Assembly (NCBI GenBank): GCA_022826045.1
Contig: JAJDVQ010000006.1
Location: 1 to 64,000 of the forward strand
Length of the DNA stretch: 64,000 nt
Reading direction: 5' to 3'
DNA from: Acidimicrobiia bacterium
Lineage (GTDB): Bacteria > Actinomycetota > Acidimicrobiia > Acidimicrobiales > Poriferisodalaceae
Made by a program: the position numbers and the translations under genes. This document shows positions 1 through 64,000 of this stretch, one piece after another; positions within the stretch are counted from its first letter, which is position 1, and the number at the start of each line of letters is the position of its first letter. The notes below the pieces were generated by a model. It made no database searches. It was not told the DNA's origin and saw nothing but the letters and a program-made list of their open reading frames with translations.

Positions 1-71
1 TCCGCCAGCAGATGCCCGCACACCGCAGCCGCGTCCAACAACACCCGATCCCGCCCAGCGGTTCCCTGCAT
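1..71 (-). CDS. IS1182-family transposase, N-terminal fragment cut by window edge
   Basis: Reading leftwards from an ATG at 71, the 23 codons available translate as MQGTAGRDRVLLDAAAVCGH followed by LLA and run off the window. This resembles the N-terminus of IS1182/DUF772 transposases, where a short polar start leads into a 'LLDA..v.GHL' helix before the DDE domain. The sequence between this ATG and position about 145 would then be the end of the element, placing it only a few bases from scoA. The family call rests on 23 residues recalled from the family, so it is moderate at best. The remainder of the gene lies outside the window. Confidence 0.45.
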   Translation of the reverse strand, partial: MQGTAGRDRVLLDAAAVCGHLLA

Positions 72-149
72 GCCAGCATCATCCCGCGCACACCCAGCCG
101 ACACGCGGAAATCCCACCGAATAAATCAGCAGACTCCTAGAGCGCCGTC
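72..149. mobile_element. Probable terminal region of the IS1182-like element, abutting scoA
   Basis: This 78-bp stretch separates the outward-facing transposase start (71, minus) from the scoA start (150, plus). Its right part is AT-richer than the flanks, as expected for an IS end. The matching left end is outside the window, so neither the inverted repeat nor a target duplication can be checked. If it is an IS end, the native promoter and ribosome-binding site of scoA have been displaced. Confidence 0.35.
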
Positions 150-860
150 GTGATCGACAAGCGGGCGAGCGATCCGGTCTCAGCACTCGGGGAGGTCGAC
201 GACGGTGCCACGGTGATGATCGGCGGCTTCGGCGAAGCGGGCAGCCCAGTCGAGTTGATCGACGCGCTGATCGACCAGGGAGCGGGCGACCTCACTGTCG
301 TCAGCAACAACGCGGGGAGCGGAACAACGGGCCTCGCAGCACTGATACGCGCTGGCCAGGTCGCCAGGATCGTGTGCTCATTCCCCAAGAGCAGTGACTC
401 GACGGCATTTGCCGAGATGTACCGCGCGGGCCGCATCGAACTGGAGCTGGTGCCTCAGGGCACGCTTGCAGAGCGAATCCGCGCAGGAGGCGCGGGAATC
501 CCGGCGTTCTATACGCCGACCAGTGCCGGCACCGATCTCGCAGCGGGTAAGGAGCACCGTCGGTTCGCAGACCGGGAGTGCGTGCTGGAGAACGCGATTT
601 GTGCCGATGTGGCGCTGATCAAGGCAGCGATTGCTGACTGGCACGGGAATCTGCTGTTCACCAAGACAGCACGCAACTTCTCGCCGTTGATGGCGATGGC
701 TGCTCGCACCACCGTGGTCCAAGTCGAGGCAATAGCCCAGCCCGGAAATCTCAACCCCGAGCACGTCGTGACGCCTGGGATCTTCGTCGACCGGGTCGTC
801 GCCATTGGCGACAGGCAGCAGCTTCTCGGTAGTGGCACGCATTCAGGTGGCAGCAGATGA
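150..860 (+). CDS. scoA: 3-oxoacid CoA-transferase, subunit A
   Basis: Alpha subunit (236 aa) of a two-chain family I CoA-transferase, which moves CoA from succinyl-CoA or acetyl-CoA onto a 3-oxoacid (acetoacetate, 3-oxoadipate) in the cytosol. The glycine-rich CoA-binding motif GGFGEAGSP is at residues 25-33, and the length is usual for ScoA/AtoD/PcaI. The GTG start at 150 gives the expected MIDK N-terminus, so the protein looks complete even though a probable IS ends just upstream and no strong ribosome-binding site is visible. The stop overlaps the scoB start (ATGA), so the subunits are translationally coupled. The substrate cannot be told from sequence; the adjacent aminotransferase suggests a 3-oxoacid made by transamination. 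Confidence 0.9.
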   Translation: MIDKRASDPVSALGEVDDGATVMIGGFGEAGSPVELIDALIDQGAGDLTVVSNNAGSGTTGLAALIRAGQVARIVCSFPKSSDSTAFAEMYRAGRIELELVPQGTLAERIRAGGAGIPAFYTPTSAGTDLAAGKEHRRFADRECVLENAICADVALIKAAIADWHGNLLFTKTARNFSPLMAMAARTTVVQVEAIAQPGNLNPEHVVTPGIFVDRVVAIGDRQQLLGSGTHSGGSR

Positions 861-1531
861 CGCGCCCGCGAGTGCCTGGTTTGAGCCGACGCGAAATCGC
901 CGAGCGCGTCGCTTTGGACATACCGGACGGCGCTTATGTGAACCTCGGGATCGGAATGCCCGAGATGGTCGCGCAGTGCATTCCCCCAGACCGAGAGGTG
1001 ATGCTGCATACGGAGAACGGGCTGCTCGGCATGGGTCCGCCACCCTTGGAAGGGCAAGGAGATCCGGATCTCATCAATGCTGGCAAGCGCCAGGTAACGA
1101 TCATGCCGGGGGCGTCGTTCTTCCACCAAGCGGACAGCTTCGCCATGATCCGGGGCGGCCACCTGGACGTGTGCGTCCTCGGAGCTATGCAAGTGGCAGC
1201 CAGCGGCGACTTGGCGAACTGGTCCACCGGGCAGCCCGACGAGGTGCCGGGCGTCGGAGGCGCAATGGATCTCGTGTCGGGTGCCAAGACCGTGCTCGTC
1301 ATGACCAGCCACTGCACACACAGCGGTGAGCCGAAGCTCGTCGCCGAGTGCAGGTACCCGCTCACCGGCAGAGCTGTAGTCAGCAGGGTCTATACCGATC
1401 TGGCCGTGATCGACGTCGGCTCCGATGGCTTCAGAATCCGCCAACTGGCCCCTGGGGTCAGCTTGTGCGACGTAGCCGAACGCACGTCGGCGCCTGTCGT
1501 TGACGCGCGAAGCGATTCATGCACCGACTGA
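857..1531 (+). CDS. scoB: 3-oxoacid CoA-transferase, subunit B
   Basis: Beta subunit (224 aa) of the same CoA-transferase. It carries the catalytic glutamate in ENGLLGMG (residues 53-60, Glu53), which forms the glutamyl-CoA thioester intermediate in family I enzymes, and the GIGMPEMV motif near residue 31. It starts in a 4-nt overlap with scoA. The length matches ScoB/AtoA/PcaJ. The aminotransferase gene follows about 57 bp downstream on the same strand and is probably co-transcribed. Confidence 0.92.
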   Translation: MTRPRVPGLSRREIAERVALDIPDGAYVNLGIGMPEMVAQCIPPDREVMLHTENGLLGMGPPPLEGQGDPDLINAGKRQVTIMPGASFFHQADSFAMIRGGHLDVCVLGAMQVAASGDLANWSTGQPDEVPGVGGAMDLVSGAKTVLVMTSHCTHSGEPKLVAECRYPLTGRAVVSRVYTDLAVIDVGSDGFRIRQLAPGVSLCDVAERTSAPVVDARSDSCTD

Positions 1532-1588
1532 AGATGCGCACGGTGGCTCAAGAGCGCCAGTGATGAGCCGATGCACAGGAACGATCTA

Positions 1589-2899
1589 ATGACCACACGA
1601 CCACCCTCGAATCGGTCCGAGGATCTCTATCGAAGAGCTCTTCGTGTCCTGCCCGGCGGCGTGAGCCGCAACACGGTGCTGCGCAAACCGCATCCGATCT
1701 ACGCCGCTCACGCCTCGGGCAGTCGAATCACCGATGTTGAGGGCATCGAGCGCATCGACTTCGCCAACAACATGACGGCCCTCATCCATGGGCATGGCCA
1801 TCCTGAGATCGTCGCAGCGGTCACAGAGCAGCTCCAGCGCGGCACAGCGCACACGTTTGCCAACGAGGTCGAAGTGCGCTTTGCGGAGCTTCTGTGTGAC
1901 CGAGTAGAGAGCTTCGACCGCATCAGATTCGTGAACTCGGGCACGGAAGCGGTGATGTGTGCGCTCAAGGTTGCCCGCGCGTTCACCGGCCGTCCGAAGA
2001 TCGCGAAGGCCGAAGGCACCTATCACGGGACGTACGACTACGCCGAAGTCAGCCAGACGTCGGCGCCGGACAACTGGGGCGACCTCGACAAGCCGTCGAG
2101 CATTCCCGTTGCGCAAGGCACCCCGGCGTCGGTCCTCGCCGATGTAGTCGTGGTGCCGTTCAACGACATCGAGCGATCTATCGAGATACTTGATCGTCAC
2201 GCAGACGAGATCGCATGCGTCCTGTTGGATGTGATGCCGCACCGGGCAGGCCTCTGCCCGGCCGAGCCTGCATACGTTCAGGCACTCCGGGACTGGACCC
2301 TTCGCAACGCGGCGCTGCTCGTCAACGACGAAGTGATCACGTTCCGCAACGGCTACGGCGGATCGCAGCAGAACTATGGGCTGACTCCGGACATCACCGC
2401 CTTAGGCAAGATCATCGGAGGCGGTTTCCCGGTAGGTGCCGTCGCCGGCCGAGCGGACGTCATGAGCACCCTCGACCCAAACAGCGACGCGTACCGGATC
2501 TCACATTCCGGGACATTCTCAGCGAACCCGATGACCCTCACTGCTGGCCTGGTCGCGATGGACCTCTTCACCGAGTCCGAAGTCCGACGGCTGAATGCAC
2601 TCGGCCAGCTTGCTCGAGACGGGATCTCCGACGTGATCAAGCGCCGAGGCGCGCCAGCAAGCGTGACCGGAAGCGGCTCCCTCTTCCGCATCCACATGAA
2701 GTCCGAGGCGCCCTCGAACTACCGAGAGTCATACCCGACCGCGGACGAAGCTCGGCGCTCCCGCATCTTCTTCAATGCCCTCTTGGACTCAGGAATCGCA
2801 CTGATCTACAGCTGCACGGGTGCCGTGTCCACTCCGATGGGTGAATCCGAGATCGACTATCTCGTCGATGCAGTCGACCGCGCGCTTGGGATTGTGTGA
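1589..2899 (+). CDS. Class III PLP-dependent aminotransferase (glutamate-1-semialdehyde aminomutase-like)
   Basis: Fold-type I PLP enzyme of 436 aa. The phosphate-binding segment NSGTEAVMCALKVARAFTG lies near residue 110, and the Schiff-base lysine is Lys274 in LGKIIGGGFPVGA. A start at 1589 is preferred over an in-frame ATG at 1571 because AGGA at 1577-1580 sits 8 nt before it. The fold resembles HemL, but no other tetrapyrrole gene is nearby, and its position behind scoAB favours a catabolic transaminase acting on a beta- or omega-amino acid: the 3-oxoacid product could be activated by ScoAB. That pathway is inference; the exact substrate is unknown. Confidence 0.85.
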   Translation: MTTRPPSNRSEDLYRRALRVLPGGVSRNTVLRKPHPIYAAHASGSRITDVEGIERIDFANNMTALIHGHGHPEIVAAVTEQLQRGTAHTFANEVEVRFAELLCDRVESFDRIRFVNSGTEAVMCALKVARAFTGRPKIAKAEGTYHGTYDYAEVSQTSAPDNWGDLDKPSSIPVAQGTPASVLADVVVVPFNDIERSIEILDRHADEIACVLLDVMPHRAGLCPAEPAYVQALRDWTLRNAALLVNDEVITFRNGYGGSQQNYGLTPDITALGKIIGGGFPVGAVAGRADVMSTLDPNSDAYRISHSGTFSANPMTLTAGLVAMDLFTESEVRRLNALGQLARDGISDVIKRRGAPASVTGSGSLFRIHMKSEAPSNYRESYPTADEARRSRIFFNALLDSGIALIYSCTGAVSTPMGESEIDYLVDAVDRALGIV

Positions 2900-2913
2900 G
2901 CCAGAAAGGCTCT

Positions 2914-2937
2914 CGGCGACGGCACCGACAGTCGCCG
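2914..2937. terminator. Hairpin between convergent genes
   Basis: A perfect 7-bp stem (CGGCGAC at 2914-2920 pairing with GTCGCCG at 2931-2937) with a 10-nt loop lies between the aminotransferase stop and the convergent XRE gene stop. There is no U-tract, so it would have to act as a T-less terminator of the kind common in actinobacteria. The call is from position and symmetry only. Confidence 0.35.
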
Positions 2938-2945
2938 TGAGCGCG

Positions 2946-3263
2946 TCAGGCGCGGGTGCGGGCGACCAGGCGCACATCGGCTTCGAGGGCATCCGCGATC
3001 CGCTGCAGGGTGCGTGCAGTCGGACTGGTCGAACCCCGCTCGATCCGACTGATATCGGCTTGGCTCATCCCGCAACGTTCTGCCAGCTGCGCCTGGGTCA
3101 GCCCGTGATTGTTGCGCAGATCCATGACCTGCATTGCAAGCTTGTATGCCTGCACGAAGACTTCAGCCTGAGCCACCGACTCAGATCCCAGTCGCGCCCG
3201 ACGCGACCCGACCGCTTCGTCGTATGCGAGTGACACTGGAGACCAATCGCCCTGCCGTCTCAT
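2946..3263 (-). CDS. XRE-family helix-turn-helix regulator (antitoxin-like)
   Basis: Small DNA-binding protein (105 aa from ATG 3263; a TTG at 3287 would add 8 residues). The C-terminal half is a Cro/C1-type HTH: LTQAQLAERCGMSQADISRIERG at about residues 55-77, followed by the usual TLQRIADALEADV helix. The N-terminal about 45 residues look helical and are typical of HigA-type antitoxins whose toxin partner is encoded just upstream. No toxin-sized frame is visible there: the preceding gene on this strand is the AAA ATPase ending at 3317. It may therefore be a solitary regulator or a relic of a toxin-antitoxin pair. Confidence 0.75.
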   Translation of the reverse strand: MRRQGDWSPVSLAYDEAVGSRRARLGSESVAQAEVFVQAYKLAMQVMDLRNNHGLTQAQLAERCGMSQADISRIERGSTSPTARTLQRIADALEADVRLVARTRA

Positions 3264-3316
3264 GGGAAATTCACCATAAACCGTCAAGGGGCCGTGTCAG
3301 CATGTCCGACGGTTTG

Positions 3317-4579
3317 TCAAGGGCTGAGGGCGGTCAGCGGTGCGACGGCGACGCCGTCGGGACGTTCATAGCCGTAGCCCGTAGACGTGATCACGAGCAG
3401 CTTTGCGGGAGGCCCGATGCGGCTGGTGTCGACGGTGGACTGCAGGCGCAGCAGCGAGCCGGCAGCGCGGTCGACCGCTTCGGCGCCCCCGAGTTTCACC
3501 TCGATGCCGATCCAAGTGCCGTCGGAGCGGCGCTGGACGATGGCGTCGACTTCGAGTCCGCCCTTGTCTCGGTAGTGATGCACGCCGCAGCCGTTGACGT
3601 CCGCGTAGACGAGAAGATCGCGCATCACCAAGTTCTCGAAGACCAGTCCGAAATAGTTCAGCTCGCTGCGCAGACGGTCGACGCCGATTTCCAGTGCCGC
3701 GACAGCCAGCGACGGGTCGGCGAAGAAGCGTTTGGGTGCCTGTCGCAGCGGCACTCGCGACATCAGGCGGGGTTGCCATGCTGGGGCGCGTTCGGTGACG
3801 AACAAACGCTCCAGCGCCTCAAGGTAGGCCTTCACGCTTGCCCGGTTGAGGTCGGCGTCGTCGGCCAGCGTGGAATATCCGGCTTCGCTGGAGACGTTTC
3901 GCGCCAAGGACCGGATGAGCGCCGACACGCCCGCAGGGTCGCGACGCACGTGATCCACTCGGGAAACGTCGGTGCGCGCGATCTCGTCGAGGTATGCGCT
4001 CTGGTTCTCCTGTGCGGCCGCTGGAGGAACATTGGCGAGACCGGGCCACCCGCCGCGCACGGCACATTCCACGACATCGTCGAAGCCGGCGTCGGGCTTC
4101 GCAGCCGAGACCGGCTCGCCCCTCAAGACCGAGCCGAGCGATACGTCGCCGGTCGAATGGCCTGACTCGGCCAGCGTCATCGTTCGCATCCGGACCCGGC
4201 GCACCCGGCCGGCACCCGAGTGGCGGGTGATGTCGTCAGGCGGCACGGCGGAGCCGGTGAGCAGGAAGATCCCCTTGTCGGGCCGGTCGTCGCACGCTCG
4301 CCGCATGGCGTTCCATGTGCTGGGCACCAGGTGCCACTCGTCGAGGAGCCGTGGCGTCGGCCCGTCGAGGATGCGCGCCGGGTCCACCGAGAACGCCAGA
4401 CGCTGTTCGTCGCTGCCGTCGAAGAGCACCTCGCTGTTCGCGAACTGCCGCGCTGTCCATGTCTTGCCGCAGGCCCGCGGCCCTTCGACCACGACCGCCC
4501 CGACAGCACTCAGCGCTGACGCAATGGATGCCTCAGCGAGCCTGCCTTGATACCCAGGCGTTGGCGCAACAGAACTCAT
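3317..4579 (-). CDS. DUF4143-type ATP-binding protein (AAA ATPase with nuclease-like C-terminus), copy 1
   Basis: Protein of 420 aa with a Walker A variant GPRACGKT (residues 33-40), a Walker B-like LLDEWH (78-83) and a C-terminal PD-(D/E)xK-like pattern EVDAIV...IGIEVKL (343-363), the layout of the AAA_14/DUF4143 family. The cellular role of the family is not established; members are often accessory and patchily distributed. ATG 4579 is chosen because AAGGG lies about 7 nt upstream; an upstream in-frame start at 4672 gives a non-conserved leader. It is divergently paired with a second member at 4952-6229 and followed after 53 bp by the XRE gene. Confidence 0.8.
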   Translation of the reverse strand: MSSVAPTPGYQGRLAEASIASALSAVGAVVVEGPRACGKTWTARQFANSEVLFDGSDEQRLAFSVDPARILDGPTPRLLDEWHLVPSTWNAMRRACDDRPDKGIFLLTGSAVPPDDITRHSGAGRVRRVRMRTMTLAESGHSTGDVSLGSVLRGEPVSAAKPDAGFDDVVECAVRGGWPGLANVPPAAAQENQSAYLDEIARTDVSRVDHVRRDPAGVSALIRSLARNVSSEAGYSTLADDADLNRASVKAYLEALERLFVTERAPAWQPRLMSRVPLRQAPKRFFADPSLAVAALEIGVDRLRSELNYFGLVFENLVMRDLLVYADVNGCGVHHYRDKGGLEVDAIVQRRSDGTWIGIEVKLGGAEAVDRAAGSLLRLQSTVDTSRIGPPAKLLVITSTGYGYERPDGVAVAPLTALSP

Positions 4580-4951
4580 ACCACCCTTGCCTAACGCCGT
4601 CGATGCGGCATGGCAGTTCCAATCAGCATTTTGGCCTGCCTGCAATCTACAAGATGGCATCTCTCCAATCAACAGAACGGCATTCTACGAATCAGCAAAC
4701 TGGCGCCATGTTGCCTCCTGCTGGGACGGAAACGAGTCGTCTCGACCGCTCGTTCAGCGGCCTCGGAACCCGGAGAAGAACCGAGTGGCGGGGCCGAGAA
4801 TCTCTGGGCTTCTTGTCGGTCATTGATGAGCGCAGGGCGCATGCGAGTTGGTTCAATAGAGGTCGTCGATTTAGTTCGACAGAAACCATCGTCTTAGTTC
4901 AATACGAATCGTCGGTTTGGTACGATTACGTGTCTCGGAAGGGAGCCGACG
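4580..4951. promoter_or_regulatory. Divergent intergenic region between the two DUF4143 ATPase genes
   Basis: This 372-bp non-coding stretch is visibly AT-richer than its surroundings and must hold the promoters of both divergent ATPase genes. Short related words recur near the right-hand gene (CATCGTC near 4888 and AATCGTCG near 4907), but no clean operator can be defined by eye. A strong ribosome-binding site, GGAAGGGAG (4937-4945), ends the region. Confidence 0.45.
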
Positions 4952-6229
4952 CTGAACGCTGAGTATCTTCCTCGAATCGTCGATGCCGAGCTCGACGTAC
5001 TGTGCGCCGGGCTGCCGGCCGTCGCTGTGGAAGGCCCGCGTGCAGTCGGCAAGACCGAGACCGCACTGCGTCGCGCTGCCACGACGCACCGTCTGGACGA
5101 TGCCGCCGCGCTCGACATAGCGCGTGCGAACCCGGCGCGGCTCGCCGAGGGCCGCCCTCCGGTGCTGATCGACGAGTGGCAGCGACTGCCGGAGTCGTGG
5201 GATGTCGTGCGCCGCGCCGTCGACGCCGACCCCTACACGCCTCGTTTCCTGCTGACCGGTTCGGCAGCGCCTGCCGAACTGCCGACGCACAGTGGCGCAG
5301 GCCGGATCGTCACGGTTCGGATGCGTCCCCTGGCGCTCGTCGAGCGGAAGCTGTGCCTGCCCACAGTGAGCCTCGGCGACCTGCTGGGCGGCACCCGGCC
5401 CAGCGTCGACGGCGCCAGCCCGCTGACGCTCGCCGACTACACCGCTCAGATCACTGGTTCAGGGTTTCCCGCCGTGCTCGGGCGGTCGGAGCGGATCGTG
5501 CGCGCTTTCCTCGACGGCTACCTCGACCGGATCGCTGAGCGTCATGTTCACGAACAGGGCCGCACGGTGCGCAGCCGCGCCGCGCTCCGCCGCTGGATGA
5601 CCGCCTACGCGGCGGCCACATCCACGAGTGCGACGTTCGAGAAGATCCGCGACGCGGCGTCTCCGGGAGAGGCAGACAAGCCGACCAAGGCCACCACCAT
5701 CGCCTATCGGGCAGCGCTCGAAGGACTGTGGATGATCGAGGAGGTTCCGGCCTGGCTTCCCGTGCGAAACCATCTGCGCCGGCTGGCTTCCGCGCCAGTC
5801 CACCAAATGGCTGATCCCGCGCTGGCTGCCCGTCTGCTCGAGGTGGACGCCGACGCGCTGGCCGACGGCCATGGGAGCGACCACGACCTGCCCCGCGACG
5901 GCAGCCTGCTGGGTTCGCTGTTCCAGTCACTGGTCACCCTGTCGGTGCGGGTGTACGCGCAGGCGAACGAGGCCAAGGTGTTCCACCTGCGCACCCAAGG
6001 CGGCGAGCACGAGGTGGACCTGATCGTCCAAGGCCCCGGAGGCCGCATCGTGGCACTTGAGGTGAAGCTCACACGGACCGCTTCCGACAGCGACACCCGC
6101 CATCTGCGCTGGCTCGCCGAACGTCTCGGGCCCACGTTGGCCGACGCTGCAGTCATCACCACCGGACCCGAGGCCTACCGCCGCCGCGATGGCATCGCCG
6201 TCATCCCGGCGGCCCTGCTCGGCGTCTGA
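4952..6229 (+). CDS. DUF4143-type ATP-binding protein, copy 2, probable CTG start
   Basis: Second AAA_14/DUF4143 protein (425 aa). The N-terminus NAEYLPRIVDAELDVLCAGL is the classic lead-in to the Walker A GPRAVGKT (28-35). Walker B is VLIDEW, and the C-terminal nuclease-like motif is EVDLIV...ALEVKL (354-373). No ATG, GTG or TTG occurs in frame between the upstream stop at 4895 and the GTG at 5027, which would delete the conserved N-terminal strand just before the P-loop. CTG 4952 lies 6 nt after GGAAGGGAG (4937-4945) and restores the family N-terminus, so CTG initiation is the best reading; a frameshift or sequence error is the alternative. Function is unknown, as for copy 1. Confidence 0.78.
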   Translation: MNAEYLPRIVDAELDVLCAGLPAVAVEGPRAVGKTETALRRAATTHRLDDAAALDIARANPARLAEGRPPVLIDEWQRLPESWDVVRRAVDADPYTPRFLLTGSAAPAELPTHSGAGRIVTVRMRPLALVERKLCLPTVSLGDLLGGTRPSVDGASPLTLADYTAQITGSGFPAVLGRSERIVRAFLDGYLDRIAERHVHEQGRTVRSRAALRRWMTAYAAATSTSATFEKIRDAASPGEADKPTKATTIAYRAALEGLWMIEEVPAWLPVRNHLRRLASAPVHQMADPALAARLLEVDADALADGHGSDHDLPRDGSLLGSLFQSLVTLSVRVYAQANEAKVFHLRTQGGEHEVDLIVQGPGGRIVALEVKLTRTASDSDTRHLRWLAERLGPTLADAAVITTGPEAYRRRDGIAVIPAALLGV

Positions 6230-6533
6230 CTGAAGTTCATGCCGTACTGCATCAAGTTCTACCAAGACCAGGTCACCGGAGACGGGGCCACCGACGTGCA
6301 AGACCGGCACCGCCGACCCCAATCGCCAGCGAGCCCGCTGGACGCTGCACGTCGACGAGCGTTTCACCGTGCCCGATAGCGATCGCTGAGCCGATCCGCC
6401 GAATTGTCTGAGGCTTGGCGGGCGGCCACAACTACCGTGGCACGGCGGCGAGTGCATGCCCCGTAGTCAGCGCGCGGCGAGGGTTCGTCGTGCCTCAGAA
6501 TGGATGGCGTCAGAACCGATGGGCTCGAACGAG

Positions 6534-7742
6534 ATGACTTCAGCAGGGGCCGCGAATGCGGCTGCATCGGTGGACTTGCCGGCGGGGTTCGCTTGCCATG
6601 TGGGCAATATCGGCATCAAGGACGACACCGACGATGTGATGGTGCTGGCGGCTGATCGGGTGGCGGCCGCAGCCGGTGTGTTTACCAAGAGTCTTTTCTC
6701 GGGGGCCAGCGTGCGTCGCAGTCAGGCCAACGTTGCCGACGGGCGAGTGCAGGCTGTGGTGGTCATATCGAAGAATTCGAACGTGGCAACTGGCGAGCAG
6801 GGTGAGCGAGACGCAGCGAACCTCGCGGATCGGGTCGCGGAACTGGTGGGTTGCGAGCCCGGCCAAGTGCTGGTCGGCTCCACCGGCTTGATCGGCGTGC
6901 CCTACCCCGACGGCAAGGTGGACGCGTACTTCGACCGGCTGATCGCAGGCCCCGGGCCAGCGCTCGACAGCAACGATGCCGTTGCCGCTGCGACGGCGAT
7001 CATGACCACCGACACGCATCCCAAGACGGCGAGCGCTCGAGCAGGCGCCGCCACGGTGGTGGGCATAGCGAAGGGCTCGGGAATGATCGAGCCCGACATG
7101 GCCACGATGATCTCGGTGATCACCACCGACGCCGAGATCGCCCCCGACCGGCTCGACGCCATGCTGCGCCGGGTCTGCGAGGTGACCTTCAACGCGCTCA
7201 GCGTCGACACCGACACATCCACCAGCGACATGGTGGTGATACTGGCGAACGGCGCAGCCGGTCCGGTCGACGAGGCCGAACTGGAAGCCGCGCTCGGCGC
7301 TGTCAGCCTGGACCTCACCCGTCAGCTCGCGTTCGACGGCGAGGGAGCGGAGACCCTGATCGTGGTGACCGCGAACGGCGCCCGCGACGACGCGCAAGCC
7401 AAGCGTGTCGCCAAGGCCATCGTGAACTCCCCACTGGTGAAGACCGCCGTGCATGGCCGCGATCCCAACTGGGGCCGGGTTGCGATGGCGATCGGCAAGT
7501 GCAGCGACGAGACCGACATCGACCCGGATCGCGTCAGGATCCGCTTCGGCGACCAAGAGCTGTATCCCACACCGGCAACACCCGAGGCGCTTGCCGAGCT
7601 GGAGGCGTATCTGGCATCTGAGGAGGTGCTGATCTCGGTGGACCTGGGCATTCGTTCCGATGGCGCAGCCGGCTCGTTCACCGTGTACGGCTGCGACCTC
7701 ACCGACCAGTACGTCCGCATCAACGCCGACTACACGACATGA
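6534..7742 (+). CDS. argJ: Arginine biosynthesis bifunctional protein ArgJ
   Basis: Glutamate/ornithine N-acetyltransferase, which recycles the acetyl group from N-acetylornithine to glutamate and can also use acetyl-CoA; cytosolic arginine pathway. The autoproteolysis site with the nucleophilic threonine is in KGSGMIEPDMATM (Thr191, codon 7104-7106). VHGRDPNWGRV and the C-terminal DLG..DG...YGCDL..YV.INADY are family hallmarks. ATG 6534 gives 402 aa, close to the usual 400; in-frame ATGs at 6519 and 6504 and a start at 6456 are alternatives, none with a good ribosome-binding site. No other arg gene is in the window, so it is detached from the usual argCJBD order. Confidence 0.92.
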   Translation: MTSAGAANAAASVDLPAGFACHVGNIGIKDDTDDVMVLAADRVAAAAGVFTKSLFSGASVRRSQANVADGRVQAVVVISKNSNVATGEQGERDAANLADRVAELVGCEPGQVLVGSTGLIGVPYPDGKVDAYFDRLIAGPGPALDSNDAVAAATAIMTTDTHPKTASARAGAATVVGIAKGSGMIEPDMATMISVITTDAEIAPDRLDAMLRRVCEVTFNALSVDTDTSTSDMVVILANGAAGPVDEAELEAALGAVSLDLTRQLAFDGEGAETLIVVTANGARDDAQAKRVAKAIVNSPLVKTAVHGRDPNWGRVAMAIGKCSDETDIDPDRVRIRFGDQELYPTPATPEALAELEAYLASEEVLISVDLGIRSDGAAGSFTVYGCDLTDQYVRINADYTT

Positions 7743-7815
7743 GCCGACTTGCGCCAATCCAACGTCGTTGGCGCAGCCTGCGCCGACCAACCTGCAACCC
7801 GTGAGTCCGGAGTCA

Positions 7816-10224
7816 ATGAGCACCGAGCCGACGAACCCAGGCGACGATCCGATTCTGGCGCCGCTCAACGCGGGGCAGCGGGCGGCGGTGCTGCACGGCG
7901 ACGGCCCGGCGCTGGTGGTGGCCGGGGCAGGTTCGGGCAAGACCCGTGTGCTCAGCCACCGCATCGCCTACCTGCTGGCTCATCGCCACGTCAGCCCTTT
8001 CGGCCTGCTGGCGATCACTTTCACCAACAAGGCAGCGGGCGAGATGCGCGAGCGCATCGGCGGCCTCGTCGGCTCGGTGGCGCACCGCATGTGGATCTCC
8101 ACCTTCCACAGCACGTGTGCCCGCATTCTGCGCAGTCACGCCGACGTGCTCGGCTACCCGTCGGCGTTCAGCATCTACGACCAGGCCGACTCGCGGCGGC
8201 TCACCCGCTACGTCGTGCGAGACCTCGAACTCGATCCCAAGAAGTTCCCGGACCGGACTGTTCACGCCGCGATCTCGACGCTGAAGAACCAGCTCACCAC
8301 GCCGTCGCAGGCCGCCGACCTCGCCTTGGCCCCCGACAGCGGCAGCCCATTCGCCCGCGAGGTGGCCCGCATCTACTCCGAGTACCAGAAGCGGCTCCGG
8401 CGAGCCGGCGCCATGGACTTCGACGATTTGCTGATGCTGGGCGTGGAGCTGCTGGCGAACCACGACGGTGTCGCCGAGCACTACCGGCAGCGTTTCGAGC
8501 ACATCCTGGTCGACGAGTACCAGGACACGAACTTGGCGCAGGTGCGGCTGATCGGCTTGCTGAGCGGGCCCGCCCAGAACGTTTTCGTCGTTGGCGATTC
8601 CGACCAGTCGATCTATGCCTTTCGGGGCGCGGACATCACCAACATCCTGGAATTCGGCGCCGCCTTCGAAGATCCCTCCACCTACGTGCTGGACCAGAAC
8701 TACCGCTCCAGTCAGGCCATCCTCGACGCAGCCAATTCGGTGATCCGCAACAACCTCGGACGGCCGCTCAAGAACCTGTGGACCGACCAGTCCGGCGGCG
8801 CCAAGCCGGTGAGCTACCGCGGTGCAGATGCCGATGACGAGGCCCGCTACGTGTGCGCTGAGCTTCGGCGTCTGCACGGCGAGGGTCGGATCGACTGGAG
8901 CGACGCCGCGGTTTTCTACCGGTCCAACGCCCAGTCACGAGTGATCGAGGAAGAACTCGTCGCTCACAATGTGCCGTACCAGGTGATTGGCGGCATCCGC
9001 TACTACGACCGCAAGGAGATCAAGGATGCGCTGGCATTCCTGCGGGCCGTGGTGAATCCTGCCGACGAAGTGTCACTCAAGCGTGTGGTGAACGAACCCG
9101 CCCGAGGTATCGGCGACCGTTCCATCGCCAAGCTGGACGAAGCAGCCGCCCGCGACGGTTTGTCGCTGAGCGAAGTCATAGATCGTCTCGAAACAACCGA
9201 CATACGGGGGAAAGCCCGTAGCGGGTTGCTGCAGTTTCGCGAGATGCTCGCCCGATGTACAGCGCGCATAGCCGAGGGACCGGCCGCCGTGCTCGAGACT
9301 GCACTGGAAGAATCCGGTTATCTGCAGGATCTGCGGGACAAGCGCGATGTGCAACAGCTTCAAGGAGGGCGCAGGATCGAGGCCGGCGGCCGTCAGGACT
9401 CGAACGACATACAGGCTGAGGGTCGTTTGGAGCATCTTGAGGATCTGGTTGGCCGCGCTGGCGAATTCGAATCGTGCGACGAGTTCCTGGAGCAGGTATC
9501 GCTGGTCAGCGATGTGGATGAGTTGCGAGATGCTTCGCAGGTGTCGCTGATGACGCTGCATGCAGCGAAGGGCCTCGAGTTCGACGTGGTGTTCGTGACC
9601 GGCCTCGAAGAGGGAGTGTTCCCCCACCACCGCACCTTCACCGATCCGCTTGAACTGGAAGAGGAACGCCGGCTGGCCTATGTGGGCATCACCCGTGCAC
9701 GCAGGCAGCTGTACCTGACCCACGCCTGGAGCCGGCTGCTGCACGGCCAGACGAGCTACAACCCGCCGAGCCGGTTCATCGGCGAGATTCCCGAGCAGCT
9801 GCTCGACGACCGTTCGCCCGACCACGGCCGTTACGGCTCATCGCGGCGACCGGCCACCAGCGACTGGGGTGCGAACCGGGGAGGCAGCGAGTACAGCCAG
9901 TTAGGCGAAGCCGAGCAGGCCGAGCGACGCCCGAAGCGCAGCGATCCCGCCCGCCACGACGACAGCGCCGCGAAAGGACGTGAGTCTCGCCGGGAGGAGG
10001 CGCGCCGCCGGGTGGCCGCCCGCATGGGCGAGCCGAAACCGGCTCCTTCAGCCGATCTCGAGTACGGCGTCGGCGACGACGTGCTGCATGACCGTTTCGG
10101 TGCCGGCGTGGTCCAGGACGTGCGCCCCGACGGCGATGACTGGGAGGTCACCGTCCACTTCGCCGACATCGGCCCCAAGACCCTCGTCGCCAGCTTCGCC
10201 AACCTCCGCCGCGTCCGCTCCTAG
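7816..10224 (+). CDS. pcrA: ATP-dependent DNA helicase PcrA/UvrD
   Basis: Superfamily 1A 3'-5' helicase (802 aa) for nucleotide-excision repair, replication-fork and transcription-conflict processing. Seen: motif I AGAGSGKT (36-43), motif II DEYQDTN (from 233), motif III GDSDQSIYAFRGA, motif IV YRSNAQSR, motif V SLMTLHAAKGLEF and motif VI EERRLAYVGITRA. The C-terminus (YGVGDDVLHDRFGAGVV...FANLRRV) is the Tudor-like domain by which PcrA binds RNA polymerase. ATG 7816 is chosen since the frame upstream overlaps argJ without conserved sequence. It lies 73 bp after argJ and 63 bp before sucC. Confidence 0.95.
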   Translation: MSTEPTNPGDDPILAPLNAGQRAAVLHGDGPALVVAGAGSGKTRVLSHRIAYLLAHRHVSPFGLLAITFTNKAAGEMRERIGGLVGSVAHRMWISTFHSTCARILRSHADVLGYPSAFSIYDQADSRRLTRYVVRDLELDPKKFPDRTVHAAISTLKNQLTTPSQAADLALAPDSGSPFAREVARIYSEYQKRLRRAGAMDFDDLLMLGVELLANHDGVAEHYRQRFEHILVDEYQDTNLAQVRLIGLLSGPAQNVFVVGDSDQSIYAFRGADITNILEFGAAFEDPSTYVLDQNYRSSQAILDAANSVIRNNLGRPLKNLWTDQSGGAKPVSYRGADADDEARYVCAELRRLHGEGRIDWSDAAVFYRSNAQSRVIEEELVAHNVPYQVIGGIRYYDRKEIKDALAFLRAVVNPADEVSLKRVVNEPARGIGDRSIAKLDEAAARDGLSLSEVIDRLETTDIRGKARSGLLQFREMLARCTARIAEGPAAVLETALEESGYLQDLRDKRDVQQLQGGRRIEAGGRQDSNDIQAEGRLEHLEDLVGRAGEFESCDEFLEQVSLVSDVDELRDASQVSLMTLHAAKGLEFDVVFVTGLEEGVFPHHRTFTDPLELEEERRLAYVGITRARRQLYLTHAWSRLLHGQTSYNPPSRFIGEIPEQLLDDRSPDHGRYGSSRRPATSDWGANRGGSEYSQLGEAEQAERRPKRSDPARHDDSAAKGRESRREEARRRVAARMGEPKPAPSADLEYGVGDDVLHDRFGAGVVQDVRPDGDDWEVTVHFADIGPKTLVASFANLRRVRS

Positions 10225-10287
10225 AGCGCCTGAGTTCCCAAGAGCCTTCACAGCGGGCAGCAGGGCTCCGCTCCTATGCTCCCCGCC

Positions 10288-11430
10288 GTGGATCTCTTCG
10301 AGTATCAGGGCAAGCAGTTCTTCAAGGGCTACGGCATGCCGGTATCCGACGGCGAGGTCGCCTTCAGCGTCGACGAAGCAGTAGCCGCCGCGGAGCGCTT
10401 GGGCACGCCGGTGATGGTGAAGGCGCAGGTGCACACCGGCGGGCGCGGCAAGGCGGGAGGCGTGAAGTTCGCCGCCTCCGTCGACGACGTGCAGACTCAC
10501 GCATCCAACATCCTGGGACTCGACATCAACGGCCACATCGTGCGACGGCTGTGGATCGAGAAGGCGTCGGACATCTCCGAGGAGTACTACGCCAGCTTCA
10601 CGCTGGACCGCTCGGCCAAGAAGCATCTCGGGATGCTGTCGGCCGAGGGCGGCGTGGAGATCGAGACCGTGGCGGCTGAGAATCCCGACGCCATCAGCAA
10701 GGTGCTCGTGGACCCCGCCGAGGGGCTCACCGCGCAGGCCGCCCGAGCGTGGGTGGAGGGCGCCAATCTCAACCCCGCCGCCACCGATCAGGCCGTCGAG
10801 ATCCTGCGCAAGCTCTATGTGGCCTACACCGAGGGCGATGCCGACCTGGTCGAGATCAACCCGCTGATCCTCACGCCCGAGGGCCGGGTGCACGTGCTCG
10901 ACGCCAAGGTCACCCTCGACGCCAACGCCGTGTTCCGCCACGAGGACTACGCGCAGTACGACGAGACCCAGCCCCGTGACGAGCGCGAGGAGGCTGCCCA
11001 CGCCAAGGGCCTGCAGTACGTGGGCCTGGCAGGCAGCGTCGGCGTGATCGCCAACGGTGCCGGGCTGGCCATGAGCACGGTCGACGTGGTGAACCAGGTG
11101 GGCGGCAAGCCGGCCAACTTCCTCGACATCGGCGGCGGCGCCAATGCCCAAGTGATGGCCAATGCGCTCGAGGTCATCAACAACGACCCCGACGTGCGGG
11201 CCATCTTCATCAACATCTTCGGCGGGATCACCCGCGGCGAGGAAGTGGCCAACGGCATCATCGGGGCGCTCGACGCGGTCGACATCGAAGCGCCGATCGT
11301 GCTGCGTCTCGACGGCACGAATGCCGCGGAGGGGCGCGAGATCCTCGCCCCTCATCTCAACGAGAAGCTGGTGATGGAACCGACCATGCTCGACGCTGCC
11401 CGTCGAGCCGTCGCGATGGCCGCGGCCTGA
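10288..11430 (+). CDS. sucC: Succinate-CoA ligase (ADP-forming), beta subunit
   Basis: Beta subunit of succinyl-CoA synthetase (380 aa), the TCA-cycle step that makes ATP or GTP from succinyl-CoA. The ATP-grasp N-terminus MDLFEYQGKQFF is reached with GTG 10288; an ATG four codons earlier is possible but gives a non-standard N-terminus. VKAQVHTGGRGKAGGVK is the nucleotide-binding segment, and the C-terminal domain contains IFINIFGGITRGEEVANGI and RLDGTNAAEGREIL. It is followed by sucD after an 88-bp spacer with an unusual duplicated leader. Confidence 0.96.
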   Translation: MDLFEYQGKQFFKGYGMPVSDGEVAFSVDEAVAAAERLGTPVMVKAQVHTGGRGKAGGVKFAASVDDVQTHASNILGLDINGHIVRRLWIEKASDISEEYYASFTLDRSAKKHLGMLSAEGGVEIETVAAENPDAISKVLVDPAEGLTAQAARAWVEGANLNPAATDQAVEILRKLYVAYTEGDADLVEINPLILTPEGRVHVLDAKVTLDANAVFRHEDYAQYDETQPRDEREEAAHAKGLQYVGLAGSVGVIANGAGLAMSTVDVVNQVGGKPANFLDIGGGANAQVMANALEVINNDPDVRAIFINIFGGITRGEEVANGIIGALDAVDIEAPIVLRLDGTNAAEGREILAPHLNEKLVMEPTMLDAARRAVAMAAA

Positions 11431-11435
11431 TCAGG

Positions 11436-11527
11436 GGAGCGTGACGTGAGCATCCCCCGAAGGGCAATTCGTTCAGAACATCGTGATGCGGTCGCGGCGG
11501 CCGCGGCAGGAGCGTGACGTGAGCATC
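11436..11527 (+). repeat. 19-bp direct repeat duplicating the sucD initiation region
   Basis: The 19-bp word GGAGCGTGACGTGAGCATC occurs at 11436-11454 and again at 11509-11527, a 73-bp period. The second copy is the ribosome-binding site and GTG start of sucD; the first is an equivalent signal at the head of the spacer. The intervening DNA is not otherwise repeated. The exactness of the repeat in a short spacer argues for a duplication rather than chance. Confidence 0.75.
11446..11517 (+). CDS. Short leader frame before sucD (23 codons)
   Basis: A GTG at 11446, preceded by the same GGAG signal as sucD, opens 23 codons ending in TGA at 11515-11517, one nucleotide before the sucD GTG (TGA-C-GTG). 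The deduced peptide (MSIPRRAIRSEHRDAV then an Ala-rich tail) resembles nothing known. Its placement would couple its termination to sucD initiation. It may instead be a by-product of the duplicated start signal; there is no evidence that it is translated. Confidence 0.35.
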   Translation: MSIPRRAIRSEHRDAVAAAAAGA

Positions 11528-12403
11528 TTCGTCAACAAAGACACCAAGGTCGTCTACCAGGGCCTCACCGGCTCCCAAGGCCGGTACTACGGCATGCTGA
11601 ACCGCGACTACGGCACCAACGTGGTGGCGGGCACCAACCCCCGCAAGGCCGGCACCGACGTGGAAGGCGTGCCGGTGTTCGCCAACTGCACCGAAGCGGT
11701 CGCGGCCACGGGCGCCAATGCCTCCTGCATCTTCATCCCTGCGCCCGGAGTGTTCGCCGCCGTGATGGACGCCGCCGAAGCGGGCATCGAGTTCGTGGCC
11801 TGCATCACCGAAGGCGTGCCGGCCCACGACGAGGCCCGCTTCTTCAACATGCTCAAGCGCGACTACCCCGGGGTGCGGCTGCTGGGCCCGAATTGCCCGG
11901 GCATCATCACGCCGGGCGAGTGCAACATCGGCATCACCGCGGGCCACATCGCCAAGCCGGGCGGCCCGGTGGGCATCGTCAGCCGGTCTGGCACGCTGAC
12001 CTACCAGGCGCTGTACGAGCTGCAGCAGAAGGACATCGGCGTCACGACGTGCGTGGGCATCGGCGGCGACCCGGTGCCGGGCACGTCGTTCATCGACTGC
12101 CTCGAAGCGTTCGAAGCCGATCCCGACACCAAGGCTGTGATGATGATCGGCGAGATCGGCGGCTCAGCCGAGGAAGAGGCCGCCGCGTTCATCAAGCACC
12201 ACATGTCCAAGCCGGTGTCGAGCTACATCGCCGGCGTGACTGCGCCCCCGGGCAAGAAGATGGGCCACGCGGGCGCCATCGTCTCGGGCGGCAAAGGCAC
12301 CGCTGAGGCCAAGATGGAAGCGCTGCGCGACGCCGGTGCGCGGGTCGGGCTCAACCCCACCGAGGCTGGCGAGCTGATGGCGGAGATCGTCGCCGGGCTC
12401 TAG
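11519..12403 (+). CDS. sucD: Succinate-CoA ligase, alpha subunit
   Basis: Alpha subunit (294 aa) carrying the CoA-binding Rossmann domain (MSIFVNKDTKVVYQGLTGSQG) and the catalytic histidine that is transiently phosphorylated, His250 in KKMGHAGAIVSGGKG. It pairs with SucC to form the TCA-cycle enzyme. GTG 11519 with AGGAG about 9 nt upstream is chosen over an in-frame ATG at 11483, because only the former gives the conserved N-terminus. It ends 43 bp before the convergent glycosyltransferase gene. Confidence 0.96.
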   Translation: MSIFVNKDTKVVYQGLTGSQGRYYGMLNRDYGTNVVAGTNPRKAGTDVEGVPVFANCTEAVAATGANASCIFIPAPGVFAAVMDAAEAGIEFVACITEGVPAHDEARFFNMLKRDYPGVRLLGPNCPGIITPGECNIGITAGHIAKPGGPVGIVSRSGTLTYQALYELQQKDIGVTTCVGIGGDPVPGTSFIDCLEAFEADPDTKAVMMIGEIGGSAEEEAAAFIKHHMSKPVSSYIAGVTAPPGKKMGHAGAIVSGGKGTAEAKMEALRDAGARVGLNPTEAGELMAEIVAGL

Positions 12404-12446
12404 AGCGTCGCCCCCGTGTATTCCGGGATTGCGTACTCGATACGTG

Positions 12447-13607
12447 TCAGTTCTGACTGAGTTCGGCGTAGATCTCTAGCAGTGCTGCGGCATGGGCCTC
12501 GGGGCCGAACGGTGCCGGCGCTGCAGCGTTTGATGCAGCCGAAGTGGAGAAGTCTGACTGCAGGGCCTTGGTGAGCGCTGCCGACAGCGCTTCGGCGTTG
12601 TCGGGCGGGACCAGGCAGCCGTTGGTGCCGTCGGTGATGAAGCTGGGCGCCGCGCCCACGGAGGTAGCAACCACGGGTCGGCCTGTAGCGAGCGCCTCGG
12701 CGGTGATCATGCCGAAGCCCTCGCGGCGGCTCGGCACGCACACCAGTCGGGCCCGCCGGTACCACTCGCCGATCTCGCCGGGGGCAACGGCGCCGGCGAA
12801 GGTCGCGTTCACGCCGCGCCGCAGCGCCAGCGCCTCGAGCCGGCTGCGATCGGGTCCATCGCCCACGATGACGACGTCTGGTCGCTGGGTCGCATCCATC
12901 AGCGCGACAGCCTCGATCAGCACATCGAAGCCCTTCTCGGCCATGAGACGGCCGACGGCGACAACGGGCCCGTCGGCCGGAGTCGGTGTGACTGGCCCGA
13001 GCCGGTCGACACCCACTGGCATCGACACAACCTGCTGCTGCCCACCGCGTTGCTGCACTAACGACGACGCCCAGTCGCGCAGCTCCTCAGACACCGTGAC
13101 CACGGCAGTCGCACGGCGCAAGACCCGTCGCCCCAACCACCGGTGGACGGCGTTCGTAGTGACGGCGGCATCCGAACCGTGGACATGCACCACGCTGGCC
13201 GTCCGCCGTCCCGCAAGGGCTGCGGCAGCAACAGCCACCAGCCCGCAGGGGAACCACCAGTGGCCGTGAATCACTGCTTCGTCACCAGAACGGTGACGTG
13301 CTTGACGGGCTGCGGACAGGGTCAGCTTGGCGATCATCGGGATGACCCACAGCGCCGACAGCCCGGAGAACACCCGGTAGCTCTCACCGAGCGCCACCCG
13401 CGCCTCCACGCTCGCCGGCGCGAATCGCACGCGGCGCACCTCCACGCCACCGACCTCGTGACGGCTCGGCGCATCAGGATGGGAGGGGCACACCACGGTC
13501 ACGTGGGCACCCGCACCGGCCAACGCCCGTGCGTGATCAGCCAGGAACGGCTTGTGATGATCGTCCAGCGAAGTCGGAAACCCAGGGGTCACCAGCACCA
13601 CTCGCAC
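12447..13607 (-). CDS. Glycosyltransferase, GT4 family
   Basis: GT-B fold retaining glycosyltransferase (386 aa). The N-terminal acceptor domain starts VRVVLVTPGFPTSLDDHHKPFLADHARAL, and the C-terminal donor domain contains VAVGRLMAEKGFDVLIEA and the E-x7-E signature EGFGMITAEALATGRPVVAT near residue 300, as in GT4 enzymes using UDP- or GDP-sugars. GTG 13607 gives the conserved first beta strand; longer starts give a low-complexity leader. It is divergent from the membrane protein at 13729, so the two may serve one cell-envelope glycan or glycolipid pathway. Sugar and acceptor are unknown. Confidence 0.85.
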   Translation of the reverse strand: MRVVLVTPGFPTSLDDHHKPFLADHARALAGAGAHVTVVCPSHPDAPSRHEVGGVEVRRVRFAPASVEARVALGESYRVFSGLSALWVIPMIAKLTLSAARQARHRSGDEAVIHGHWWFPCGLVAVAAAALAGRRTASVVHVHGSDAAVTTNAVHRWLGRRVLRRATAVVTVSEELRDWASSLVQQRGGQQQVVSMPVGVDRLGPVTPTPADGPVVAVGRLMAEKGFDVLIEAVALMDATQRPDVVIVGDGPDRSRLEALALRRGVNATFAGAVAPGEIGEWYRRARLVCVPSRREGFGMITAEALATGRPVVATSVGAAPSFITDGTNGCLVPPDNAEALSAALTKALQSDFSTSAASNAAAPAPFGPEAHAAALLEIYAELSQN

Positions 13608-13728
13608 TCGCCCAGTCTCGCAATGTTGCGGCTGCGTGCCGCCCGAGGGGGCTCCGGGTGGCCTTCGACAGCCCCGGTACGCTCGGCGGGATGCTGGCTG
13701 GGCACCAGATGTGCCGGGTGTGCCGGAC

Positions 13729-14757
13729 ATGCCAGACGCTCAGCAGCGCGGGCGTGCAGTCGTGACGGGGTCGGACGGCGGCTTCGGCGAACGGCAGCGT
13801 TCCGCCGCCGCCGTGCGGTGGGCGCTCGGATTGGCGACCGGGGCGATGATCGTCTGGCTGGCCGTCCGCTACTGGGACGACCTGCGCCAGATCGAACTCC
13901 AGGTGGATGCCATCGGGCTGGTGGCCGCCGTCTTCGTGTCGATGATCGCCACGTGGTGCCTGGCACTCGGATGGCGCGAGCTCATCGGCGGCTACGGCAC
14001 GCCGCTGGCGCAAGGCCCGGCGCTGCGCATCTGGATGCTGTCCCAGGCAACCCGCTACCTGCCGAGTGGGTTGGTGCCAGTGGTGGCCCGGGCCGGCCTG
14101 GCTGCCCCGCTGGGCGTGAACCGGGCTGCCGCCGGGGCGTCGGTAGTTGTCGAGACAGCCACGCTGGTGGGCTGGTCGGCAGTCTTCGCTGCGCTGTGGG
14201 CGCCGGCCGACTGGCTGGGCACTGCAGGGGGATGGCTCGCCCGCATCGTGATCGGCGTCGGCGCAGCCGCCGGCCTGGTGACGCTGCCGTGGACATTGGC
14301 GGGCGTCGGCGGGTGGTGGCGCCGCGTCGACGGACTGATGCAGCGGGTGGTCGTGCTGCGATGGCTCTCGGGGTGCATGCAGACCGACGCGCTCAACGCC
14401 GAACGGGCAGCCGTGTGGCGAGCGGTGTTCATCTACGGGCTGGCAGTGGCGCAGCGTCTCATGGCCTCGGTATTGCTGGCCGCTGCGCTGCTTGCCGCCG
14501 GAGCGGACGACATCTGGCTGATCGCCGGCGCCACCGCCGCCGGCATCGTCGTGGGCATGGTCGGCATCACGCCGGCAGGGCTCGGCGTGCGCGAGGTCGT
14601 GGTTGCGGCACTGCTGGCCGAGCGCTTCGGGGTCGGCGACGCCGCGGCATTCGCGATCGCAGTGCGGGTGCTGGAGTTCGCCCACGAACTGGTGATGCTC
14701 CCGCTCGCAGCCGCGGCCGGTCGACGGCGTGGCGCCCATCATGCGGAACCGTCCTGA
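13729..14757 (+). CDS. Flippase-like integral membrane protein (lysylphosphatidylglycerol synthase TM-region family)
   Basis: Membrane protein of about 342 aa with roughly eight hydrophobic segments, matching the UPF0104/LPG_synthase_TM family: an early WLAVRYWDDL segment, the conserved SQATRYLPSG..P...R motif near residue 110, and the C-terminal GITPAGLGVREVVVAALL signature. Stand-alone members act in lipid or lipid-linked glycan translocation, or remain uncharacterised; there is no lysyltransferase domain here. The start is uncertain (ATG 13729; GTG codons slightly downstream possible). Divergence from a glycosyltransferase supports an envelope glycolipid role. Confidence 0.8.
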   Translation: MPDAQQRGRAVVTGSDGGFGERQRSAAAVRWALGLATGAMIVWLAVRYWDDLRQIELQVDAIGLVAAVFVSMIATWCLALGWRELIGGYGTPLAQGPALRIWMLSQATRYLPSGLVPVVARAGLAAPLGVNRAAAGASVVVETATLVGWSAVFAALWAPADWLGTAGGWLARIVIGVGAAAGLVTLPWTLAGVGGWWRRVDGLMQRVVVLRWLSGCMQTDALNAERAAVWRAVFIYGLAVAQRLMASVLLAAALLAAGADDIWLIAGATAAGIVVGMVGITPAGLGVREVVVAALLAERFGVGDAAAFAIAVRVLEFAHELVMLPLAAAAGRRRGAHHAEPS

Positions 14758-14836
14758 GGCGGCGAACGCGCACGGCGAGCTGATCCTGTACGAATGGACG
14801 CAGGCGGCCGATGCCGCTGCCGAACGGAGTCATGCC

Positions 14837-15367
14837 ATGCCGGAGCCATCGTCGGAGGTCCACCCCGAGGAGAACTACGAAGACGTCACGGTGTACGACC
14901 TCGACGCCGACGTCGAGGAACAGCTGCTGCTCGCGCACAACGAGTGTACCTTCATCTGGGCGAACCGTGAGGGCTGGCCCGTCGGCGTGATCATGTCGTA
15001 CGTCTGGCGAGACGGACGCTTCTGGCTGACGGCGTCGAGCCAGCGAGCCCGCATCAGCGCTGTGCGCCGTGATCCGCGGGTGTGCATCGTGGTCACCAGC
15101 ACGGGCTCGCCGATGCCGCGCAACAAGGCGATCACATGGAAAGGCACCTGCACGGTGCACGACGACGCCGAGACCAAGGCCTGGTTCTACCCAGCCCTCG
15201 CCGAAGCGCTCTGGCCCGGCAACGAAGCGGGCCAGGCCGCGTTCGTCTCGTTCCTGGACTCGCCCCGGCGGGTGATTCTCGAGGTGGAGCCGACCCAGCG
15301 CATCGGCTACGACGGCTCGAAGATGGCCACGGCCACGGCCGACTGGCTCGCCACGCGCAGCGACTGA
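14837..15367 (+). CDS. Pyridoxamine 5'-phosphate oxidase-like flavoprotein
   Basis: Split-barrel flavin-binding protein (176 aa) of the PPOX superfamily: THE central strands are WPVGVIMSYVWRDGRFWLTASSQRARISAVRRDPRVCIVV, and GTC(T)VHDD follows. This layout is typical of actinobacterial F420- or FMN-dependent reductases and of haem or biliverdin-binding relatives; the cofactor cannot be assigned by eye. ATG 14837 is chosen as the first start after the upstream membrane-protein gene that gives a compact domain. The stop is followed at once by a tandem hairpin array shared with the convergent Rieske gene. Confidence 0.7.
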   Translation: MPEPSSEVHPEENYEDVTVYDLDADVEEQLLLAHNECTFIWANREGWPVGVIMSYVWRDGRFWLTASSQRARISAVRRDPRVCIVVTSTGSPMPRNKAITWKGTCTVHDDAETKAWFYPALAEALWPGNEAGQAAFVSFLDSPRRVILEVEPTQRIGYDGSKMATATADWLATRSD

Positions 15368-15377
15368 GCCCCCGCGA

Positions 15378-15475
15378 GCTAGCGCTGACTGTGCTGTTGC
15401 TTCCAGCTAACGCTGACTGTGCTTTCGCTTCCAGCTATCGCTGACTGTGCTTTCGCTTCCAGCTATCGCTGGAAG
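15378..15475. repeat. 28-bp tandem repeat (3.3 copies) ending in a perfect hairpin, convergent terminator
   Basis: Three consecutive 28-bp units begin at 15378, 15406 and 15434 (core GCTAnCGCTGACTGTGCTnT then nGCTTCCA), with a partial fourth from 15462. The last unit junction forms the perfect hairpin CTTCCAGC-TATC-GCTGGAAG (15456-15475), and the stop codon of the convergent Rieske gene (15463-15465) lies inside it. Each unit carries one arm of this hairpin. Location between two convergent 3' ends suggests a bidirectional terminator that has been amplified. Confidence 0.8.
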
Positions 15476-16683
15476 GACACCTCAGCACCGGCGAAGAGTT
15501 GGGCGAAGTCGTCGTCGGACTCGGCGGCCACAAGGCGATCTACCCAGCCGTGGAAGCGCTGACCGCCGGCCTCGTTGCGACCGAAGAAGAACTCGGTCTT
15601 GGCGCCGGTTTTCACCGCCCGCTGGATCCGGTTGCCGTTGCAGTAGTCCTCGTCGCGCACCACGTGCAGCAGGAAGGCCTTCTGGGCCTCGATGAGCCCG
15701 TCGAGCTGCTCGGAGAGCTCGAACGTGGCGAGGAAGTGCTGGACCGTGCGGGACGTGTCGGGCGTGTCGCCGGGGAACAGCGTCGAGATCATGTACATCC
15801 GCCCGCCGCCTGGGACCTCGTTGGCGCCCACTTGGAAGCCGGCGACCGAGGTGTGCGGGAAGATCGTCCACACGCCGTCGGTCAACAGGTCGGCGGGCCA
15901 GTCGTCTTCGGGGAGGTTGTCGAGCGCCAGGAACCGGCGGTCGGGTGAGGTCACCCGCTGGTGCGGGCCCCACGCGTCGTAGATGGCCTTGTTGGAGTAA
16001 CCGGGCCCGAACGACTCCCGATGCAGGATCGGCAGGTGATAGAAGTCGAGATAGCCGTCGTAGGCCACCTTCCAGTTCGGCCCGTCGACGGTCTGGCTGC
16101 CCACGTAGGCACAGCTCGCGAACTCGTGATGGGCCAGCATCTCGCCGTAGCCGCAGAGGTAGGCGTCGATGTCGAAAGGCGCCCCTGGCGTCAAGGCGCC
16201 GAAGATGATGCCTGCTCGCTCGGCGACGGGCAGCGGCGTGAGGCCATGACCGTCGGGGTCGAGGTCGCCGAATTCCTCACGGTCGAGGATCCCGACCAGC
16301 CGGCCCTCGCTGTCATAGCTCCACGCGTGGTATGGGCAGGTGAAGCGCCGTGCCCTGCCGGTTCCCTCCGGCACGACGATCGAGCCGCGGTGGCTGCACA
16401 TGTTCACGAACGCGCGCATCTGGCCGTCGGCGCCCCGTGAGAGCAGGACAGGCACGCCTGCGACCTCCAGCGCCTTGTAGTTGCCGGGCTCGGGCAGCTC
16501 GCAGGTGAAGCCCAGCGCCAGAGGAGTGCGCTTGAACACCCGCGCCATCTCGAGTTTCCAGCGATCGGGGTCGTAGTAGTTGGATGCCGGCACCCGGCCG
16601 ATGTCGCCGGCCAGCGGCACCGTCCCGGCGCGGGCGTGCCCGAGCGTCCTGCGTGTGAGTTCGACCAGCGTCTCGCGGCTCAT
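15463..16683 (-). CDS. Rieske non-haem iron oxygenase, alpha subunit (aromatic-ring hydroxylase type)
   Basis: Oxygenase component of 406 aa. The N-terminal Rieske [2Fe-2S] site is C96-x-H98...C116-x2-H119, and the C-terminal catalytic domain has the mononuclear iron motif YLDFYHLPILH (Asp213, His216, His221). Such enzymes dihydroxylate or demethylate aromatic, alicyclic or quaternary-amine substrates with electrons from a reductase/ferredoxin. No beta subunit, ferredoxin or reductase gene is adjacent, so it probably uses a shared electron donor. ATG 16683 is chosen because the upstream frame lacks conserved sequence. The gene is divergent from the VOC gene at 16797. Confidence 0.9.
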   Translation of the reverse strand: MSRETLVELTRRTLGHARAGTVPLAGDIGRVPASNYYDPDRWKLEMARVFKRTPLALGFTCELPEPGNYKALEVAGVPVLLSRGADGQMRAFVNMCSHRGSIVVPEGTGRARRFTCPYHAWSYDSEGRLVGILDREEFGDLDPDGHGLTPLPVAERAGIIFGALTPGAPFDIDAYLCGYGEMLAHHEFASCAYVGSQTVDGPNWKVAYDGYLDFYHLPILHRESFGPGYSNKAIYDAWGPHQRVTSPDRRFLALDNLPEDDWPADLLTDGVWTIFPHTSVAGFQVGANEVPGGGRMYMISTLFPGDTPDTSRTVQHFLATFELSEQLDGLIEAQKAFLLHVVRDEDYCNGNRIQRAVKTGAKTEFFFGRNEAGGQRFHGWVDRLVAAESDDDFAQLFAGAEVSFQR

Positions 16684-16796
16684 CCGGACACCCCCTGCCG
16701 ATCCCGAGCTGGCCCTGCCGAGCCAGTCCTGCCACGTCTGCCGTCTATTGGCGACATCGCCTGCGCGAGTATGGCCGGGTTCGGGAGGACTGTCCG

Positions 16797-17279
16797 ATGA
16801 TCGACTACCAGCGGCTCTTCCACACGGGGATCCGGGTGCCAGACCTCGATGCGGCCATGGCAGAGATGGGCGAGACGCTGGGCGTGAGCTGGGCATCGGT
16901 GCAGCACAACGCAGCGCAGCAGGTGTGGACGCCTCAGCAAGGTCTGCAATCAGTTGAGCTGACCTTCACCTACTCGTGCGAAGGGCCGCAGCATCTTGAG
17001 TTGCTGGCTGGCCAACCGGGCACGATCTGGGATGGCTCGGACGAGCCCGGCGTCCATCACGTGGGCGTGTGGGTCGACGACGTGGCTTCGGAGACCGAGC
17101 GCTGCCGGGGGGCCGGCTGGCAAGTTGCCGCAGCGGCCGCGCCGCCCGACGACGGCTACGGCGTGTTCTCCTACGTGGTGCCCCCGAGCGGACCGATAGT
17201 CGAGCTGGTCTGGTCGGCGATCGAGCCGCGCTTCGAGTCGTGGTGGTCAGGCGGAAGGCTCGGCAGCGAGCGCGACTGA
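16797..17279 (+). CDS. VOC-family (glyoxalase/dioxygenase fold) protein
   Basis: Protein of 160 aa with two beta-alpha-beta-beta-beta modules: FHTGIRVPDLDAAMAEMGE (His9) at the N-terminus and VHHVGVWVDDVASETERC (His87, His88) in the middle, ending with PIVELVW (Glu136). His and Glu at these positions fit a divalent-metal VOC active site as in glyoxalases and extradiol dioxygenases. It is located between two Rieske oxygenase genes transcribed from the other strand, so a role in processing their product is plausible but unproven. Confidence 0.8.
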   Translation: MIDYQRLFHTGIRVPDLDAAMAEMGETLGVSWASVQHNAAQQVWTPQQGLQSVELTFTYSCEGPQHLELLAGQPGTIWDGSDEPGVHHVGVWVDDVASETERCRGAGWQVAAAAAPPDDGYGVFSYVVPPSGPIVELVWSAIEPRFESWWSGGRLGSERD

Positions 17280-17283
17280 GAGC

Positions 17284-18921
17284 TCAGGCGGAGCTGCCGT
17301 TCTCGCGCGTGCCCACGCCCACGGCGATTTCCGATGCGACAGCCACCGCACCCGTCGAGCGGTCGAGCTTCGGCCCCAACCTGTTGAAGTACAGCTCGTA
17401 GAAGTGCCGGATCTTGGTCTCCTGGTAGGAGGCGAAGATCACCTCTTGCTGCTCTTGAGCGCGCAGGCCCTGCTGCACAAGCGGCAGGTTGAGCGAGTCC
17501 TGTTGGAAGATCTTGGACAGCGGCCCCAGCTCGGGCGCCAGCGTCCAATCGTCGTCGAAGCCGAGGTGGCGTACCTTCGCCGACGCCGGCCGATCGGCCG
17601 GATCAGGCGGGGCCAGCGGGAACAGCATCACCTCGAAGATGCACTCCTGGGGGTTGTCGCTGTTCGGCCGGAACCGGTACATGATCGGGTTGAAGCAGCC
17701 CCACGGCGACCAGTTCGGGAACACCGAGAAGAAGATCGAGTCGATCAGCTCCGCGTCGCTGACGGCCTCGACGTCGATGGCGTCGCCCACCTGGCGTCGT
17801 ACCTGTGACCGCTTGCGGTCCGCCAGCCAGCCCCGCACGTTGGTCACCTCCGGCGGGGGATGGGGCGTCATCAGCGGCATCTCTTCCAGGCCCGGCGGCA
17901 GCGGGCCGCCGATCCACTTGCACAGGTGCGGGTCGGCCTGGGTCTGCGCGCCGTCGATGTGATTGCCGTGCTCGTCGAAGGTGCTGACGTTGCCGTCGAG
18001 GTCTGTGACGGCCACTTGCCCGTCCTCGTTGCGCTCGTAGATGTGGCCGCTCAGCGGATGTCGCCAGCGGCCGTACTCCTTGCCGTCGTCGACGCGCTCC
18101 CAGCGGGGCTGCCCGTCGAGATGCGGGCTGGAGACGCCTGTCGCGGTCATGGCCCGGCTGTAGTTGCCGAACGTGTCGTAGCGGCTGTTGGCGTCGCCGA
18201 GCGATTCCATCAGCGTGGGATGGGTCGCCACCACGTGGTAGCTCTCCATGAAGGCCTCTTGGCAGGTCTTCCAGTTCATCGGCATCAGCTTGGAGACGTG
18301 CGCCGCCTTGTACCGGCGCTCGAACGGCACGAATTCGAAGTGATCGGCCAGGTCGCCCAGGTAGTCGGCCAGCGGCGCGGCGTTGCGGTCGGGGTTGATG
18401 AACACGAAGCCGTGCCAGGTGTCGACCAAGGCTTCGGGCAGTCCGTAGTCGGCCATGTCCACATCGGGAAAGTCCCACTGGCAGGGGATCTCCCGCATCG
18501 AGCCGTTGAGCTCCCAGCACCAGCCGTGGAAGGGGCAGCGAAGGCTGGACGCGCCTCGCCCGTGGTGCTCGCGCAGCTTGCGGCCCCGGTGCAGGCAGGC
18601 GTTGCGGTACACCTTGATCTGGTCGGGGGCGGTGCGGACGATCAGGAACGACAGGTGCGCGATGTCGTAGACGTGGTAGTCGCCGACCTCGGGGATCTCC
18701 TCGGCGAGGCAGGCGAGCTGCCACACACGGCCCCACAGCCGTTCGACTTCAAGGTCGTGAACGTCCTGCGCGTAGTACACCCGGGCCGGCACCCGCGTGT
18801 TGCCTGGCAGATGCTCGCCAACACGCCGCAACACCTCCGACACCGCGTGCGTGTCGTTGTCGAACAGCTCGTCGTAGCTGATCCCAGCCGAGCGGTCGGT
18901 GCCCGTCAGCGTTTCGGTCAT
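17284..18921 (-). CDS. Rieske non-haem iron oxygenase, large alpha subunit
   Basis: Second oxygenase component, unusually long at 545 aa (most are about 400-460). The Rieske site is C109-x-H111...C129-x2-H132 (ACLHRGRKL / CPFHGW), and the catalytic iron ligands lie in CQEAFMESYHVVATHP (His229, His234). About 100 extra residues after the metal site, containing WRHPLSGHIYERNEDGQVAVTD and a Pro-rich stretch, account for the length. No reductase partner is nearby. It overlaps nothing, and its stop is 4 bp from the convergent VOC stop. The substrate is unknown; aromatic, steroid and other alicyclic compounds are possible. Confidence 0.88.
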   Translation of the reverse strand: MTETLTGTDRSAGISYDELFDNDTHAVSEVLRRVGEHLPGNTRVPARVYYAQDVHDLEVERLWGRVWQLACLAEEIPEVGDYHVYDIAHLSFLIVRTAPDQIKVYRNACLHRGRKLREHHGRGASSLRCPFHGWCWELNGSMREIPCQWDFPDVDMADYGLPEALVDTWHGFVFINPDRNAAPLADYLGDLADHFEFVPFERRYKAAHVSKLMPMNWKTCQEAFMESYHVVATHPTLMESLGDANSRYDTFGNYSRAMTATGVSSPHLDGQPRWERVDDGKEYGRWRHPLSGHIYERNEDGQVAVTDLDGNVSTFDEHGNHIDGAQTQADPHLCKWIGGPLPPGLEEMPLMTPHPPPEVTNVRGWLADRKRSQVRRQVGDAIDVEAVSDAELIDSIFFSVFPNWSPWGCFNPIMYRFRPNSDNPQECIFEVMLFPLAPPDPADRPASAKVRHLGFDDDWTLAPELGPLSKIFQQDSLNLPLVQQGLRAQEQQEVIFASYQETKIRHFYELYFNRLGPKLDRSTGAVAVASEIAVGVGTRENGSSA

Positions 18922-18977
18922 GGCAAGAACGTAGCGACCGGTGAGCGATCCGCAGTCGGCGGCGGCAGGCTGTAGCG

Positions 18978-20312
18978 GTGCCGCACCGGGACATGATCGT
19001 GATCGGGGCCGGTCCCGCCGGTGCGGCCGCGGCCATGCGTGCTGCAGGCGTCGGCATCAAGGTGACCGCGTTCGAGAAGGCTCCTGCGGGGCGCGACAAG
19101 GTCTGCGGGGACGGCCTGACGCCGCGGGCGGTAGCCGCGCTGGACGAGCTGGGCGTGCCGCTGGACGAGGCGCATCGCATCGCGGGGCTGCGGATGATCG
19201 CCGGACGGCGGGTGCGCGAGCTGGACTGGCCGGCCAACGGGCAGTTCGGTCCGTACGGAGCGGTGTGGCCCCGTCGCCGCCTGGACAGCGCGTTGTGCGA
19301 CGGCGCGGCTGATGCCGGGGCCGAGCTGTGCTTCGGCACCGAGGCGCTGCCGATCATCGAAGACGGCCGGGCAGTGGGCGTGACCGCCGGCGGCGAACGC
19401 TGGACCGCCGACTTGGTGGTGCTGGCAGCCGGTGCCCAGGGCCAGGCGGCCCGCATGCTGGGCGCCCTGCGCGACCCCGACGAGCCGTTCGGCCTGGCCA
19501 TCCGCACCTACGCCGAGACGCCCCGCCACGCCGAGGAGTACCTCGAAGCCTGCCTGACGCTGTGCGACGCTGAGGGCACTGCGGTGCCTGGTTACGGCTG
19601 GCTGTTCCCCGCCGGCGACGGCACCGTCAACATCGGCGTGGGGGCCCTCAACACCATGAAGGGCTTCGCGAACCTGAACTTGAACCGGCTGTGCGACAGC
19701 TATCGCGACCTGGTGGCCGAGAGCTGGCAGCTCGGCCCGTACCTGGAGCGGCCGCGAGCGTGGCGCCTGCCCATGAGCGCCACCAAGCGGCACGGCCCCG
19801 GCTGGGTGGCCATCGGCGACGCAGCAGGGCTGATCAACCCGATGAACGGCGAGGGCATCGACTACGGCCTCGAGACCGGGATCCTGGTGGCCGACCTGTT
19901 CGCCGAGGAACCGCCCGCGGTTGCCGACACCTATGACCGCATCGTGGCCGAGAAGTTCGACGCCTTCCTGCGGACGGGCCGCCGGTTCTCGTTCCTCATC
20001 GGCCATCCCCGCATCCTGCGTGTCGGCCTGCGGCTGGCGGTCGGCACCGATGCCATCGCCCGCCTCACCCTGCAAGTGATGGGCAACCTCATCGACAACG
20101 AGACCCCCGGCACGCCCGGCCGGGTCCTCGCCGCCGCCGACCGCGCCCTCGCCGCCGCATCACCCACGCTGCGCAAGCTGCATCAGCGCCGCAGGCGCAG
20201 AAGCTCGCCGTCGTGTCGAACCTCTTTCGGGTCGGGTCTTCCCGATCCCCCTAACCCGCCGTCCGGCATCACAAAGCGATGCGCTACGGCGATTCGCCGT
20301 CCAGAGTCGTAG
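18978..20312 (+). CDS. Geranylgeranyl-reductase-type FAD oxidoreductase
   Basis: Flavoprotein of 444 aa with an N-terminal Rossmann motif MIVIGAGPAGAAAAMRAAG, the KVCGDGLTPRAV segment typical of the geranylgeranyl reductase (ChlP-like) group, and the second FAD motif GDAAGLINPMNGEGIDYGLETG near residue 285. Family members reduce isoprenoid double bonds (menaquinone, lipid or chlorophyll tails) or act as related monooxygenases. GTG 18978 or ATG 18993 may be the start. The last about 45 residues (after KLHQRRRR) are Arg/Pro/Ser-rich and unconserved and lie antisense to the convergent gene 20183-20479, so the 3' end has probably been extended by loss of the original stop. Confidence 0.82.
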   Translation: MPHRDMIVIGAGPAGAAAAMRAAGVGIKVTAFEKAPAGRDKVCGDGLTPRAVAALDELGVPLDEAHRIAGLRMIAGRRVRELDWPANGQFGPYGAVWPRRRLDSALCDGAADAGAELCFGTEALPIIEDGRAVGVTAGGERWTADLVVLAAGAQGQAARMLGALRDPDEPFGLAIRTYAETPRHAEEYLEACLTLCDAEGTAVPGYGWLFPAGDGTVNIGVGALNTMKGFANLNLNRLCDSYRDLVAESWQLGPYLERPRAWRLPMSATKRHGPGWVAIGDAAGLINPMNGEGIDYGLETGILVADLFAEEPPAVADTYDRIVAEKFDAFLRTGRRFSFLIGHPRILRVGLRLAVGTDAIARLTLQVMGNLIDNETPGTPGRVLAAADRALAAASPTLRKLHQRRRRRSSPSCRTSFGSGLPDPPNPPSGITKRCATAIRRPES

Positions 20313-20479
20313 TAGCCGACGAGTTCGCTCATCGTTCCGGGCGGTTGCCCTGACGCGGCTGCGGCTTGCCCGCTCATCAGCACGAGCTCATCCAGTTCGC
20401 CGCGTTCGATCCGCGGCCAGACGAACGCGTTGAAAACTGCGCGCAGCTCTCTGGCCGAGGTCAATCGCCTGGATTCCAT
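20183..20479 (-). CDS. Conserved hypothetical protein (98 aa)
   Basis: Small protein starting at ATG 20479: an N-terminal helix (LTSARELRAVFNAFVWPRIE) followed by a beta-rich tail with RRIAVAHRFVMPDGGLGGSGRPDPKEV. The GGSGRPDPK-type ending is a recurring pattern in small actinobacterial hypotheticals of unknown function, which, with the good codon pattern, is why this frame is kept. It is divergent from the 91-aa gene at 20564 and overlaps the 3' end of the flavoprotein gene by 130 bp on the opposite strand. The two small genes may be a pair; no toxin-antitoxin family is recognised. Confidence 0.5.
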   Translation of the reverse strand: MESRRLTSARELRAVFNAFVWPRIERGELDELVLMSGQAAAASGQPPGTMSELVGYYDSGRRIAVAHRFVMPDGGLGGSGRPDPKEVRHDGELLRLRR

Positions 20480-20563
20480 CTGCCGCAGATTGCCAGCGCG
20501 GACTCGCGGGCGAGAAACGAATTCGATCAGGACCTGTGCGGACCGCTGTGTACAGTCGCGCTC

Positions 20564-20839
20564 ATGGTCCGCGCGACGGCAGAAGCGACGCACCCTGCTC
20601 GCTCCACCGTCGGCATGCTCGAGGACTGGCTCGCTGCGGATCAAGCACAGGCGGCTGTTCTGCAAAACAGCCTGTTGGAATTGCTTGACGCTGTTGAGGA
20701 TCCGTCGAAGCTTGCACTTGAAGCCCTGCGAATAGTCGCCGAGGCCACCTCAGCCGACTGGACACTCGACGAACTGCGTCACGCCGTAGGCCAGCTGTTG
20801 GCAAGTCGCCGGCAGGAGTCGTCCGCCGTCGCTGGCTGA
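20564..20839 (+). CDS. Hypothetical alpha-helical protein (91 aa)
   Basis: Frame from ATG 20564 encoding an all-helical, acidic protein ([31 protein letters not shown]... [14 protein letters not shown]). No family is recognised. A possible -10 element TACAGT at about 20551-20556 lies only about 7 nt before the ATG, which would make a leaderless transcript, a common actinobacterial arrangement. It is divergent from the 98-aa gene with an 84-bp intergenic gap. Confidence 0.45.
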
Positions 20840-20934
20840 CTCAGACAGGCGGCCGTCCGCTGCCGTGTGCCAGTCCCTCAGCGCGTTCGGCAGACGGCAA
20901 GAGCCCCGGCACAGCGCCACTACGGTGGCAGCCC

Positions 20935-21780
20935 GTGACTGCGGTGCTGTTGGACGGTCAGGCGCTGGCCGAACAGATCAAGGACGACCTGCGAGAACGG
21001 ATTGCGGCCCAGGGCCTGCAGCCGGGGCTCGGCACGATCCTCGTCGGCGACGATCCGGCATCGCACAGCTACGTGGGGGCGAAGATCCGCGACTGCGGAG
21101 AGGTGGGCATTGCCTCGATTCACGAGGAACTGCCCGCCGACATCTCCCGGGCCGAGCTGGACGCGGTGATCGAGCGCTTCAACGCTGACCCCGCCGTGCA
21201 CGCGTACATCGTCCAGCTGCCCCTGCCCCGCCAACTCGACGAGGAAGCGGCGCTGCTGGCCATCGATCCCGACAAGGACGCCGACGGCCTGCACCCTGTC
21301 AACCTGGGCAGGCTCGTGATGGGCGTGGACGGCCCGCTGCCGTGCACACCGCGGGGCATCCAGGTGATGCTCGAGCACTACGGCGTGCCGGTGGAAGGAC
21401 GCCACGTGGTGGTGGTGGGCCGCGGCCTCACGATCGGCCGCCCGATGGCGCTGCTGATGGCGCTGAAGCGGCCGGTGGCGAACGCGGCCGTGACCGTCGT
21501 GCACACCGGCGTGGCGGATCTTGGCGCCTACACCCGTGAGGCCGACATCGTGATCGCGGCAGCCGGCGTGCCCGGTCTCATCACGCCCGACATGGTGAAA
21601 CCCGGTGCGGCAGTGGTCGGCGGCGGCATCACCCGTGAGGGTCGCAAGATCCTGTCCGACGTGGACGAATCAGTCGGCGAGGTGGCCGGCTGGGTGACCC
21701 CCCGCCTCGGCGGCGTCGGCCCGATGACCCGCGCCATGCTGCTGGCCAACACCGTCGACGCAGCCGCCGCTGCTGCCTGA
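20935..21780 (+). CDS. folD: Bifunctional methylenetetrahydrofolate dehydrogenase/cyclohydrolase
   Basis: FolD (281 aa) interconverts 5,10-methylene-, methenyl- and 10-formyl-THF, supplying the formyl donor used by PurN and PurH encoded later in the window. The catalytic Tyr46/Lys50 pair is in [10 protein letters not shown], the QLPLPRQLD and [15 protein letters not shown] motifs follow, and the NAD(P)-binding [13 protein letters not shown] is near residue 160. GTG 20935 gives the standard [15 protein letters not shown] start. Confidence 0.95.
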
Positions 21781-21813
21781 GTCACAGCTGCCGTTCTGGT
21801 GTGGAGGCGATTG

Positions 21814-23721
21814 ATGGAGCGGGACACTCAGCCGGTGCGAACCGTCTGGCAGCGGAGTCGGGTGGGTGCGCTGGCGTTGCTGCTGATTGCGGCGGTCCTG
21901 TCGCCGTTGGCGTCGCCCTCGGGTGTCGGCGCGGCCGACGCTGTCGCCCTCGAACGCATCTGGGGTGCGGATCGTTACGAGACGTCGCTGGCCATCGTGC
22001 AGCGCTTCATCGCCGAGGCCGGGGGTCGCATCGAGACTGCCGTTGTCGTGTCCGGCACCGACTGGCGTGACGCGGTCATCGCCGCGGGCTTGGCCGGCTC
22101 GCTGAACGCCCCGGTGCTGCTCAGCCCGCCCGGCGGACTCGCCACGGCAGCGGTGGACATGCTCGGGACGGCAGGTGTCTCGCAGGTCGTGGTGATCGAC
22201 GGCACCGGCACGCTGAGCGACCGAGCGCTCGAGGGACTGCGGCGCCGCTTCGACAGCGTGGAACTGCTGGCAGCAGCGGATCCCTCCGAGCTCTCCGCCA
22301 TGGCTGCGCGCCGGGCCGGCTCAGCGGGACGGCTGAATGGGCTCGGGCGCACGGCGGTTCTCGCGAGCGCGGAAGTGTTCGTCGACGCCATGGTGGCCGG
22401 GCCCATTGCCTGGCGTGGCCAGCACCCCGTTCTCCTCACGCCGCCCGGCACGCTCGACAGCAACGTCGCGGCAGCGGCTGCCGAGCTCGATGTGGAGCAC
22501 GTCTTGGTCATGGGCGGCGTGTCGGCGGTGTCTCAGCAGGTCGTCGACGGGCTGATCGCTGCGAAGATCAGCTTCACGCGCATCGGGGGGGCGACGCGCT
22601 TCGACACAGCCCGGGTGCTGGCAGGCTCCATCGAAGGCGCCTATGCGTCAGGCCCGGGCGGCAGGTGCTTCGATCGCAGGGCGACAGGCGTCGCCACGGC
22701 GCGCTCGCCCTATGACGCGTTGAGCGCAGCGCCGCTGCTCGGTCGGCGGTGCTCGCCGCTGCTGCTGAGCGACGTATCCGCAGCAGACCCGTCCACCGTG
22801 GCTTGGGTGCGCAGCCATACCCGCTCGCTGACCGTGTTCGGCGGAACCGCCGCCGTCTCGAATGCTGCTGCCAGGGTGCTGCGAACCCGAGCACCCGTCT
22901 ATGAAACGGTGGCGACCGGCGCGGAGCACACCTGCGCCATCGCCGTCGGCGGCGCCATCGTGTGCTGGGGCGACGACAGCCACGGCCAGCTCGACGCGCC
23001 CGATGGCGCATTCACAGCGATTGCTGCGGCCGGGCATCATTCGTGCGCGCTCAGAGCGACTGGGCGTGCAGCCTGCTGGGGCGGCGACGCGAGCGGCCAA
23101 CTCGACGTTCCCGGCGACGCGTTCATTGCCATCGCCGCGGGCGGGGTGCCAGGGCCGGGCTCAGCCGCCACGGGCTTCTCATGCGGGCTGAAGCGTGCCG
23201 ACGGATCAGTGAGGTGCTGGGGCGACGACGCCTTCGGACAGGTGTCCCAAGCGCCGCCAGGCAGGTTCTCTGCCGTTGCCGCCGGCTGGGGTCACGCCTG
23301 CGCGTTGCGTGCATCCGACGGGGGAGTGCTGTGCTGGGGCCTTGACGGCCGCGGGCAGGTGTCCCAGGCGCCGTCAGGCAGGCTCGCCTCCATCGCCGCC
23401 GGAGCGTGGCACAGCTGCGCGCTGCGACGTCCGAGCGGTGAAGTGGTGTGCTGGGGCACCAGCGAAGCAGCAGAGGCAGCGCCCTCGGGTCGGTTCGCAG
23501 CCGTCGCGACGGCCGCCGACGTCACATGTGCGTTGGGGCGTGATGACGGCAAGGCGGTCTGCTGGGGTTTCAACGGCCTCGATCAGGTGTCGGGCGCGCC
23601 GTCCGGGGCCTTCCGCTCCATCGTCTCGAGCGCGTGGCATGTGTGTGCCGTGCGCGACACCGACGAGATCGCCTGCTGGGGCGACGACTCCGAGGGCCAA
23701 GCCACGCCGCCGCTCGTCTGA
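21814..23721 (+). CDS. Exported surface protein: cell-wall-binding repeat 2 domain plus RCC1-like beta-propeller
   Basis: Secreted protein of 635 aa. ATG 21814 is set by GGAGG at 21803-21807. A signal peptide (VGALALLLIAAVLSPLASPS, cleaved near GVGAADA) precedes about 300 residues of CWB2 repeats, recognisable by RIWGADRYETSLAIV and RIGGATRFDTARVLAGS, modules that attach proteins to actinobacterial and firmicute walls. The C-terminal about 270 residues hold some seven RCC1-type blades, each with an H-x-CAL..G-x-VxCWG..xxGQ pattern (CWGDDSHGQL, CWGGDASGQL, CWGDDAFGQV, CWGLDGRGQV, CWGFNGLDQV). Conserved paired cysteines suggest disulfides. The propeller is probably a displayed binding surface; its ligand is unknown. 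Confidence 0.8.
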   Translation: MERDTQPVRTVWQRSRVGALALLLIAAVLSPLASPSGVGAADAVALERIWGADRYETSLAIVQRFIAEAGGRIETAVVVSGTDWRDAVIAAGLAGSLNAPVLLSPPGGLATAAVDMLGTAGVSQVVVIDGTGTLSDRALEGLRRRFDSVELLAAADPSELSAMAARRAGSAGRLNGLGRTAVLASAEVFVDAMVAGPIAWRGQHPVLLTPPGTLDSNVAAAAAELDVEHVLVMGGVSAVSQQVVDGLIAAKISFTRIGGATRFDTARVLAGSIEGAYASGPGGRCFDRRATGVATARSPYDALSAAPLLGRRCSPLLLSDVSAADPSTVAWVRSHTRSLTVFGGTAAVSNAAARVLRTRAPVYETVATGAEHTCAIAVGGAIVCWGDDSHGQLDAPDGAFTAIAAAGHHSCALRATGRAACWGGDASGQLDVPGDAFIAIAAGGVPGPGSAATGFSCGLKRADGSVRCWGDDAFGQVSQAPPGRFSAVAAGWGHACALRASDGGVLCWGLDGRGQVSQAPSGRLASIAAGAWHSCALRRPSGEVVCWGTSEAAEAAPSGRFAAVATAADVTCALGRDDGKAVCWGFNGLDQVSGAPSGAFRSIVSSAWHVCAVRDTDEIACWGDDSEGQATPPLV

Positions 23722-23748
23722 CAGAGCTTCGCCGTTCGGCTCAGTCGC

Positions 23749-24675
23749 TTACGGCGTGACGACGATGCAATCCCCGCCCGGGATCGTCACTTCTTCGGTG
23801 CTGCCGTCGTCGTTCGTTTTGGTGAAGGTGACGTCCTCGAAGCAGACGACGTATGGCTCACCGCGTTCATGCAGCTCCTGTTCGAGACGCCTCTTGTTCA
23901 GCTGTTCCTCTTCGGTCTGCGTGCCGTTTGCGGCCCACATGACGGGAAGGTCATCCTCATCGGTGGTCTCGTTCACGTCTTCTTGCCACTCTTCGGTGGC
24001 CTCGACGTCCTCTTCGGCCTGGTGATATCCGGTGGCATCGTGCTGCGTTGTCTCGTTGCCCTTGCTGATGGAGATTGTCGTGCCCGTGCCGTCGCCCGGA
24101 TCCTGCACCTGGATCGTCACCACGTCGGGGCCGGTCGGTTGCTCGATGCACGTCAGATGCGGCGCGCCCGGGCATGGCGTGGCGCCGGGCAGATCGACGC
24201 TCGACTGTGTCTGCTGCGGTTCGTTGCCGTCGGTCGGCGTGACGGCGTCGGTCGGCGTGACGACCCAAGCGCTGCTGACCCATGGGCCTCCGGTCGAGGT
24301 GCTGCTGGGGACTTCCTGTGCCTCAGTGCCCGAGGTCGTCAGTTCGAAGCTGTAGCAGTGCACTCCCTGCTGCGACGGATCGGCGCACATGACCGGCCGC
24401 AAGCCGGATGCACCGCCGGTGCCGGTCGTGCCCGAGACGGTGCCGCCAGGCAGCGTTGTGATGAACTCGAGCTGCTCGTCGCCGGAGAGGCTGCTTGTGG
24501 ACGCGACGCTGCAGACCCAGACGCCGCCGTCGGCCTCCGAGCAGGTCACCGTGATCTCCGGTTCATCTTGCGATGTCGCACCCGCGGTGGCTGCGGTCAC
24601 AGCGAGCAGGGCTGTGGCGGCAATGGCAGCGGAGGCCAACCTCCTGAAGACGGCAAGGGTCGGGGCAGTCGGCAT
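23749..24675 (-). CDS. Secreted acidic protein of unknown function
   Basis: Protein of 308 aa from ATG 24675 (AAGG about 10 nt upstream). A clear signal peptide (LASAAIAATALLAVTAATAGATS) is followed by a Thr/Ser/Gly-rich extracellular chain with several Cys pairs, a TPTDAVTPTD repeat, a strongly acidic stretch (EEDVEATEEWQEDVNETTDEDD) and a terminal FTKTNDDGSTEEVTIPGGDC strand. No domain is recognised. It is convergent with the CWB2/RCC1 gene, 27 bp away, and is probably another surface or secreted protein. Confidence 0.6.
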   Translation of the reverse strand: MPTAPTLAVFRRLASAAIAATALLAVTAATAGATSQDEPEITVTCSEADGGVWVCSVASTSSLSGDEQLEFITTLPGGTVSGTTGTGGASGLRPVMCADPSQQGVHCYSFELTTSGTEAQEVPSSTSTGGPWVSSAWVVTPTDAVTPTDGNEPQQTQSSVDLPGATPCPGAPHLTCIEQPTGPDVVTIQVQDPGDGTGTTISISKGNETTQHDATGYHQAEEDVEATEEWQEDVNETTDEDDLPVMWAANGTQTEEEQLNKRRLEQELHERGEPYVVCFEDVTFTKTNDDGSTEEVTIPGGDCIVVTP

Positions 24676-24996
24676 TTGTCGGAACCTTCTTCCTTGGCTG
24701 TCGGGAAACGCTCGGCAACGTCGGAACCTGAAAATATCAATAGAGCGCACATTGCCAAGGTGTTGATCCGCACTTTGCGTGATCATTGAACAGCAGAATA
24801 TAGATGATTCAATCCGCAGATTGCGGAATCGGATCAGGGCACAGGGTTCGCGCTGCACGGCCGGTCAGGTTTCGGCGATGGGCAGGCCGTGGCGGGCGTG
24901 ACGGACGAAGGCGTCTGCCTAGACGGCGAGGAGGGTGACGTCATCGCCGGAGTAGGTTTCCGGTCTGGCCACCTCTGCATGCAACAGGAGAGCGCA
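24676..24996. promoter_or_regulatory. Divergent intergenic region between secreted-protein gene and mdh
   Basis: This 321-bp region has an AT-rich core (about 24720-24820), presumably the promoter of the minus-strand gene. It includes a short hairpin TCCGCA-GAT-TGCGGA (24813-24827). No convincing -35/-10 pair can be fixed by eye. AGGAG just before 24997 is the mdh ribosome-binding site. Confidence 0.35.
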
Positions 24997-26001
24997 GTGA
25001 ACGATCCAGCCGCGAAGGAACCAGTTCGGGTAGCCGTGACGGGAGCCGCGGGCCAGATCGGCTACAGCCTGCTGTTCCGGATCGCCTCGGGGGCCATGCT
25101 CGGCCCCGAGGTGCCCGTCGAGCTGCGGATGCTGGAGATCCCCCCCGCGATGGGCGCGCTCGACGGCGTGATGATGGAGCTCGACGACTGCGCCTTCCCG
25201 CTGCTGGCGTCACGCACCGGCACGTCAGACCCCAACGAAGCCTTCGAGGGTGCCGACTACGCGCTGCTGGTGGGCTCGATGCCTCGCAAGGCCGGCATGG
25301 AGCGCAGCGACCTGCTCGAGGCCAACGGCGGCATCTTCACGGTGCAGGGCAAGGCGCTGAGCGATTCGGCCAACCCCTCGGTGCGGGTGCTGGTGGTGGG
25401 CAACCCGGCCAACACCAACTGTCTCATCGCCATGCGCAATGCGCCCGCCATCGCCGACGGGCAGTTCACCGCCATGACCCGGCTCGACCACAACCGGGCC
25501 GTCGCCCAGCTCGCCGCCAAGGCCGGCGTGTCGGTGAACGACGTGACCCGCATGACCATCTGGGGGAACCACTCCGCCACCCAGTACCCCGACATCTTCC
25601 GCGCCGTGGTGGGCGGCCACAACGCAGCGGCCCTGGTCGACGAGCAGGCGTGGCTGGAAGACGACTTCATCCCCACCGTGCAGCAGCGCGGCGCCGCGAT
25701 CATCAACGCCCGCGGCGCCTCCTCAGCGGCGTCGGCAGCGTCGGCCGCGGTGGATCACATGCGCGACTGGTCCTCGGACACACCGGGCGGCGACTGGGTA
25801 TCGATGGGCATCCCGTCCACCGGCGACTACGGCGCCCCCGAAGGCATCATCACGTCGTACCCCGTCACCGTCTCGGGCGGCCAGTACCACGTCGTGACCG
25901 GCCTCGACCTCGACGAGTTCAGCCGCTCCCGAATCGAGGCCTCCTGGGCCGAGCTCGTCGACGAGCGCGACACCGTCGGAGGAATGGGCCTCCTCGGCTG
26001 A
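24997..26001 (+). CDS. mdh: Malate dehydrogenase
   Basis: NAD-dependent malate dehydrogenase (334 aa), TCA cycle. It has the Rossmann motif [17 protein letters not shown] (from residue 16), the coenzyme/substrate loop with [27 protein letters not shown], the catalytic region RLDHNRA and the active-site histidine in [11 protein letters not shown]. It belongs to the cytosolic-type (MDH type 2) group usual in actinobacteria. GTG 24997 with AGGAG 6 nt upstream is preferred over ATG 24979. Confidence 0.95.
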
Positions 26002-26013
26002 CCCGACCGCCGT

Positions 26014-26427
26014 TCAGCTCAGCTGGATGTGATGAACGGCAATCCCAAGATTTGGTGCGCGGGTGAGCCTGCCGTCGGCCGTGAGCAGCGGTGCGCCCTT
26101 GGTGACGGCTACGGCGACATACATGGCGTCGTAGGCCGTGACGTTGTCGCGGTAGCGCCATGCCGTCCGTGCCAGGAAGCGATGTGAGATGCGTTCGACG
26201 GGAAACGCGGCGAGGTTGTCGAGCAGCGCCTCGGCGCGCGCTACGGAGATCTCTCCCTGGGCCACGAAGCGGCGCATCGCCGAGACGACTTCGGCATCGA
26301 ACAGCTCGGGCGCAGCCAACGAACATCCCGCGATCGTGTCCGCAAACGCGTTTCCCGCAGGAGTGCGCAGCAGGTACTCAATCGCAGCGGACGAGTCAAC
26401 TACGTAGGCGTCCAAAGAGTTCCTCAT
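26014..26427 (-). CDS. vapC: PIN-domain ribonuclease toxin, VapC type
   Basis: Toxin of 137 aa with the PIN acidic quartet: Asp11 (YVVDSSAAIEYLL), Glu46 (DAEVVSAMRR), Asp100 (AYDAMYVAVA) and Asp118 (LLTADGRL). VapC toxins cleave specific RNAs, often tRNA, when the antitoxin is degraded. Its start overlaps the end of the antitoxin gene by 32 bp, the standard antitoxin-first arrangement. The gene is convergent with mdh. Confidence 0.88.
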   Translation of the reverse strand: MRNSLDAYVVDSSAAIEYLLRTPAGNAFADTIAGCSLAAPELFDAEVVSAMRRFVAQGEISVARAEALLDNLAAFPVERISHRFLARTAWRYRDNVTAYDAMYVAVAVTKGAPLLTADGRLTRAPNLGIAVHHIQLS

Positions 26428-26644
26428 CTCGCTCGCGACGCACTTCGTCGAGGGTGGCCACGACGTCGAGTTCGATATCCAGCGGAGGAATCGACTCCCA
26501 ACGCTCCTTCCATTCGGACCACTCGAGTTCGCGCTTGATGGCCTGCAGCACGACCGCGCTCATCGAACAGTTGCGTTGCTGTGCGCAGCGCTGCAGCCGC
26601 TCATGGAGTTCATCGGGCACGTTCCGCACTTGCAGGTTCGCCAT
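26396..26644 (-). CDS. vapB: Ribbon-helix-helix antitoxin, FitA/VapB type
   Basis: Antitoxin of 82 aa: an N-terminal Arc-like ribbon-helix-helix (MANLQVRNVPDELHERLQRCAQQRNCSMSAVVLQAI) for DNA binding and dimerisation, and a C-terminal acidic/basic tail (LDEVRRERDEELFGRLRS) of the kind that wraps the PIN toxin active site. It overlaps vapC and is expected to autoregulate by binding the repeated GCATGAA sites immediately upstream of its start. Confidence 0.85.
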   Translation of the reverse strand: MANLQVRNVPDELHERLQRCAQQRNCSMSAVVLQAIKRELEWSEWKERWESIPPLDIELDVVATLDEVRRERDEELFGRLRS

Positions 26645-26645
26645 T

Positions 26646-26673
26646 GCATGAACTTAGCATGAAAGCTTCATGC
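26646..26673 (-). promoter_or_regulatory. Probable VapB operator: three GCATGAA half-sites
   Basis: Directly upstream of the antitoxin start (26644) lie GCATGAA at 26646-26652 and 26657-26663 in one orientation and its inverse TTCATGC at 26667-26673. The last two form an inverted repeat with a 3-nt spacer, and the first two are spaced 11 bp apart, about one helical turn. This is the geometry expected for cooperative binding by a ribbon-helix-helix antitoxin. A TAAGTT -10-like element (26650-26655, minus) lies inside. Confidence 0.65.
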
Positions 26674-26950
26674 AATGTGGTCGGCCGTTGGTTTGAAAGA
26701 TCAGAGAAAATATTGAAATTCATACTTGGAGCATCACACGCGCCGCCACGCAGTACCAAGTCGATTTCGTGAGACTCGCTGACTCGGCGTTCGGGGAGCG
26801 TTCTTGCGGCCGTAGTCAGACTTTGACGTGCGTAGGGCAGAGTGCGTTGTTGGGGGAGCTTGGGGTGGCGATGTGCCCATTGATGGGCAGCGCAGCGGCC
26901 ACCTACATTCGCTGGCCAAGCGGTCGAGCCGTTCCGGCGGAAGGATGTGC
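26674..26950. other. Intergenic region upstream of the DUF917 operon
   Basis: The 277 bp between the VapB operator and the DUF917 start contains an AT-rich patch (26696-26730) and a TTGACG (26823-26828) that could be a -35 box, but no matching -10 box at the usual spacing. GGAAGG at 26939-26944 is the ribosome-binding site of the next gene. No PucR operator can be recognised by eye. Confidence 0.35.
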
Positions 26951-28036
26951 GTGAGAGAACTGACCCTCGACGACATCGACGACCTGGCGCTCGGAGCAAC
27001 GCTGCTCGGCACCGGCGGAGGGGGAGACCCCTACGTCGGCAAGCTGCTGGTCTCCCAAGCCATCGCCGACCATGGACCCGCCCGGGTCGTGAGCGCCGAC
27101 GAGCTGCCCGACGACGGCCTGGTGCTGACGACCGCCATCATCGGCGCTCCAACGGTCATCTTGGAGAAGATCCCCGCCGGCACTGAGTTCCGGTCGGGCA
27201 TACAGGCACTGGCGGCCTACCTGGGCGAGGACCCGGTGGCGCTCATGCCGATCGAAGTCGGCGGTGTCAACACCCTGGTGCCGATCGCCACCGCCGTCGA
27301 AATGGGCCTGCCAGTCGTCGACGCTGACGGCATGCGTCGAGCATTCCCCCAGATCGAGATGACCGTCTTCACCCTGCACGACCTGCCCGCCGGCCCGCTG
27401 TCGATCGCGGACGAGAAGGGCAACATGTGCGTGTTCGAGGCGAACACGAACCAGATCGCCGAATCGCTCGCCCGCGCCGCCGTCATCCAGCTCGGCCTCG
27501 CCGACGCAATCAGCTGCTACCCGATGAAGGTGGCTGACGTGCGACGAGCCGGCATCGCAGGCTCCATGAGCTACTGCACCGAGGTCGGCAAGCGGCTCGC
27601 TCACGTGAAGCTGGGTGCCGAAGGAGCGTGGGACGAACTCCTCGACTACACCGATGCGGCCCACGTCTTCAGCGGCAAGGTGATCGATATCGACCGCCGG
27701 ACCACCGAAGGCTTCGCCCGTGGCACGGTGGTGCTCGAGCACCTCGACGACCCCGGCCGAACGATGCGCGTCGAGATACAGAACGAGAACCTTGTCGCGT
27801 TCGAAGACGGCGACGCCGTGGTCACCGTGCCCGACCTGCTCTGCCTGCTCGACTACGAATCGGCCGACCCGATCACCACCGAGGGACTGGCGTACGGGCA
27901 GCGCCTCAATGTGCTTGCCATGCCGTGCGCACCCGAGTGGCACCGCGACGGAATGCTGGATCTCGTGGGGCCCAGGGCCTTCGGATACGACATCGACTAC
28001 GTCGACTTCCGGGAGCGTGCGCGATGCGGAGGCTGA
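26951..28036 (+). CDS. DUF917 / S-methyl-thiohydantoin desulfurase-family protein
   Basis: Protein of 361 aa with the family's N-terminal signature LTLDDIDDLALGATLLGTGGGGDPYVGK and further motifs MPIEVGGVNTLVPIATA and VDADGMRRAFPQIEMTVF. The DUF917 family has been linked to S-methyl-thiohydantoin desulfurase activity and commonly neighbours HyuA-like hydantoinases, as here. GTG 26951 is chosen because GGAAGG ends 6 nt upstream; the ATG at 26945 has no spacing. It is the first gene of a co-directional catabolic set reaching 37265. The reaction in this organism is not proven; opening or desulfuration of a (thio)hydantoin ring is the leading idea. Confidence 0.82.
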   Translation: MRELTLDDIDDLALGATLLGTGGGGDPYVGKLLVSQAIADHGPARVVSADELPDDGLVLTTAIIGAPTVILEKIPAGTEFRSGIQALAAYLGEDPVALMPIEVGGVNTLVPIATAVEMGLPVVDADGMRRAFPQIEMTVFTLHDLPAGPLSIADEKGNMCVFEANTNQIAESLARAAVIQLGLADAISCYPMKVADVRRAGIAGSMSYCTEVGKRLAHVKLGAEGAWDELLDYTDAAHVFSGKVIDIDRRTTEGFARGTVVLEHLDDPGRTMRVEIQNENLVAFEDGDAVVTVPDLLCLLDYESADPITTEGLAYGQRLNVLAMPCAPEWHRDGMLDLVGPRAFGYDIDYVDFRERARCGG

Positions 28037-28101
28037 GCCGAACGGCGAAGCCGGGGCCCGAGCGGCCCGTGAGCGCAGCGAACAAGAGCGGGAGACAATA
28101 G

Positions 28102-29703
28102 GTGACTCAGCGAGAAGATCCTTCGATCCGCGTTTCCTCGAAGGACCTGCGGCTCGGCGTCGACGTCGGCGGTACGAACACGGATGCTGTCGTTGTGGAC
28201 GGCAACGGCCACATCATCGTCGAGACGAAGACCGCGACCACCCCCGAGCCCATCGACGGCATCATCGATGCGATCACCACAGTCATCGACCAGATCGACG
28301 ACACCTCCCGGCTGGGCAAGGCCATGCTGGGCACGACGCACCCGACCAACGCCATCATCCGGCGCCGCGACCTGGACCGAGTGGGTGTGCTCCGGCTGGC
28401 GGCACCCTCATCGCTGGGCGTACGGCCCAGCGCCAACTGGCCAGAAGACTTGCGAGATCTGGTCATCGGGCGCAGCCAGATCATCGAGGGCGGCTTCGAG
28501 TACGACGGCACGCCGATCGCACCCCTCGACGAAGACGCCATCCGCCGGTTCGCTGGCGAGTGCGCGGGCGACGTCTCTGCAGTTGCGGTGTCGTGCGCAT
28601 TCAGCCCGGCATGCACCGACCATGAGCTGCAAGCCGCAGCGATCATCGAAGCCGAATGCGGAGGCGATCTGCCGGTCTCGCTGAGCCACACGGTCGGGTC
28701 GTTGGGCCTGCTCGAGCGTGAGAACGCCACCATCCTCAATGCATCGCTGCTGACGGTCGCGAGGCGGGTGGTGAACGGCTTCCGCGACACGCTTGCCGAC
28801 CTCGGACTCGACGTCGAGAGCTTCCTGACCCAGAACGACGGGACGCTGATGACGGTGGAGGAGGCAGACCGCTACCCAGTGCTCACCGTCGGCTCAGGCC
28901 CGACGAACTCGATGCGCGGCGCGTGCGCGCTGGCGGGATTGACCGATGCGCTCGTGATCGATGTCGGCGGCACCTCGGCAGACATCGGCATCTTGGTGAA
29001 CGGCTTTCCCCGTGAGTCCACTGCCGCTGTGGAAGTCGGCGGAGTGCGCACCAACTTCCGCATGCCCGATCTGATCTCGGTGGGCCTGGGCGGCGGCACC
29101 ATCGTGCGGCACGATGGCGAGGCCGACGGCGATGTGTCCGTAGGCCCGGACTCGGTGGGCTACCGGGTCATCAGCGCTGCAATGTGCATGGGTGGCCCCA
29201 CGCTGACGCTCTCCGACGTGTCGTTGGCGATGGGCCGGCTAGACGGGTTTGGCGATCCGTCGCTGCTGAACGCGGTGGAGGATGACGTCTGCAGGGCCGC
29301 GATCGCCTGGGTCGACGAGCGGATCGGTGTGCTGGGCGAGCGGATGAAGGCATCCAGCACACCGCTGCCGCTGATGGCCGTAGGCGGCGGCGCTCACCTC
29401 GTACCGGCGGAGTTGGCGGGCTTCAGCGAGGTCATCTGGCCGCCGCATCACTCGGTGGCGAACGCGTTCGGCGCGGCCATCGCCGAAGCCGCCGGATCGA
29501 TCGACAAGGTGTACAGCTACGACGCCACCAGCCGCGAGGACTGCCTGCGCAGTGCCCGGGAGGAAGCAACAGACGCCGCCATCCGTGCTGGCGCCAACGC
29601 AGGCGAGGTGCGGATCACGAGCGTCGTGGAGATCCCGATGACGTACGTGCCGGGCGGCGGGTGCCGGGTCATCGTCAAGGCGGTCGGGCCGCTCGCCGCG
29701 TGA
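28102..29703 (+). CDS. hyuA: Hydantoinase/oxoprolinase family protein, HyuA-like
   Basis: Protein of 533 aa with the N-terminal actin-like nucleotide-binding signature LRLGVDVGGTNTDAVVVDG, a second DVGGTSADIGILVNG near residue 290, and GSGPTNSMRGACALAG. HyuA-type enzymes hydrolyse five-membered cyclic amides (hydantoins, oxoproline, N-methylhydantoin), often with ATP and with a HyuB partner. No HyuB is present; the shorter length and DUF917 neighbour match the HyuA/DUF917 pairing seen in other genomes. It has a GTG start with GGGAG upstream; its stop overlaps the dipeptidase start (GTGA). Confidence 0.85.
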   Translation: MTQREDPSIRVSSKDLRLGVDVGGTNTDAVVVDGNGHIIVETKTATTPEPIDGIIDAITTVIDQIDDTSRLGKAMLGTTHPTNAIIRRRDLDRVGVLRLAAPSSLGVRPSANWPEDLRDLVIGRSQIIEGGFEYDGTPIAPLDEDAIRRFAGECAGDVSAVAVSCAFSPACTDHELQAAAIIEAECGGDLPVSLSHTVGSLGLLERENATILNASLLTVARRVVNGFRDTLADLGLDVESFLTQNDGTLMTVEEADRYPVLTVGSGPTNSMRGACALAGLTDALVIDVGGTSADIGILVNGFPRESTAAVEVGGVRTNFRMPDLISVGLGGGTIVRHDGEADGDVSVGPDSVGYRVISAAMCMGGPTLTLSDVSLAMGRLDGFGDPSLLNAVEDDVCRAAIAWVDERIGVLGERMKASSTPLPLMAVGGGAHLVPAELAGFSEVIWPPHHSVANAFGAAIAEAAGSIDKVYSYDATSREDCLRSAREEATDAAIRAGANAGEVRITSVVEIPMTYVPGGGCRVIVKAVGPLAA

Positions 29704-30758
29704 GCCACGCCGGGGTCCGCGTCGCCGACGCTCACAACGACCTGCTGCTCGCAGTCCTGCATCAACGAGAACGCGGCCGCTCCGACCCCTTCGGGGACTA
29801 CTGGCTGCCGCAGCTGCGCTCCGGCGGTGTGGACCTGCAGTTCCTGCCGATCTTCACCGAGGACCAGCACGTCGGCGAGGGCGCCTTGCGGCGCGCCTTG
29901 CTGCTGCTCGAAGAAGCTCGACGCATTGCCGACCTTCATGCGGCCGATGTCGCCATCGTCGAGACCCCGTCCGATCTCGAACAGGCGCTGGAATCCAATC
30001 GGATCGGGCTGCTGCTTGCCCTGGAGGGCTCCGAGCCGCTCGGCGCTGATCTCGAGCTGCTCGAGACGTTCTTCCGGCTCGGCGTGCGCAGCATGTCGAT
30101 GACGTGGAATCGCCGCACGATGATGGCTGACGGCGTCGGCGAAGCCGCCACCGGCGCTGGGCTGACCAGCCTCGGCGTCGATGCTGTGGCCGAAATGGAA
30201 CGGCTCGGGATCATCGTCGACGTGAGCCATCTTTCGGCAGCCGGTGTGGCCCACGTGTCCGGCATTGCCACCCGACCCTTCGTGGCGACCCATTCGTCGT
30301 GCCAAGCGCTGTGCGGCCACCCGCGCAACCTCAGCGATGAGCAAATGCGCCAAATTGCGGCGGCCGGCGGCGTCATCGGCATCAATGCGTTCGGCGGCTT
30401 CCTCGCTGATGAACAGCCTGTGCTGGCTGACTACGTCGCGCACATTTCTCATGCACTTGACGTTGCCGGCGACGGGGCTGTCGGACTGGGGCCGGATTTC
30501 ATCGACGATCTCCTGCACACCATCGACCCGATCCTGGGCGCAGGCCTCGTCGATCCTGACCGCCTGCCGCTGGTGGACGAGTTGCGCTCGCCGGCCGATC
30601 TGGCGCCGCTCGTCGAGCTGCTGGTGGCGAAACTCGGCCCCGAGATCGCGTGCCGTGTCGCGGGCGACAACTGGATCGACTTCGTCCTGGCCAATCTGCC
30701 GTCCCGCCGACCGCACGAGGTCGCGGAGAATAGAGCCGCCGGGACCGCCGACGCCTAG
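29700..30758 (+). CDS. Membrane dipeptidase-like amidohydrolase (peptidase M19)
   Basis: Metal-dependent hydrolase (352 aa) of the renal dipeptidase family. The metal ligands are recognisable: H-x-D in VADAHNDLLLAV, the bridging Glu in LLLALEGSEPLG, and His in VDVSHLS and VATHSSCQALCGHPRNLSDEQM, plus the late Asp in GLGPDFIDD. Family members cleave dipeptides with a C-terminal D- or dehydro-residue and N-acyl or beta-lactam amides. GTG 29700 is set by a 4-nt overlap with hyuA, implying coupled translation; in this operon it may cleave a carbamoyl- or peptidyl-amino acid released by ring opening. Confidence 0.88.
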   Translation: MSHAGVRVADAHNDLLLAVLHQRERGRSDPFGDYWLPQLRSGGVDLQFLPIFTEDQHVGEGALRRALLLLEEARRIADLHAADVAIVETPSDLEQALESNRIGLLLALEGSEPLGADLELLETFFRLGVRSMSMTWNRRTMMADGVGEAATGAGLTSLGVDAVAEMERLGIIVDVSHLSAAGVAHVSGIATRPFVATHSSCQALCGHPRNLSDEQMRQIAAAGGVIGINAFGGFLADEQPVLADYVAHISHALDVAGDGAVGLGPDFIDDLLHTIDPILGAGLVDPDRLPLVDELRSPADLAPLVELLVAKLGPEIACRVAGDNWIDFVLANLPSRRPHEVAENRAAGTADA

Positions 30759-30766
30759 GAGCCAGC

Positions 30767-32353
30767 GTGTTGCAATCCAGCGAGCAAGCTCGACCGCTGA
30801 CCCTGCGGCAACTGCTGGCGGCAGGCGTGCTCGGCGGGTCGCACGTGGTGGCCGGTGCCAAGGGGCTCGACAGTGCGGTTGTCGATATCGTCGTAACTGA
30901 GCGCTGCGACCGGACGACACCGATCTCCAGCGGACTCCTCGTGGTGTTGGACGCCAGCTCACTGGCGCCGAACTCCTATGCGTTGGACATCGCGCTGCGC
31001 GCAGTACGCGACGGTGATGGCGCCGGACTGGTGGCGGTCAACGCCGTGGCAGCACCTGGGCTCGCTACCCGGCGATTGGCAGACCGGTTCTCCACGGCGC
31101 TCGTCGAGGTCAGCACGCCCGATGTGCTGTCGATGGCCGCTGCGGCGCGCGAACTGCTGTTGCAGCCCACGGTCCGCCAAGCCGCGATGGTGTCCAAGCT
31201 GCTGAGCGGTCTGATGGCCACCAAGACCGTGCCGGACACGCTGGAACTGGTGGCCGACGTGCTGGGACGACCGTGCTCGCTGGTCGAAGCCACCGGCGCG
31301 ATCGTCGCCGGTCCTGATGTTGCAGTCGAGGCTGGCGCGCTGCGTCAGAGTGCTTTCAGCTCTCCCCGTGTGGGTGGCGAAGGCGCGGCGGGCATGACCT
31401 GTCCGGTGATCGTGGTGCCGGGCGAGCCGGCCCGCTTCTGGCTGGTGTGCGTGCTCGACGCGGCCGACGAGGCACTCATGGGCACCGGCCTCGAGCTCAT
31501 GGGGGTGGCGTCGTGGGCAGTGGGTGCCTACCTGGTTCGGGACCGGCTGGTGATGGAACGCGACGCCCGCCACCGGCTGGCGCTGCTCAACGAGATTGTG
31601 GGCGGCGGCGAACTGCCCGACGAGACCGTGCTGGCGCAGATGGCCACCGCTGGTTGGTCGGCCGCGGGATGGGTGACTGCCTTCCACGTCGAGGTGTCCG
31701 GCGCGGTCGATGCTGCCTGGGTGCTGGTGAACACCGACACACTGGGCGAGCTGCTGAGCGCCTGCGGCATCGACGGCCCGCTGATCGAACGAACCGACGG
31801 CTGGTCGGGCTGGGTGAGCTCCCGCTCGGAGCCACCCGTGGAGGAATACCGGGCGATGACGCGTCGGCTGCGGGACGCGGTCACCCAGCTCACCGACGAG
31901 GCAGCCGATGTCATGGCACACGGCGGGGTCGGGCGGCCGGCGACGGGACTGCCGGGCCTGCGTGCCAGCTTGACCGATGCGCGCCAGGCCGCAACCTTGG
32001 CTGGTGCCGGCGGCCGGCGGGTCGCAGTGCGCCACATCGACGAGCTCGGCATCCAGCGGATCATGCTGGGCTGGTACGGCTCCGCCGATTTCGGCCGGGT
32101 GGTCGATGCATTCCTGGCACCGCTGGAGGCGACCGATGCCGATGAGACTCTGCTGCGGACGCTGGAGGCGTACTTGGACTGCCAGTCCTCAGCCACGAAC
32201 ACCGCGGCCATGCTCGGCGTGCACCGCAACACGGTGATGAAGCGGATCGATCGCATCTCCGAGGCGCTCCACGTCAATCTGGCGGATCCCGATCAGCGAT
32301 TGGCCCTGCAGCTCGTGATGCGCAAGCACCGGTTGGACCGGACCCAGCAGTGA
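30767..32353 (+). CDS. PucR-family transcriptional regulator
   Basis: Regulator of 528 aa with an N-terminal PucR (purine-catabolism-regulator-like) sensor domain (LTLRQLLAAGVLGGSHVVAGAKGLDSAVVDIVV) and a C-terminal HTH_30 domain (LEAYLDCQSSATNTAAMLGVHRNTVMKRIDRI, about residues 463-494). Members respond to nitrogen-ring catabolites such as allantoin, hydantoin or amino-acid intermediates. It lies 8 bp after the dipeptidase gene and inside the operon it probably controls, giving autogenous regulation. It starts at GTG 30767 and its stop overlaps the next (degenerate) gene. Confidence 0.88.
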   Translation: MLQSSEQARPLTLRQLLAAGVLGGSHVVAGAKGLDSAVVDIVVTERCDRTTPISSGLLVVLDASSLAPNSYALDIALRAVRDGDGAGLVAVNAVAAPGLATRRLADRFSTALVEVSTPDVLSMAAAARELLLQPTVRQAAMVSKLLSGLMATKTVPDTLELVADVLGRPCSLVEATGAIVAGPDVAVEAGALRQSAFSSPRVGGEGAAGMTCPVIVVPGEPARFWLVCVLDAADEALMGTGLELMGVASWAVGAYLVRDRLVMERDARHRLALLNEIVGGGELPDETVLAQMATAGWSAAGWVTAFHVEVSGAVDAAWVLVNTDTLGELLSACGIDGPLIERTDGWSGWVSSRSEPPVEEYRAMTRRLRDAVTQLTDEAADVMAHGGVGRPATGLPGLRASLTDARQAATLAGAGGRRVAVRHIDELGIQRIMLGWYGSADFGRVVDAFLAPLEATDADETLLRTLEAYLDCQSSATNTAAMLGVHRNTVMKRIDRISEALHVNLADPDQRLALQLVMRKHRLDRTQQ

Positions 32354-32660
32354 CAGGCCTCCAAGACGGGGCCGATGTCGCGGTCATCGGCGGAGGCATA
32401 GCGGGCATCTCGGCTGCCTTCGAGCTCGCGGGGACCGGGCACGAGGTGGCGCTGGTGGAGCGCGAACCGACGCTGACCGCGCACAGCACCGGTCGTTCCG
32501 CTGCCCAGTTCCTGGCCTCCTACGGCGAAGCGACCAATCGACGGCTGAGCGCGGCCTCTCGGCTGACCTCATCGGGGGCGAGATTCCTGCTGGCGACTTG
32601 GGGGTGCTCGAGTCGCAACTCAGTCCAAAGCGCTTTGCTGCCGTCGAGATGCCTGTCTGA
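32350..32660 (+). pseudogene. FAD-dependent amine/D-amino-acid oxidase with large internal deletion
   Basis: From GTG 32350 (GTGA overlap with the PucR stop) a DAO-family N-terminus is clear: VAVIGGGIAGISAAFELAGTG, then VALVEREPTLTAHSTGRSAA (to about residue 70). The frame then loses homology, while a different frame ending at the TGA 32658-32660 reads LIGGEIPAGDLGVLESQLSP followed by KRF, which matches the typical C-terminus of the same family (x-GExLPxDLxxLxxxxLSPxRF). The middle about 270 residues are missing, so a deletion joined both ends out of frame near 32555. Intact homologues are about 370-390 aa. The gene cannot make a working oxidase. Confidence 0.75.
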
Positions 32661-32796
32661 CGTGAAGCCCCGCCTCGGGCATGCGTGATCTGCACCACAA
32701 GGGCCTCCAATCGCAGCGATCTGCCCATTGAGGGGCGAAGTCCTCCTCCTTACGGTCGCTTCCACAGGCCGGAACGAGGCCCTGAGGGGGGATCCG
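32661..32796 (+). promoter_or_regulatory. Spacer before the ABC transporter genes
   Basis: These 136 bp separate the oxidase remnant from the binding-protein gene. GAGGGGGG (about 32784-32791) is its ribosome-binding site. No promoter consensus stands out; transcription may read through from upstream or begin here. Confidence 0.3.
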
Positions 32797-33960
32797 ATGA
32801 AGGCACGCACCTTGACGAGACTGCTCGGCGCGGCGCTCGCGCTGATGCTCGTTGCCGCCGCATGCGGCGACGGCGACGATGGCAGCGACGCAACCACCGA
32901 CGTCACCGCAGCGCCCACGCAGACCGCCGCGGAACCCGCGGCGAGCGACGACGAGCCCGACGCCACCAGCGACACCGCCGCGCCTGAAGCAGACGACAGT
33001 GCCCCGGCAACGACCGCGGCGCCCGCCGAACCGGCCGACGAACCCGATCCCGAGCCGTGGCGCATCGCCTACCTCTCGGCCAGCTCGGCCAACACGTTCC
33101 TGCTGGCATCAGTCGGCGAGATGCAGCGGCTCGCGGACGAGAACAACATCGAGTTGGTCGAGTTCGACGCACAATTCAACGCCGAGCTGCAGACCACCCA
33201 ACTGCAGGACGCCATCGCCAGCGGTCAGTACGACGGCATCATCCTGGTCGCGGTCAACGGACCCGGGCTCGTTCCCGACGTCGAGGCGGCGCTGGCAAGC
33301 GGCCTGCAAGTCGTGCTGTTCAACCAGATCGTCGGCGACGATCTCTCGACGAACGAGCCGCAAGTCGACGGCATCGCAGCCTCGGTGATGGCGCCTCCGG
33401 TTGTGACCGGCGAGCGCGCGGGCCGCCTCACGATCCAGGCATGCGAGGGACTCGACCCGTGCCGTGTCGTGTACCTGTTCGGCATCCGGGGGATCCCGCT
33501 GGATGTGGCGCTGCGGCAGGGCTTCGACAGCGTCGTTGCCGGGCACGCCAACATCGAAGTCGTCGCTGAAGGCGAAGGCTTGTACCTGGGGCCCGAGGGC
33601 GGCATCAACGCCATCCAGGACATCCTTCAGGCGCAGCCAGAGTTCGACGTGGTGGTCGGCGCCGACCAGTCGCTGCAGGGCGTTGAGCTGGTGCTGACCG
33701 ACGAGGGCAAGCTCGACGGTGTCGCCCTGATCGGCTTGGGCGGCTCCTCACCTGCGATCGACGGCGTGCGTGACGGCCGCTGGTCCGCCACCGTGTACTA
33801 CGCACCGGCGAGCGAGGGCCGCCTGGCGATGGAGGCGATGATCGCTGCCCTGCGCGATGGCACCATCACCGGCGGCATCGACCCCAATGCGAACTTCCTC
33901 GATGAGGGTTTGGTGACCTCCGCCAACGTGGACCAATTCACTGCGGAGTGGGATGGGTGA
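32797..33960 (+). CDS. Sugar-type ABC transporter substrate-binding lipoprotein
   Basis: Periplasmic-binding-protein-type lipoprotein (387 aa). The signal ends in the lipobox VAAAC (Cys23), followed by an unusually long Asp/Ala/Thr-rich linker (about 24-85) before the type I binding fold (WRIAYLSASSANTFLLASVGEMQRLADENN...). The fold is that of RbsB/LsrB-like proteins (Peripla_BP_4) that bind sugars, but members also carry purines, autoinducer-2 and other small polar ligands, so the gene set points to a nitrogen-ring ligand instead. Its stop overlaps the ATPase start (GTGA). Confidence 0.88.
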   Translation: MKARTLTRLLGAALALMLVAAACGDGDDGSDATTDVTAAPTQTAAEPAASDDEPDATSDTAAPEADDSAPATTAAPAEPADEPDPEPWRIAYLSASSANTFLLASVGEMQRLADENNIELVEFDAQFNAELQTTQLQDAIASGQYDGIILVAVNGPGLVPDVEAALASGLQVVLFNQIVGDDLSTNEPQVDGIAASVMAPPVVTGERAGRLTIQACEGLDPCRVVYLFGIRGIPLDVALRQGFDSVVAGHANIEVVAEGEGLYLGPEGGINAIQDILQAQPEFDVVVGADQSLQGVELVLTDEGKLDGVALIGLGGSSPAIDGVRDGRWSATVYYAPASEGRLAMEAMIAALRDGTITGGIDPNANFLDEGLVTSANVDQFTAEWDG

Positions 33961-35516
33961 TCGCTGAGCCGGCTCGGGGCCCAGTCCAAGCACCGGTCCA
34001 CGTTGAGCTGACGGGCGTCTCCAAGCGATTCGGATCGACGCAAGCGGTGGACGGCGTGAACCTCGCCGTTCACCGCGGCGCGATCCACGCCCTCGTCGGC
34101 GAGAACGGTGCCGGCAAGTCCACGGTCGGCAAAGTCGTCTCGGGGCTGTATGGCCCCGACAGTGGTTCGGTGGCTGTGAACGGTCGGCCGGTCCGGTTTC
34201 GGTCTCCGCGGCACGCCTTTGACGCCGGGGTCACGGCCATTGCCCAGGAACTGGCGCTGGTTCCCGACCGCACCGTGGTGGACAACGTGTTCCTCGGCGT
34301 GGAGGCAACTCGGTGGGGATGGGTGCGACCCCAGGAATCGCGCAGGCGGTTCCTGGCGCTGGCTGAGCGCACGGGCATCCACGTCGACCCCGCCGCGAGG
34401 GTGGGCGACCTCAGCGTCGCCGACCAGCAGTGCGTCGAGATTCTGCGAGCAGTTGCGCGCCGCACCGAGTTGGTGGTGATGGACGAGCCCTCGGCCCGGC
34501 TCTCGATTGCGGAGCGCGATCAGCTTCACCGCTTGGTCCGTTCTCTGCGCGACCAGGGCATCACCGTTCTGTTCATCTCGCACTTCCTGGATGAGGTGCT
34601 GGCGTTGGCCGATGAGGTGACGATCATGCGCGACGGGCGGGTCGTGCGTACCACGACCCCGTCGTCGGAGACGGCTGATTCGCTGGTCGAGGCCATGATC
34701 GGTCGGGAGCTCGACGCCACGTTCCCGCCAAAGGCAGCGCTACCCGACTCCGCTGCGACGCCCGCGCTGCGGGTGCGGGGCTTGCGGTGCACAGGATCGT
34801 TGCGCGAGGGCTCGCCGGCAGGCCTGGATCTCGACGTGGCTGCCGGTGAGATCGTCGGCATCGCCGGATTGGTCGGCTCAGGTCGCACCGAGTTCTTGCG
34901 AGCGATCTATGGGGCGGATCCTGGCGATGGCGGCGAAGTCGTGGTTGGCACACAGTGCCTGCGGGGTTCGCGTCCAGACCGGGCTATCCGAGCGGGTGTG
35001 GGCCTGATTCCTGAGTCGCGCAAGGACCACGGGCTGCTGATGGAGCGCAGCGTCCGCGAGAACGTCAGCCTGCCTCATCTGGAACGGATGACCCGAGCAG
35101 GCGTCGTCAACCGCATCGCCGAGCGCCGCTTCGTCCGGGCCGCAAGCACCGATGCCGGGGTGCGCGACGGCGGCATGGAAACCCCCATGCGGCTGCTGTC
35201 AGGCGGCAACCAGCAGAAGTGCCTCTTCGCACGCTGGCTGGTGTCGGGGCTGCGGGTGCTGATTGCCGACGAGCCGACCCGAGGCGTCGATGTGGGCTCC
35301 AAGCGCGCCATCTACGACCTCATCGCATCCGCCGCCGCAGACGGTCTCGCCGTGCTGGTCGTGTCGTCCGAGCTGGAGGAACTGGTGGGCCTGTGCCATC
35401 GCATCCTGGTGATGCGCGACGGCAGTTTCGTCGGCGAGTTCACCCACCCTGACCTTGACGAGGCCGAGTTGCTGCGCCATGCCTTCGGCGAAGCCTCCCT
35501 GAGCGCAGTGACGTGA
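33957..35516 (+). CDS. Sugar-type ABC transporter ATP-binding protein (tandem ATPase, RbsA/MglA-like)
   Basis: Double-cassette ATPase of 519 aa. Cassette 1 has Walker A GENGAGKST, a weak signature LSVADQQCVEI and Walker B VVMDEPSARLS; cassette 2 has a degenerate P-loop GLVGSGRTEF, signature LLSGGNQQKCLFARWL and VLIADEPTRGVDVGSK. The asymmetry (one canonical site per composite pair) is normal for this family. GTG 33957 overlaps the preceding stop by 4 nt and is preferred over the GTG at 33948. It couples to the single permease gene that follows. Confidence 0.92.
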   Translation: MIAEPARGPVQAPVHVELTGVSKRFGSTQAVDGVNLAVHRGAIHALVGENGAGKSTVGKVVSGLYGPDSGSVAVNGRPVRFRSPRHAFDAGVTAIAQELALVPDRTVVDNVFLGVEATRWGWVRPQESRRRFLALAERTGIHVDPAARVGDLSVADQQCVEILRAVARRTELVVMDEPSARLSIAERDQLHRLVRSLRDQGITVLFISHFLDEVLALADEVTIMRDGRVVRTTTPSSETADSLVEAMIGRELDATFPPKAALPDSAATPALRVRGLRCTGSLREGSPAGLDLDVAAGEIVGIAGLVGSGRTEFLRAIYGADPGDGGEVVVGTQCLRGSRPDRAIRAGVGLIPESRKDHGLLMERSVRENVSLPHLERMTRAGVVNRIAERRFVRAASTDAGVRDGGMETPMRLLSGGNQQKCLFARWLVSGLRVLIADEPTRGVDVGSKRAIYDLIASAAADGLAVLVVSSELEELVGLCHRILVMRDGSFVGEFTHPDLDEAELLRHAFGEASLSAVT

Positions 35517-36511
35517 GCGCCGGGGGGCCAGCCGTGGCCGATGCCGCAGTATCCGTTCCGTCGACATCGGGTGCCAGGCACCAGCTCAACGTGCTGGCGC
35601 GTTTCGGCATCGTCTGGGTCACCCTTGCGCTCTTCGTCGTGCTGGCCATCACGACAGACGGCTTCCTGACTGCTCCGAATCTGCGCAATGTGCTGGATCA
35701 GCAGGCGACCCTGCTGATCGCTGCCTCGGTCGCAACGCTCGCCATGATCGCCGGCGGCTTCGACGTGTCGATCGCCGCAGTGGCGGTCGTGGCGCCGCTG
35801 GTTGCGCTGCGGGTCGAGAACGCCACCGGTTCGGTGGTGGTCGCGCTGATTGCCGGGTGCGCCTTCGGTCTGGCGGTGGGGCTCGCCAACGGGTCGATCG
35901 TGGCGTTCGCACGCATCAACTCATTCATCACGACGCTGGCCATGTCGTTCATCGTGTTCGGACTCGGCTACATCGTGAGCGAGCGCAGCATCCTGCGACC
36001 GGTCAGCGAGAACTTCCGTGACATTGCACGGACGCGCGTGCTGAGCCTGACCACGGCGACCTGGATCTCGCTCGCCGTGGTGGCAGTGGCGTGGATCGCG
36101 CTCGCAGGCACCCGCTTCGGCCGTCACGTGTACGCAACAGGCGGCAACGCGGAAGCGGCGCGGCTGGCAGGCGTGCGCACTCGGTACATCGTCGTGTCGG
36201 TCTTCGCCCTGTCGGGGCTCGCAGCCGGCCTGGCCGGTGTCGTGGCGGCGTCCCGGACCATCAGTGCCACGCCATCGGATGACTTCAGTTTCGTATTCGG
36301 CGTCATCGCCGCCATCGTCGTCGGCGGCACATCGATCGCCGGCGGCACCGGTGCCGTGTGGAGGACGCTGCTCGGCGCCTTCTTCATCGCTTTCATGGTC
36401 AACGGCTTCAACCTGCACCAGGTCGACCCGATCTGGCAGCGAGTCATTCAAGGCGTTGTGATTCTTGTTGCGGTCGCCGCTGACGCCTGGTCCCGTTCCC
36501 GCCGAGCCTGA
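35513..36511 (+). CDS. Sugar-type ABC transporter permease (RbsC-like)
   Basis: Membrane permease (332 aa) with about 8-10 hydrophobic helices; the family signature (GGFDVSIAAVAVVAPLVALRV) and the motif GRHVYATGGNAEAARLAGVRTRYIVVSVFALSGLAAGLAG are characteristic of the BPD_transp_2 family. GTG 35513 overlaps the ATPase stop (GTGA). With the binding protein and ATPase it completes a one-permease importer, probably working as a homodimer. Confidence 0.92.
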   Translation: MSAGGPAVADAAVSVPSTSGARHQLNVLARFGIVWVTLALFVVLAITTDGFLTAPNLRNVLDQQATLLIAASVATLAMIAGGFDVSIAAVAVVAPLVALRVENATGSVVVALIAGCAFGLAVGLANGSIVAFARINSFITTLAMSFIVFGLGYIVSERSILRPVSENFRDIARTRVLSLTTATWISLAVVAVAWIALAGTRFGRHVYATGGNAEAARLAGVRTRYIVVSVFALSGLAAGLAGVVAASRTISATPSDDFSFVFGVIAAIVVGGTSIAGGTGAVWRTLLGAFFIAFMVNGFNLHQVDPIWQRVIQGVVILVAVAADAWSRSRRA

Positions 36512-36545
36512 CTACCAACCCTTCTCCCACACGAAAGGACCCACC

Positions 36546-37265
36546 ATGAAGATCCACATCGTCGTTCCGATCACCTCGGACACGTTCAACGAACAGATCA
36601 CCCTTGAAGCTCGTAGCTTTCTGGGGCCGGAGATCGACATCGAGGTCTCGAACCTGCGCTACGGGCCGGCCTCCATCGAGTCGTTCTACGACGAGGTGCT
36701 GGCGGGCCCAGCAATTGTCGAGGAGGTGCGCCGCGCAGTCGACGCCGGGGCGGACAGCGTGTTCATCACCTGCTTCGGCGACCCGGCTGTGCCTGCGGCC
36801 CGCGAGCTGGTGGACATCCCCGTCGTCGGCGGTTTCGAACCGGCCATAGCGACAGCGCTCACTTTGGGTGCTCGCTTTTCGGTCATCACCGTGCTGGAGA
36901 ACGTTGTGCCGATGATCTCGGATCTCGCGACACGCATGGGCATCCGGGAGCGCATGGTCTCGGTCGAAGTGGTGGACACGCCGGTCCTCGAATTGCACGA
37001 CGGCGACGCCCTCCTCAAGAGCCTCTCCCAGGCCTCACACCGGGCGCTGGACCAAGCTGCCGACGTGCTGGTGCTGGGCTGCACCGGCATGCTCGGCGTG
37101 GCAGCGGCACTGCAGTCCCAGCTCGCAGCGGAGCGCGTGAGGGTTCCCGTGGTCGACCCGACCGGTGCTTCGCTCGGACTCCTGCTCACACTGCACTCGA
37201 TGGGCTTGAAGCCGAGCCGGTGCACCTACATGCCGCCCCCCGACAAGGAGCGCATCAGCGCCTGA
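36546..37265 (+). CDS. Asp/Glu/hydantoin racemase family protein
   Basis: Racemase-fold protein (239 aa) with the two catalytic cysteines expected of the family: Cys in FITCFGDPAVPAARE and Cys in VLVLGCTGMLG. Relatives include hydantoin racemase (HyuE), aspartate/glutamate racemases and maleate isomerase. ATG 36546 is set by AAAGGA 6 nt upstream. Placed at the end of an operon with HyuA, DUF917 and an importer, hydantoin racemase is the most likely activity: it would interconvert D- and L-5-substituted hydantoins so both enantiomers can be used. Confidence 0.85.
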   Translation: MKIHIVVPITSDTFNEQITLEARSFLGPEIDIEVSNLRYGPASIESFYDEVLAGPAIVEEVRRAVDAGADSVFITCFGDPAVPAARELVDIPVVGGFEPAIATALTLGARFSVITVLENVVPMISDLATRMGIRERMVSVEVVDTPVLELHDGDALLKSLSQASHRALDQAADVLVLGCTGMLGVAAALQSQLAAERVRVPVVDPTGASLGLLLTLHSMGLKPSRCTYMPPPDKERISA

Positions 37266-37280
37266 CGGGGAGTTCAGGTC

Positions 37281-37826
37281 TCACGCCTGGGCGCTGTGGC
37301 CAGCCTGTGACTCCTCGATCACTGCTTCGAGCCAGTCGAGCTGGCGACGTCCCAAGTCCTCGTCGGGGAACACCTTGCGCACGAGTGCTGCGATGTCGGC
37401 GATATCGGCGATGCCAGTGATCTCCATGAGTCGCATCGCATCACTGATGTCGGTGCGACGAGCCGCTCGCGCCTTCATCGCCAGCATGTGCTCTGGGCTC
37501 GCGGCGATGACCGTCAAGTACGGATGCTCGAATACCTCGCGCCCGTGCCGCTGCTCGGCCTTGGGCATGTACGGCGTTGCTTGTTCGTTCAGCCAAGTTG
37601 ACGGCCAGCCTCGCTCGCGCGCCATCTCAGCGGCGATGGACATGACCGCCTCGTAGCCGTCGAGGATGGCTGTGTCGATGTCGCGGGTGGCTCGATCGGC
37701 GTCGTACGCCAGCACCATCGCGGCACCGCCGGCGATGTAGAGGCGTGCATGCGTTCGCCGACGCTCAAGTCGCTCGGCGAGCTCGCTGAGGGCGGCGCGG
37801 ATCTCAGATTCAGCGAGCGGGGTCAC
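37281..37826 (-). CDS. DUF6036-like nucleotidyltransferase
   Basis: Protein of 181 aa with a minimal nucleotidyltransferase motif LYIAGGAAMVLAYDADRATRDIDTAIL (GG, then D-x-D in RDIDTA). Later features are YLTVIAASPEHMLAMKARAARRTDISDAMRLM, typical of DUF6036/AbiEii-like toxins that transfer nucleotides to RNA or protein. GTG 37826 begins 2 nt after the stop of the partner gene, so the two are translated as a unit. A toxin-antitoxin role is suggested by this pairing and small size but is not proven. Confidence 0.65.
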   Translation of the reverse strand: MTPLAESEIRAALSELAERLERRRTHARLYIAGGAAMVLAYDADRATRDIDTAILDGYEAVMSIAAEMARERGWPSTWLNEQATPYMPKAEQRHGREVFEHPYLTVIAASPEHMLAMKARAARRTDISDAMRLMEITGIADIADIAALVRKVFPDEDLGRRQLDWLEAVIEESQAGHSAQA

Positions 37827-37828
37827 CG

Positions 37829-38224
37829 TCAGACGACCGCTAGCTCGCTGCGAGGAAACCACACGCCGTGTTCCTCGAAGGCACCGGGCGTGGTGATGAT
37901 GGTGCGCACTCGATCGAAGGGGTAACAGCCGCCGGCGTACCAGAAGTCGGGGAGAAACCTGTGCCTGGACGATGTCCATGGTGGGGGTGCCATGGCTGCG
38001 GAGCGTGCGAGGTGTTCGGCGTAGGCGGCCAGGAAGGCGTCCCAGCGGGAGTCGAACAGCTCTGGTTCTTCAGCAATCAAGGCAGCTCGCTCGTGAGGGC
38101 CGGCTTCCTGCCATACGAGTCCGAAGTCGTGCAGCAAGAGACGCAGCCGAAACTCGTCGTCGCTGGCGCGCAGAGCTGGCACGTAGTCGGCCAGTGCGTT
38201 CGGGGGCCGGGTGGATGAAGTCAT
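37829..38224 (-). CDS. Hypothetical partner of the nucleotidyltransferase (131 aa)
   Basis: Small protein: a helical N-terminal half (DEFRLRLLLHDFGLVWQEAGPHERAALIAEEPELFDSRWDAFLAAYAEHLA) and a C-terminal beta-rich half (RFLPDFWYAGGCYPFDRVRTIITTPGAFEEHGVWFPRSEL). The ending recalls the small proteins encoded upstream of DUF6036 nucleotidyltransferases, which are candidate antitoxins. Start ATG 38224. Only 2 nt separate its stop from the downstream start. Confidence 0.55.
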   Translation of the reverse strand: MTSSTRPPNALADYVPALRASDDEFRLRLLLHDFGLVWQEAGPHERAALIAEEPELFDSRWDAFLAAYAEHLARSAAMAPPPWTSSRHRFLPDFWYAGGCYPFDRVRTIITTPGAFEEHGVWFPRSELAVV

Positions 38225-38289
38225 GGCGGCGCCTGTAGTTCGCAGCGTACCGACGAACAGGCATCTGCTCGGCTGTCAGCGGCAGCGGG

Positions 38290-40164
38290 TCAGCTCGAGG
38301 GGCCGTAGGTGTAGCGGCCTATGGCGTCGAGGGTGAGCCGACGCAGGGTGTTGCAGCTTCCGGTGCGGATGATCAACGGCTCGTTGGCGATCATGGCGAA
38401 GGTGAGCACGTCGCCGTTGGCCGCAGTGCTGACCCCGGCGATGGCTGAGCTGTCGTTGAGCTGACCGCCTTTGGCGAAGACCGTGTTCGCCGGGCCCTGC
38501 CCGTTTCCGGGAGACCGCGGCCCGCAGCTCTGCAGAGTCGGGGTTCGACCTGCGATCGACAGCGAGGTCGCGAAGCGGGACTCACTGCCCGCCAGCAGCA
38601 GCAGCCGCACGGCGGCCTCGCAGCTCATGCGGTTGTGCACCGACAGCCCGGAGCCGTCCACCAGGACGATCTCGTCGGCCGTGGTGCCCAGGAGGCCGCT
38701 GAGCGCCGCGGTCGCCGCTGCCGCCGAGCCAGCACGGGACGAGTCGCCGCGATGCCGGCCGATCTGCTTGAACAGCATCTCCGCGGGCGTGTTCTCCGAG
38801 TAGCGCAGGATCCGTACCAGCATCTCGGCGATCGACGGTGAGGTGATGCTGCCCAGATCGGTCGAATCGCCGGCTGTGGGGGCGCTGCCCGAGCGCGGCC
38901 GGTGACGGATCACCATGCCACGCGCTTCGAGGAGGTCGTCGAAGTCTGACGCTGCGGCCTGGGTCGAATCGGCGCTGCGGGTGTGGCTCCGGCGGTCGAT
39001 GGCGTAGGGCGAGTAGCCGTCGTTGATGATCAAGCCCGACAGCACGCCCACGAAGTTCCCCGACAGGTACGACTGCTTCCAGATCGCCGGGGTCTCCGGC
39101 GTCGCGCCCGGCAGGGAGTGCGAGATGTAGCTCTGCTCGCCGTCGGCGAACCACGATCCGTCGCCGATGACGGCGCCTTCGATGGTGTGGATGTCGTGAG
39201 CTTCGAGTGCCGCCATGACGATGTCCGCGAGTTGGGTCACGTCGGTGTACGGGCGCGCATTCGCAATGCGGTCGATGTAGCCGGGCGTGGCCAGCACCGG
39301 GTCGCCGCCGCCGATCAGGTACAGGTCGCCGCGCAGCACGCCGTCGCTGACCGCATCGAGTGCGCCGGCGTCGGCAACCACTCGGGTGGTGAAGGTGGCG
39401 TCGGCGCCCAGTTCGCTCAGCGCCACGGTGACCGTCACGAGCTTGGCAAGCGATGCCGGCAGCAGCGGTGTGTGCGGCTTGTGCTTGAAGATCGGCTCGC
39501 CGTTGCGATACAGCGACATGCACATGTCGTCGGTCGCTTCGCTCGACCGCAACGCGGCCGAGAATTCGGTTGCCAGCCGCTGCTGCCACGCAGGTGCGTC
39601 GTCATCGGACGGGTCGTCTGTGTCGTCGGACTCGCTGGGGTCCTCACCCGCTGCGAGGGCTGCCGCAATGGCACCGACCTCGGTTGCGGTCTCCCAGCGA
39701 TCTGCGCCGTGGACGCGGATCATCTTGCGGCCCGACAGCTTGGCGTTCGGCACGGCTGCTGGCCCGCCCACGACGTAGCCGCCCGCCGCGGCTGTGGCGA
39801 GCCGCTCCAGCTGGTCCTGCGGGAACGGGTCGTGACGGCCCCCGGCCAGCACGATGCAGCGCTTGGTGTCCAGCACGCCGGCGAGCGTGACGGCCGAGTA
39901 GATGTCGGACTGTGCGTCGGCGTCGGATGCCACGATGATCGGCACCGCATCGGTGCAGTCGCCCAGCACCTCGGGCGGCGGCAGCGTCGCCGCTCCAGCC
40001 GTCTGCGCGCCCGCTGGACTTGCGAGCGGCACGATGAGCGTTGCCAGCAACACGACTGCCGCTATGACCGCTGTGCAGCGTCGCCGCCGTCTTGGCGTTC
40101 CCACGTTCTGCCGACCTCCGTTCAGGTACGCGCTCGTGCCGGCTGCGTTTGATGGCTTCATCAC
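38290..40164 (-). CDS. dacB: D-alanyl-D-alanine carboxypeptidase (peptidase S13) with CWB2 segment
   Basis: Exported penicillin-binding enzyme (624 aa) that trims or cross-links peptidoglycan stem peptides. A signal (CTAVIAAVVLLATLIVPLASPAGA) precedes a single CWB2 module (VLAGGRHDPFPQDQLERLATAAAGGYVVGGPAAVP...RVHGADRWETATEVG), an acidic linker, and the S13 catalytic domain: S-x-x-K at Ser238-Lys241 (ASLAKL), S-x-N at Ser456-Asn458 (YSENTPAE) and a third motif KGG (565-567, AKGGQLND) in place of the usual KTG. The first codons, MMKPSNAAG, lie in a 31-bp repeat array, so the true start could be slightly further down. Confidence 0.85.
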   Translation of the reverse strand: MMKPSNAAGTSAYLNGGRQNVGTPRRRRRCTAVIAAVVLLATLIVPLASPAGAQTAGAATLPPPEVLGDCTDAVPIIVASDADAQSDIYSAVTLAGVLDTKRCIVLAGGRHDPFPQDQLERLATAAAGGYVVGGPAAVPNAKLSGRKMIRVHGADRWETATEVGAIAAALAAGEDPSESDDTDDPSDDDAPAWQQRLATEFSAALRSSEATDDMCMSLYRNGEPIFKHKPHTPLLPASLAKLVTVTVALSELGADATFTTRVVADAGALDAVSDGVLRGDLYLIGGGDPVLATPGYIDRIANARPYTDVTQLADIVMAALEAHDIHTIEGAVIGDGSWFADGEQSYISHSLPGATPETPAIWKQSYLSGNFVGVLSGLIINDGYSPYAIDRRSHTRSADSTQAAASDFDDLLEARGMVIRHRPRSGSAPTAGDSTDLGSITSPSIAEMLVRILRYSENTPAEMLFKQIGRHRGDSSRAGSAAAATAALSGLLGTTADEIVLVDGSGLSVHNRMSCEAAVRLLLLAGSESRFATSLSIAGRTPTLQSCGPRSPGNGQGPANTVFAKGGQLNDSSAIAGVSTAANGDVLTFAMIANEPLIIRTGSCNTLRRLTLDAIGRYTYGPSS

Positions 40165-40242
40165 TGGTGGCGCCTGTGCCTGATAGCTACGGCACTAGTG
40201 CCGACTGCTTTCAATGGTTTCGCCACTAGTGGCGAAACTGCC
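40145..40242. repeat. Three palindromic repeats at 31-bp period between purH and dacB
   Basis: Palindromes built on CACTAGTG recur with centres at about 40165.5, 40196.5 and 40227.5, exactly 31 bp apart: a diverged CACTGGTG (40162-40169), a perfect 14-bp CGGCACTAGTGCCG (40190-40203) and a perfect 20-bp TTTCGCCACTAGTGGCGAAA (40218-40237). Outer copies are also alignable over 36 nt (40145-40180 with 40207-40242, 25 identical positions by my count). The rightmost palindrome contains the purH stop; the leftmost overlaps the dacB start. They are probably hairpins acting as terminator or processing sites at the purNH 3' end. Confidence 0.8.
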
Positions 40243-41812
40243 GCTCGCCGGTGAACAGCATGGCGAGGCCGAGCTCGTTGGCTCGGGCAATCACGTCGTC
40301 GTCTCGCAGGGCGCCGCCCGGCTGCACCACCACGGCCACGCCGGCCGCAGCAGCGGCCTCCACGCCGTCACCGAAGGGGTAGAACGCGTCGCTGGCACAA
40401 GCGCCGCCGGCAGCCCGCCCGTCGGCTTTCGCCGCGGCGAGCTGACCGGACTCCACGCGGTTCTGCTGGCCGGCGCCGATGCCCCACGCTGTGCGGTCCC
40501 GCGCCAGCACGATCGCATTCGACATCACATGCCCGCAGACCCGCCAGGCGAAGCGGGCATCGGCCAGCTCGCTCGCCGTCGGCTTGCGCTGGGTGACCAC
40601 CTGCCAGTCCTCGGGCGCTGAAGCGAACGTGTGGGGCGACTGCACCAGCCAGCCGCCATTGATCTGCCGCAGCGACACGCCGGCCTCGTCGGGCCGCGGC
40701 GCCTCGAGCACCCGGGTATTGCGCCGCTTCGCCTCGAGGCGTCCCACCACGCCGTCCTCGTAGCCGGGCGCGATGATCAGATCGGCTTGGGCCGCCGCCT
40801 CGATGCGCTCGACCGTGTCGAGGTCGACGATCTTGTTGAACGCCACGATGCCGCCGAATGCGGAGCGGGCATCGCAGTCGTAGGCCCGCTGGTACATGTC
40901 GGCAAGATCGTCGCCGACTGCTGCGCCGCACGGGTTGGCGTGCTTCACGATCACGACCGCCGAAGAGCCCTCGGCATCGCCCAGGTCGTGCACGATCCGC
41001 CACGCCGCATCGGCATCGAAGAAGTTCAGGTAGCTCAGCGCCAGCCCGCTGTGCTGGTAGGCGTGGTCCCACCAGGTCGGCTCGCCGACCGGCCGGTAGC
41101 GGGCGCCGTGATGGTGCGGGTTCTCGCCGTAGCGGCATTCGTCCACCCGTTCCAGCGCCAGGTGCATGGTGGGCGGCAGGGGAGCCGTCTCGGGCGATTC
41201 ATCGGCTCCCGGCGCCGCACCCGCGGCGTCGCCTGCGTTCGGCTCGTCCAGCCAGTTCACGATCGCCGCGTCGTAAGCAGCGGTATGGGCAAAGGCGGCC
41301 CGAGCCAGCCGCCGACGCGTCGCCGTGCTCAGCCCACCAGCACCCGACTCCGTCGCGTCAGCCAGCTCGTCAAGCACCGCCTCGTAATCGGCCGGGTCAA
41401 CCACCACACCCACGCCGCCGCTCTCGTCGCCGTGATTCTTGGCAGCAGCCCGCACCATGGCCGGCCCGCCGATGTCGATCAGCTCCGGACCGGGGTCGGA
41501 CCGGAACGGGTACAGGTTGCACACCACCAGGTCGATGGCCGCAATGCCGTGCTCATCGAGCGACGCCAGGTGCGCCGGCTTCGACCGGTCGGCCAGGATC
41601 CCGCCGTGGATGCGCGGGTGCAGCGTCTTCACCCGTCCGTCCAGCATCTCGGGGCTGCCGGTGACGTCTTCCACCGCCACCACCGGCACCCCGGCGTCGG
41701 CCAGCGCTGCGGCCGTGCCGCCGCTCGAGACGATCTCCCACCCGAGGTTCGACAGCCGGGTCGCGAAGTCGACCACGCCCGTCTTGTCCCACACCGAGAT
41801 CAACGCCCTCAT
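40226..41812 (-). CDS. purH: Bifunctional AICAR formyltransferase/IMP cyclohydrolase
   Basis: Enzyme of 528 aa for the last two steps of IMP synthesis. The N-terminal cyclohydrolase domain ([50 protein letters not shown]) is followed by the AICAR transformylase domain ([59 protein letters not shown]). It uses 10-formyl-THF made by FolD. Its ATG overlaps the purN stop (ATGA), so purN-purH are coupled. Confidence 0.96.
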
Positions 41813-42519
41813 CGGGTCTGTCCTTCCTGCCTGTATTCGAGTTCGACTTCCCGCAGGCCCATCGCGTCCTCGTCAGCGCATCGCTCCAGGAACGCCGCAA
41901 TCGTGGCCGGGTAGAGTTCGCGTTCCGCCGCTTTGATGCGCTCGTGCAGCGTGGCTTTGTCGTCGTCCGCCAGCACCGGCACTGCTTGTTGCGCCAGCAC
42001 CGGGCCGGCGTCCACCTCGGGAATCGCCACATGCACGGTGCAGCCCGACTCGGCGGCCCCTGCATCCAGAGCGTCACGCACCGCGTGCCAGCCCGGGAAC
42101 ACCGGCAGCAGCGACGGATGCGTGTTCAGCACCCGCCCTTGGTATCGGCCGCCATCCCATGCGAAGAACGACGCGTCCAGCACTGTGCCGAAGCCGGCCA
42201 TCGCCACCACGTCCACGCTGCGACCGCCGAGCACGGCAGCCAGCTCGCAGCTGTGACCCTGCCGGTCGAACTGCCGCGGCCCCGGACCAGCGTGTTCTCC
42301 GGCCGCGTCTTCCCTGCCGATGGCGCTGCCTGCGCCCGGATCGCTGCTCCCGTCCATCCAGTCCGAACGTGCCACCAGCACCGTCTCGATCCCCGCATCG
42401 GCGGCAACTCCCAGCCCCCGGCAGGGCCGATCGGCCCCCACCAAGTCCACCGGCAGCCCCACGCCGAGCATCGCTTCGAGGATGGATCCGGTTCCCGAGA
42501 CCAATACCGCCAGCCGCAC
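41809..42519 (-). CDS. purN: Phosphoribosylglycinamide formyltransferase
   Basis: GAR transformylase (236 aa) of purine synthesis. Start GTG 42519 gives MRLAVLVSGTGSILEAML. Catalytic and folate-binding motifs: VVAMAGFGTVLDASFF, VLNTHPSLLPVFPGWHAVRDAL (Asn/His of N-x-H) and VHVAIPEVDAGPVLAQQAVPV (Asp). Compared with typical PurN of about 190-210 aa, it has an insertion of about 25-30 residues (about 57-85, GSSDPGAGSAIGREDAAGEH and following) before the conserved core, rich in Gly and charged residues and likely a surface loop. Confidence 0.93.
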   Translation of the reverse strand: MRLAVLVSGTGSILEAMLGVGLPVDLVGADRPCRGLGVAADAGIETVLVARSDWMDGSSDPGAGSAIGREDAAGEHAGPGPRQFDRQGHSCELAAVLGGRSVDVVAMAGFGTVLDASFFAWDGGRYQGRVLNTHPSLLPVFPGWHAVRDALDAGAAESGCTVHVAIPEVDAGPVLAQQAVPVLADDDKATLHERIKAAERELYPATIAAFLERCADEDAMGLREVELEYRQEGQTR

Positions 42520-42602
42520 GGCGCCGAACCTACGCGCCCCGCGCTGCGGTGGCGCGGTACGTCGGCTGCGGCGGCTGCGCTCCCCAGTAGCCTCAGCGCC
42601 GT

Positions 42603-45600
42603 ATGCGCCCGCCCGAGGACATGCCGCCCCCGTCGTCTGGGCCACCAGGCGGGCCTCAGGGTCCCCAAGGCCCCGGTGGCCCCCAGGGTCCCGGCGGCCC
42701 CCGGCGGATGCCGCGCCGCCCACGGGGACTCACCCGCTTCCGCCTGATCATCGGCATCGTCGTCGCGGTCGGCCTCATCCTGCTGCTGTCCTTCCGGGGC
42801 CTCGCCGGCTTCTGGACCGACTACCTGTGGTTCGACAGCCTCGGCTACGCCTCGGTGTGGTGGAAGGTGCTGTGGGCCAAGATCGGCCTCGGCCTGCTGT
42901 TCACGGCGATCTTCTTCGTCCTGATGTGGGTGAACCTGTTCATCGCCGAGCGTCTCGCTGCACGCGCAACGCCGACGGGTCCGGCCGAGGACATCGCCGC
43001 CCGCTGGCACCAGATTTCCCGCCGTCGCCGTGCCCTTATCCGCATCGGCGTCTCGCTGGTGCTCGCCTTCATGGTCGGCACTGGCGTCTCGGGCCAGTGG
43101 GAGTCGTGGCTGTTCTTCATCAACGCCACCGACTTCGGCCTCGCCGACCCCCAGTTCGGCCGCGACATCGGCTTCTACGTCTTCCGCCTGCCGTTCTTCA
43201 ACTTCCTGGTCGGCTGGGCATTCGCCGCCGTCCTGGTCACGTTCATCTTCACCACCATCTGGCACTACCTGAACGGCGCGATCCGGGTGCAGGCCCCTGC
43301 CGGCAGCCGGGTGCAGCCGCAGGTGAAGGCGCACCTGTCGCTGCTGCTGGGCCTGCTGGCGCTCATCAAGGCGGTGGGCTACTACTTCGACCAGTTCGAG
43401 CTCACGCTGTCCACCCGGGGCTTCGTCGACGGCGCCACCTACACCGACGTCAACGCCCAGCTGCCGGTGCTGCGGCTGCTGATGGTGATCAGCCTGTTCA
43501 GCTTCCTGCTGCTGGTGGTGAACATCTGGCGGCGCGGCTTCACCTACCCGGTGATCGCCGTGGCGCTGTGGGTGGTGATCGCCGGGCTGGCGGGCGCTGC
43601 CTACCCGGCCATCGTGCAGCGCTTCCAGGTGGAGCCCTCGGAGTCGACCCGCGAGGCGCCCTACATCGAGCGCAACATCGAGATGACCCGCATCGCGCTC
43701 GGGCTCGACAACGTGTCGCCCCGCGAGTTCAACTACGAACCCGGGCTGACTGCCGAAGACATCGAGAACAACTTCGACACGGTGCGCAACGTGCGTCTGC
43801 TCGATCCCGCCGTCATGCAGGACACGTTCCAGCAGACCCAGGGCATCAAGAGTTTCTACGACTTCCGCGACATCGACGTCGACCGCTACGAGATCGACGG
43901 CCAGGTCACCCAGATCGTGCTGGCGGCCCGTGAGCTGCGCCCCACCGAGCTGCCCACCGACACATGGGAGACCGAGCACGTCGCCTACACCCATGGCTAC
44001 GGCGTAGCAGCGGCGCCGGCCAACGGGGTCGACGCCAACGGCCGCCCGGCGTACGTGCTGGGCGACATCCCGAATGTGATCACTCCGGGCGCGGAGACCC
44101 TCGAGCTCGACGAGCCGGGCCTGTACGTGGGCGAGGACCTGCACGGCTACGCCATCGTGGGCGCCCAGCGTGCCGAGGTCGACTTCCAGGACGACGACGA
44201 CCGCACCGAGACCACCCGCTACGACGGCGCCGACGGCGTGGGCATCGGCGGCTTCTTCCGGCGCTTGGCGTTCGCGGTGCGCTTCGCCGAGCCGAACCTG
44301 TTGGTGTCGGGCGAGATCCAGAGCGAGAGCCGGATCCTGTTCAACCGTGACATTCAGGAGCGGGTGAGCCTGCTGGCGCCGTTCCTGGACTACGACAACG
44401 ACCCCTACCCCGTCGTGCTCGACGGGAAGGTGAAGTGGGTGCTCGACGCCTACACCACCACCACGCAGTTCCCGTACGCGCAGCGCACCAATTCGCGGGC
44501 GGCCACGCTGGGCAGCGACCTGCGCGACCCGTTCAACTATGTGCGCAACTCGGTGAAGGCCGTGGTGGACGCGCACGACGGCACGGTCACGTTCTACGTG
44601 GTCGACCGCAGCGACCCGATCGTGCAGTCGTACATCAAGCAGTTCCCGGCGCTGTTCGCCGAAGAAGAGCCGCCCGCCGAACTGCAGGAGCACTTCCGCT
44701 ATCCCGAGGACCTGTTCCGGGTGCAGACCGATGCGTGGGGCCGCTACCGCCTGAGCGACCCGTCGGAGTTCTACGACGCCGCCGGTGCATGGGCGGTGGC
44801 GCAGGATCCGGGCGACTCGATCGGCCAGACCACCGTGGAGACAGTGCGCGACGAGACGACCGGGCAGGTGATCGCCACGGTCGAGGCCAGGATCTCGCCG
44901 CAGTACCTGCTGTTCCGATTGCCCGGCGACGACGATGCGTCGTTCGTGATCTTCCGGCCGTTCGTGCCATTCTCCGAGGATGATTCCCGCAAGAACCTCG
45001 AAGGCTTCATGGTGGTCCACAACGATCCGGACCGGTACGGCCAGATCGAGGTGTTCGAGATCCGGTCGGATCAGCCGATCGACGGTCCGGCGCTGTTCAA
45101 CTCGAACATCCAGACCGAGGAGGAGATCTCCGAGCGGCTCACGCTGCTGAACCAGAACGGCTCGGTGGTGCGGCCCGGCAACCTGCTGCTGATCCCGGTG
45201 GAGAACTCGCTGCTGTACGTGCGGCCGCTGTTCATTGCGGCCACCGGGCCCACGGCGGTGCCCGAGCTGCAGCTGGTGATTGCCGGCATCGGCTCGAACG
45301 TGGTGATCTCCGAGACGTTCGAAGGGGCGCTCGAGAAGGCGATCGGCGCGAGCATCGACATCGGCAACGGCACGGTGCGCATGCCCGACGAGCCCGAAGC
45401 GCCCGACGACAGCGGGGACGAGCCGGCAGCCGCCGCGCCCGACGACGAGCCGGATGAGCCCGACACGGCGCCCGGCGCCAACGACGTGGGCAACCTGCTC
45501 GAACGTGCCGCAAGAGCTTTCGCGCAGGCCGACGCCGCCCTGCGCGAAGGCGATCTGGCCGCCTATCAAGAGGCAGTCGACGAAGCCGAGCGCCTGATAG

Positions 45601-45641
45601 CCAGAGCCGCCCGAATCCTCCAACAAGCCGCCACCGGCTAA
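42603..45641 (+). CDS. UPF0182 family integral membrane protein
   Basis: Large protein of 1012 aa typical of actinobacteria. After a Pro/Gly-rich start (residues 5-33) come about seven transmembrane helices in the first 320 residues (LIIGIVVAVGLILLLSF, LGLLFTAIFFVLMWVNLFIA, FNFLVGWAFAAVLVTFIF and others), then a big soluble domain with family motifs such as RNIEMTRIALGLDNV and YEPGLTAEDIENNFDTVRNVRLLD. The C-terminus is an acidic linker (about 925-960) and a helical segment (AARAFAQADAALREGDLAAYQEAVDEAERLI). Function is unestablished. Divergent from purN with an 83-bp gap. Confidence 0.92.
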   Translation: MRPPEDMPPPSSGPPGGPQGPQGPGGPQGPGGPRRMPRRPRGLTRFRLIIGIVVAVGLILLLSFRGLAGFWTDYLWFDSLGYASVWWKVLWAKIGLGLLFTAIFFVLMWVNLFIAERLAARATPTGPAEDIAARWHQISRRRRALIRIGVSLVLAFMVGTGVSGQWESWLFFINATDFGLADPQFGRDIGFYVFRLPFFNFLVGWAFAAVLVTFIFTTIWHYLNGAIRVQAPAGSRVQPQVKAHLSLLLGLLALIKAVGYYFDQFELTLSTRGFVDGATYTDVNAQLPVLRLLMVISLFSFLLLVVNIWRRGFTYPVIAVALWVVIAGLAGAAYPAIVQRFQVEPSESTREAPYIERNIEMTRIALGLDNVSPREFNYEPGLTAEDIENNFDTVRNVRLLDPAVMQDTFQQTQGIKSFYDFRDIDVDRYEIDGQVTQIVLAARELRPTELPTDTWETEHVAYTHGYGVAAAPANGVDANGRPAYVLGDIPNVITPGAETLELDEPGLYVGEDLHGYAIVGAQRAEVDFQDDDDRTETTRYDGADGVGIGGFFRRLAFAVRFAEPNLLVSGEIQSESRILFNRDIQERVSLLAPFLDYDNDPYPVVLDGKVKWVLDAYTTTTQFPYAQRTNSRAATLGSDLRDPFNYVRNSVKAVVDAHDGTVTFYVVDRSDPIVQSYIKQFPALFAEEEPPAELQEHFRYPEDLFRVQTDAWGRYRLSDPSEFYDAAGAWAVAQDPGDSIGQTTVETVRDETTGQVIATVEARISPQYLLFRLPGDDDASFVIFRPFVPFSEDDSRKNLEGFMVVHNDPDRYGQIEVFEIRSDQPIDGPALFNSNIQTEEEISERLTLLNQNGSVVRPGNLLLIPVENSLLYVRPLFIAATGPTAVPELQLVIAGIGSNVVISETFEGALEKAIGASIDIGNGTVRMPDEPEAPDDSGDEPAAAAPDDEPDEPDTAPGANDVGNLLERAARAFAQADAALREGDLAAYQEAVDEAERLIARAARILQQAATG

Positions 45642-45877
45642 CCGGACTCTGACACGACGCCGTCAGTGAGTGCCTGAGCGATTCGATGTCACCCGATCAA
45701 GCACGGACAAGACTCCGTGAGCTCATTCTCGACGGCGCTGCCGGGCCAGTCGCAGGACGAGCCGATGAGCGCTACTTCGCGCCGCTCCGGAATCGCGTTA
45801 GAGCACAGGCTGAAGCGACACACCGGCGCTCGGCCTTGCCGGATTCAGAGAGCTGCTGGTAGCGTTATTGCTCTCGC

Positions 45878-45954
45878 CGCGGGGTGGAGCAGTCTGGAAG
45901 CTCGTCGGGCTCATAACCCGAAGGTCGCAGGTTCAAATCCTGCCCCCGCCACCA
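45878..45954 (+). tRNA. Initiator tRNA-Met (CAT)
   Basis: A 77-nt cloverleaf from CGCGGGG to the encoded CCA. Acceptor arms CGCGGGG / CCCCGCC leave the 1:72 pair unformed (C1 opposite C72), a hallmark of bacterial initiators. The anticodon stem has the three G-C pairs (TCGGG / CCCGA) around the loop CTCATAA, with CAT at 45912-45914. The T-arm GCAGG-TTCAAAT-CCTGC is canonical. It marks the left border of the insertion-sequence-rich segment. Confidence 0.95.
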
Positions 45955-46181
45955 ACGTGTCTTAGCCACCAAGAACCCGTTTTGTTAGCCACCTAGGCGG
46001 ATTCGGGGTCTTGGAGGCCGATTTTGGCGTTTCGGGCGCGTGTCGTGGTGGATGCTCGGCGCGCGCGAGTCGTCGCGCGACTGTCTAGCTGGTGCGTGGA
46101 CGCGACAGGGCAGTCGGCGGTGTGGCCGGCTGCCCTGCTTGTACAGGGGCCTGTCGGACGCTCCCTTGTCAAGTGTGGTCG

Positions 46182-46698
46182 TCAGGCGGCGTGAAGTCGG
46201 GTGTGTTGTCGGTGTTGTTCGTCTCGCCGCATGCGTCGGGTGACGCGGTTGGCGAGGTGGCGTTTGTGGGCTCTGCGGGCTTCGCGACGGGTCTTGCCCT
46301 CGCCGGTTTTGCGGGCGAGGCAGGGCGGCGGCGTCGGGCTGGCTGCGGGCTTGGGTGACCGACGCGATGCGCAGCACTGAGTTGATGCGCCGGTTGCCGC
46401 CGAGGTCGAGCCGGTGCTTGATCGGTTGGCCGCTGCCTTCGCCTGAGGACAGCGCGACGGCGCCGGTGCCGCACCAGCGGGCGAATTTGGATTCGCGGTC
46501 GAACCGTGCGGGGTTGCCGACCTCGTGCAGCAGGGTGGCGGCGGCGATGGGGCCGATGCCGGGCTCGTCGCGCAGGGTGGTGCCGTGGCGGTCGAGCAGC
46601 TCGTCGATGAGACGCTCCAGGTGGCGGATCTCGCGGCGCGCCTGGCGGTCTTGTTCGATGAACGTCTGGAGCCATTCGAGGCGGTATCTGCCGGCGGG
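46182..46698 (-). pseudogene. IS110-family transposase, C-terminal remnant with frameshift
   Basis: Reading leftwards from about 46698, one frame gives RLEWLQTFIEQDRQARREIR, then TTLRDEPGIGPIAAATLLHE, CGTGAVALSSGEGSGQPIKH and GGNRRINSVLRIASVTQARS: the Transposase_20 (C-terminal) half of IS110 enzymes. At about 46325-46335, in a GCC-rich run, the reading shifts: the family tail CLARKTGEGKTRREARRAHK and following residues continue in another frame to the stop at 46182-46184. The N-terminal DEDD catalytic domain is missing, so the element is dead. Confidence 0.85.
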
Positions 46699-46962
46699 GG
46701 TCGATCCCCCCGACTGGCGGTGTCATGGGGTGCTCCTGCTGGAAGTCATGCTCCGGCGGGTCCGGGAACGGCAGGGGCGCTTCGCCACAACCGAGTCGAG
46801 ACAGTCAGGCTCCCACCGAGACAGGAGCGCTCCTGCCGGCCCCACACTCGACGCGACACGTCTGACAACAGGCACACGGCCAGCATTTTGTCGAGTCACC
46901 GCCGAGCGAAGGACCGGACCGCAACCCCCTGGCAGAGAGCCCCGGCACACCCAACAGTGACA

Positions 46963-47725
46963 CTCGGAAATTTTGTGTAACTGGCGTGGTCTGAGGGTCC
47001 CCAGCCGAGGGCTGTGGGCCGGGAAGGATCATGTCTGCGGCTGATCATGACAGGCCCCTGTCAGACGCCACGCCAGCACCGCGGCAGAGATGCGCTGTTC
47101 AGCCTCCGCAGCTTCGTTGTCGGCTTCGCTGTGTGCCATCCGTCGCAAGGTGCCAGCGGACAGCGTGCAAGACGCTCAACCCGCCGGCAGCCCACGAACA
47201 CAACAACGCGCAAGACCCCTCAGAGCCGACCTGAGCCGACCCTGAAGGGTCCCGCGAACAGTGAGGGCAGCCTGCCCCGAAACGGGCGCTATAGCGCTCC
47301 TAGACGCACGCAGCGTCGAACGTCAGCCCGAAGAAACCGCCTCCACCTCGCGACGTGTGTGCGCCGAGCGCCTGTAGGACACGACAGCGCAGCAGCCAAA
47401 CACAGCGCAAACGCTCAGCACAAAAGCGATGAGGGCCAGCGACGGAACGCCTAGAGCACTCAAGCCGAAAACCCCCAAAGAGGTCACAAGAGATGTGCAG
47501 AACGTTCCGAAATACGAACCGAAAAACCGGACAGCGCGGCTCTGGGCTGCTGGGGAGCTGTGTGGGTCCGTGCTCATGTTGTCAGTGTAGATCGTGGTGT
47601 TCATCGTCGTTTCCCGCACCAACGGCTGGAAGACCATCGTGAACACACCGGCCGTCCACTACGGCGACCGGATCGCCGACCACATCCGATGAACACCACC
47701 ACAGCCCGATACACAAAATTTCGAG
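46963..47725. mobile_element. 763-bp element bounded by IS256-like inverted repeats
   Basis: The left end CTCGGAAATTTTGTGTAA (46963-46980) is mirrored at the right by TACACAAAATTTCGAG (47710-47725); 12 bp (AAATTTTGTGTA) are identical and the outer CTCG is shared with a one-base offset. The repeats face inward and resemble ends of IS256 (mutator) elements. No transposase is present between them, only a small membrane-protein frame, so this looks like a non-autonomous derivative. The target duplication is not obvious. Confidence 0.6.
47323..47604 (-). CDS. Small membrane protein inside the inverted-repeat element
   Basis: From ATG 47604 a 93-aa frame encodes a polar N-terminus (MNTTIYTDNMSTDPHSSPAA), two hydrophobic segments (FFGSYFGTFCTSLVTSLGVF and LALIAFVLSVCAVFGCCAVV) and a basic C-terminus (SYRRSAHTRREVE). 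No family is recognised. Its base composition is less GC-rich than neighbouring genes, consistent with foreign origin. It may be a passenger gene or a chance frame. Confidence 0.4.
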   Translation of the reverse strand: MNTTIYTDNMSTDPHSSPAAQSRAVRFFGSYFGTFCTSLVTSLGVFGLSALGVPSLALIAFVLSVCAVFGCCAVVSYRRSAHTRREVEAVSSG

Positions 47726-47739
47726 CCTTCGCGTTTTTT

Positions 47740-48412
47740 TGGGACGCGGTCTGCTGGGCTCGGCGGTGTGAGGTTATGTGGTGAGGATGCCGCGGGCTTC
47801 GAGGTTGATTCACCCTGGGTTTTGCGCAGGCTCCGGAGATTGGAGCAAGCATGGGATCCATGGATGCAGAACTTCGTCCGGCGGCGACGTCGAGGCGGTA
47901 TTCGCGGGAGCAGAAGGACCACGCGGTGCGGATGGTGCTGGCCTTGCGTGAGGAGCTGGGTTCCTCGGCAGGGACGGTGACGCGTGTGGCGCGGCAGCTT
48001 GGCTATGGGGAGGAGTCGGTGCGGCGTTGGGTGGCTCAGGCTGAGATCGACGCCGGGACGCGTGCTGGGACCTCGACCGCGGAGAGCGCTGAGATGCGGC
48101 GGCTGCGTCAGGAGAACCGGGAGCTGCGGCGGGCGAACGAGATCCTGCAGCGGGCGGCGGTTTTTTTCGGGGCGGAGCTCGACCGCCGACAGCGATGATC
48201 GTGCGGTTCGTCGACGCCAACCGCGCCGAGTTCGGAGTCGAGCCCGTCTGTGCTGCGTTGCAGGCGGCTCCGTCCACGTATTGGACCTCCAAGCGCCGGC
48301 CGCCCTCGGCGCGGGCGTTGCGCGACGCCGAGCTGATGCCGGTGCTGTTGGACCTGTGGGAGGCGAACTACTCGGTCTACGGGGCGCGCAAGCTGTGGAT
48401 CGCCGCACGCGG
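47740..48412 (+). mobile_element. IS3-family insertion sequence, 3'-truncated
   Basis: The element includes a complete orfA and the first about 72 codons of orfB with the standard overlap and a T7 slippery run, but ends abruptly at about 48410 where an IS256-like end begins. The left terminal repeat lies somewhere between 47740 and 47850 and cannot be fixed by eye. Without the DDE residues of orfB the element cannot move itself. Confidence 0.7.
47851..48198 (+). CDS. IS3-family transposase OrfA
   Basis: DNA-binding half of an IS3 transposase (115 aa): an HTH_Tnp_1 domain (RRYSREQKDHAVRMVLALRE...VTRVARQLGYGEESVRRWVAQAEID) followed by a leucine-zipper-like coiled coil (EMRRLRQENRELRRANEILQRAAVFF). 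The run of seven T (48161-48167) in GCGG-TTTTTTT-CGGG, reading Val-Phe-Phe, is a typical -1 slippage site that would fuse OrfA to OrfB. The stop overlaps the orfB ATG. Confidence 0.85.
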   Translation: MGSMDAELRPAATSRRYSREQKDHAVRMVLALREELGSSAGTVTRVARQLGYGEESVRRWVAQAEIDAGTRAGTSTAESAEMRRLRQENRELRRANEILQRAAVFFGAELDRRQR

Positions 48413-48434
48413 GAGTGTCACATGTTCTGTGTAA
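48195..48434 (+). pseudogene. IS3-family transposase OrfB, truncated
   Basis: The N-terminal part of OrfB is intact (MIVRFVDANRAEFGVEPVCA...PSTYWTSKRRPPSARALRDAELMPVLLDLWEANYSVYGARKLW) up to the HTH_21 region; homology stops at about 48410, where the sequence turns into an IS256-type end and the frame terminates at 48434. The rve integrase domain (DDE) is absent. Confidence 0.8.
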
Positions 48435-48449
48435 GGGGGGTGGTCTGAG
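48414..48449 (+). repeat. Second IS256-like terminal sequence cutting orfB
   Basis: TGTGTAA-N5-GTGGTCTGAG at 48428-48449 repeats 46974-46995 in the same orientation, with related but diverged outer bases. It therefore looks like the left end of another member of the family whose end bounds the 46963-47725 element. It marks the exact break in the IS3 orfB. No corresponding right end is visible before the acyl-CoA ligase gene. Confidence 0.6.
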
Positions 48450-48850
48450 ACAGTTGCTTCGGTGATGGATTCCGGAGCGGCGGAGAGGACCACATTGACT
48501 GAGGACGCACGACTGGCTGGGCTGACGCCGACCCCTCGAAGCCCACTTCGAACCGCCAACCCTCAAACCCGCCCAGCCCCGAACTGAGCAAGAAACTTGA
48601 CACGGGACATTCGTACGCATCAAAGTTCTTGAGAGCCTGAGTGGCCATGGATGATCTCCGCGTCTGTGAGGACTCGACTGGCGCCCAGCCGGGCGCACGC
48701 GAAGGTAATTCCAACGATACGCGCGCCCATCCTTGTTTTTCTGTGACCTCGGATCCTTCGATGTCGCCCATCGCTTGGCGGCGGCGGACGCCAGGCCAAT
48801 CGCACTTCGGTGCAATGATTGCTTCAGCGATCCGAAGGCCTGCCTACGGT
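48450..48850. other. Non-coding region between IS remains and acyl-CoA ligase
   Basis: These 401 bp show no convincing gene on either strand. Short open frames lack conserved sequence or a ribosome-binding site. The left part is probably residual IS DNA; the right part should contain the promoter of the four-gene operon, possibly with a -10-like TACGGT at 48845-48850, directly before ATG 48851. Confidence 0.4.
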
Positions 48851-50485
48851 ATGAAGCACATGACCGATAACCGGGCGCAGCGCTATCGCCTCGCCGGATG
48901 GTGGACGGGTGTCCGGCTGATCGACCGGTTCGAGACCCATGTCCGCGAGGGTCCCGACCGACTCGCTCTGGTCAGCGGTGGCCACTCCATGACACGGCTC
49001 GAGCTGTGGCACGCAGCCGGCGAGGCCGCCGAGCAGATCCGCTCGCTCGTCGGCCCGGCCAGGCGACCGATCGTGATCCACCTGCCCAATTGCACGGACT
49101 GGATGGTGATGTTCCTGGCGGTGCTGCGGTCGGGCCATGTGCCGGCCACTACGCCCGTCACCACGCCCGAGGCGCATCTGCGCCACATCTTCGAGCTCAC
49201 ACGGTCGGCCCTGGTCGTCTGCGACGGCGAGGCCGGAGCCAACCGCTCCGCGGATGCCGTCCGGCGAGCCGCCGCTGCCGCGGCCTGCGGACCCATCGCC
49301 GTCGCCGTGCCAGCAGGAGGCGGGCTGGCGCCTGATGGCCCGCCGACGTCCCCGACTGTCGCCGCCGAGGTGCCCGAGGCCACCGCACATCTCATGTTCA
49401 CCTCGAGCACGACCGGGCCGCCCAAGGCGGTGAGCCACAGCGAAGACTCGCTGGCGGCGCTCAACATGCAGTTCGCGGAACGTTTCGATCTCGACCAGGG
49501 CACGCCGGTGTTCATGCCGTCGCCGCTCGGCCACAGCGTGGGCGCCATTCACGGCTGCCGCCTGTCGCTGTTCGTGGGCGCGCCGCTCATTCTCCAGGAC
49601 GAATGGGACGCCGGGGCGGCGCTGGAGCTGGTGGCGCGCCACCGAGCCGACTTCACGGCGGCGGCCACGCCGTTCCTGCTGGATCTGGCCAATGCCCACT
49701 GGGATGCCAGCGAGCCCAAGCTGGCATCCATGCGCAGCTTCCTCTGCGGCGGCGCCCAGGTGCCGCCCGCCCTCGTCCGGCGCTGCCGCGCCGAGCTGCC
49801 GAACACGTTCGTCACCCCGCTGTGGGGCATGACCGAAGGCGGCCTCACCACCTGTGTTCGGGCGTCGACCGAGTCACAGATCGAGACCACGGTGGGGGTG
49901 GGACTGCCGGGCCTCGAGCTGCGCATCCTCGACGCCGAGGGCGCGCTGCGCAACTCGGGCAGCGGCGAGCTGGTCATGCGCGGGCCGGGCGTGTTCAACG
50001 GCTACTACGGCCAGCCCGAGCTGTATGCCGCGGAGATTGTCGGCGAGGGTTTCTTCCGGACTGGCGATCTTGCCCGCATCGATGCCGACGGCTACGTGTC
50101 GATCACCGGACGGCTCAAGGACCTGATCATCCGCGGCGCTGTCAATATTTCTCCCGTGGAGACCGAGAATGCCATCGCCGCCCATCCCGACGTGGTGGGT
50201 GTGGCAGTGATCGGATGGCCCGACGAACGACTCGGCGAGCGCATCTGCGCTGCTGTCCACGCCCTCGTCCCGCTCGATCTCGGCGAGGTGCTCGCCTTCT
50301 GCGCAGAACAGGGGCTGCCACGCCGGTACTGGCCCGAGCGGCTGGTGCAGGTCGACGGCTTCCCGCGCACGGCGGCGGGCAAGATACGCAAGCAGCAGCT
50401 CCGCGACGAGCTCGTGGCCGCTGCCACCAGCGCTGAAACGATGCTCGGCAGCAGCGCCGGCCCTCACCGGGAGACGAGCCGATGA
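48851..50485 (+). CDS. Acyl-CoA synthetase / AMP-dependent ligase
   Basis: ANL-superfamily adenylating enzyme (544 aa) that makes an acyl-CoA from a carboxylic acid, ATP and CoA. Core motifs: the P-loop FTSSTTGPPKAVSHS, WGMTEGG (A5), FFRTGDLARIDADGYVSITGR (A7), RLKDLIIRGAVNISPVETE (A8 hinge) and PRTAAGKIRKQQL with the catalytic lysine (A10). Similarity is to cyclohexanecarboxylate- and medium/aromatic-acid CoA ligases. ATG 48851 or 48860 are equally plausible. It is first in an operon whose genes overlap by 1-4 nt. Confidence 0.85.
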   Translation: MKHMTDNRAQRYRLAGWWTGVRLIDRFETHVREGPDRLALVSGGHSMTRLELWHAAGEAAEQIRSLVGPARRPIVIHLPNCTDWMVMFLAVLRSGHVPATTPVTTPEAHLRHIFELTRSALVVCDGEAGANRSADAVRRAAAAAACGPIAVAVPAGGGLAPDGPPTSPTVAAEVPEATAHLMFTSSTTGPPKAVSHSEDSLAALNMQFAERFDLDQGTPVFMPSPLGHSVGAIHGCRLSLFVGAPLILQDEWDAGAALELVARHRADFTAAATPFLLDLANAHWDASEPKLASMRSFLCGGAQVPPALVRRCRAELPNTFVTPLWGMTEGGLTTCVRASTESQIETTVGVGLPGLELRILDAEGALRNSGSGELVMRGPGVFNGYYGQPELYAAEIVGEGFFRTGDLARIDADGYVSITGRLKDLIIRGAVNISPVETENAIAAHPDVVGVAVIGWPDERLGERICAAVHALVPLDLGEVLAFCAEQGLPRRYWPERLVQVDGFPRTAAGKIRKQQLRDELVAAATSAETMLGSSAGPHRETSR

Positions 50486-51276
50486 GTTCCGTCGAGCTGG
50501 GTGACATCACGGTCAACTACGCCTGCCGGGGCTCAGGGCCGCCGGTGGTGCTGTTGCACGGGCTGGCCGAGGACCATCAGTCGTGGGACGGCGTCACCGG
50601 CTATCTCGGCGGTTTCACCGTGTACGCGCTCGACCTCCGCGGTCATGGCCAGACGACAGCCGGCGAGGGCACCGGCACGCTGTCGCAGCTCAGCGGCGAC
50701 CTCGCCGCGTTCCTGCACGACGTGACCGGCCCGGCCGCAGTAGTGGGCTACTCGCTGGGCGGCACCATCGGGCTCCGCGCAGCGACCGAGCCGGACACCC
50801 TGATCGGCCACCTGATCGCCATTGCCACCTCGTCGGTGGTCGGCTCTGCTGCGGCCGAGTTCTTCGCGGGACGCATCGCACAGCTCGAAGCCGGCGACAC
50901 GAGCGGTTTCGCCGCCGGACTGCGCGACGACACGGCCGCCCAGATCGTCACGCCGGCCGATGTCGACGCAGTGACCTCAAGGCGACTCGATGCCGTCGGC
51001 GACGGCAGCGGCTACATCAACGCGGCCCGGGCGATGATCGGCATCCGGTCCGAACCGCTCAACCCGTTGCTGGAGAACGTCGAGGTGCCCGTGGACATCA
51101 TCGGGGCGTCGGACGACGTCTTCTGCCCCCGCCGGGCATCGGACATCATCGTCGACGGTGTCACCGGCAGCCGGTACCACGAGATAGCCGGCGCCGGCCA
51201 TCTGATCTCGGTGGACCAGCCCGATGCCTACGGCACGCTGATCGCCAGGCTCCTGGGCGAGAGGCAGTCGGCATGA
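50482..51276 (+). CDS. Alpha/beta-hydrolase
   Basis: Hydrolase of 264 aa with a full triad: nucleophile Ser91 in VGYSLGGTIG, an acid in IIGASDDVFCP and His in GAGHLISVDQP; the oxyanion region is VLLHGLAEDHQSW. The family includes C-C bond hydrolases, 3-oxoadipate enol-lactonases and esterases. It overlaps the ligase stop (ATGA) and the next start (ATGA), so it is translationally coupled; it probably opens a lactone/ester produced by the flavin monooxygenase or SDR step. Confidence 0.85.
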   Translation: MSSVELGDITVNYACRGSGPPVVLLHGLAEDHQSWDGVTGYLGGFTVYALDLRGHGQTTAGEGTGTLSQLSGDLAAFLHDVTGPAAVVGYSLGGTIGLRAATEPDTLIGHLIAIATSSVVGSAAAEFFAGRIAQLEAGDTSGFAAGLRDDTAAQIVTPADVDAVTSRRLDAVGDGSGYINAARAMIGIRSEPLNPLLENVEVPVDIIGASDDVFCPRRASDIIVDGVTGSRYHEIAGAGHLISVDQPDAYGTLIARLLGERQSA

Positions 51277-52286
51277 AGCGCCGCTACGGCATCTCGATGG
51301 GCGTGAGCCCTCGCGAGCCGCTGGAACGCACGGCCCAACTGGCCCGGGCCATCGACGAGCGAGGCTTCGAGGCGCTGTGGTTCATCGACTTCCAGCTCGG
51401 GATGAAGGACGTGTACGCCGCCATGAACCTGGCTGCACTGTCTACCGACAACGTGCTCATCGGAGCAGGCGTCACCAACCTGGTCACCCGTCACCCCACG
51501 GTCACTGCCAACGCCACCGCAGCCCTCGACGAGCTGTCCGGCGGCCGTGCCGTGCTGGGTCTCGGCGCGGGCTGGTCAGCGGTGCTCGGTGCCGGGGGCG
51601 CGCCGTCCAAGGTGGCCGAGCTGCGCTCGGGAATCGACGAATTGCGGCAGCTCTTCAGCGGCGAGCCATGCGATCTCTACGGCAGCCAGGTTCGCTTGGC
51701 CACCGCGACGCGCCAGATCCCCATCTACCTGGCCGTGTCGCAGCCCGCCATGCTGCAGCTCGCCGCACAGACGTGCGACGGCGTCGTGCTCATGGGCGCC
51801 GCCGATCCCGAGTTCTGCGCGTGGCAGCTCGAGTTCATCCACCAAGGGCTCGCGGCAGCCGGTCGCGACCGATCAGAGCTCACCGTCGACCTGTTCGTCA
51901 CGATGTCGATGGACGACGACCGCCAGGCCGCCCTCGACGATGTGAGGGCCTGGGCCGTCAGCCAAGCAGCCACCTTCCATCCGTGGAAGCGCATGCCGCC
52001 GGCGTGGGAGCGGTTCCGCCCCGAGTTCGAGCGCGCCGCAGATGCCTACGGCCTGGTCGACCACCTGTCGCTCCAAGCGGAGCACAAGCACCTCGTGTCC
52101 GACGAGTTCGTCACGTCGGTGGCGCTGGCGGGCGACCGCGACACCTGCGTCGACCGGATCCGCGAGCTCTGGCAGCTCGACATCGACCGCATCACGTTCG
52201 CGCTGCTGTCGGGCGGTCGCCGCCAACGCCTCGCGCAACTGGCCGACGATCTCATCGCCAACGTCGAAGCAGAGGGAGAAGGCTGA
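51273..52286 (+). CDS. LLM-class flavin-dependent oxidoreductase
   Basis: Luciferase-like TIM-barrel protein (337 aa): MKRRYGISMGVSPREPLERTAQLARAIDERGFEALWFID, with VTNLVTRHPTVTANATAALDELSGGRAVLGLGAGW and IPIYLAVSQPAMLQLAAQTCDGVVL. The pattern resembles actinobacterial F420-dependent enzymes (methylene-H4MPT reductase/hydride transferase-like), but FMN-dependent monooxygenases share it. ATG 51273 overlaps the hydrolase stop. Its cofactor, F420 or FMN, decides whether it reduces or oxygenates the acyl substrate of this operon. Confidence 0.82.
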   Translation: MKRRYGISMGVSPREPLERTAQLARAIDERGFEALWFIDFQLGMKDVYAAMNLAALSTDNVLIGAGVTNLVTRHPTVTANATAALDELSGGRAVLGLGAGWSAVLGAGGAPSKVAELRSGIDELRQLFSGEPCDLYGSQVRLATATRQIPIYLAVSQPAMLQLAAQTCDGVVLMGAADPEFCAWQLEFIHQGLAAAGRDRSELTVDLFVTMSMDDDRQAALDDVRAWAVSQAATFHPWKRMPPAWERFRPEFERAADAYGLVDHLSLQAEHKHLVSDEFVTSVALAGDRDTCVDRIRELWQLDIDRITFALLSGGRRQRLAQLADDLIANVEAEGEG

Positions 52287-53047
52287 TGACAACGGATCCG
52301 CGAGTGGCGCTGGTGACCGCAGCCGCCGGTGCCGGCATCGGGGCCGCAGCGGCGAGGCGGCTCGCCCAGGACGGCTTCGACGTGGTGGTCACCGACGCTC
52401 ACGAGCGCCGGTGCCACGAGTTCGCCGACGAGCTCGCCGGCGAAGCTGGGAGGCAGGTGAGCGCCTACCACCTCGATGTCACCGACCACGCCCAGGTGCA
52501 GCGCGTCATTGCGGAGGCAGCGGCGGCCAAGGGCAGGCTCGATGTGCTGGTCAACAACGCAGGCTGGTCGAAGATCGAGCCGGTGGCCGAGATGTCGGTG
52601 GAGACGTGGCAGCGCTGCCTCGATGTCGACCTGACCGGCACCTTCGTGTGCATGCGCGCCGCGCTCCCGCACATGATCGCCGCAGGGAGCGGTTCGATCG
52701 TCAACATCTCGTCGATCGCGGCCTGGGAGATGTCGGCCGAGCACGGCGCGGCATATTCCGCTGCCAAGGCCGGCGTGCTCGCGCTCACCCGTGTGGCCGC
52801 CGCCGAGAACGGCACCCACGGCATACGGGTCAATGCGATCGCCCCGGGCCTGATCTACAACGACTTCCTGCGCCGGATCTACCCGGAAGAGTTCTTCACG
52901 AGCTACTTGGCCGAGAAGGCGTTCCTGGGTCGCATCGGGCAGCCCGACGATGTCGCGGCCATGGTGTCGCTGCTGGCGTCGGATGAGTCGAGCTATGTCA
53001 CCGGCGAGGTGTTCACCGTTTCGGGCGGCGTGTCGGCTCGTGGATGA
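52286..53047 (+). CDS. Short-chain dehydrogenase/reductase
   Basis: Classical SDR (253 aa): nucleotide motif TAAAGAGIG (11-19; Ala replaces the usual Gly at the second position), NNAG, Ser in INISS, catalytic Tyr157-x3-Lys161 in YSAAKAG and the C-terminal VTGEVFTVSGG. It is likely a 3-hydroxyacyl-CoA or alcohol dehydrogenase using NAD(P)H. It starts by a 1-nt overlap (TGATG) and ends the operon, 10 bp before the convergent 191-aa gene. Confidence 0.88.
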   Translation: MTTDPRVALVTAAAGAGIGAAAARRLAQDGFDVVVTDAHERRCHEFADELAGEAGRQVSAYHLDVTDHAQVQRVIAEAAAAKGRLDVLVNNAGWSKIEPVAEMSVETWQRCLDVDLTGTFVCMRAALPHMIAAGSGSIVNISSIAAWEMSAEHGAAYSAAKAGVLALTRVAAAENGTHGIRVNAIAPGLIYNDFLRRIYPEEFFTSYLAEKAFLGRIGQPDDVAAMVSLLASDESSYVTGEVFTVSGGVSARG

Positions 53048-53056
53048 GGGACCCCC

Positions 53057-53632
53057 TCAGGCGACGCCGGTGCCCGCGTCGATCTCGTCGAGGATGGACT
53101 CGGCAACCAGGTAGTCCGCGGCGGCAGCTTCGAGCTTGCTGAACCAAGCCTGTTCGACCGCGATGCCGTTCCGGAAGGCGTCGGCGCGGGCGTCGTCGAT
53201 CAGCGCTTGGCGCGCAGCTGCGGCAGGCTCGTCGGCCAAGCGCATGTCGATCGTGCTCACCGCTCTGTCACCCCGGGCACCGGCGTCGGCTCCGATGTGG
53301 GTCACGCCCCGCTCCAGGCTCTGCTGAAGTGTTCCGGCGATCGCCGCCAGCGGCACCGGCGGCTCGAACGTCACCGATGCGATGCCGACACTGCGCGCCG
53401 CAAGCTCGGCTGCCGCGAGAACGTCGGGAGCGGTCGCCCACGCCGACGCCCCGAGAGTCTCAGTCTCGAGTGCCGCGCAGAACGCACGCACTGCCGCGCC
53501 GTGATGAATCTCAGCGAACGTGACGTTGTCGGCGATGCGCTCTGCCATGCCGGCGTCACATCCCGCGACGCTGCTGGCGCGGTAGACGAGATCGTGGATC
53601 TCCCGGGGCGCAACGGTGACGGTCGTGCTCAT
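53057..53632 (-). CDS. Hypothetical protein (191 aa), last gene of the betaine-transport set
   Basis: Mostly helical, acidic protein: EIHDLVYRASSVAGCDAGMAERIADNVTFAEIHHGAAVRAFCAAL, then Ala-rich helices. The first segment recalls DUF3726 proteins and, more distantly, the N-terminal helices of LDH2/malate-dehydrogenase-like enzymes, but the match is too weak to name. Start ATG 53632. It lies 30 bp after the M19 paralogue on the same strand and is probably co-transcribed with it. Confidence 0.55.
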   Translation of the reverse strand: MSTTVTVAPREIHDLVYRASSVAGCDAGMAERIADNVTFAEIHHGAAVRAFCAALETETLGASAWATAPDVLAAAELAARSVGIASVTFEPPVPLAAIAGTLQQSLERGVTHIGADAGARGDRAVSTIDMRLADEPAAAARQALIDDARADAFRNGIAVEQAWFSKLEAAAADYLVAESILDEIDAGTGVA

Positions 53633-53662
53633 GTCACCGGTTCGCTCGGCGGTCTGTCCCCG

Positions 53663-54619
53663 TCATCCGAAGAGCTCTCCGAACAGGCGCAGCCAGTTGC
53701 CGCCGAGGATGCTGTCGCGTTCGGCGGGCGAGAACCCGGCTTCGTCGATGCCCTCAGCGAGCGATCGGAAGTCCCGGGGTCCGCGGAACCACGCGGGCCA
53801 CTCGGGAAAGTCGGGGATCGCTCCGGTATCGGCGGGGCGGTCCCAGCGGCCGCTGCGCATCCAGCCCAACCCATCGGGCTGCCACCCGAGCACAGCATCG
53901 GTGCCGATGGCGACATGGGACACGCCAACCTGCTCGGCTAGCCGAGCGATCATGGCGCAGTACTCCTGGCGCGAAACGCCGGCCCCGCCCATGAACAGCG
54001 GGTAGAGCGTGCATCCGATCACCCCGCCGCGCGCCGCCACCGCGTCGAGCACCTCGTCGGACTTGTTGCGGGGCGAGTCGCAGAACCACCGCGGGTTCCC
54101 GTGGGTCACCGCGACCGGCTGCGCCGATGCGTGAACCGCATCGAGGCTGGTCCGGTTGCCGACGTGGGACAGGTCGATCAGCACCCCGGCGTCGTTGAGC
54201 GCGGCCACCATGCGATGCCCGGCGCGGGTCAGCCCGCCGTCGCTGGGCTCCCAGCAGCTCGACCCCAGATGGTTGGCGATGTTGTAGGTGAGTTGCACGA
54301 CGCGCACACCGACGTCGGCGAAGATCTGCGCCATCTCGGGGTCATCGCCCAGCATCGAGCTGTTCTGGAAGCCGAGCACTGCGCCCAGCACGTCGTCGTC
54401 GACCGCTTGGCGCATCTCGGCGACGTTGGTGACCACTCGGAGTGCATCGGCGTTGTGCCGGCACAGGTGTCGGAATTCGCCGATGCGCGTCATCGCCCCG
54501 GCGAGGTCCTCCCATGCCCCGACGGTGGCGTGGACGATGTTCACGCCACCGGATCGGACCTCGTCGATGACCGGGCGGGACCAGTGGTTGATTTCGAGCC
54601 CGTCGATGATCACCCACAC
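53663..54619 (-). CDS. Peptidase M19-like protein lacking key metal ligands
   Basis: Protein of 318 aa with the fold pattern of membrane dipeptidases: VLIDLSHVGNRTSLDA and VAVTHGNPRWFCDSPRNKSDEVLDAVAARGGVIGCTLYP correspond to the His-bearing strands and AIGTDAVLGW to the late Asp. The N-terminal H-x-D motif is replaced by IIDGLEINHW, and the bridging Glu region reads VLGFQNSSML without Glu. It may bind one metal or use different ligands. GTG 54619 overlaps the end of the 592-aa gene by 10 nt. Compare the intact M19 at 29700. Confidence 0.8.
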   Translation of the reverse strand: MWVIIDGLEINHWSRPVIDEVRSGGVNIVHATVGAWEDLAGAMTRIGEFRHLCRHNADALRVVTNVAEMRQAVDDDVLGAVLGFQNSSMLGDDPEMAQIFADVGVRVVQLTYNIANHLGSSCWEPSDGGLTRAGHRMVAALNDAGVLIDLSHVGNRTSLDAVHASAQPVAVTHGNPRWFCDSPRNKSDEVLDAVAARGGVIGCTLYPLFMGGAGVSRQEYCAMIARLAEQVGVSHVAIGTDAVLGWQPDGLGWMRSGRWDRPADTGAIPDFPEWPAWFRGPRDFRSLAEGIDEAGFSPAERDSILGGNWLRLFGELFG

Positions 54620-56388
54620 CTCACCCGATTGCCGATCGTCTTCGGATGGCCGTTGCTTCCGGGACGGGTCGGCAGCACCCAATTGTCGTGCGCGTCTGGA
54701 TCATTGCGGCGCCCGCCATGAGGCCGCTCGGCAGTCTCGGCGGTCCCGTAGTCCGCGAGGCGCGGGGCGCCGCCGAACAGCGTGACCCGCAGCCAGTCGG
54801 TCGACTTGGGCTTGAAGTTGTCCATGCCGTAGGTGGCGAGCTGGAAGCGCTGCAGCATCAGCGGCAGGTAGCGCTCGGAGCAGGCATTGTCGCGCGGCTC
54901 GCCGTACGTGCGGTCGCTCGCGTGGAGCCGCTCGGCTGCGAGCCGGTGGGTGGGATGGTCGTCGAGGACGCTGTGGATCGGCGTCGCGTCGTCGTAGCCG
55001 TCGAGCGTGGCACGCAGCCGCCACAGCCGCAGCGCCACGTCGATCGCCACGTCGCGGTGCGAGGGGTCGAGCTGGTCCCGGCGGGTGCGACGCGGCTCCT
55101 CGGTGTTGTCGCTGATGACCCACCACCACGCCTCGGCCGAGGTGTCGTCGAGGTCGAGCTCATCCAGCCACGCGAAACGCTCCGACAGCATGGCTCGCAT
55201 CTGGCGGACGGTCACGGCGGGATCGAGCGAGCCGTGCTCTGAGACGGCGAGCACTTCGTCGACCAGGTCGTCGTCGGCGTCGTGCAGTTCGGTCAGCAAC
55301 GATACGACCAGCTCGGTGGTCTCGGGATCGCAGCCCTCCGCCCAGCGATACAGGGCATCGAAGGGCAGGGGGTCGCTGCGGCAGCTCTCGAAGGCGTCCC
55401 GGATTCGCTCGACGGCTGCAGCCACTTCGACGGCGTTGAGGAACGGCCGGCAGTCGTCGTCGGTCCCGTTGACGAAGTGCAGGTGCGCCCGTTCGATCCA
55501 CGCGCCGAGGAGCGCGAGCCGGTCCGGGGTGCCTCGCAGCGATCGAACGTCGGCCAGTGCCATCTCCCGGACGGCAACCCACGCATGCAGCACACGGGGG
55601 TGTTTGAACGCGAAGGGCACCAGCCCCAGGCCGGTGGCGTTGCCGAGCCCGAAGTACCGGCTCCACTCGGCGTCGAAGCGCACAGCGGCGCTTGGGTTTG
55701 CGGCTCGGGCGCAGTGCTCGACGAGGTCGTAGCCCAGTTCCCGGAACATCCATGCGCACAGCATCTGGGCCCGGTAGGGCACCCGCAGCGGATGGCCGCT
55801 GGGGAACCCCTCAAACGAGCGCATGCCGTACTTGCCGTTGGCGTAGAACGCAGTGCTGCGCAGGATGTAGCCGGCGTCGGCGACCTGTGCAGGATCGGGC
55901 TGGGTGCCTGCGGCGAGGGCGTTCACGAGGTAGTCGAAGAAGCGCACGCTCCGATTGCCGCGTGTGAGCACCAGGACACGCGCATCGAACCGCCCCGACT
56001 CCTGGCGGGGGATCTCGCGGCGGAGCAGACTCAGGAACCCGCCGGTCGGTTCACCGTCGACCAGTGCGCCGGTGACCTCCCACCGATCCGCGATCACCCG
56101 GTCGGTGTGCTCGGTCTCGTCGATCGTCGTCGTGAACGCGATGAAGCTGAGCAGCCAGCCGCCCGCGTCGACCTGGTACACGGCCTCGCCGTGGCCCTGT
56201 TCGTCGATATCGAACCGCACCCGCTGGGCCTTCCAGCCGTCACGCGCAGCTCGGCGCAGCAAGGTTCGGCTGAAGCTGTAGCGGGTCAGGCGAGCCGCAC
56301 CCATCATCGTCGGCTGCATCACCACCTGTGGGGGACGCAAGCGGGACCGTCGCGCGGACAGCTCCGCCTGCAGCAGGTTCTCAGACAC
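54610..56388 (-). CDS. Orphan conserved protein (592 aa) in betaine-transport operon
   Basis: Large soluble protein without a recognised domain. Features: an N-terminal basic helix (RYSFSRTLLRRAARDGW), a beta-rich segment with AVYQVDAGGWLLSFIAFTTT, ADAGYILRSTAFYANGKYGM and SFEGFPSGHPLRVPYRAQML, many Trp/Arg residues and a C-terminal DNACSERYLPLMLQRFQLATYGMDNFKPKS segment. No signal peptide or transmembrane helix is seen. Start ATG 56388. It overlaps the M19-like gene, and both follow the glycine-betaine-type transporter genes on the same strand, so a role in metabolising the imported compound is suggested. Confidence 0.65.
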   Translation of the reverse strand: MSENLLQAELSARRSRLRPPQVVMQPTMMGAARLTRYSFSRTLLRRAARDGWKAQRVRFDIDEQGHGEAVYQVDAGGWLLSFIAFTTTIDETEHTDRVIADRWEVTGALVDGEPTGGFLSLLRREIPRQESGRFDARVLVLTRGNRSVRFFDYLVNALAAGTQPDPAQVADAGYILRSTAFYANGKYGMRSFEGFPSGHPLRVPYRAQMLCAWMFRELGYDLVEHCARAANPSAAVRFDAEWSRYFGLGNATGLGLVPFAFKHPRVLHAWVAVREMALADVRSLRGTPDRLALLGAWIERAHLHFVNGTDDDCRPFLNAVEVAAAVERIRDAFESCRSDPLPFDALYRWAEGCDPETTELVVSLLTELHDADDDLVDEVLAVSEHGSLDPAVTVRQMRAMLSERFAWLDELDLDDTSAEAWWWVISDNTEEPRRTRRDQLDPSHRDVAIDVALRLWRLRATLDGYDDATPIHSVLDDHPTHRLAAERLHASDRTYGEPRDNACSERYLPLMLQRFQLATYGMDNFKPKSTDWLRVTLFGGAPRLADYGTAETAERPHGGRRNDPDAHDNWVLPTRPGSNGHPKTIGNRVRCG

Positions 56389-56497
56389 CGACGGCTCTCA
56401 CCGGAGCATTCTCACGCATGACCCTCGGAGCGGCCGGGCGAAGAGGGAGGGCCTCGCCAGACCGCTTCGGGGGTCGCGTGGTCGACCGAGCCGACGG

Positions 56498-57619
56498 TCA
56501 GCTCCCGGCAGCCAGCGCAGCCTCGATCCACGGATCGATCACGTCGCGGTTGGCGGCAATCCAGTCGGCGGCTGCAGCAGCGATCTGCTCGTCGGAGTTG
56601 GCGCCCGAGTCGATGGCGACAGCCTGTACGGCGACCGCCAGCGGATCCAGCTTGAAGTCCTCGAGCAGCGACGCTGCCGCCGGGTTGGCGTTGAGGAAGT
56701 CGATGTTGGCGGTCACCACGATGTCTGAGGGCGTGAACATCGTCGTGCAGGGATCGTTGGTGCACGCAGCGCCGACTGCGGAGACCCCATCCTGGCCATC
56801 GAGGGCCTGATCGGGCTCGATGGCCAGCCACAGCACATCGCGGCCCGGCACGAGCTTGCCGACGAAGGCCGTGGGCGTCCACACGTACTGCAGCACCGGT
56901 CCGCCCCCGGCGAAGCTCGCCTGGGACTCCGCGAACAGCGCCGAGTGAGTGGCCGACACCTGCGCCGCGCGGTCATCCCAGCCGTTCTTGGCAAGGGTGT
57001 CGTTGATGACCTTCTGGCAGCCCCAGCCGTCATCGCAGCCGTTGATGTCAGCCTTGCCGTCGCCGTCGCTGTCGAAGTGAGCAACCGCTTCAGGATTGTC
57101 GAGCAATTCCCCGAGTGTCGTGAAGCCGAACTGCTCGGCACTGGGAATGTCGACGAGCAGGCCCTGGAGCGCGCCCGACGCCATCATCGTGCCCACGTAA
57201 CGGGCCTTGTCGCCGAAGGTCCCCCCGTCGGGGCTCTCGCCCTCGAGCAAGGGGGTGTGGTTGAGGGGCCATGAAGATCCCCACAAGTCGTAGTCACCCT
57301 GGGCAACGGCCGGGTAGAACGTCGCCGGCGTGATTTCCTCCGGATCGGTCACTTCGTAGCCGAGCTCCTCGAGGAGTTGCTGGATGACGAAGTTCTGGAA
57401 GTTGGTCTCGATCCAGTTGCCCCGCGCCATTGTGACGGTCACGCCCTGACCGGGCAGTGCCGCGGGTTCGGTCGCGGCAGGCTCGGTCGCCGCCGGTGCG
57501 GCGGCTTCGGTGGTCGGTGCTGCGGCGTCGGATGTGGAGTCGTCATCTCCACAGGCGGCAGCGATCAGGCCGAACGCCATGAGAACGACAATGAGCAGTC
57601 GTCCGCGATAGGTGTGCAT
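56498..57619 (-). CDS. proX: Glycine betaine/quaternary-amine ABC transporter, substrate-binding lipoprotein
   Basis: Binding protein of 373 aa (OpuAC/ProX family). Lipobox LIAAAC (Cys23), a short Thr/Ala/Glu linker, then the mature domain with VTMARGNWIETNFQNFVIQQLLEELGYEV, YDLWGSSWPLNHTPLLEG and Trp-containing motifs that in this family form the aromatic cage for trimethylammonium groups. The C-terminal WIAANRDVIDPWIEAAL is typical. ATG 57619 gives a proper signal; the longer frame from 57673 does not. It is preceded by 200 bp of spacer after proW. Confidence 0.88.
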   Translation of the reverse strand: MHTYRGRLLIVVLMAFGLIAAACGDDDSTSDAAAPTTEAAAPAATEPAATEPAALPGQGVTVTMARGNWIETNFQNFVIQQLLEELGYEVTDPEEITPATFYPAVAQGDYDLWGSSWPLNHTPLLEGESPDGGTFGDKARYVGTMMASGALQGLLVDIPSAEQFGFTTLGELLDNPEAVAHFDSDGDGKADINGCDDGWGCQKVINDTLAKNGWDDRAAQVSATHSALFAESQASFAGGGPVLQYVWTPTAFVGKLVPGRDVLWLAIEPDQALDGQDGVSAVGAACTNDPCTTMFTPSDIVVTANIDFLNANPAAASLLEDFKLDPLAVAVQAVAIDSGANSDEQIAAAAADWIAANRDVIDPWIEAALAAGS

Positions 57620-57819
57620 CGGTATCCCCCCCTGGCAATGGTCCCCTGAACCCCGAGGGCCGCGACCATACACATCTGTCTAGTTCGAGCACTCCATGCA
57701 TGCAATAGCGAAGTCTTCTTCTCTTTTGGAGCGAAGTTCTTTGCGCCCAGTCTTGTGCGAACAGGCGCAGCGCGAGGTCTCAGAACGAGGGTCGGCGGTG
57801 CACTCGAGGGTCGCTGCGG
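57620..57819 (-). other. Spacer between proW and proX
   Basis: Two hundred bases without a gene. It includes the proX ribosome-binding region (GGGGGGG about 57626-57632 on the plus-strand complement) and an AT-rich stretch (57690-57750) that could hold a separate promoter for proX and the genes after it. No stable hairpin is evident. Confidence 0.35.
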
Positions 57820-59790
57820 CTACGACGCAGCGCTGGCGCGCCAGCCGCGCGCCGCGAGCATCAGACCGCCGATGACGGTGAGAAATGCGCTGGCCCCGGG
57901 CCCGAGCGCCGGCGTTGCAAGTCGGACGAACGAAGCGATCCACGCAACTCCGACTGCGGCGATCGCGCATCCCGTCCCGAACGCGACGAGACCCGCGAAA
58001 CGCTGCAATGACCCGCGGCGCACGAGCCGAACGAGCGCCGCCGCAGCGCCGATCAACGTGAGCGCCAGCACGATGTAACCGATCTGCGGCCCGGCAGCAT
58101 CGAGGCCGCGGACTGTCACGCGCCGGGTCAGCGACAGGGCCTCGGCCAGCAGTTCGGCTGCCAGGCCGCCTTGGTCGACGCCCTCTGCCTCGGCTGCCAT
58201 CTCAGCGGCGATCTGGGCTGCGTCGCTGCGCTGGTCCAGCAGCCACGATCCTGACGCTCCTGCGAACACCAGGAACAGCGTCAGCACCGCGATGCTGATC
58301 ACTTCCTTCGTGCCCACACGAGCCACGTCGCCGTCAGACTCTGCCCGCGCCGCAGCGAAAGCGCCGCCGCCCAGGACGAGCAGCGCGCCACCGAGGGCCA
58401 GCCACACGCCCGTGGCGTGGCTGTAGTTGTCGCTGCGTGGGGAGATGCTCAGGTACGCCACGACGAGCGACACCAGCACCAGGCCGGAAGCGAAGAACGC
58501 CCGGGCGCTGGCGATGAATTTGGTCCGACTGCGCGGGCTCGACAGTGCTGCAACGCCGCCGAAGGCCACGGTGAGGCCGACGAGACCGAACAGGATCCCG
58601 AACCACGAGCCCCCGGTGGCGTCCAGCCCGCTGTGAGCCCCGGGAAGGTCGTTGTCGTCGAATCGGGCGTAGCTCGACAGCAGGCCGGCGTCGTTGCCCC
58701 AAGTCAGCAACGTCGAGAACGCACAGAAGAGGCCGCCGGCGAGGGCCGTCATCGCCCCGAGGCGCTGGGCGGGGCCGAGCCGCGCAGGCACCGGCGCCTC
58801 GGCAGGAGGGGGCGTCTCGGCGTCAGACTCCATGCCCCGAACGGGGGGCACCACCGGGTCCGAGCGTGTGCTCCATGCGCTGCGCATCCGTGCGAAGAGA
58901 CTGCGGCGGTCGACCTTGTCGTCGGGCTGGGAGATCCGGTCCAGCAGCACGCCGACGAAGTAGAGGCCGGCCCCGGCTGATGCGCCGATGGGGATGTCGG
59001 CCGTGTTGAGAGCGGTGAGGATCGGTTTCCCGAGACCGCCGCCGGCGATGATCGCGACGATGCCCACCATCGACAGCGACAGGAGCAGCGTCTGGTTGAG
59101 CCCGGCCATGATCGCTGGCCGCGCCAGCGGGAGCTGCACCTCGCGCAGCACCCGGCCCTCGGTAGCGCCGAACGCCCGGGCTGCTTCGACCACGTCGGCA
59201 GGGACTTGACGGAGCCCCAGGTTGGTGAGACGGACGATGGGAGGCAGAGCGAAGACCAGCGTGGCCAGCACCCCGGGCGTGCGGCGGACGCCGAACAGGA
59301 AGATGATGGGGAGCAGGTAGACGAAGGGGTGGATGACCTGCATGCCGTCGAGGACGGGACGCAGCCGGCCCCAGAACGAGTCGACGCGGGCCGCCAGGAT
59401 CCCCAACGGGATGCCGATCGCCGTGCAGATCATCACCGCCACGATGATCATCCCGACCGTTTCCATGGTGAGGTCCCAGTACTCGTTGCCGAGCAGTCCG
59501 CATACCAACAGGCCAGCCGCGCTGCCGAGCCCCACCAGTGCATTTCGTGTGGTGAGCCCCAGCAGGAAGAAGAGCAGCAGGACGACCGGCCACGGCAGCC
59601 AGGACTGGAGCAGGTTGTCGATGATGAGCTCGAGGAGCTTGTCGACGGGCCACTTGACGGCGTCGAGGAAGCCCGTGATGTGGGTCGTCAGCCAGAAGAC
59701 GATTTCCTCGATCCAGCGACCGAAGGGAATCTCCCAGACGTCGAGGGTGCGGTTGTCCCAGAAACTGGTGGCGAGCGCGCCCGCGGTCAC
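57820..59790 (-). CDS. proW: Glycine betaine ABC transporter permease with long C-terminal membrane extension
   Basis: Protein of 656 aa, about twice the normal ProW/OpuAB length. Residues 1 to about 300 are the permease: several helices, then the EAA loop EAARAFGATEGRVLREVQLPLARPAIMAGLNQTLL that docks on the ATPase. After a cytoplasmic linker (about 300-345, RSLFARMRSAWSTRSDPVV...PPPAEAPVP) comes an extra about 310-residue domain with some eight further hydrophobic helices (LGAMTALAGGLFCAFSTLL, FGILFGLVGLTVAFGGVAAL, EVISIAVLTLFLVFAGASGSWLL and others) of no known family. GTG 59790 overlaps the ATPase stop (GTGA). Confidence 0.88.
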   Translation of the reverse strand: MTAGALATSFWDNRTLDVWEIPFGRWIEEIVFWLTTHITGFLDAVKWPVDKLLELIIDNLLQSWLPWPVVLLLFFLLGLTTRNALVGLGSAAGLLVCGLLGNEYWDLTMETVGMIIVAVMICTAIGIPLGILAARVDSFWGRLRPVLDGMQVIHPFVYLLPIIFLFGVRRTPGVLATLVFALPPIVRLTNLGLRQVPADVVEAARAFGATEGRVLREVQLPLARPAIMAGLNQTLLLSLSMVGIVAIIAGGGLGKPILTALNTADIPIGASAGAGLYFVGVLLDRISQPDDKVDRRSLFARMRSAWSTRSDPVVPPVRGMESDAETPPPAEAPVPARLGPAQRLGAMTALAGGLFCAFSTLLTWGNDAGLLSSYARFDDNDLPGAHSGLDATGGSWFGILFGLVGLTVAFGGVAALSSPRSRTKFIASARAFFASGLVLVSLVVAYLSISPRSDNYSHATGVWLALGGALLVLGGGAFAAARAESDGDVARVGTKEVISIAVLTLFLVFAGASGSWLLDQRSDAAQIAAEMAAEAEGVDQGGLAAELLAEALSLTRRVTVRGLDAAGPQIGYIVLALTLIGAAAALVRLVRRGSLQRFAGLVAFGTGCAIAAVGVAWIASFVRLATPALGPGASAFLTVIGGLMLAARGWRASAAS

Positions 59791-61013
59791 TGCGGAGCGC
59801 CGTGGGTCTTGGCGAGCTCGAGCTGCTCGGAGATGTTCTCGACCCGTCCCAACTCGGCGAGGACTTCGAGGGGGCGCACCGATCCGATGAGCACGCCGTC
59901 GCCGTCGATGACGGCGACCGGCAGGCCGGATCCGAAGAGTTGATACACCTTCGCCAGGATCGTGTCGTTGGTGATCGTCGGCACTTGTTGGATGAGCCCG
60001 CTGAGGCCGCGGGCGCCGCTGCGTTGCGCCTGCTCGGCGGCCTCTCGGGCCACGACCCCGAGGGGCCGCCCGTCGGCGTCGACCACGTGGGCCGCTTCGA
60101 CGCCGAGGCGATCGATGGCGCTGAGGACGTCGGCGACGGTGGCGCTCTGCGGTACCGCCGCGGCGTCCTCGCGCACCGTCTCGACCTCCAGCACGCGGCC
60201 CTGGTCGACGTCTTGGACGAACTCGGCCACGTAGTCGGTTTCGGGCCGCATGAGGATGTCTTCGGGCGTGCCGACCTGGTGGATCGCGCCGTCTTTCATG
60301 ATGCAGACCCGCGAGCCCACGCGCAGTGCCTCGTTGAGGTCGTGGGTGATGAACAGGATCGTCTTGTGAAGCTGGTCCTGGATCGCCATCAGCTCGTCCT
60401 GCATCTGGCGGCGGATGAGCGGATCGAGCGCGCTGAAGGCTTCGTCCATGAGCAGGATGTCGGGGTCGGTGGCCAGTGCGCGGGCCAGCCCCACGCGCTG
60501 CTGCATGCCGCCGCTGAGCTGGCGGGGATAGCTGGACTCGTAGCCGCTGAGCCCGACGAGGGCCAAGGCCCGCTCGGCGGCAGCGTTGCGGCCATCGGCG
60601 TCCATGCCCTTCACCTTGAGCCCGAACGCGACGTTGGAGCGGATGTCCTGGTGGGGGAACAGGGCGAAGTGCTGGAAGACCATGCCGGTGCTGTCGCGTC
60701 GGAAGGCCTGGAGCTCTTTGGGATCGAGGGCGGTGACGTCGGTGCTGTCGACGAAGACGCTGCCGGCGGTGGGTTCGTGGAGCCGGTTCACACAGCGGAT
60801 CAGGGTGGACTTGCCCGAGCCGGACAGGCCCATCACGACGAAGATCTCCCCTTCGGCGATGTCGATGTTGGCGTCGTTCACGCCCACGATGTGGCTGGTG
60901 CTCTCCCGGATGACGTTCTTGGAGTATCCGGCCTGCAGCAGCGTCAGCGCTTCGCCGTCAGGCTCGTCACCGAAGATCTTGACGAGGTTCGAGATCTTGA
61001 CCTTGGTCGACAT
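59787..61013 (-). CDS. proV: Glycine betaine/proline ABC transporter ATP-binding protein
   Basis: ATPase of 408 aa in the ProV/OpuAA family: Walker [10 protein letters not shown] (62-70), Q-loop [11 protein letters not shown], signature [16 protein letters not shown], Walker [14 protein letters not shown] and H-loop ITHDLNEAL. The C-terminal 110 residues are paired CBS domains, which in OpuA sense ionic strength or second messengers. The N-terminal [26 protein letters not shown] is also typical of the family. Start ATG 61013; first gene of the set reading leftwards. Confidence 0.93.
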
Positions 61014-61523
61014 GCGTCACCCGCATTTCGGCGCAGGGCACGCGAAGGACCTCGGGAGCGGGTCGTCTCGGCGCCGCCCGAAACCGGCCCGTGCGTCCTC
61101 GGCGCTCACGAGCTTGATCCTCCGGGGCGCGGGAGCCGACGGCACCAAAACATGATGTCACTTTCGTGTGACGTTCAACGCGACGGCCGCGCTCAGCCGG
61201 GGCGGGCGGCGCGCAGATCGCGCTTGATCGTCTCGTCGTCGATCTCGGCGAGCGGGCTGTCGCCGGCGACGCTCATGCAGTCCGACCCGCCGAACTGCAG
61301 GTGCATCCCCGCACCGTGGCCCTCAGCCGTTCTGGGCCCTTGCCGTGCCAGGCACCTCACGCGTCGCCCGCAGTTGGTTCGGGCATGAACCGGGCACACG
61401 CGAGTGAAGTGCCTTGCTCATACTGCAAGAGGCCGCTTGCAGGGTGGAAATTGGCCTAACTGAGCTGTAATAATCTCTAACCACTAGGTCGCGCAGCGCT
61501 CAAGGGAAACTAGGGGGGAGCAC
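61014..61523. promoter_or_regulatory. Divergent intergenic region between proV and the omega-aminotransferase
   Basis: A 510-bp region between the divergent operons. It contains an inverted repeat GTCAC-N6-GTGAC (61157-61172), a possible regulator site upstream of proV, and an AT-rich patch with TAATAAT (about 61467-61473) about 50 bp before the aminotransferase start, a candidate -10 element. GGGGGAG just before ATG 61524 is a strong ribosome-binding site. One possible short gene (61193-61306) lies within. Confidence 0.45.
61193..61306 (-). CDS. Possible small protein (37 aa) upstream of proV
   Basis: From ATG 61306 (or an internal ATG ten codons on) a short frame reads MHLQFGGSDCMSVAGDSPLA followed by EIDDETIKRDLRAARPG. 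The acidic-then-basic ending has a protein-like codon pattern, and the frame is co-directional with proV 180 bp downstream. No family is recognised and the ribosome-binding site is poor, so it may be a chance frame. Confidence 0.25.
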   Translation of the reverse strand: MHLQFGGSDCMSVAGDSPLAEIDDETIKRDLRAARPG

Positions 61524-62897
61524 ATGCCGGACGGCCGGGAGCTGGCTCGTCGCCATCTCGTACCTCACTTCACGTCCGCGGGCATGTGGAATGCCGACGA
61601 TCTCGTGGTGATCGAACGCGGCGAAGGCTGCTATCTCACCGACTCCGACGGCAACGAATACCTCGACGGGCTCGCCGGGCTGTTCTGCACCAACCTCGGC
61701 CACGGCCGCAGCGACCTGACCGCAGCCGCCGCCAAGCAGATGGATCAGCTGGCGTTCTGCTCCAACTGGGGATTCGCCCATCCCTGCGCGATCGAAGCGG
61801 CGTCGATGATCGCCGACTTCGCGCCCGACGGCCTCGACCGGGTGTTCTTCGTGAACTCCGGATCCGAGTCGGTGGAGTCGGCGGTCAAGCTGGCCCGCTG
61901 CTTCCACCTGGCCAACGGCGAGGAACAGCGCCACAAGGTGATCGCCCGCAAGATGGCGTACCACGGCACCACCCTCGGCGCGCTCGCGCTCACCGGCATC
62001 CCTCGGGTGCGCGACCCGTTCCTGCCGATGATCACCGACACAGTCCGCCATGTGGCCAACACGCTGGACTGGCACCTCGAACCGGGCCAGTCGGTCGCCG
62101 ACCTGCCGTGCGTCACCGAGGTCGAGCAGGCCATCCTGGCCGAAGGCCCAGAGACCGTCTCGATGGTGATCGCCGAGCCGGTCCAGAACGGCCGCGGCGC
62201 GCTCGTGCCGCCCGATGGCTACTGGGCCGAGCTGCGCCGCATCTGCGACACCTACGGCGTGGTGCTGTGCGCCGATGAGGTGATCAACTCCTTCGGCCGT
62301 CTCGGCTACTGGTTCGGCAGCGAACGCTTCGGCGCAGAGCCCGACATCATCACGTTCGCAAAGGGCGTCACCAGCGCGTATGCCCCCCTGGGCGGCATCG
62401 TCGCCAGGGACTCGCTGGTCGAGCGTGTGTGGGACTCGCCGCTGGCGATGTTCACCCACGGCTCCACCTTCGGCGCCCACCCGGTCGCGACCGCTGTCGC
62501 CGTGGCGAACATGACCGCCATGCGCGACGAGGGCGTGTTCGCCGGCGTGCTGGCCAACGAGGCGCACCTGACGGGCGGGCTGGCAGATCTGATGGACACC
62601 CACGCGTGCGTCAAGGAGATCCGCGGCGCCGGCTACTTCTACGCGGTGGAGTTGATGTTCGACCGGGCGTCGGGCACCGAGCTCACCGAGGAGCAGTTCG
62701 CATCGCTGCTGCCCGGCGGCGTGCTGGACGGGTTCGTCCGGTCCGAGCGCGTGCTGGTGCGGCCTGACGCCCGGGGCGCCGCCATGATCATGATCGCGCC
62801 GCCGCTGGTGGCCGACGTCGCCGTTATCGACGACCTGCTGAGCCGGGTCGACAAGGTGCTGGACCGCACGAGCGGTTGGCTCCGTGCCTCGAAGTGA
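61524..62897 (+). CDS. Class III aminotransferase, probable taurine:pyruvate (omega) aminotransferase
   Basis: PLP enzyme of 457 aa. Motifs: RGEGCYLTDSDGNEYLDGLAGLFC, FVNSGSESVESAVKLAR, AYHGTTLGALALTG, VLCADEVINSFGRLGYWFG and the Schiff-base lysine Lys280 in ITFAKGVTSAYAPLGG. The subgroup includes omega-amino acid:pyruvate and taurine:pyruvate aminotransferases. The next gene encodes a taurine-type binding protein, which favours taurine or a related amine as substrate. Start ATG 61524 with a strong GGGGGAG upstream. Confidence 0.85.
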   Translation: MPDGRELARRHLVPHFTSAGMWNADDLVVIERGEGCYLTDSDGNEYLDGLAGLFCTNLGHGRSDLTAAAAKQMDQLAFCSNWGFAHPCAIEAASMIADFAPDGLDRVFFVNSGSESVESAVKLARCFHLANGEEQRHKVIARKMAYHGTTLGALALTGIPRVRDPFLPMITDTVRHVANTLDWHLEPGQSVADLPCVTEVEQAILAEGPETVSMVIAEPVQNGRGALVPPDGYWAELRRICDTYGVVLCADEVINSFGRLGYWFGSERFGAEPDIITFAKGVTSAYAPLGGIVARDSLVERVWDSPLAMFTHGSTFGAHPVATAVAVANMTAMRDEGVFAGVLANEAHLTGGLADLMDTHACVKEIRGAGYFYAVELMFDRASGTELTEEQFASLLPGGVLDGFVRSERVLVRPDARGAAMIMIAPPLVADVAVIDDLLSRVDKVLDRTSGWLRASK

Positions 62898-62931
62898 GGC
62901 AGAACACATCCATCAACATGGAGGAACCCCA

Positions 62932-63924
62932 ATGAAACGACTACTGGCATTGGCCGCAGTGCTCGCGCTTGCCGCAGCTGCGTGCGGCGGCGATGACGCA
63001 CCCGAGGAGCTGAACGTCGCCTACTTCTTGGAGTGGCCGACGGCCAACCAGGTAGCGCAGCTCGAGGAGACCTACGACGACGAGCTCGGCGTGGCGGTCA
63101 ACTGGATCCCGTTCGCCTCAGGCGGCGACATGGCCCAGGCGATGGAAGCCGGAGACATCGACATCTCCTACTCCCAGGGCCTGACGCCGTTCGCCAACTT
63201 CGTGACCGGCGGCTCTGATCTGCTGCTGATCGGCGTGGCGGTGAGCTACGCCGACGCAGACAACTGCGTCGCCCATCCCGACTACGGCGTCAACGCCGAC
63301 AACGCGGCCGAGACGCTGGCGGGCCAGAGCATCTACACGCCGCTGGGCAACGTGACGCACTTCAAGCTGCTGAAGATGCTCGAGCATCTCGGCGTGGACA
63401 CCGCCACGGTCGAGCTGATCCAGTCCGAGGGCGGCCCGGCGGCCGTCGCGGCGCTGGAATCGGGCGAAGTAGCGATGGCGTGCGCCTTCGGCGGCGCCGT
63501 CAACGAGATGATCGCCAACGGCGGCAACCTGGTGATGACCGGGTCGGAGCAGGAGGCCATCGGCATCCGCGTCTTCGACATCATCTCCACCACCGGAGAC
63601 TTCGCGGAGACCTATCCCGACGTCCTGACGACCTTCCTGCAGGTCACCGAGGACGCCAACCGGGCCTACAACCGCGACCGGGCGCCGCTGATCGACACCA
63701 TCGCCGAGGCTGCGGGCATGGACCGCGCACCGACCATCGCCCTGCTGGACGCCTTCTCGTTCCCCGAGAAGGACGTGCAGCTGTCTGAGGCGTGGCTCGG
63801 CGGGACCGTCCAGCAGGTGATGAAGGACCAGATGGACTTCTTCGTCGCCCAGGGCGAGATCGGCTCGGCACTGTCGAGCTATGACAGCTTCGTCGACACG
63901 AGCTTCCTCGAAGACGTCGAGTAG
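62932..63924 (+). CDS. tauA: Taurine/sulfonate-type ABC transporter substrate-binding lipoprotein
   Basis: Binding protein of 330 aa. Lipobox ALAAAAC (Cys18), then LNVAYFLEWPTANQVAQLEETYDDELGVAVNWIPFASGGDMAQAMEAGDIDISYSQGLTPFANFV, the NMT1/SsuA/TauA fold with the conserved S/T-rich ligand loop. GGAGG 7 nt before ATG 62932 sets the start. The permease and ATPase genes are not seen in the remaining 76 bp and may lie downstream beyond the hairpin. It follows the aminotransferase by 34 bp, so they are probably co-transcribed. Confidence 0.85.
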   Translation: MKRLLALAAVLALAAAACGGDDAPEELNVAYFLEWPTANQVAQLEETYDDELGVAVNWIPFASGGDMAQAMEAGDIDISYSQGLTPFANFVTGGSDLLLIGVAVSYADADNCVAHPDYGVNADNAAETLAGQSIYTPLGNVTHFKLLKMLEHLGVDTATVELIQSEGGPAAVAALESGEVAMACAFGGAVNEMIANGGNLVMTGSEQEAIGIRVFDIISTTGDFAETYPDVLTTFLQVTEDANRAYNRDRAPLIDTIAEAAGMDRAPTIALLDAFSFPEKDVQLSEAWLGGTVQQVMKDQMDFFVAQGEIGSALSSYDSFVDTSFLEDVE

Positions 63925-63926
63925 CA

Positions 63927-63980
63927 GAGCAGATGATGGGCGGGCGCCGTCCCTCCCCGGGCGCCCGCCCATATCTGCTC
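63927..63980 (+). terminator. Long GC-rich hairpin after the taurine-type gene
   Basis: A 13-bp perfect stem (ATGGGCGGGCGCC 63936-63948 with its complement 63960-63972, 11-nt loop) extends, after one bulged G, through a further 8 bp (GAGCAGAT 63927-63934 with ATCTGCTC 63973-63980). It begins 3 nt after the stop codon. There is no U-tract, but the stability makes it a likely terminator or 3'-end stabiliser. Confidence 0.7.
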
Positions 63981-64000
63981 CAACGGGCATGATTGCCCAG

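Follow-up and report, generated by a model that had tools for sequence, protein, structure and literature searches.

The window, a 64,000-nucleotide stretch of contig JAJDVQ010000006.1 from the Acidimicrobiia bacterium assembly GCA_022826045.1, contains nine features between positions 26951 and 37265, all of which lie on the plus strand, are open, and have at least one Pfam match above the cut-off (Table 1). These features are confirmed as real and operon-like. The plus-strand gene set described in the first-pass annotation stands, but its account of the genes as mostly joined by 4-nt overlaps was generous, since such overlaps occur at 4 of the 8 junctions (HyuA/M19, PucR/FAD gene, binding protein/ATPase, and ATPase/permease). 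In the PucR-type regulator, the HTH_30 and GGDEF_2 domains exceed their cut-offs; the PucR domain itself, at 22 bits, fell below its cut-off of 33.5 bits.

Table 1. Features of the operon-like locus, with positions in the window
Feature	Position	Strand	Evidence
DUF917 (S-Me-THD_N + S-Me-THD_C)	26951-28036	+	PF06032, 180.5 bits; PF20906, 200.4 bits
Short HyuA, 533 aa, ATP-binding	28102-29703	+	PF05378; PF01968
M19 metallodipeptidase	29700-30758	+	PF01244, 262.5 bits (cut-off 26)
PucR/CdaR-type regulator	30767-32353	+	HTH_30, 72.6 bits; GGDEF_2, 42.5 bits
Remnant of DauA-like FAD D-amino-acid dehydrogenase, 112 residues	32350-32688	+	DAO, 56 bits
Lipoprotein-type binding protein of CUT2/RbsBAC-type importer	32797-33960	+	PF13407, 112.2 bits
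Importer double ATPase, RbsA/AraG-like	33957 (or 33948)-35516	+	PF00005, two stretches
Importer permease, RbsC/AraH-like	35513-36511	+	PF02653, 128 bits
Asp/Glu-family racemase	36546 (ATG)-37265	+	PF01177, 146 bits

The grouping of these genes into one set, first proposed from the window alone, recurs in other genomes. Loci of the same subfamily, defined by DUF917 proteins of at least 50% identity, were drawn from named genomes and from an order set. HyuA follows the subfamily DUF917 in 53/53 testable named-genome loci, and M19 comes next after the DUF917-HyuA pair in 45 of the 47 subfamily loci from the named genomes that allowed the test and in 18 of 19 from the order set; the two named-genome loci without it are L107, where an M19 gene lies 6.7 kb further on, and L120. 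After other DUF917 subfamilies, M19 was found in 0/3 testable loci from the named genomes and 0/13 from the order set (0/16 together). The importer likewise belongs with the HyuA set and is no chance neighbour: of the 44 subfamily loci that allowed the test, 38 have a binding protein close to the anchor. Its place in the gene order varies, and in L084, L107, L110, and L117 it precedes DUF917. A racemase match was present in 33 of 54 subfamily loci, cut contigs included. Conservation across several families of the order indicates that the cluster is more than a product of chance. A survey of prevalence outside the order, covering 396 genomes sampled across the phylum, gave a single positive, the window's own genome (E values up to 1e-120). 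The Prauserella and Thermocrispum loci contain DUF917-HyuA-M19 but gave no CUT2 importer or racemase match in the stretch examined; Thermocrispum has an extra HyuA-HyuB pair beside this set. Strains bearing the set include Prauserella flavalba, Thermocrispum municipale DSM 44069, and Leucobacter sp. G161. Molybdenum hydroxylase-like genes, labelled by eye, lie upstream in one order-set genus within the subfamily and also beside another DUF917 subfamily; they were rejected as part of the set, with no match past the 40% filter in the subfamily loci.

The window DUF917 protein aligns over residues 2 to 324 of 361 with thiohydantoin desulfurases of its family but scores far below the NCBIfam cut-offs (NF058532 and NF058529; 111.4 bits against 450 and 96.2 bits against 440), and a role as such a desulfurase was rejected on these scores of about a quarter of both cut-offs. 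It differs from them also in the HyuA gene that follows. This HyuA shares the ATP-binding core of HyuAB hydantoinases, 5-oxoprolinases, and caprolactamases, and its closest solved relative is the N-methylhydantoinase 7hk5 (E = 1.9e-26). Among sequences of at least 55% identity, the motif DVGGTNTD is present in 54/54, and GSGPTNS and DVGGTSAD show few changes where covered; we take all three to be nucleotide-binding motifs. Unlike the HyuAB systems, the window HyuA is short, matching the Hydantoinase_A profile only at positions 1 to 176 of 291, and HyuB (PF02538) has no match among the nine operon proteins, as the first-pass annotation had observed. DUF917 stands in the place of HyuB and is proposed as the hydrolytic partner of HyuA.

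The third gene product has the dipeptidase 3id7 as its nearest solved relative (E = 8.6e-30). Its residues His12, Asp14, Glu109, His198, His207, Arg209, and Asp266, which are presumably the metal ligands and the carboxylate-binding Arg, are invariant in all sequences that reach them (40 or 41, depending on the residue, of the 42 of at least 50% identity). The family score and the catalytic residue set both point to an M19 dipeptidase.

The racemase is closest among solved structures to the allantoin racemase KpAllR (3qvj; E = 9.1e-33) and retains both catalytic Cys residues. Residue comparisons covered stop-free sequences of at least 150 aa, which set aside, among others, L091 and one L093 piece. 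Asn or Asp at KpAllR position 12 is reported for 100% of allantoin/hydantoin racemases (PMC12661438), but was found in 0/36 racemase sequences here, the window having Ile, which counts against the hydantoin racemase named in the first-pass annotation. At KpAllR positions 12, 17, 118, and 119 the window racemase has I/F/T/V, as do 14/14 window-type subfamily racemases (window included), and a second racemase family among the relatives has the OpaE-like set V/(Y or F)/V/G in 20/20. The I/F/T/V set with its two Cys residues agrees with the NozR-like consensus of Ile/Val, Phe/Leu, Thr/Ser, and Val/Ile plus two catalytic Cys, a consensus reported at modest frequencies of 44% and 32% at two positions; for NozR itself, D/L isomerization of a diketopiperazine has been demonstrated by experiment (PMC10156859). 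This agreement with a published consensus is suggestive of a diketopiperazine substrate but is no proof of one. The window racemase resembles NozR in its Asp/Glu racemase family, two Cys residues, and four-residue pocket set; however, NozR is biosynthetic, acting in nocardioazine formation (PMC10156859), whereas the window racemase adjoins hydrolases and an importer. Each racemase type pairs with its own DUF917 clade and many of the loci are near kin, so these loci are not independent.

By family, the importer has all three subunits of the RbsBAC/CUT2 sugar transporters, and its ATPase and permease are closest to the sugar transporter models AraG (463.7 of 689 bits) and AraH (206.1 of 378 bits). 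The binding protein differs in lacking most of the ribose contacts. In a comparison of 39 stop-free sequences longer than 300 aa with 2ioy, the positions that we take to be the ribose-contact residues of RbsB were replaced in a conserved manner. In the window, the equivalents of Asn13 and Phe15 are kept, and those of Asn64, Asp89, Arg90, Arg141, Asn190, Asp215, and Gln235 are V, N, Q, V, D, G, and Y, with columns 89 and 90 dependent on the aligner and gapped in one alignment.

The FAD gene had been described as deleted, and comparison with the intact copy in L068 agrees: the sequence on either side of the gap matches the two ends of that gene, about 835 internal bases are missing, and short similar sequence lies at both edges of the deletion. 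Of 54 related loci, 19 carry the DauA-like FAD gene, in a few cases cut off where the stretch ends. The relatives' enzymes resemble the Pseudomonas aeruginosa D-arginine dehydrogenase DauA (E = 3.8e-74) and, among sequences longer than 230 aa, keep its amino-acid-binding residues Tyr53, Arg222, Tyr249, and Arg305 wherever the sequence reaches. They differ at the side-chain anchor Glu87, which binds the D-arginine guanidinium group in DauA (PMC11193025) and is Val or Leu in 19/19, so that basic D-amino acids would be disfavored; the other anchor, Glu246, is kept in 17/19. An OCD-family gene (L093:14650-15582) scores 380.8 bits against a curated cut-off of 322 for the Delta1-pyrroline-2-carboxylate (P2C) reductase model NF004793. 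Among 20 related genomes, 16 have a protein above this threshold, but the window's genome has none, and the reductase gene occurs in 16 of 21 operon genomes versus 17 of 277 others (5/8 versus 10/163 genera). A FAD enzyme or P2C reductase is found in 26 of 54 subfamily loci, cut contigs included. Of 54 loci, 7 have full-length PutA inside the cluster, with Pro_dh and Aldedh domains in the three scanned; it is the only Pro_dh match in 5/5 order-set genomes having it there, and 2 of 9 PutA matches (L091 and L093) are C-terminal stubs only. As Pro_dh is not enriched overall (11/21 operon genomes versus 131/277 others), proline burning is not general, and PutA was rejected as a general feature of the cluster. 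Genomes G281 and G262 contain eleven genes on one strand that encode, in this order, PutA, DUF917, HyuA, M19, PucR, the binding protein, the ABC ATPase, the permease, the racemase, the FAD enzyme, and P2C reductase. Of the relatives' accessory genes the window holds just a remnant of one, which is why they were out of sight in the first-pass annotation. Its genome (90.8% complete) has neither a Pro_dh nor an intact P2C reductase, and the remnant is its sole close match to the FAD enzyme; the proline leg is thus apparently missing there.

From the observed gene content, conservation, and residues, we infer the ligand, the reactions, and their order. There is about an even chance that the operon serves the uptake and use of 2,5-diketopiperazines, likeliest proline-containing ones, as a source of amino acids. 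The CUT2-type importer would take in the cyclic dipeptide, and the NozR-like racemase would interconvert the L and D centers of the ring by proton transfer between its two Cys residues. HyuA may then use ATP to phosphorylate a ring amide oxygen, giving an imidate phosphate whose activated carbon would be hydrolyzed by DUF917, and with this division of labor the pair would act as an ATP-dependent cyclodipeptidase. Such a step would parallel the chemistry of stand-alone DUF917 enzymes, which displace thiol from a similar carbon of S-methyl thiohydantoin. M19 would cleave the resulting linear dipeptide bearing a D-residue; the opening of a cyclic amide by HyuA/DUF917 with a dipeptidase acting afterwards, as suggested in the first-pass annotation, is the most likely sequence of events. 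In the relatives, the DauA-like dehydrogenase would oxidize freed D-proline to Delta1-pyrroline-2-carboxylate, which P2C reductase would convert to L-proline and PutA, where present, to glutamate; in the window's strain this last leg may have been lost, or part of it never present. That DUF917 and the short HyuA form an ATP-dependent cyclodipeptidase which, with the importer, epimerase, M19, D-proline dehydrogenase, P2C reductase, and PutA, makes up a complete catabolic route for proline cyclic dipeptides is put at slightly short of even.

Other cyclic amides would account for part of the same gene set. A D-amino-acid lactam such as ornithine lactam, or another cyclic amide giving D-ornithine or D-proline directly, would suit P2C reductase and PutA, as D-ornithine oxidized at its alpha carbon cyclizes to Delta1-pyrroline-2-carboxylate and so leads to L-proline; caprolactamase is among the HyuA kin (PMC6061476), to which the window HyuA gives a weak model match, and the retained Glu246 is also compatible. 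This reading is nevertheless unlikely, because it leaves no role for the widely conserved M19 and because the Val/Leu replacement of Glu87 speaks against basic D-amino acids. The first-pass annotation had favored import of a 5-substituted hydantoin or thiohydantoin, equilibrated by the racemase, opened by DUF917/HyuA, and released as an amino acid by the dipeptidase. The family of DUF917 and its weak desulfurase matches, the closest solved relatives of HyuA and the racemase, and a D-amino-acid dehydrogenase equally suited to a D-carbamoyl product are in keeping with it. However, the low desulfurase scores, the absence of any carbamoylase family match among the nine operon proteins, the intact catalytic set of a dipeptidase family, and the missing Asn/Asp12 all argue against it, and P2C reductase and PutA would be left unexplained. 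A hydantoin or thiohydantoin ligand is unsupported, as the relatives' accessory genes point to a dipeptide and D-proline, and we regard this reading as quite unlikely.

The cyclic dipeptides might instead be handled for defense or detoxification of bioactive diketopiperazines, or a home-made one remodeled, rather than used for nutrition. Cyclodipeptide oxidase clusters are reported to be enriched in PF01177 racemases and DUF917, with peptidase genes in many, and have been interpreted as serving purine metabolism or biosynthesis (PMC11055893); the missing proline leg of the window's genome would also fit. The importer and the genes leading from D-Pro through L-Pro to glutamate in some relatives' clusters look nutritional, however, and cyclodipeptide oxidase (PF19585) turned up in a single one of the order's 298 genomes, not an operon genome; we regard defense as very unlikely. 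As a possible independent marker of such rings, the oxidase therefore lends no support to the uptake-and-use reading either. Least probable is an importer that carries an ordinary sugar and merely adjoins the amide-degrading set: its ATPase and permease are closest to AraG and AraH and it is missing from the Prauserella and Thermocrispum stretches, but the recurrence of the binding protein within reach of the anchor in several gene orders and the conserved replacement of ribose-contact positions oppose this.

As a class of natural compounds, diketopiperazines are abundant and withstand ordinary peptidases. A 2013 study of 15 peptidases against eleven diketopiperazines detected no cleavage and called the responsible enzymes unclear (PMC3852281). 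Among the open-licence PMC matches listed, no title or beginning of an abstract credits a HyuA/DUF917 pair with diketopiperazine hydrolysis. The reading as diketopiperazine uptake and use suggests a catabolic interpretation of the DUF917, racemase, and peptidase genes reported near cyclodipeptide oxidases (PMC11055893). If true, the operon would supply candidate genes for the ring opening, uptake, and epimerization of diketopiperazines, and DUF917-HyuA pairs would gain a role.

All nine features of the operon reported by the first-pass annotation (DUF917, HyuA, M19 dipeptidase, PucR-type regulator, FAD gene remnant, importer binding protein, ATPase and permease, and racemase) were found on the plus strand, free of internal stops and each placed by Pfam; the 4-nt overlaps described there as prevailing occur at four of the eight junctions. 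The window has a GC content of 67.6%. Aligned with the related locus L068, the FAD gene has lost about 835 bases, and short stretches of similar sequence lie at the edges of the deletion. The FAD gene is also absent from two close relatives (L070 and L081), with boundaries unlike those of the window.

Positions of features in the window and in related DUF917 loci (L-numbers)
Feature	Position	Strand	Remarks
640-aa protein	window 21799-23721		RCC1 repeats, cell wall binding domain 2
Malate dehydrogenase	window 24889-26001		
Two short ORFs	window 26014-26644	-	resemble VapC-VapB toxin-antitoxin pair (by eye); between malate dehydrogenase and DUF917
Match to L068 15254-15616	window 32201-32563		alignment flanking FAD deletion
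Match to L068 16427-16887	window 32539-32999		alignment flanking FAD deletion
Racemase	window, ATG at 36546	+	
AbiEii/DUF6036-type nucleotidyltransferase	window 37281-37979	-	directly after operon
Tandem of three DUF917 genes	L114:6557-9956		ahead of HyuA
Extra HyuA-HyuB pair	L106:14230-18164		Thermocrispum municipale; downstream of DUF917-HyuA-M19; an MFS transporter lies upstream

The cluster is real and conserved, and most likely represents a single pathway. DUF917 matches (E up to 1e-20) occurred in 33 of 298 same-order genomes. When named genomes were searched with an alignment of seven sequences, 57 loci emerged, many from Acidimicrobiia MAGs and others from Prauserella flavalba, P. endophytica, Thermocrispum municipale, Leucobacter sp. 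G161, and Chloroflexi MAGs; 54 had DUF917 at no less than 50% identity and form the subfamily. Neighbors had to reach 55 bits and 40% identity, or 30% in the case of PucR. In loci whose stretch extends far enough, subfamily DUF917 genes were accompanied by HyuA (53/53), M19 (45/47), PucR (36/45), the binding protein (38/44), the importer ATPase (37/41), and the permease (33/39). Counted over all 54 loci whatever their reach, the racemase was found in 33, the FAD enzyme in 19, and the P2C (Delta1-pyrroline-2-carboxylate) reductase in 11. M19 was found in none of the three named-genome loci with DUF917 below 50% identity; among the 36 order-set loci it was present in 18/19 of the subfamily versus 0/13 of other subfamilies. 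Five loci from the window's genus (L036, L037, L038, L041, and L046) carry another DUF917 subfamily, close to genes labeled by eye as a luciferase-like monooxygenase, HyuA, and molybdenum hydroxylase; they may belong to a separate pathway for cyclic amides.

The closest solved relative of the racemase is the allantoin racemase KpAllR. According to section 8 of PMC12661438, allantoin/hydantoin racemases have Asn/Asp12 (in 100%), Met17, Thr/Ser118, and Thr119, NozR-like enzymes have Ile/Val, Phe/Leu, Thr/Ser, and Val/Ile at these positions, and OpaE-like enzymes have Val/Ile/Leu, Tyr/Phe/Trp, Val/Ile/Leu, and Gly/Pro. In an alignment of 36 sequences with KpAllR, all 14 window-type racemases of the subfamily, including the window's own, have I, F, T, and V there; two from other DUF917 subfamilies (L115 and L121) have I/L/T/V and I/V/T/V, and the second racemase family of relatives has the OpaE-like set V/(Y 18, F 2)/V/G in 20/20. 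Both catalytic cysteines are present in 36/36. NozR is described as isomerizing cyclo-Trp-Trp, with activity lost on Cys changes (PMC10156859), and OpaE as performing D-to-L conversion in peptide-derived oxepinamides (PMC12661438, PMC7530659).

In HyuA kin, one subunit is expected to phosphorylate the lactam, and the second to play a role in its hydrolysis (PMC6061476). The operon lacks HyuB, and DUF917 is the constant partner of HyuA; we infer that DUF917 takes the hydrolytic part. The closest solved relative of M19 is the dipeptidase 3id7, and its motif residues are invariant wherever covered (42 sequences); M19-type dipeptidases prefer L-X-D-Y dipeptides.

In relatives, the FAD enzyme resembles DauA, which accepts D-proline. 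Tyr53, Arg222, and Tyr249 are conserved in 19/19 sequences, Arg305 in 18/18 covered, and Gln336 in 15/15 covered. D-Arginine's guanidinium is held by DauA Glu87 and Glu246 (PMC11193025); the former position is Val in 17/19 and Leu in 2/19, and Glu246 is retained in 17/19, which argues against a fully apolar pocket. An OCD-family gene of relatives scores over the P2C reductase cutoff, as do genes in 33/298 genomes of the order: 16 of 21 operon genomes (the window's included) versus 17 of 277 others (Fisher p 1.4e-13, kinship ignored), or 5/8 versus 10/163 by genus (p 1.3e-4, kinship ignored). In 8 of the 16 operon genomes, the gene is no more than 12 kb away from DUF917. PutA matches occur in 9/54 subfamily loci whatever their reach (seven full-length, two C-terminal stubs), and all three full-length proteins scanned carry Pro_dh and Aldedh. 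Pro_dh showed no overall enrichment in operon genomes (11/21 versus 131/277 others); in all five order-set genomes with PutA at the cluster (G184, G159, G281, G262, and G244), that PutA is the sole Pro_dh match.

The proposed reactions, all predicted from sequence, would run from import through epimerization, ring opening, and cleavage to oxidation of the D-residue, reduction, and burning, a chain that employs every gene of the complete operon version. The first-pass annotation took the ligand to be a hydantoin or thiohydantoin; a hydantoin chain is missing a carbamoylase and has no use for P2C reductase or PutA. The ligand is better read as a cyclic dipeptide, probably proline containing. The importer ATPase and permease are similar to arabinose and ribose systems. 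Thirty-nine binding proteins (the window's and 38 from loci) were aligned with 2ioy, a distant match (E 1.1e-13), using the ribose-contact positions of E. coli RbsB and its numbering. Asn13 is retained in 38/39, position 190 is Asp in 39/39, 215 is Gly in 38/38 covered, and 89 and 90 are Asn and Gln in 39/39, although these two columns vary by aligner; no Arg occurs at 141 and no Gln at 235. These contact residues point to a ligand other than ribose, without singling out a cyclic dipeptide.

The operon exists in two versions. A DUF917 tree with 47 rows (9 labeled window-type racemase, 15 second racemase, 23 unlabeled) separates the two by well-supported branches (99/99 each), the deep part being unsure given long branches. 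G281 and G262 have all eleven genes consecutive on a single strand; the single-contig genome G244 has both versions (L078 and L104), its second one with the same eleven gene kinds in another order and the second racemase. The same malate dehydrogenase gene adjoins, by genome, either the window-type operon or the PutA-FAD-second-racemase version (window, L068, L071, L090, L097, and L099), which suggests that one version took the place of the other at a single site. Locus L098 has tandem pieces of both on one contig. At a contig end, L066/L116 (G268:C5) is 62% identical to the window in DUF917, 78% in HyuA, and 96 to 98% from M19 to racemase (FAD gene aside), a hybrid operon produced by recombination or misassembly.

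In the genome of the window strain, no Pro_dh was found, nor an intact P2C reductase (a fragment of about 36 residues lies on contig C102), nor a close FAD enzyme besides the remnant (two other matches are 26 to 27% identical); with the genome at 90.8% completeness, these absences fall short of proof. The window's version of the operon may feed the cell L-amino acids, leaving the D-residue to other enzymes.
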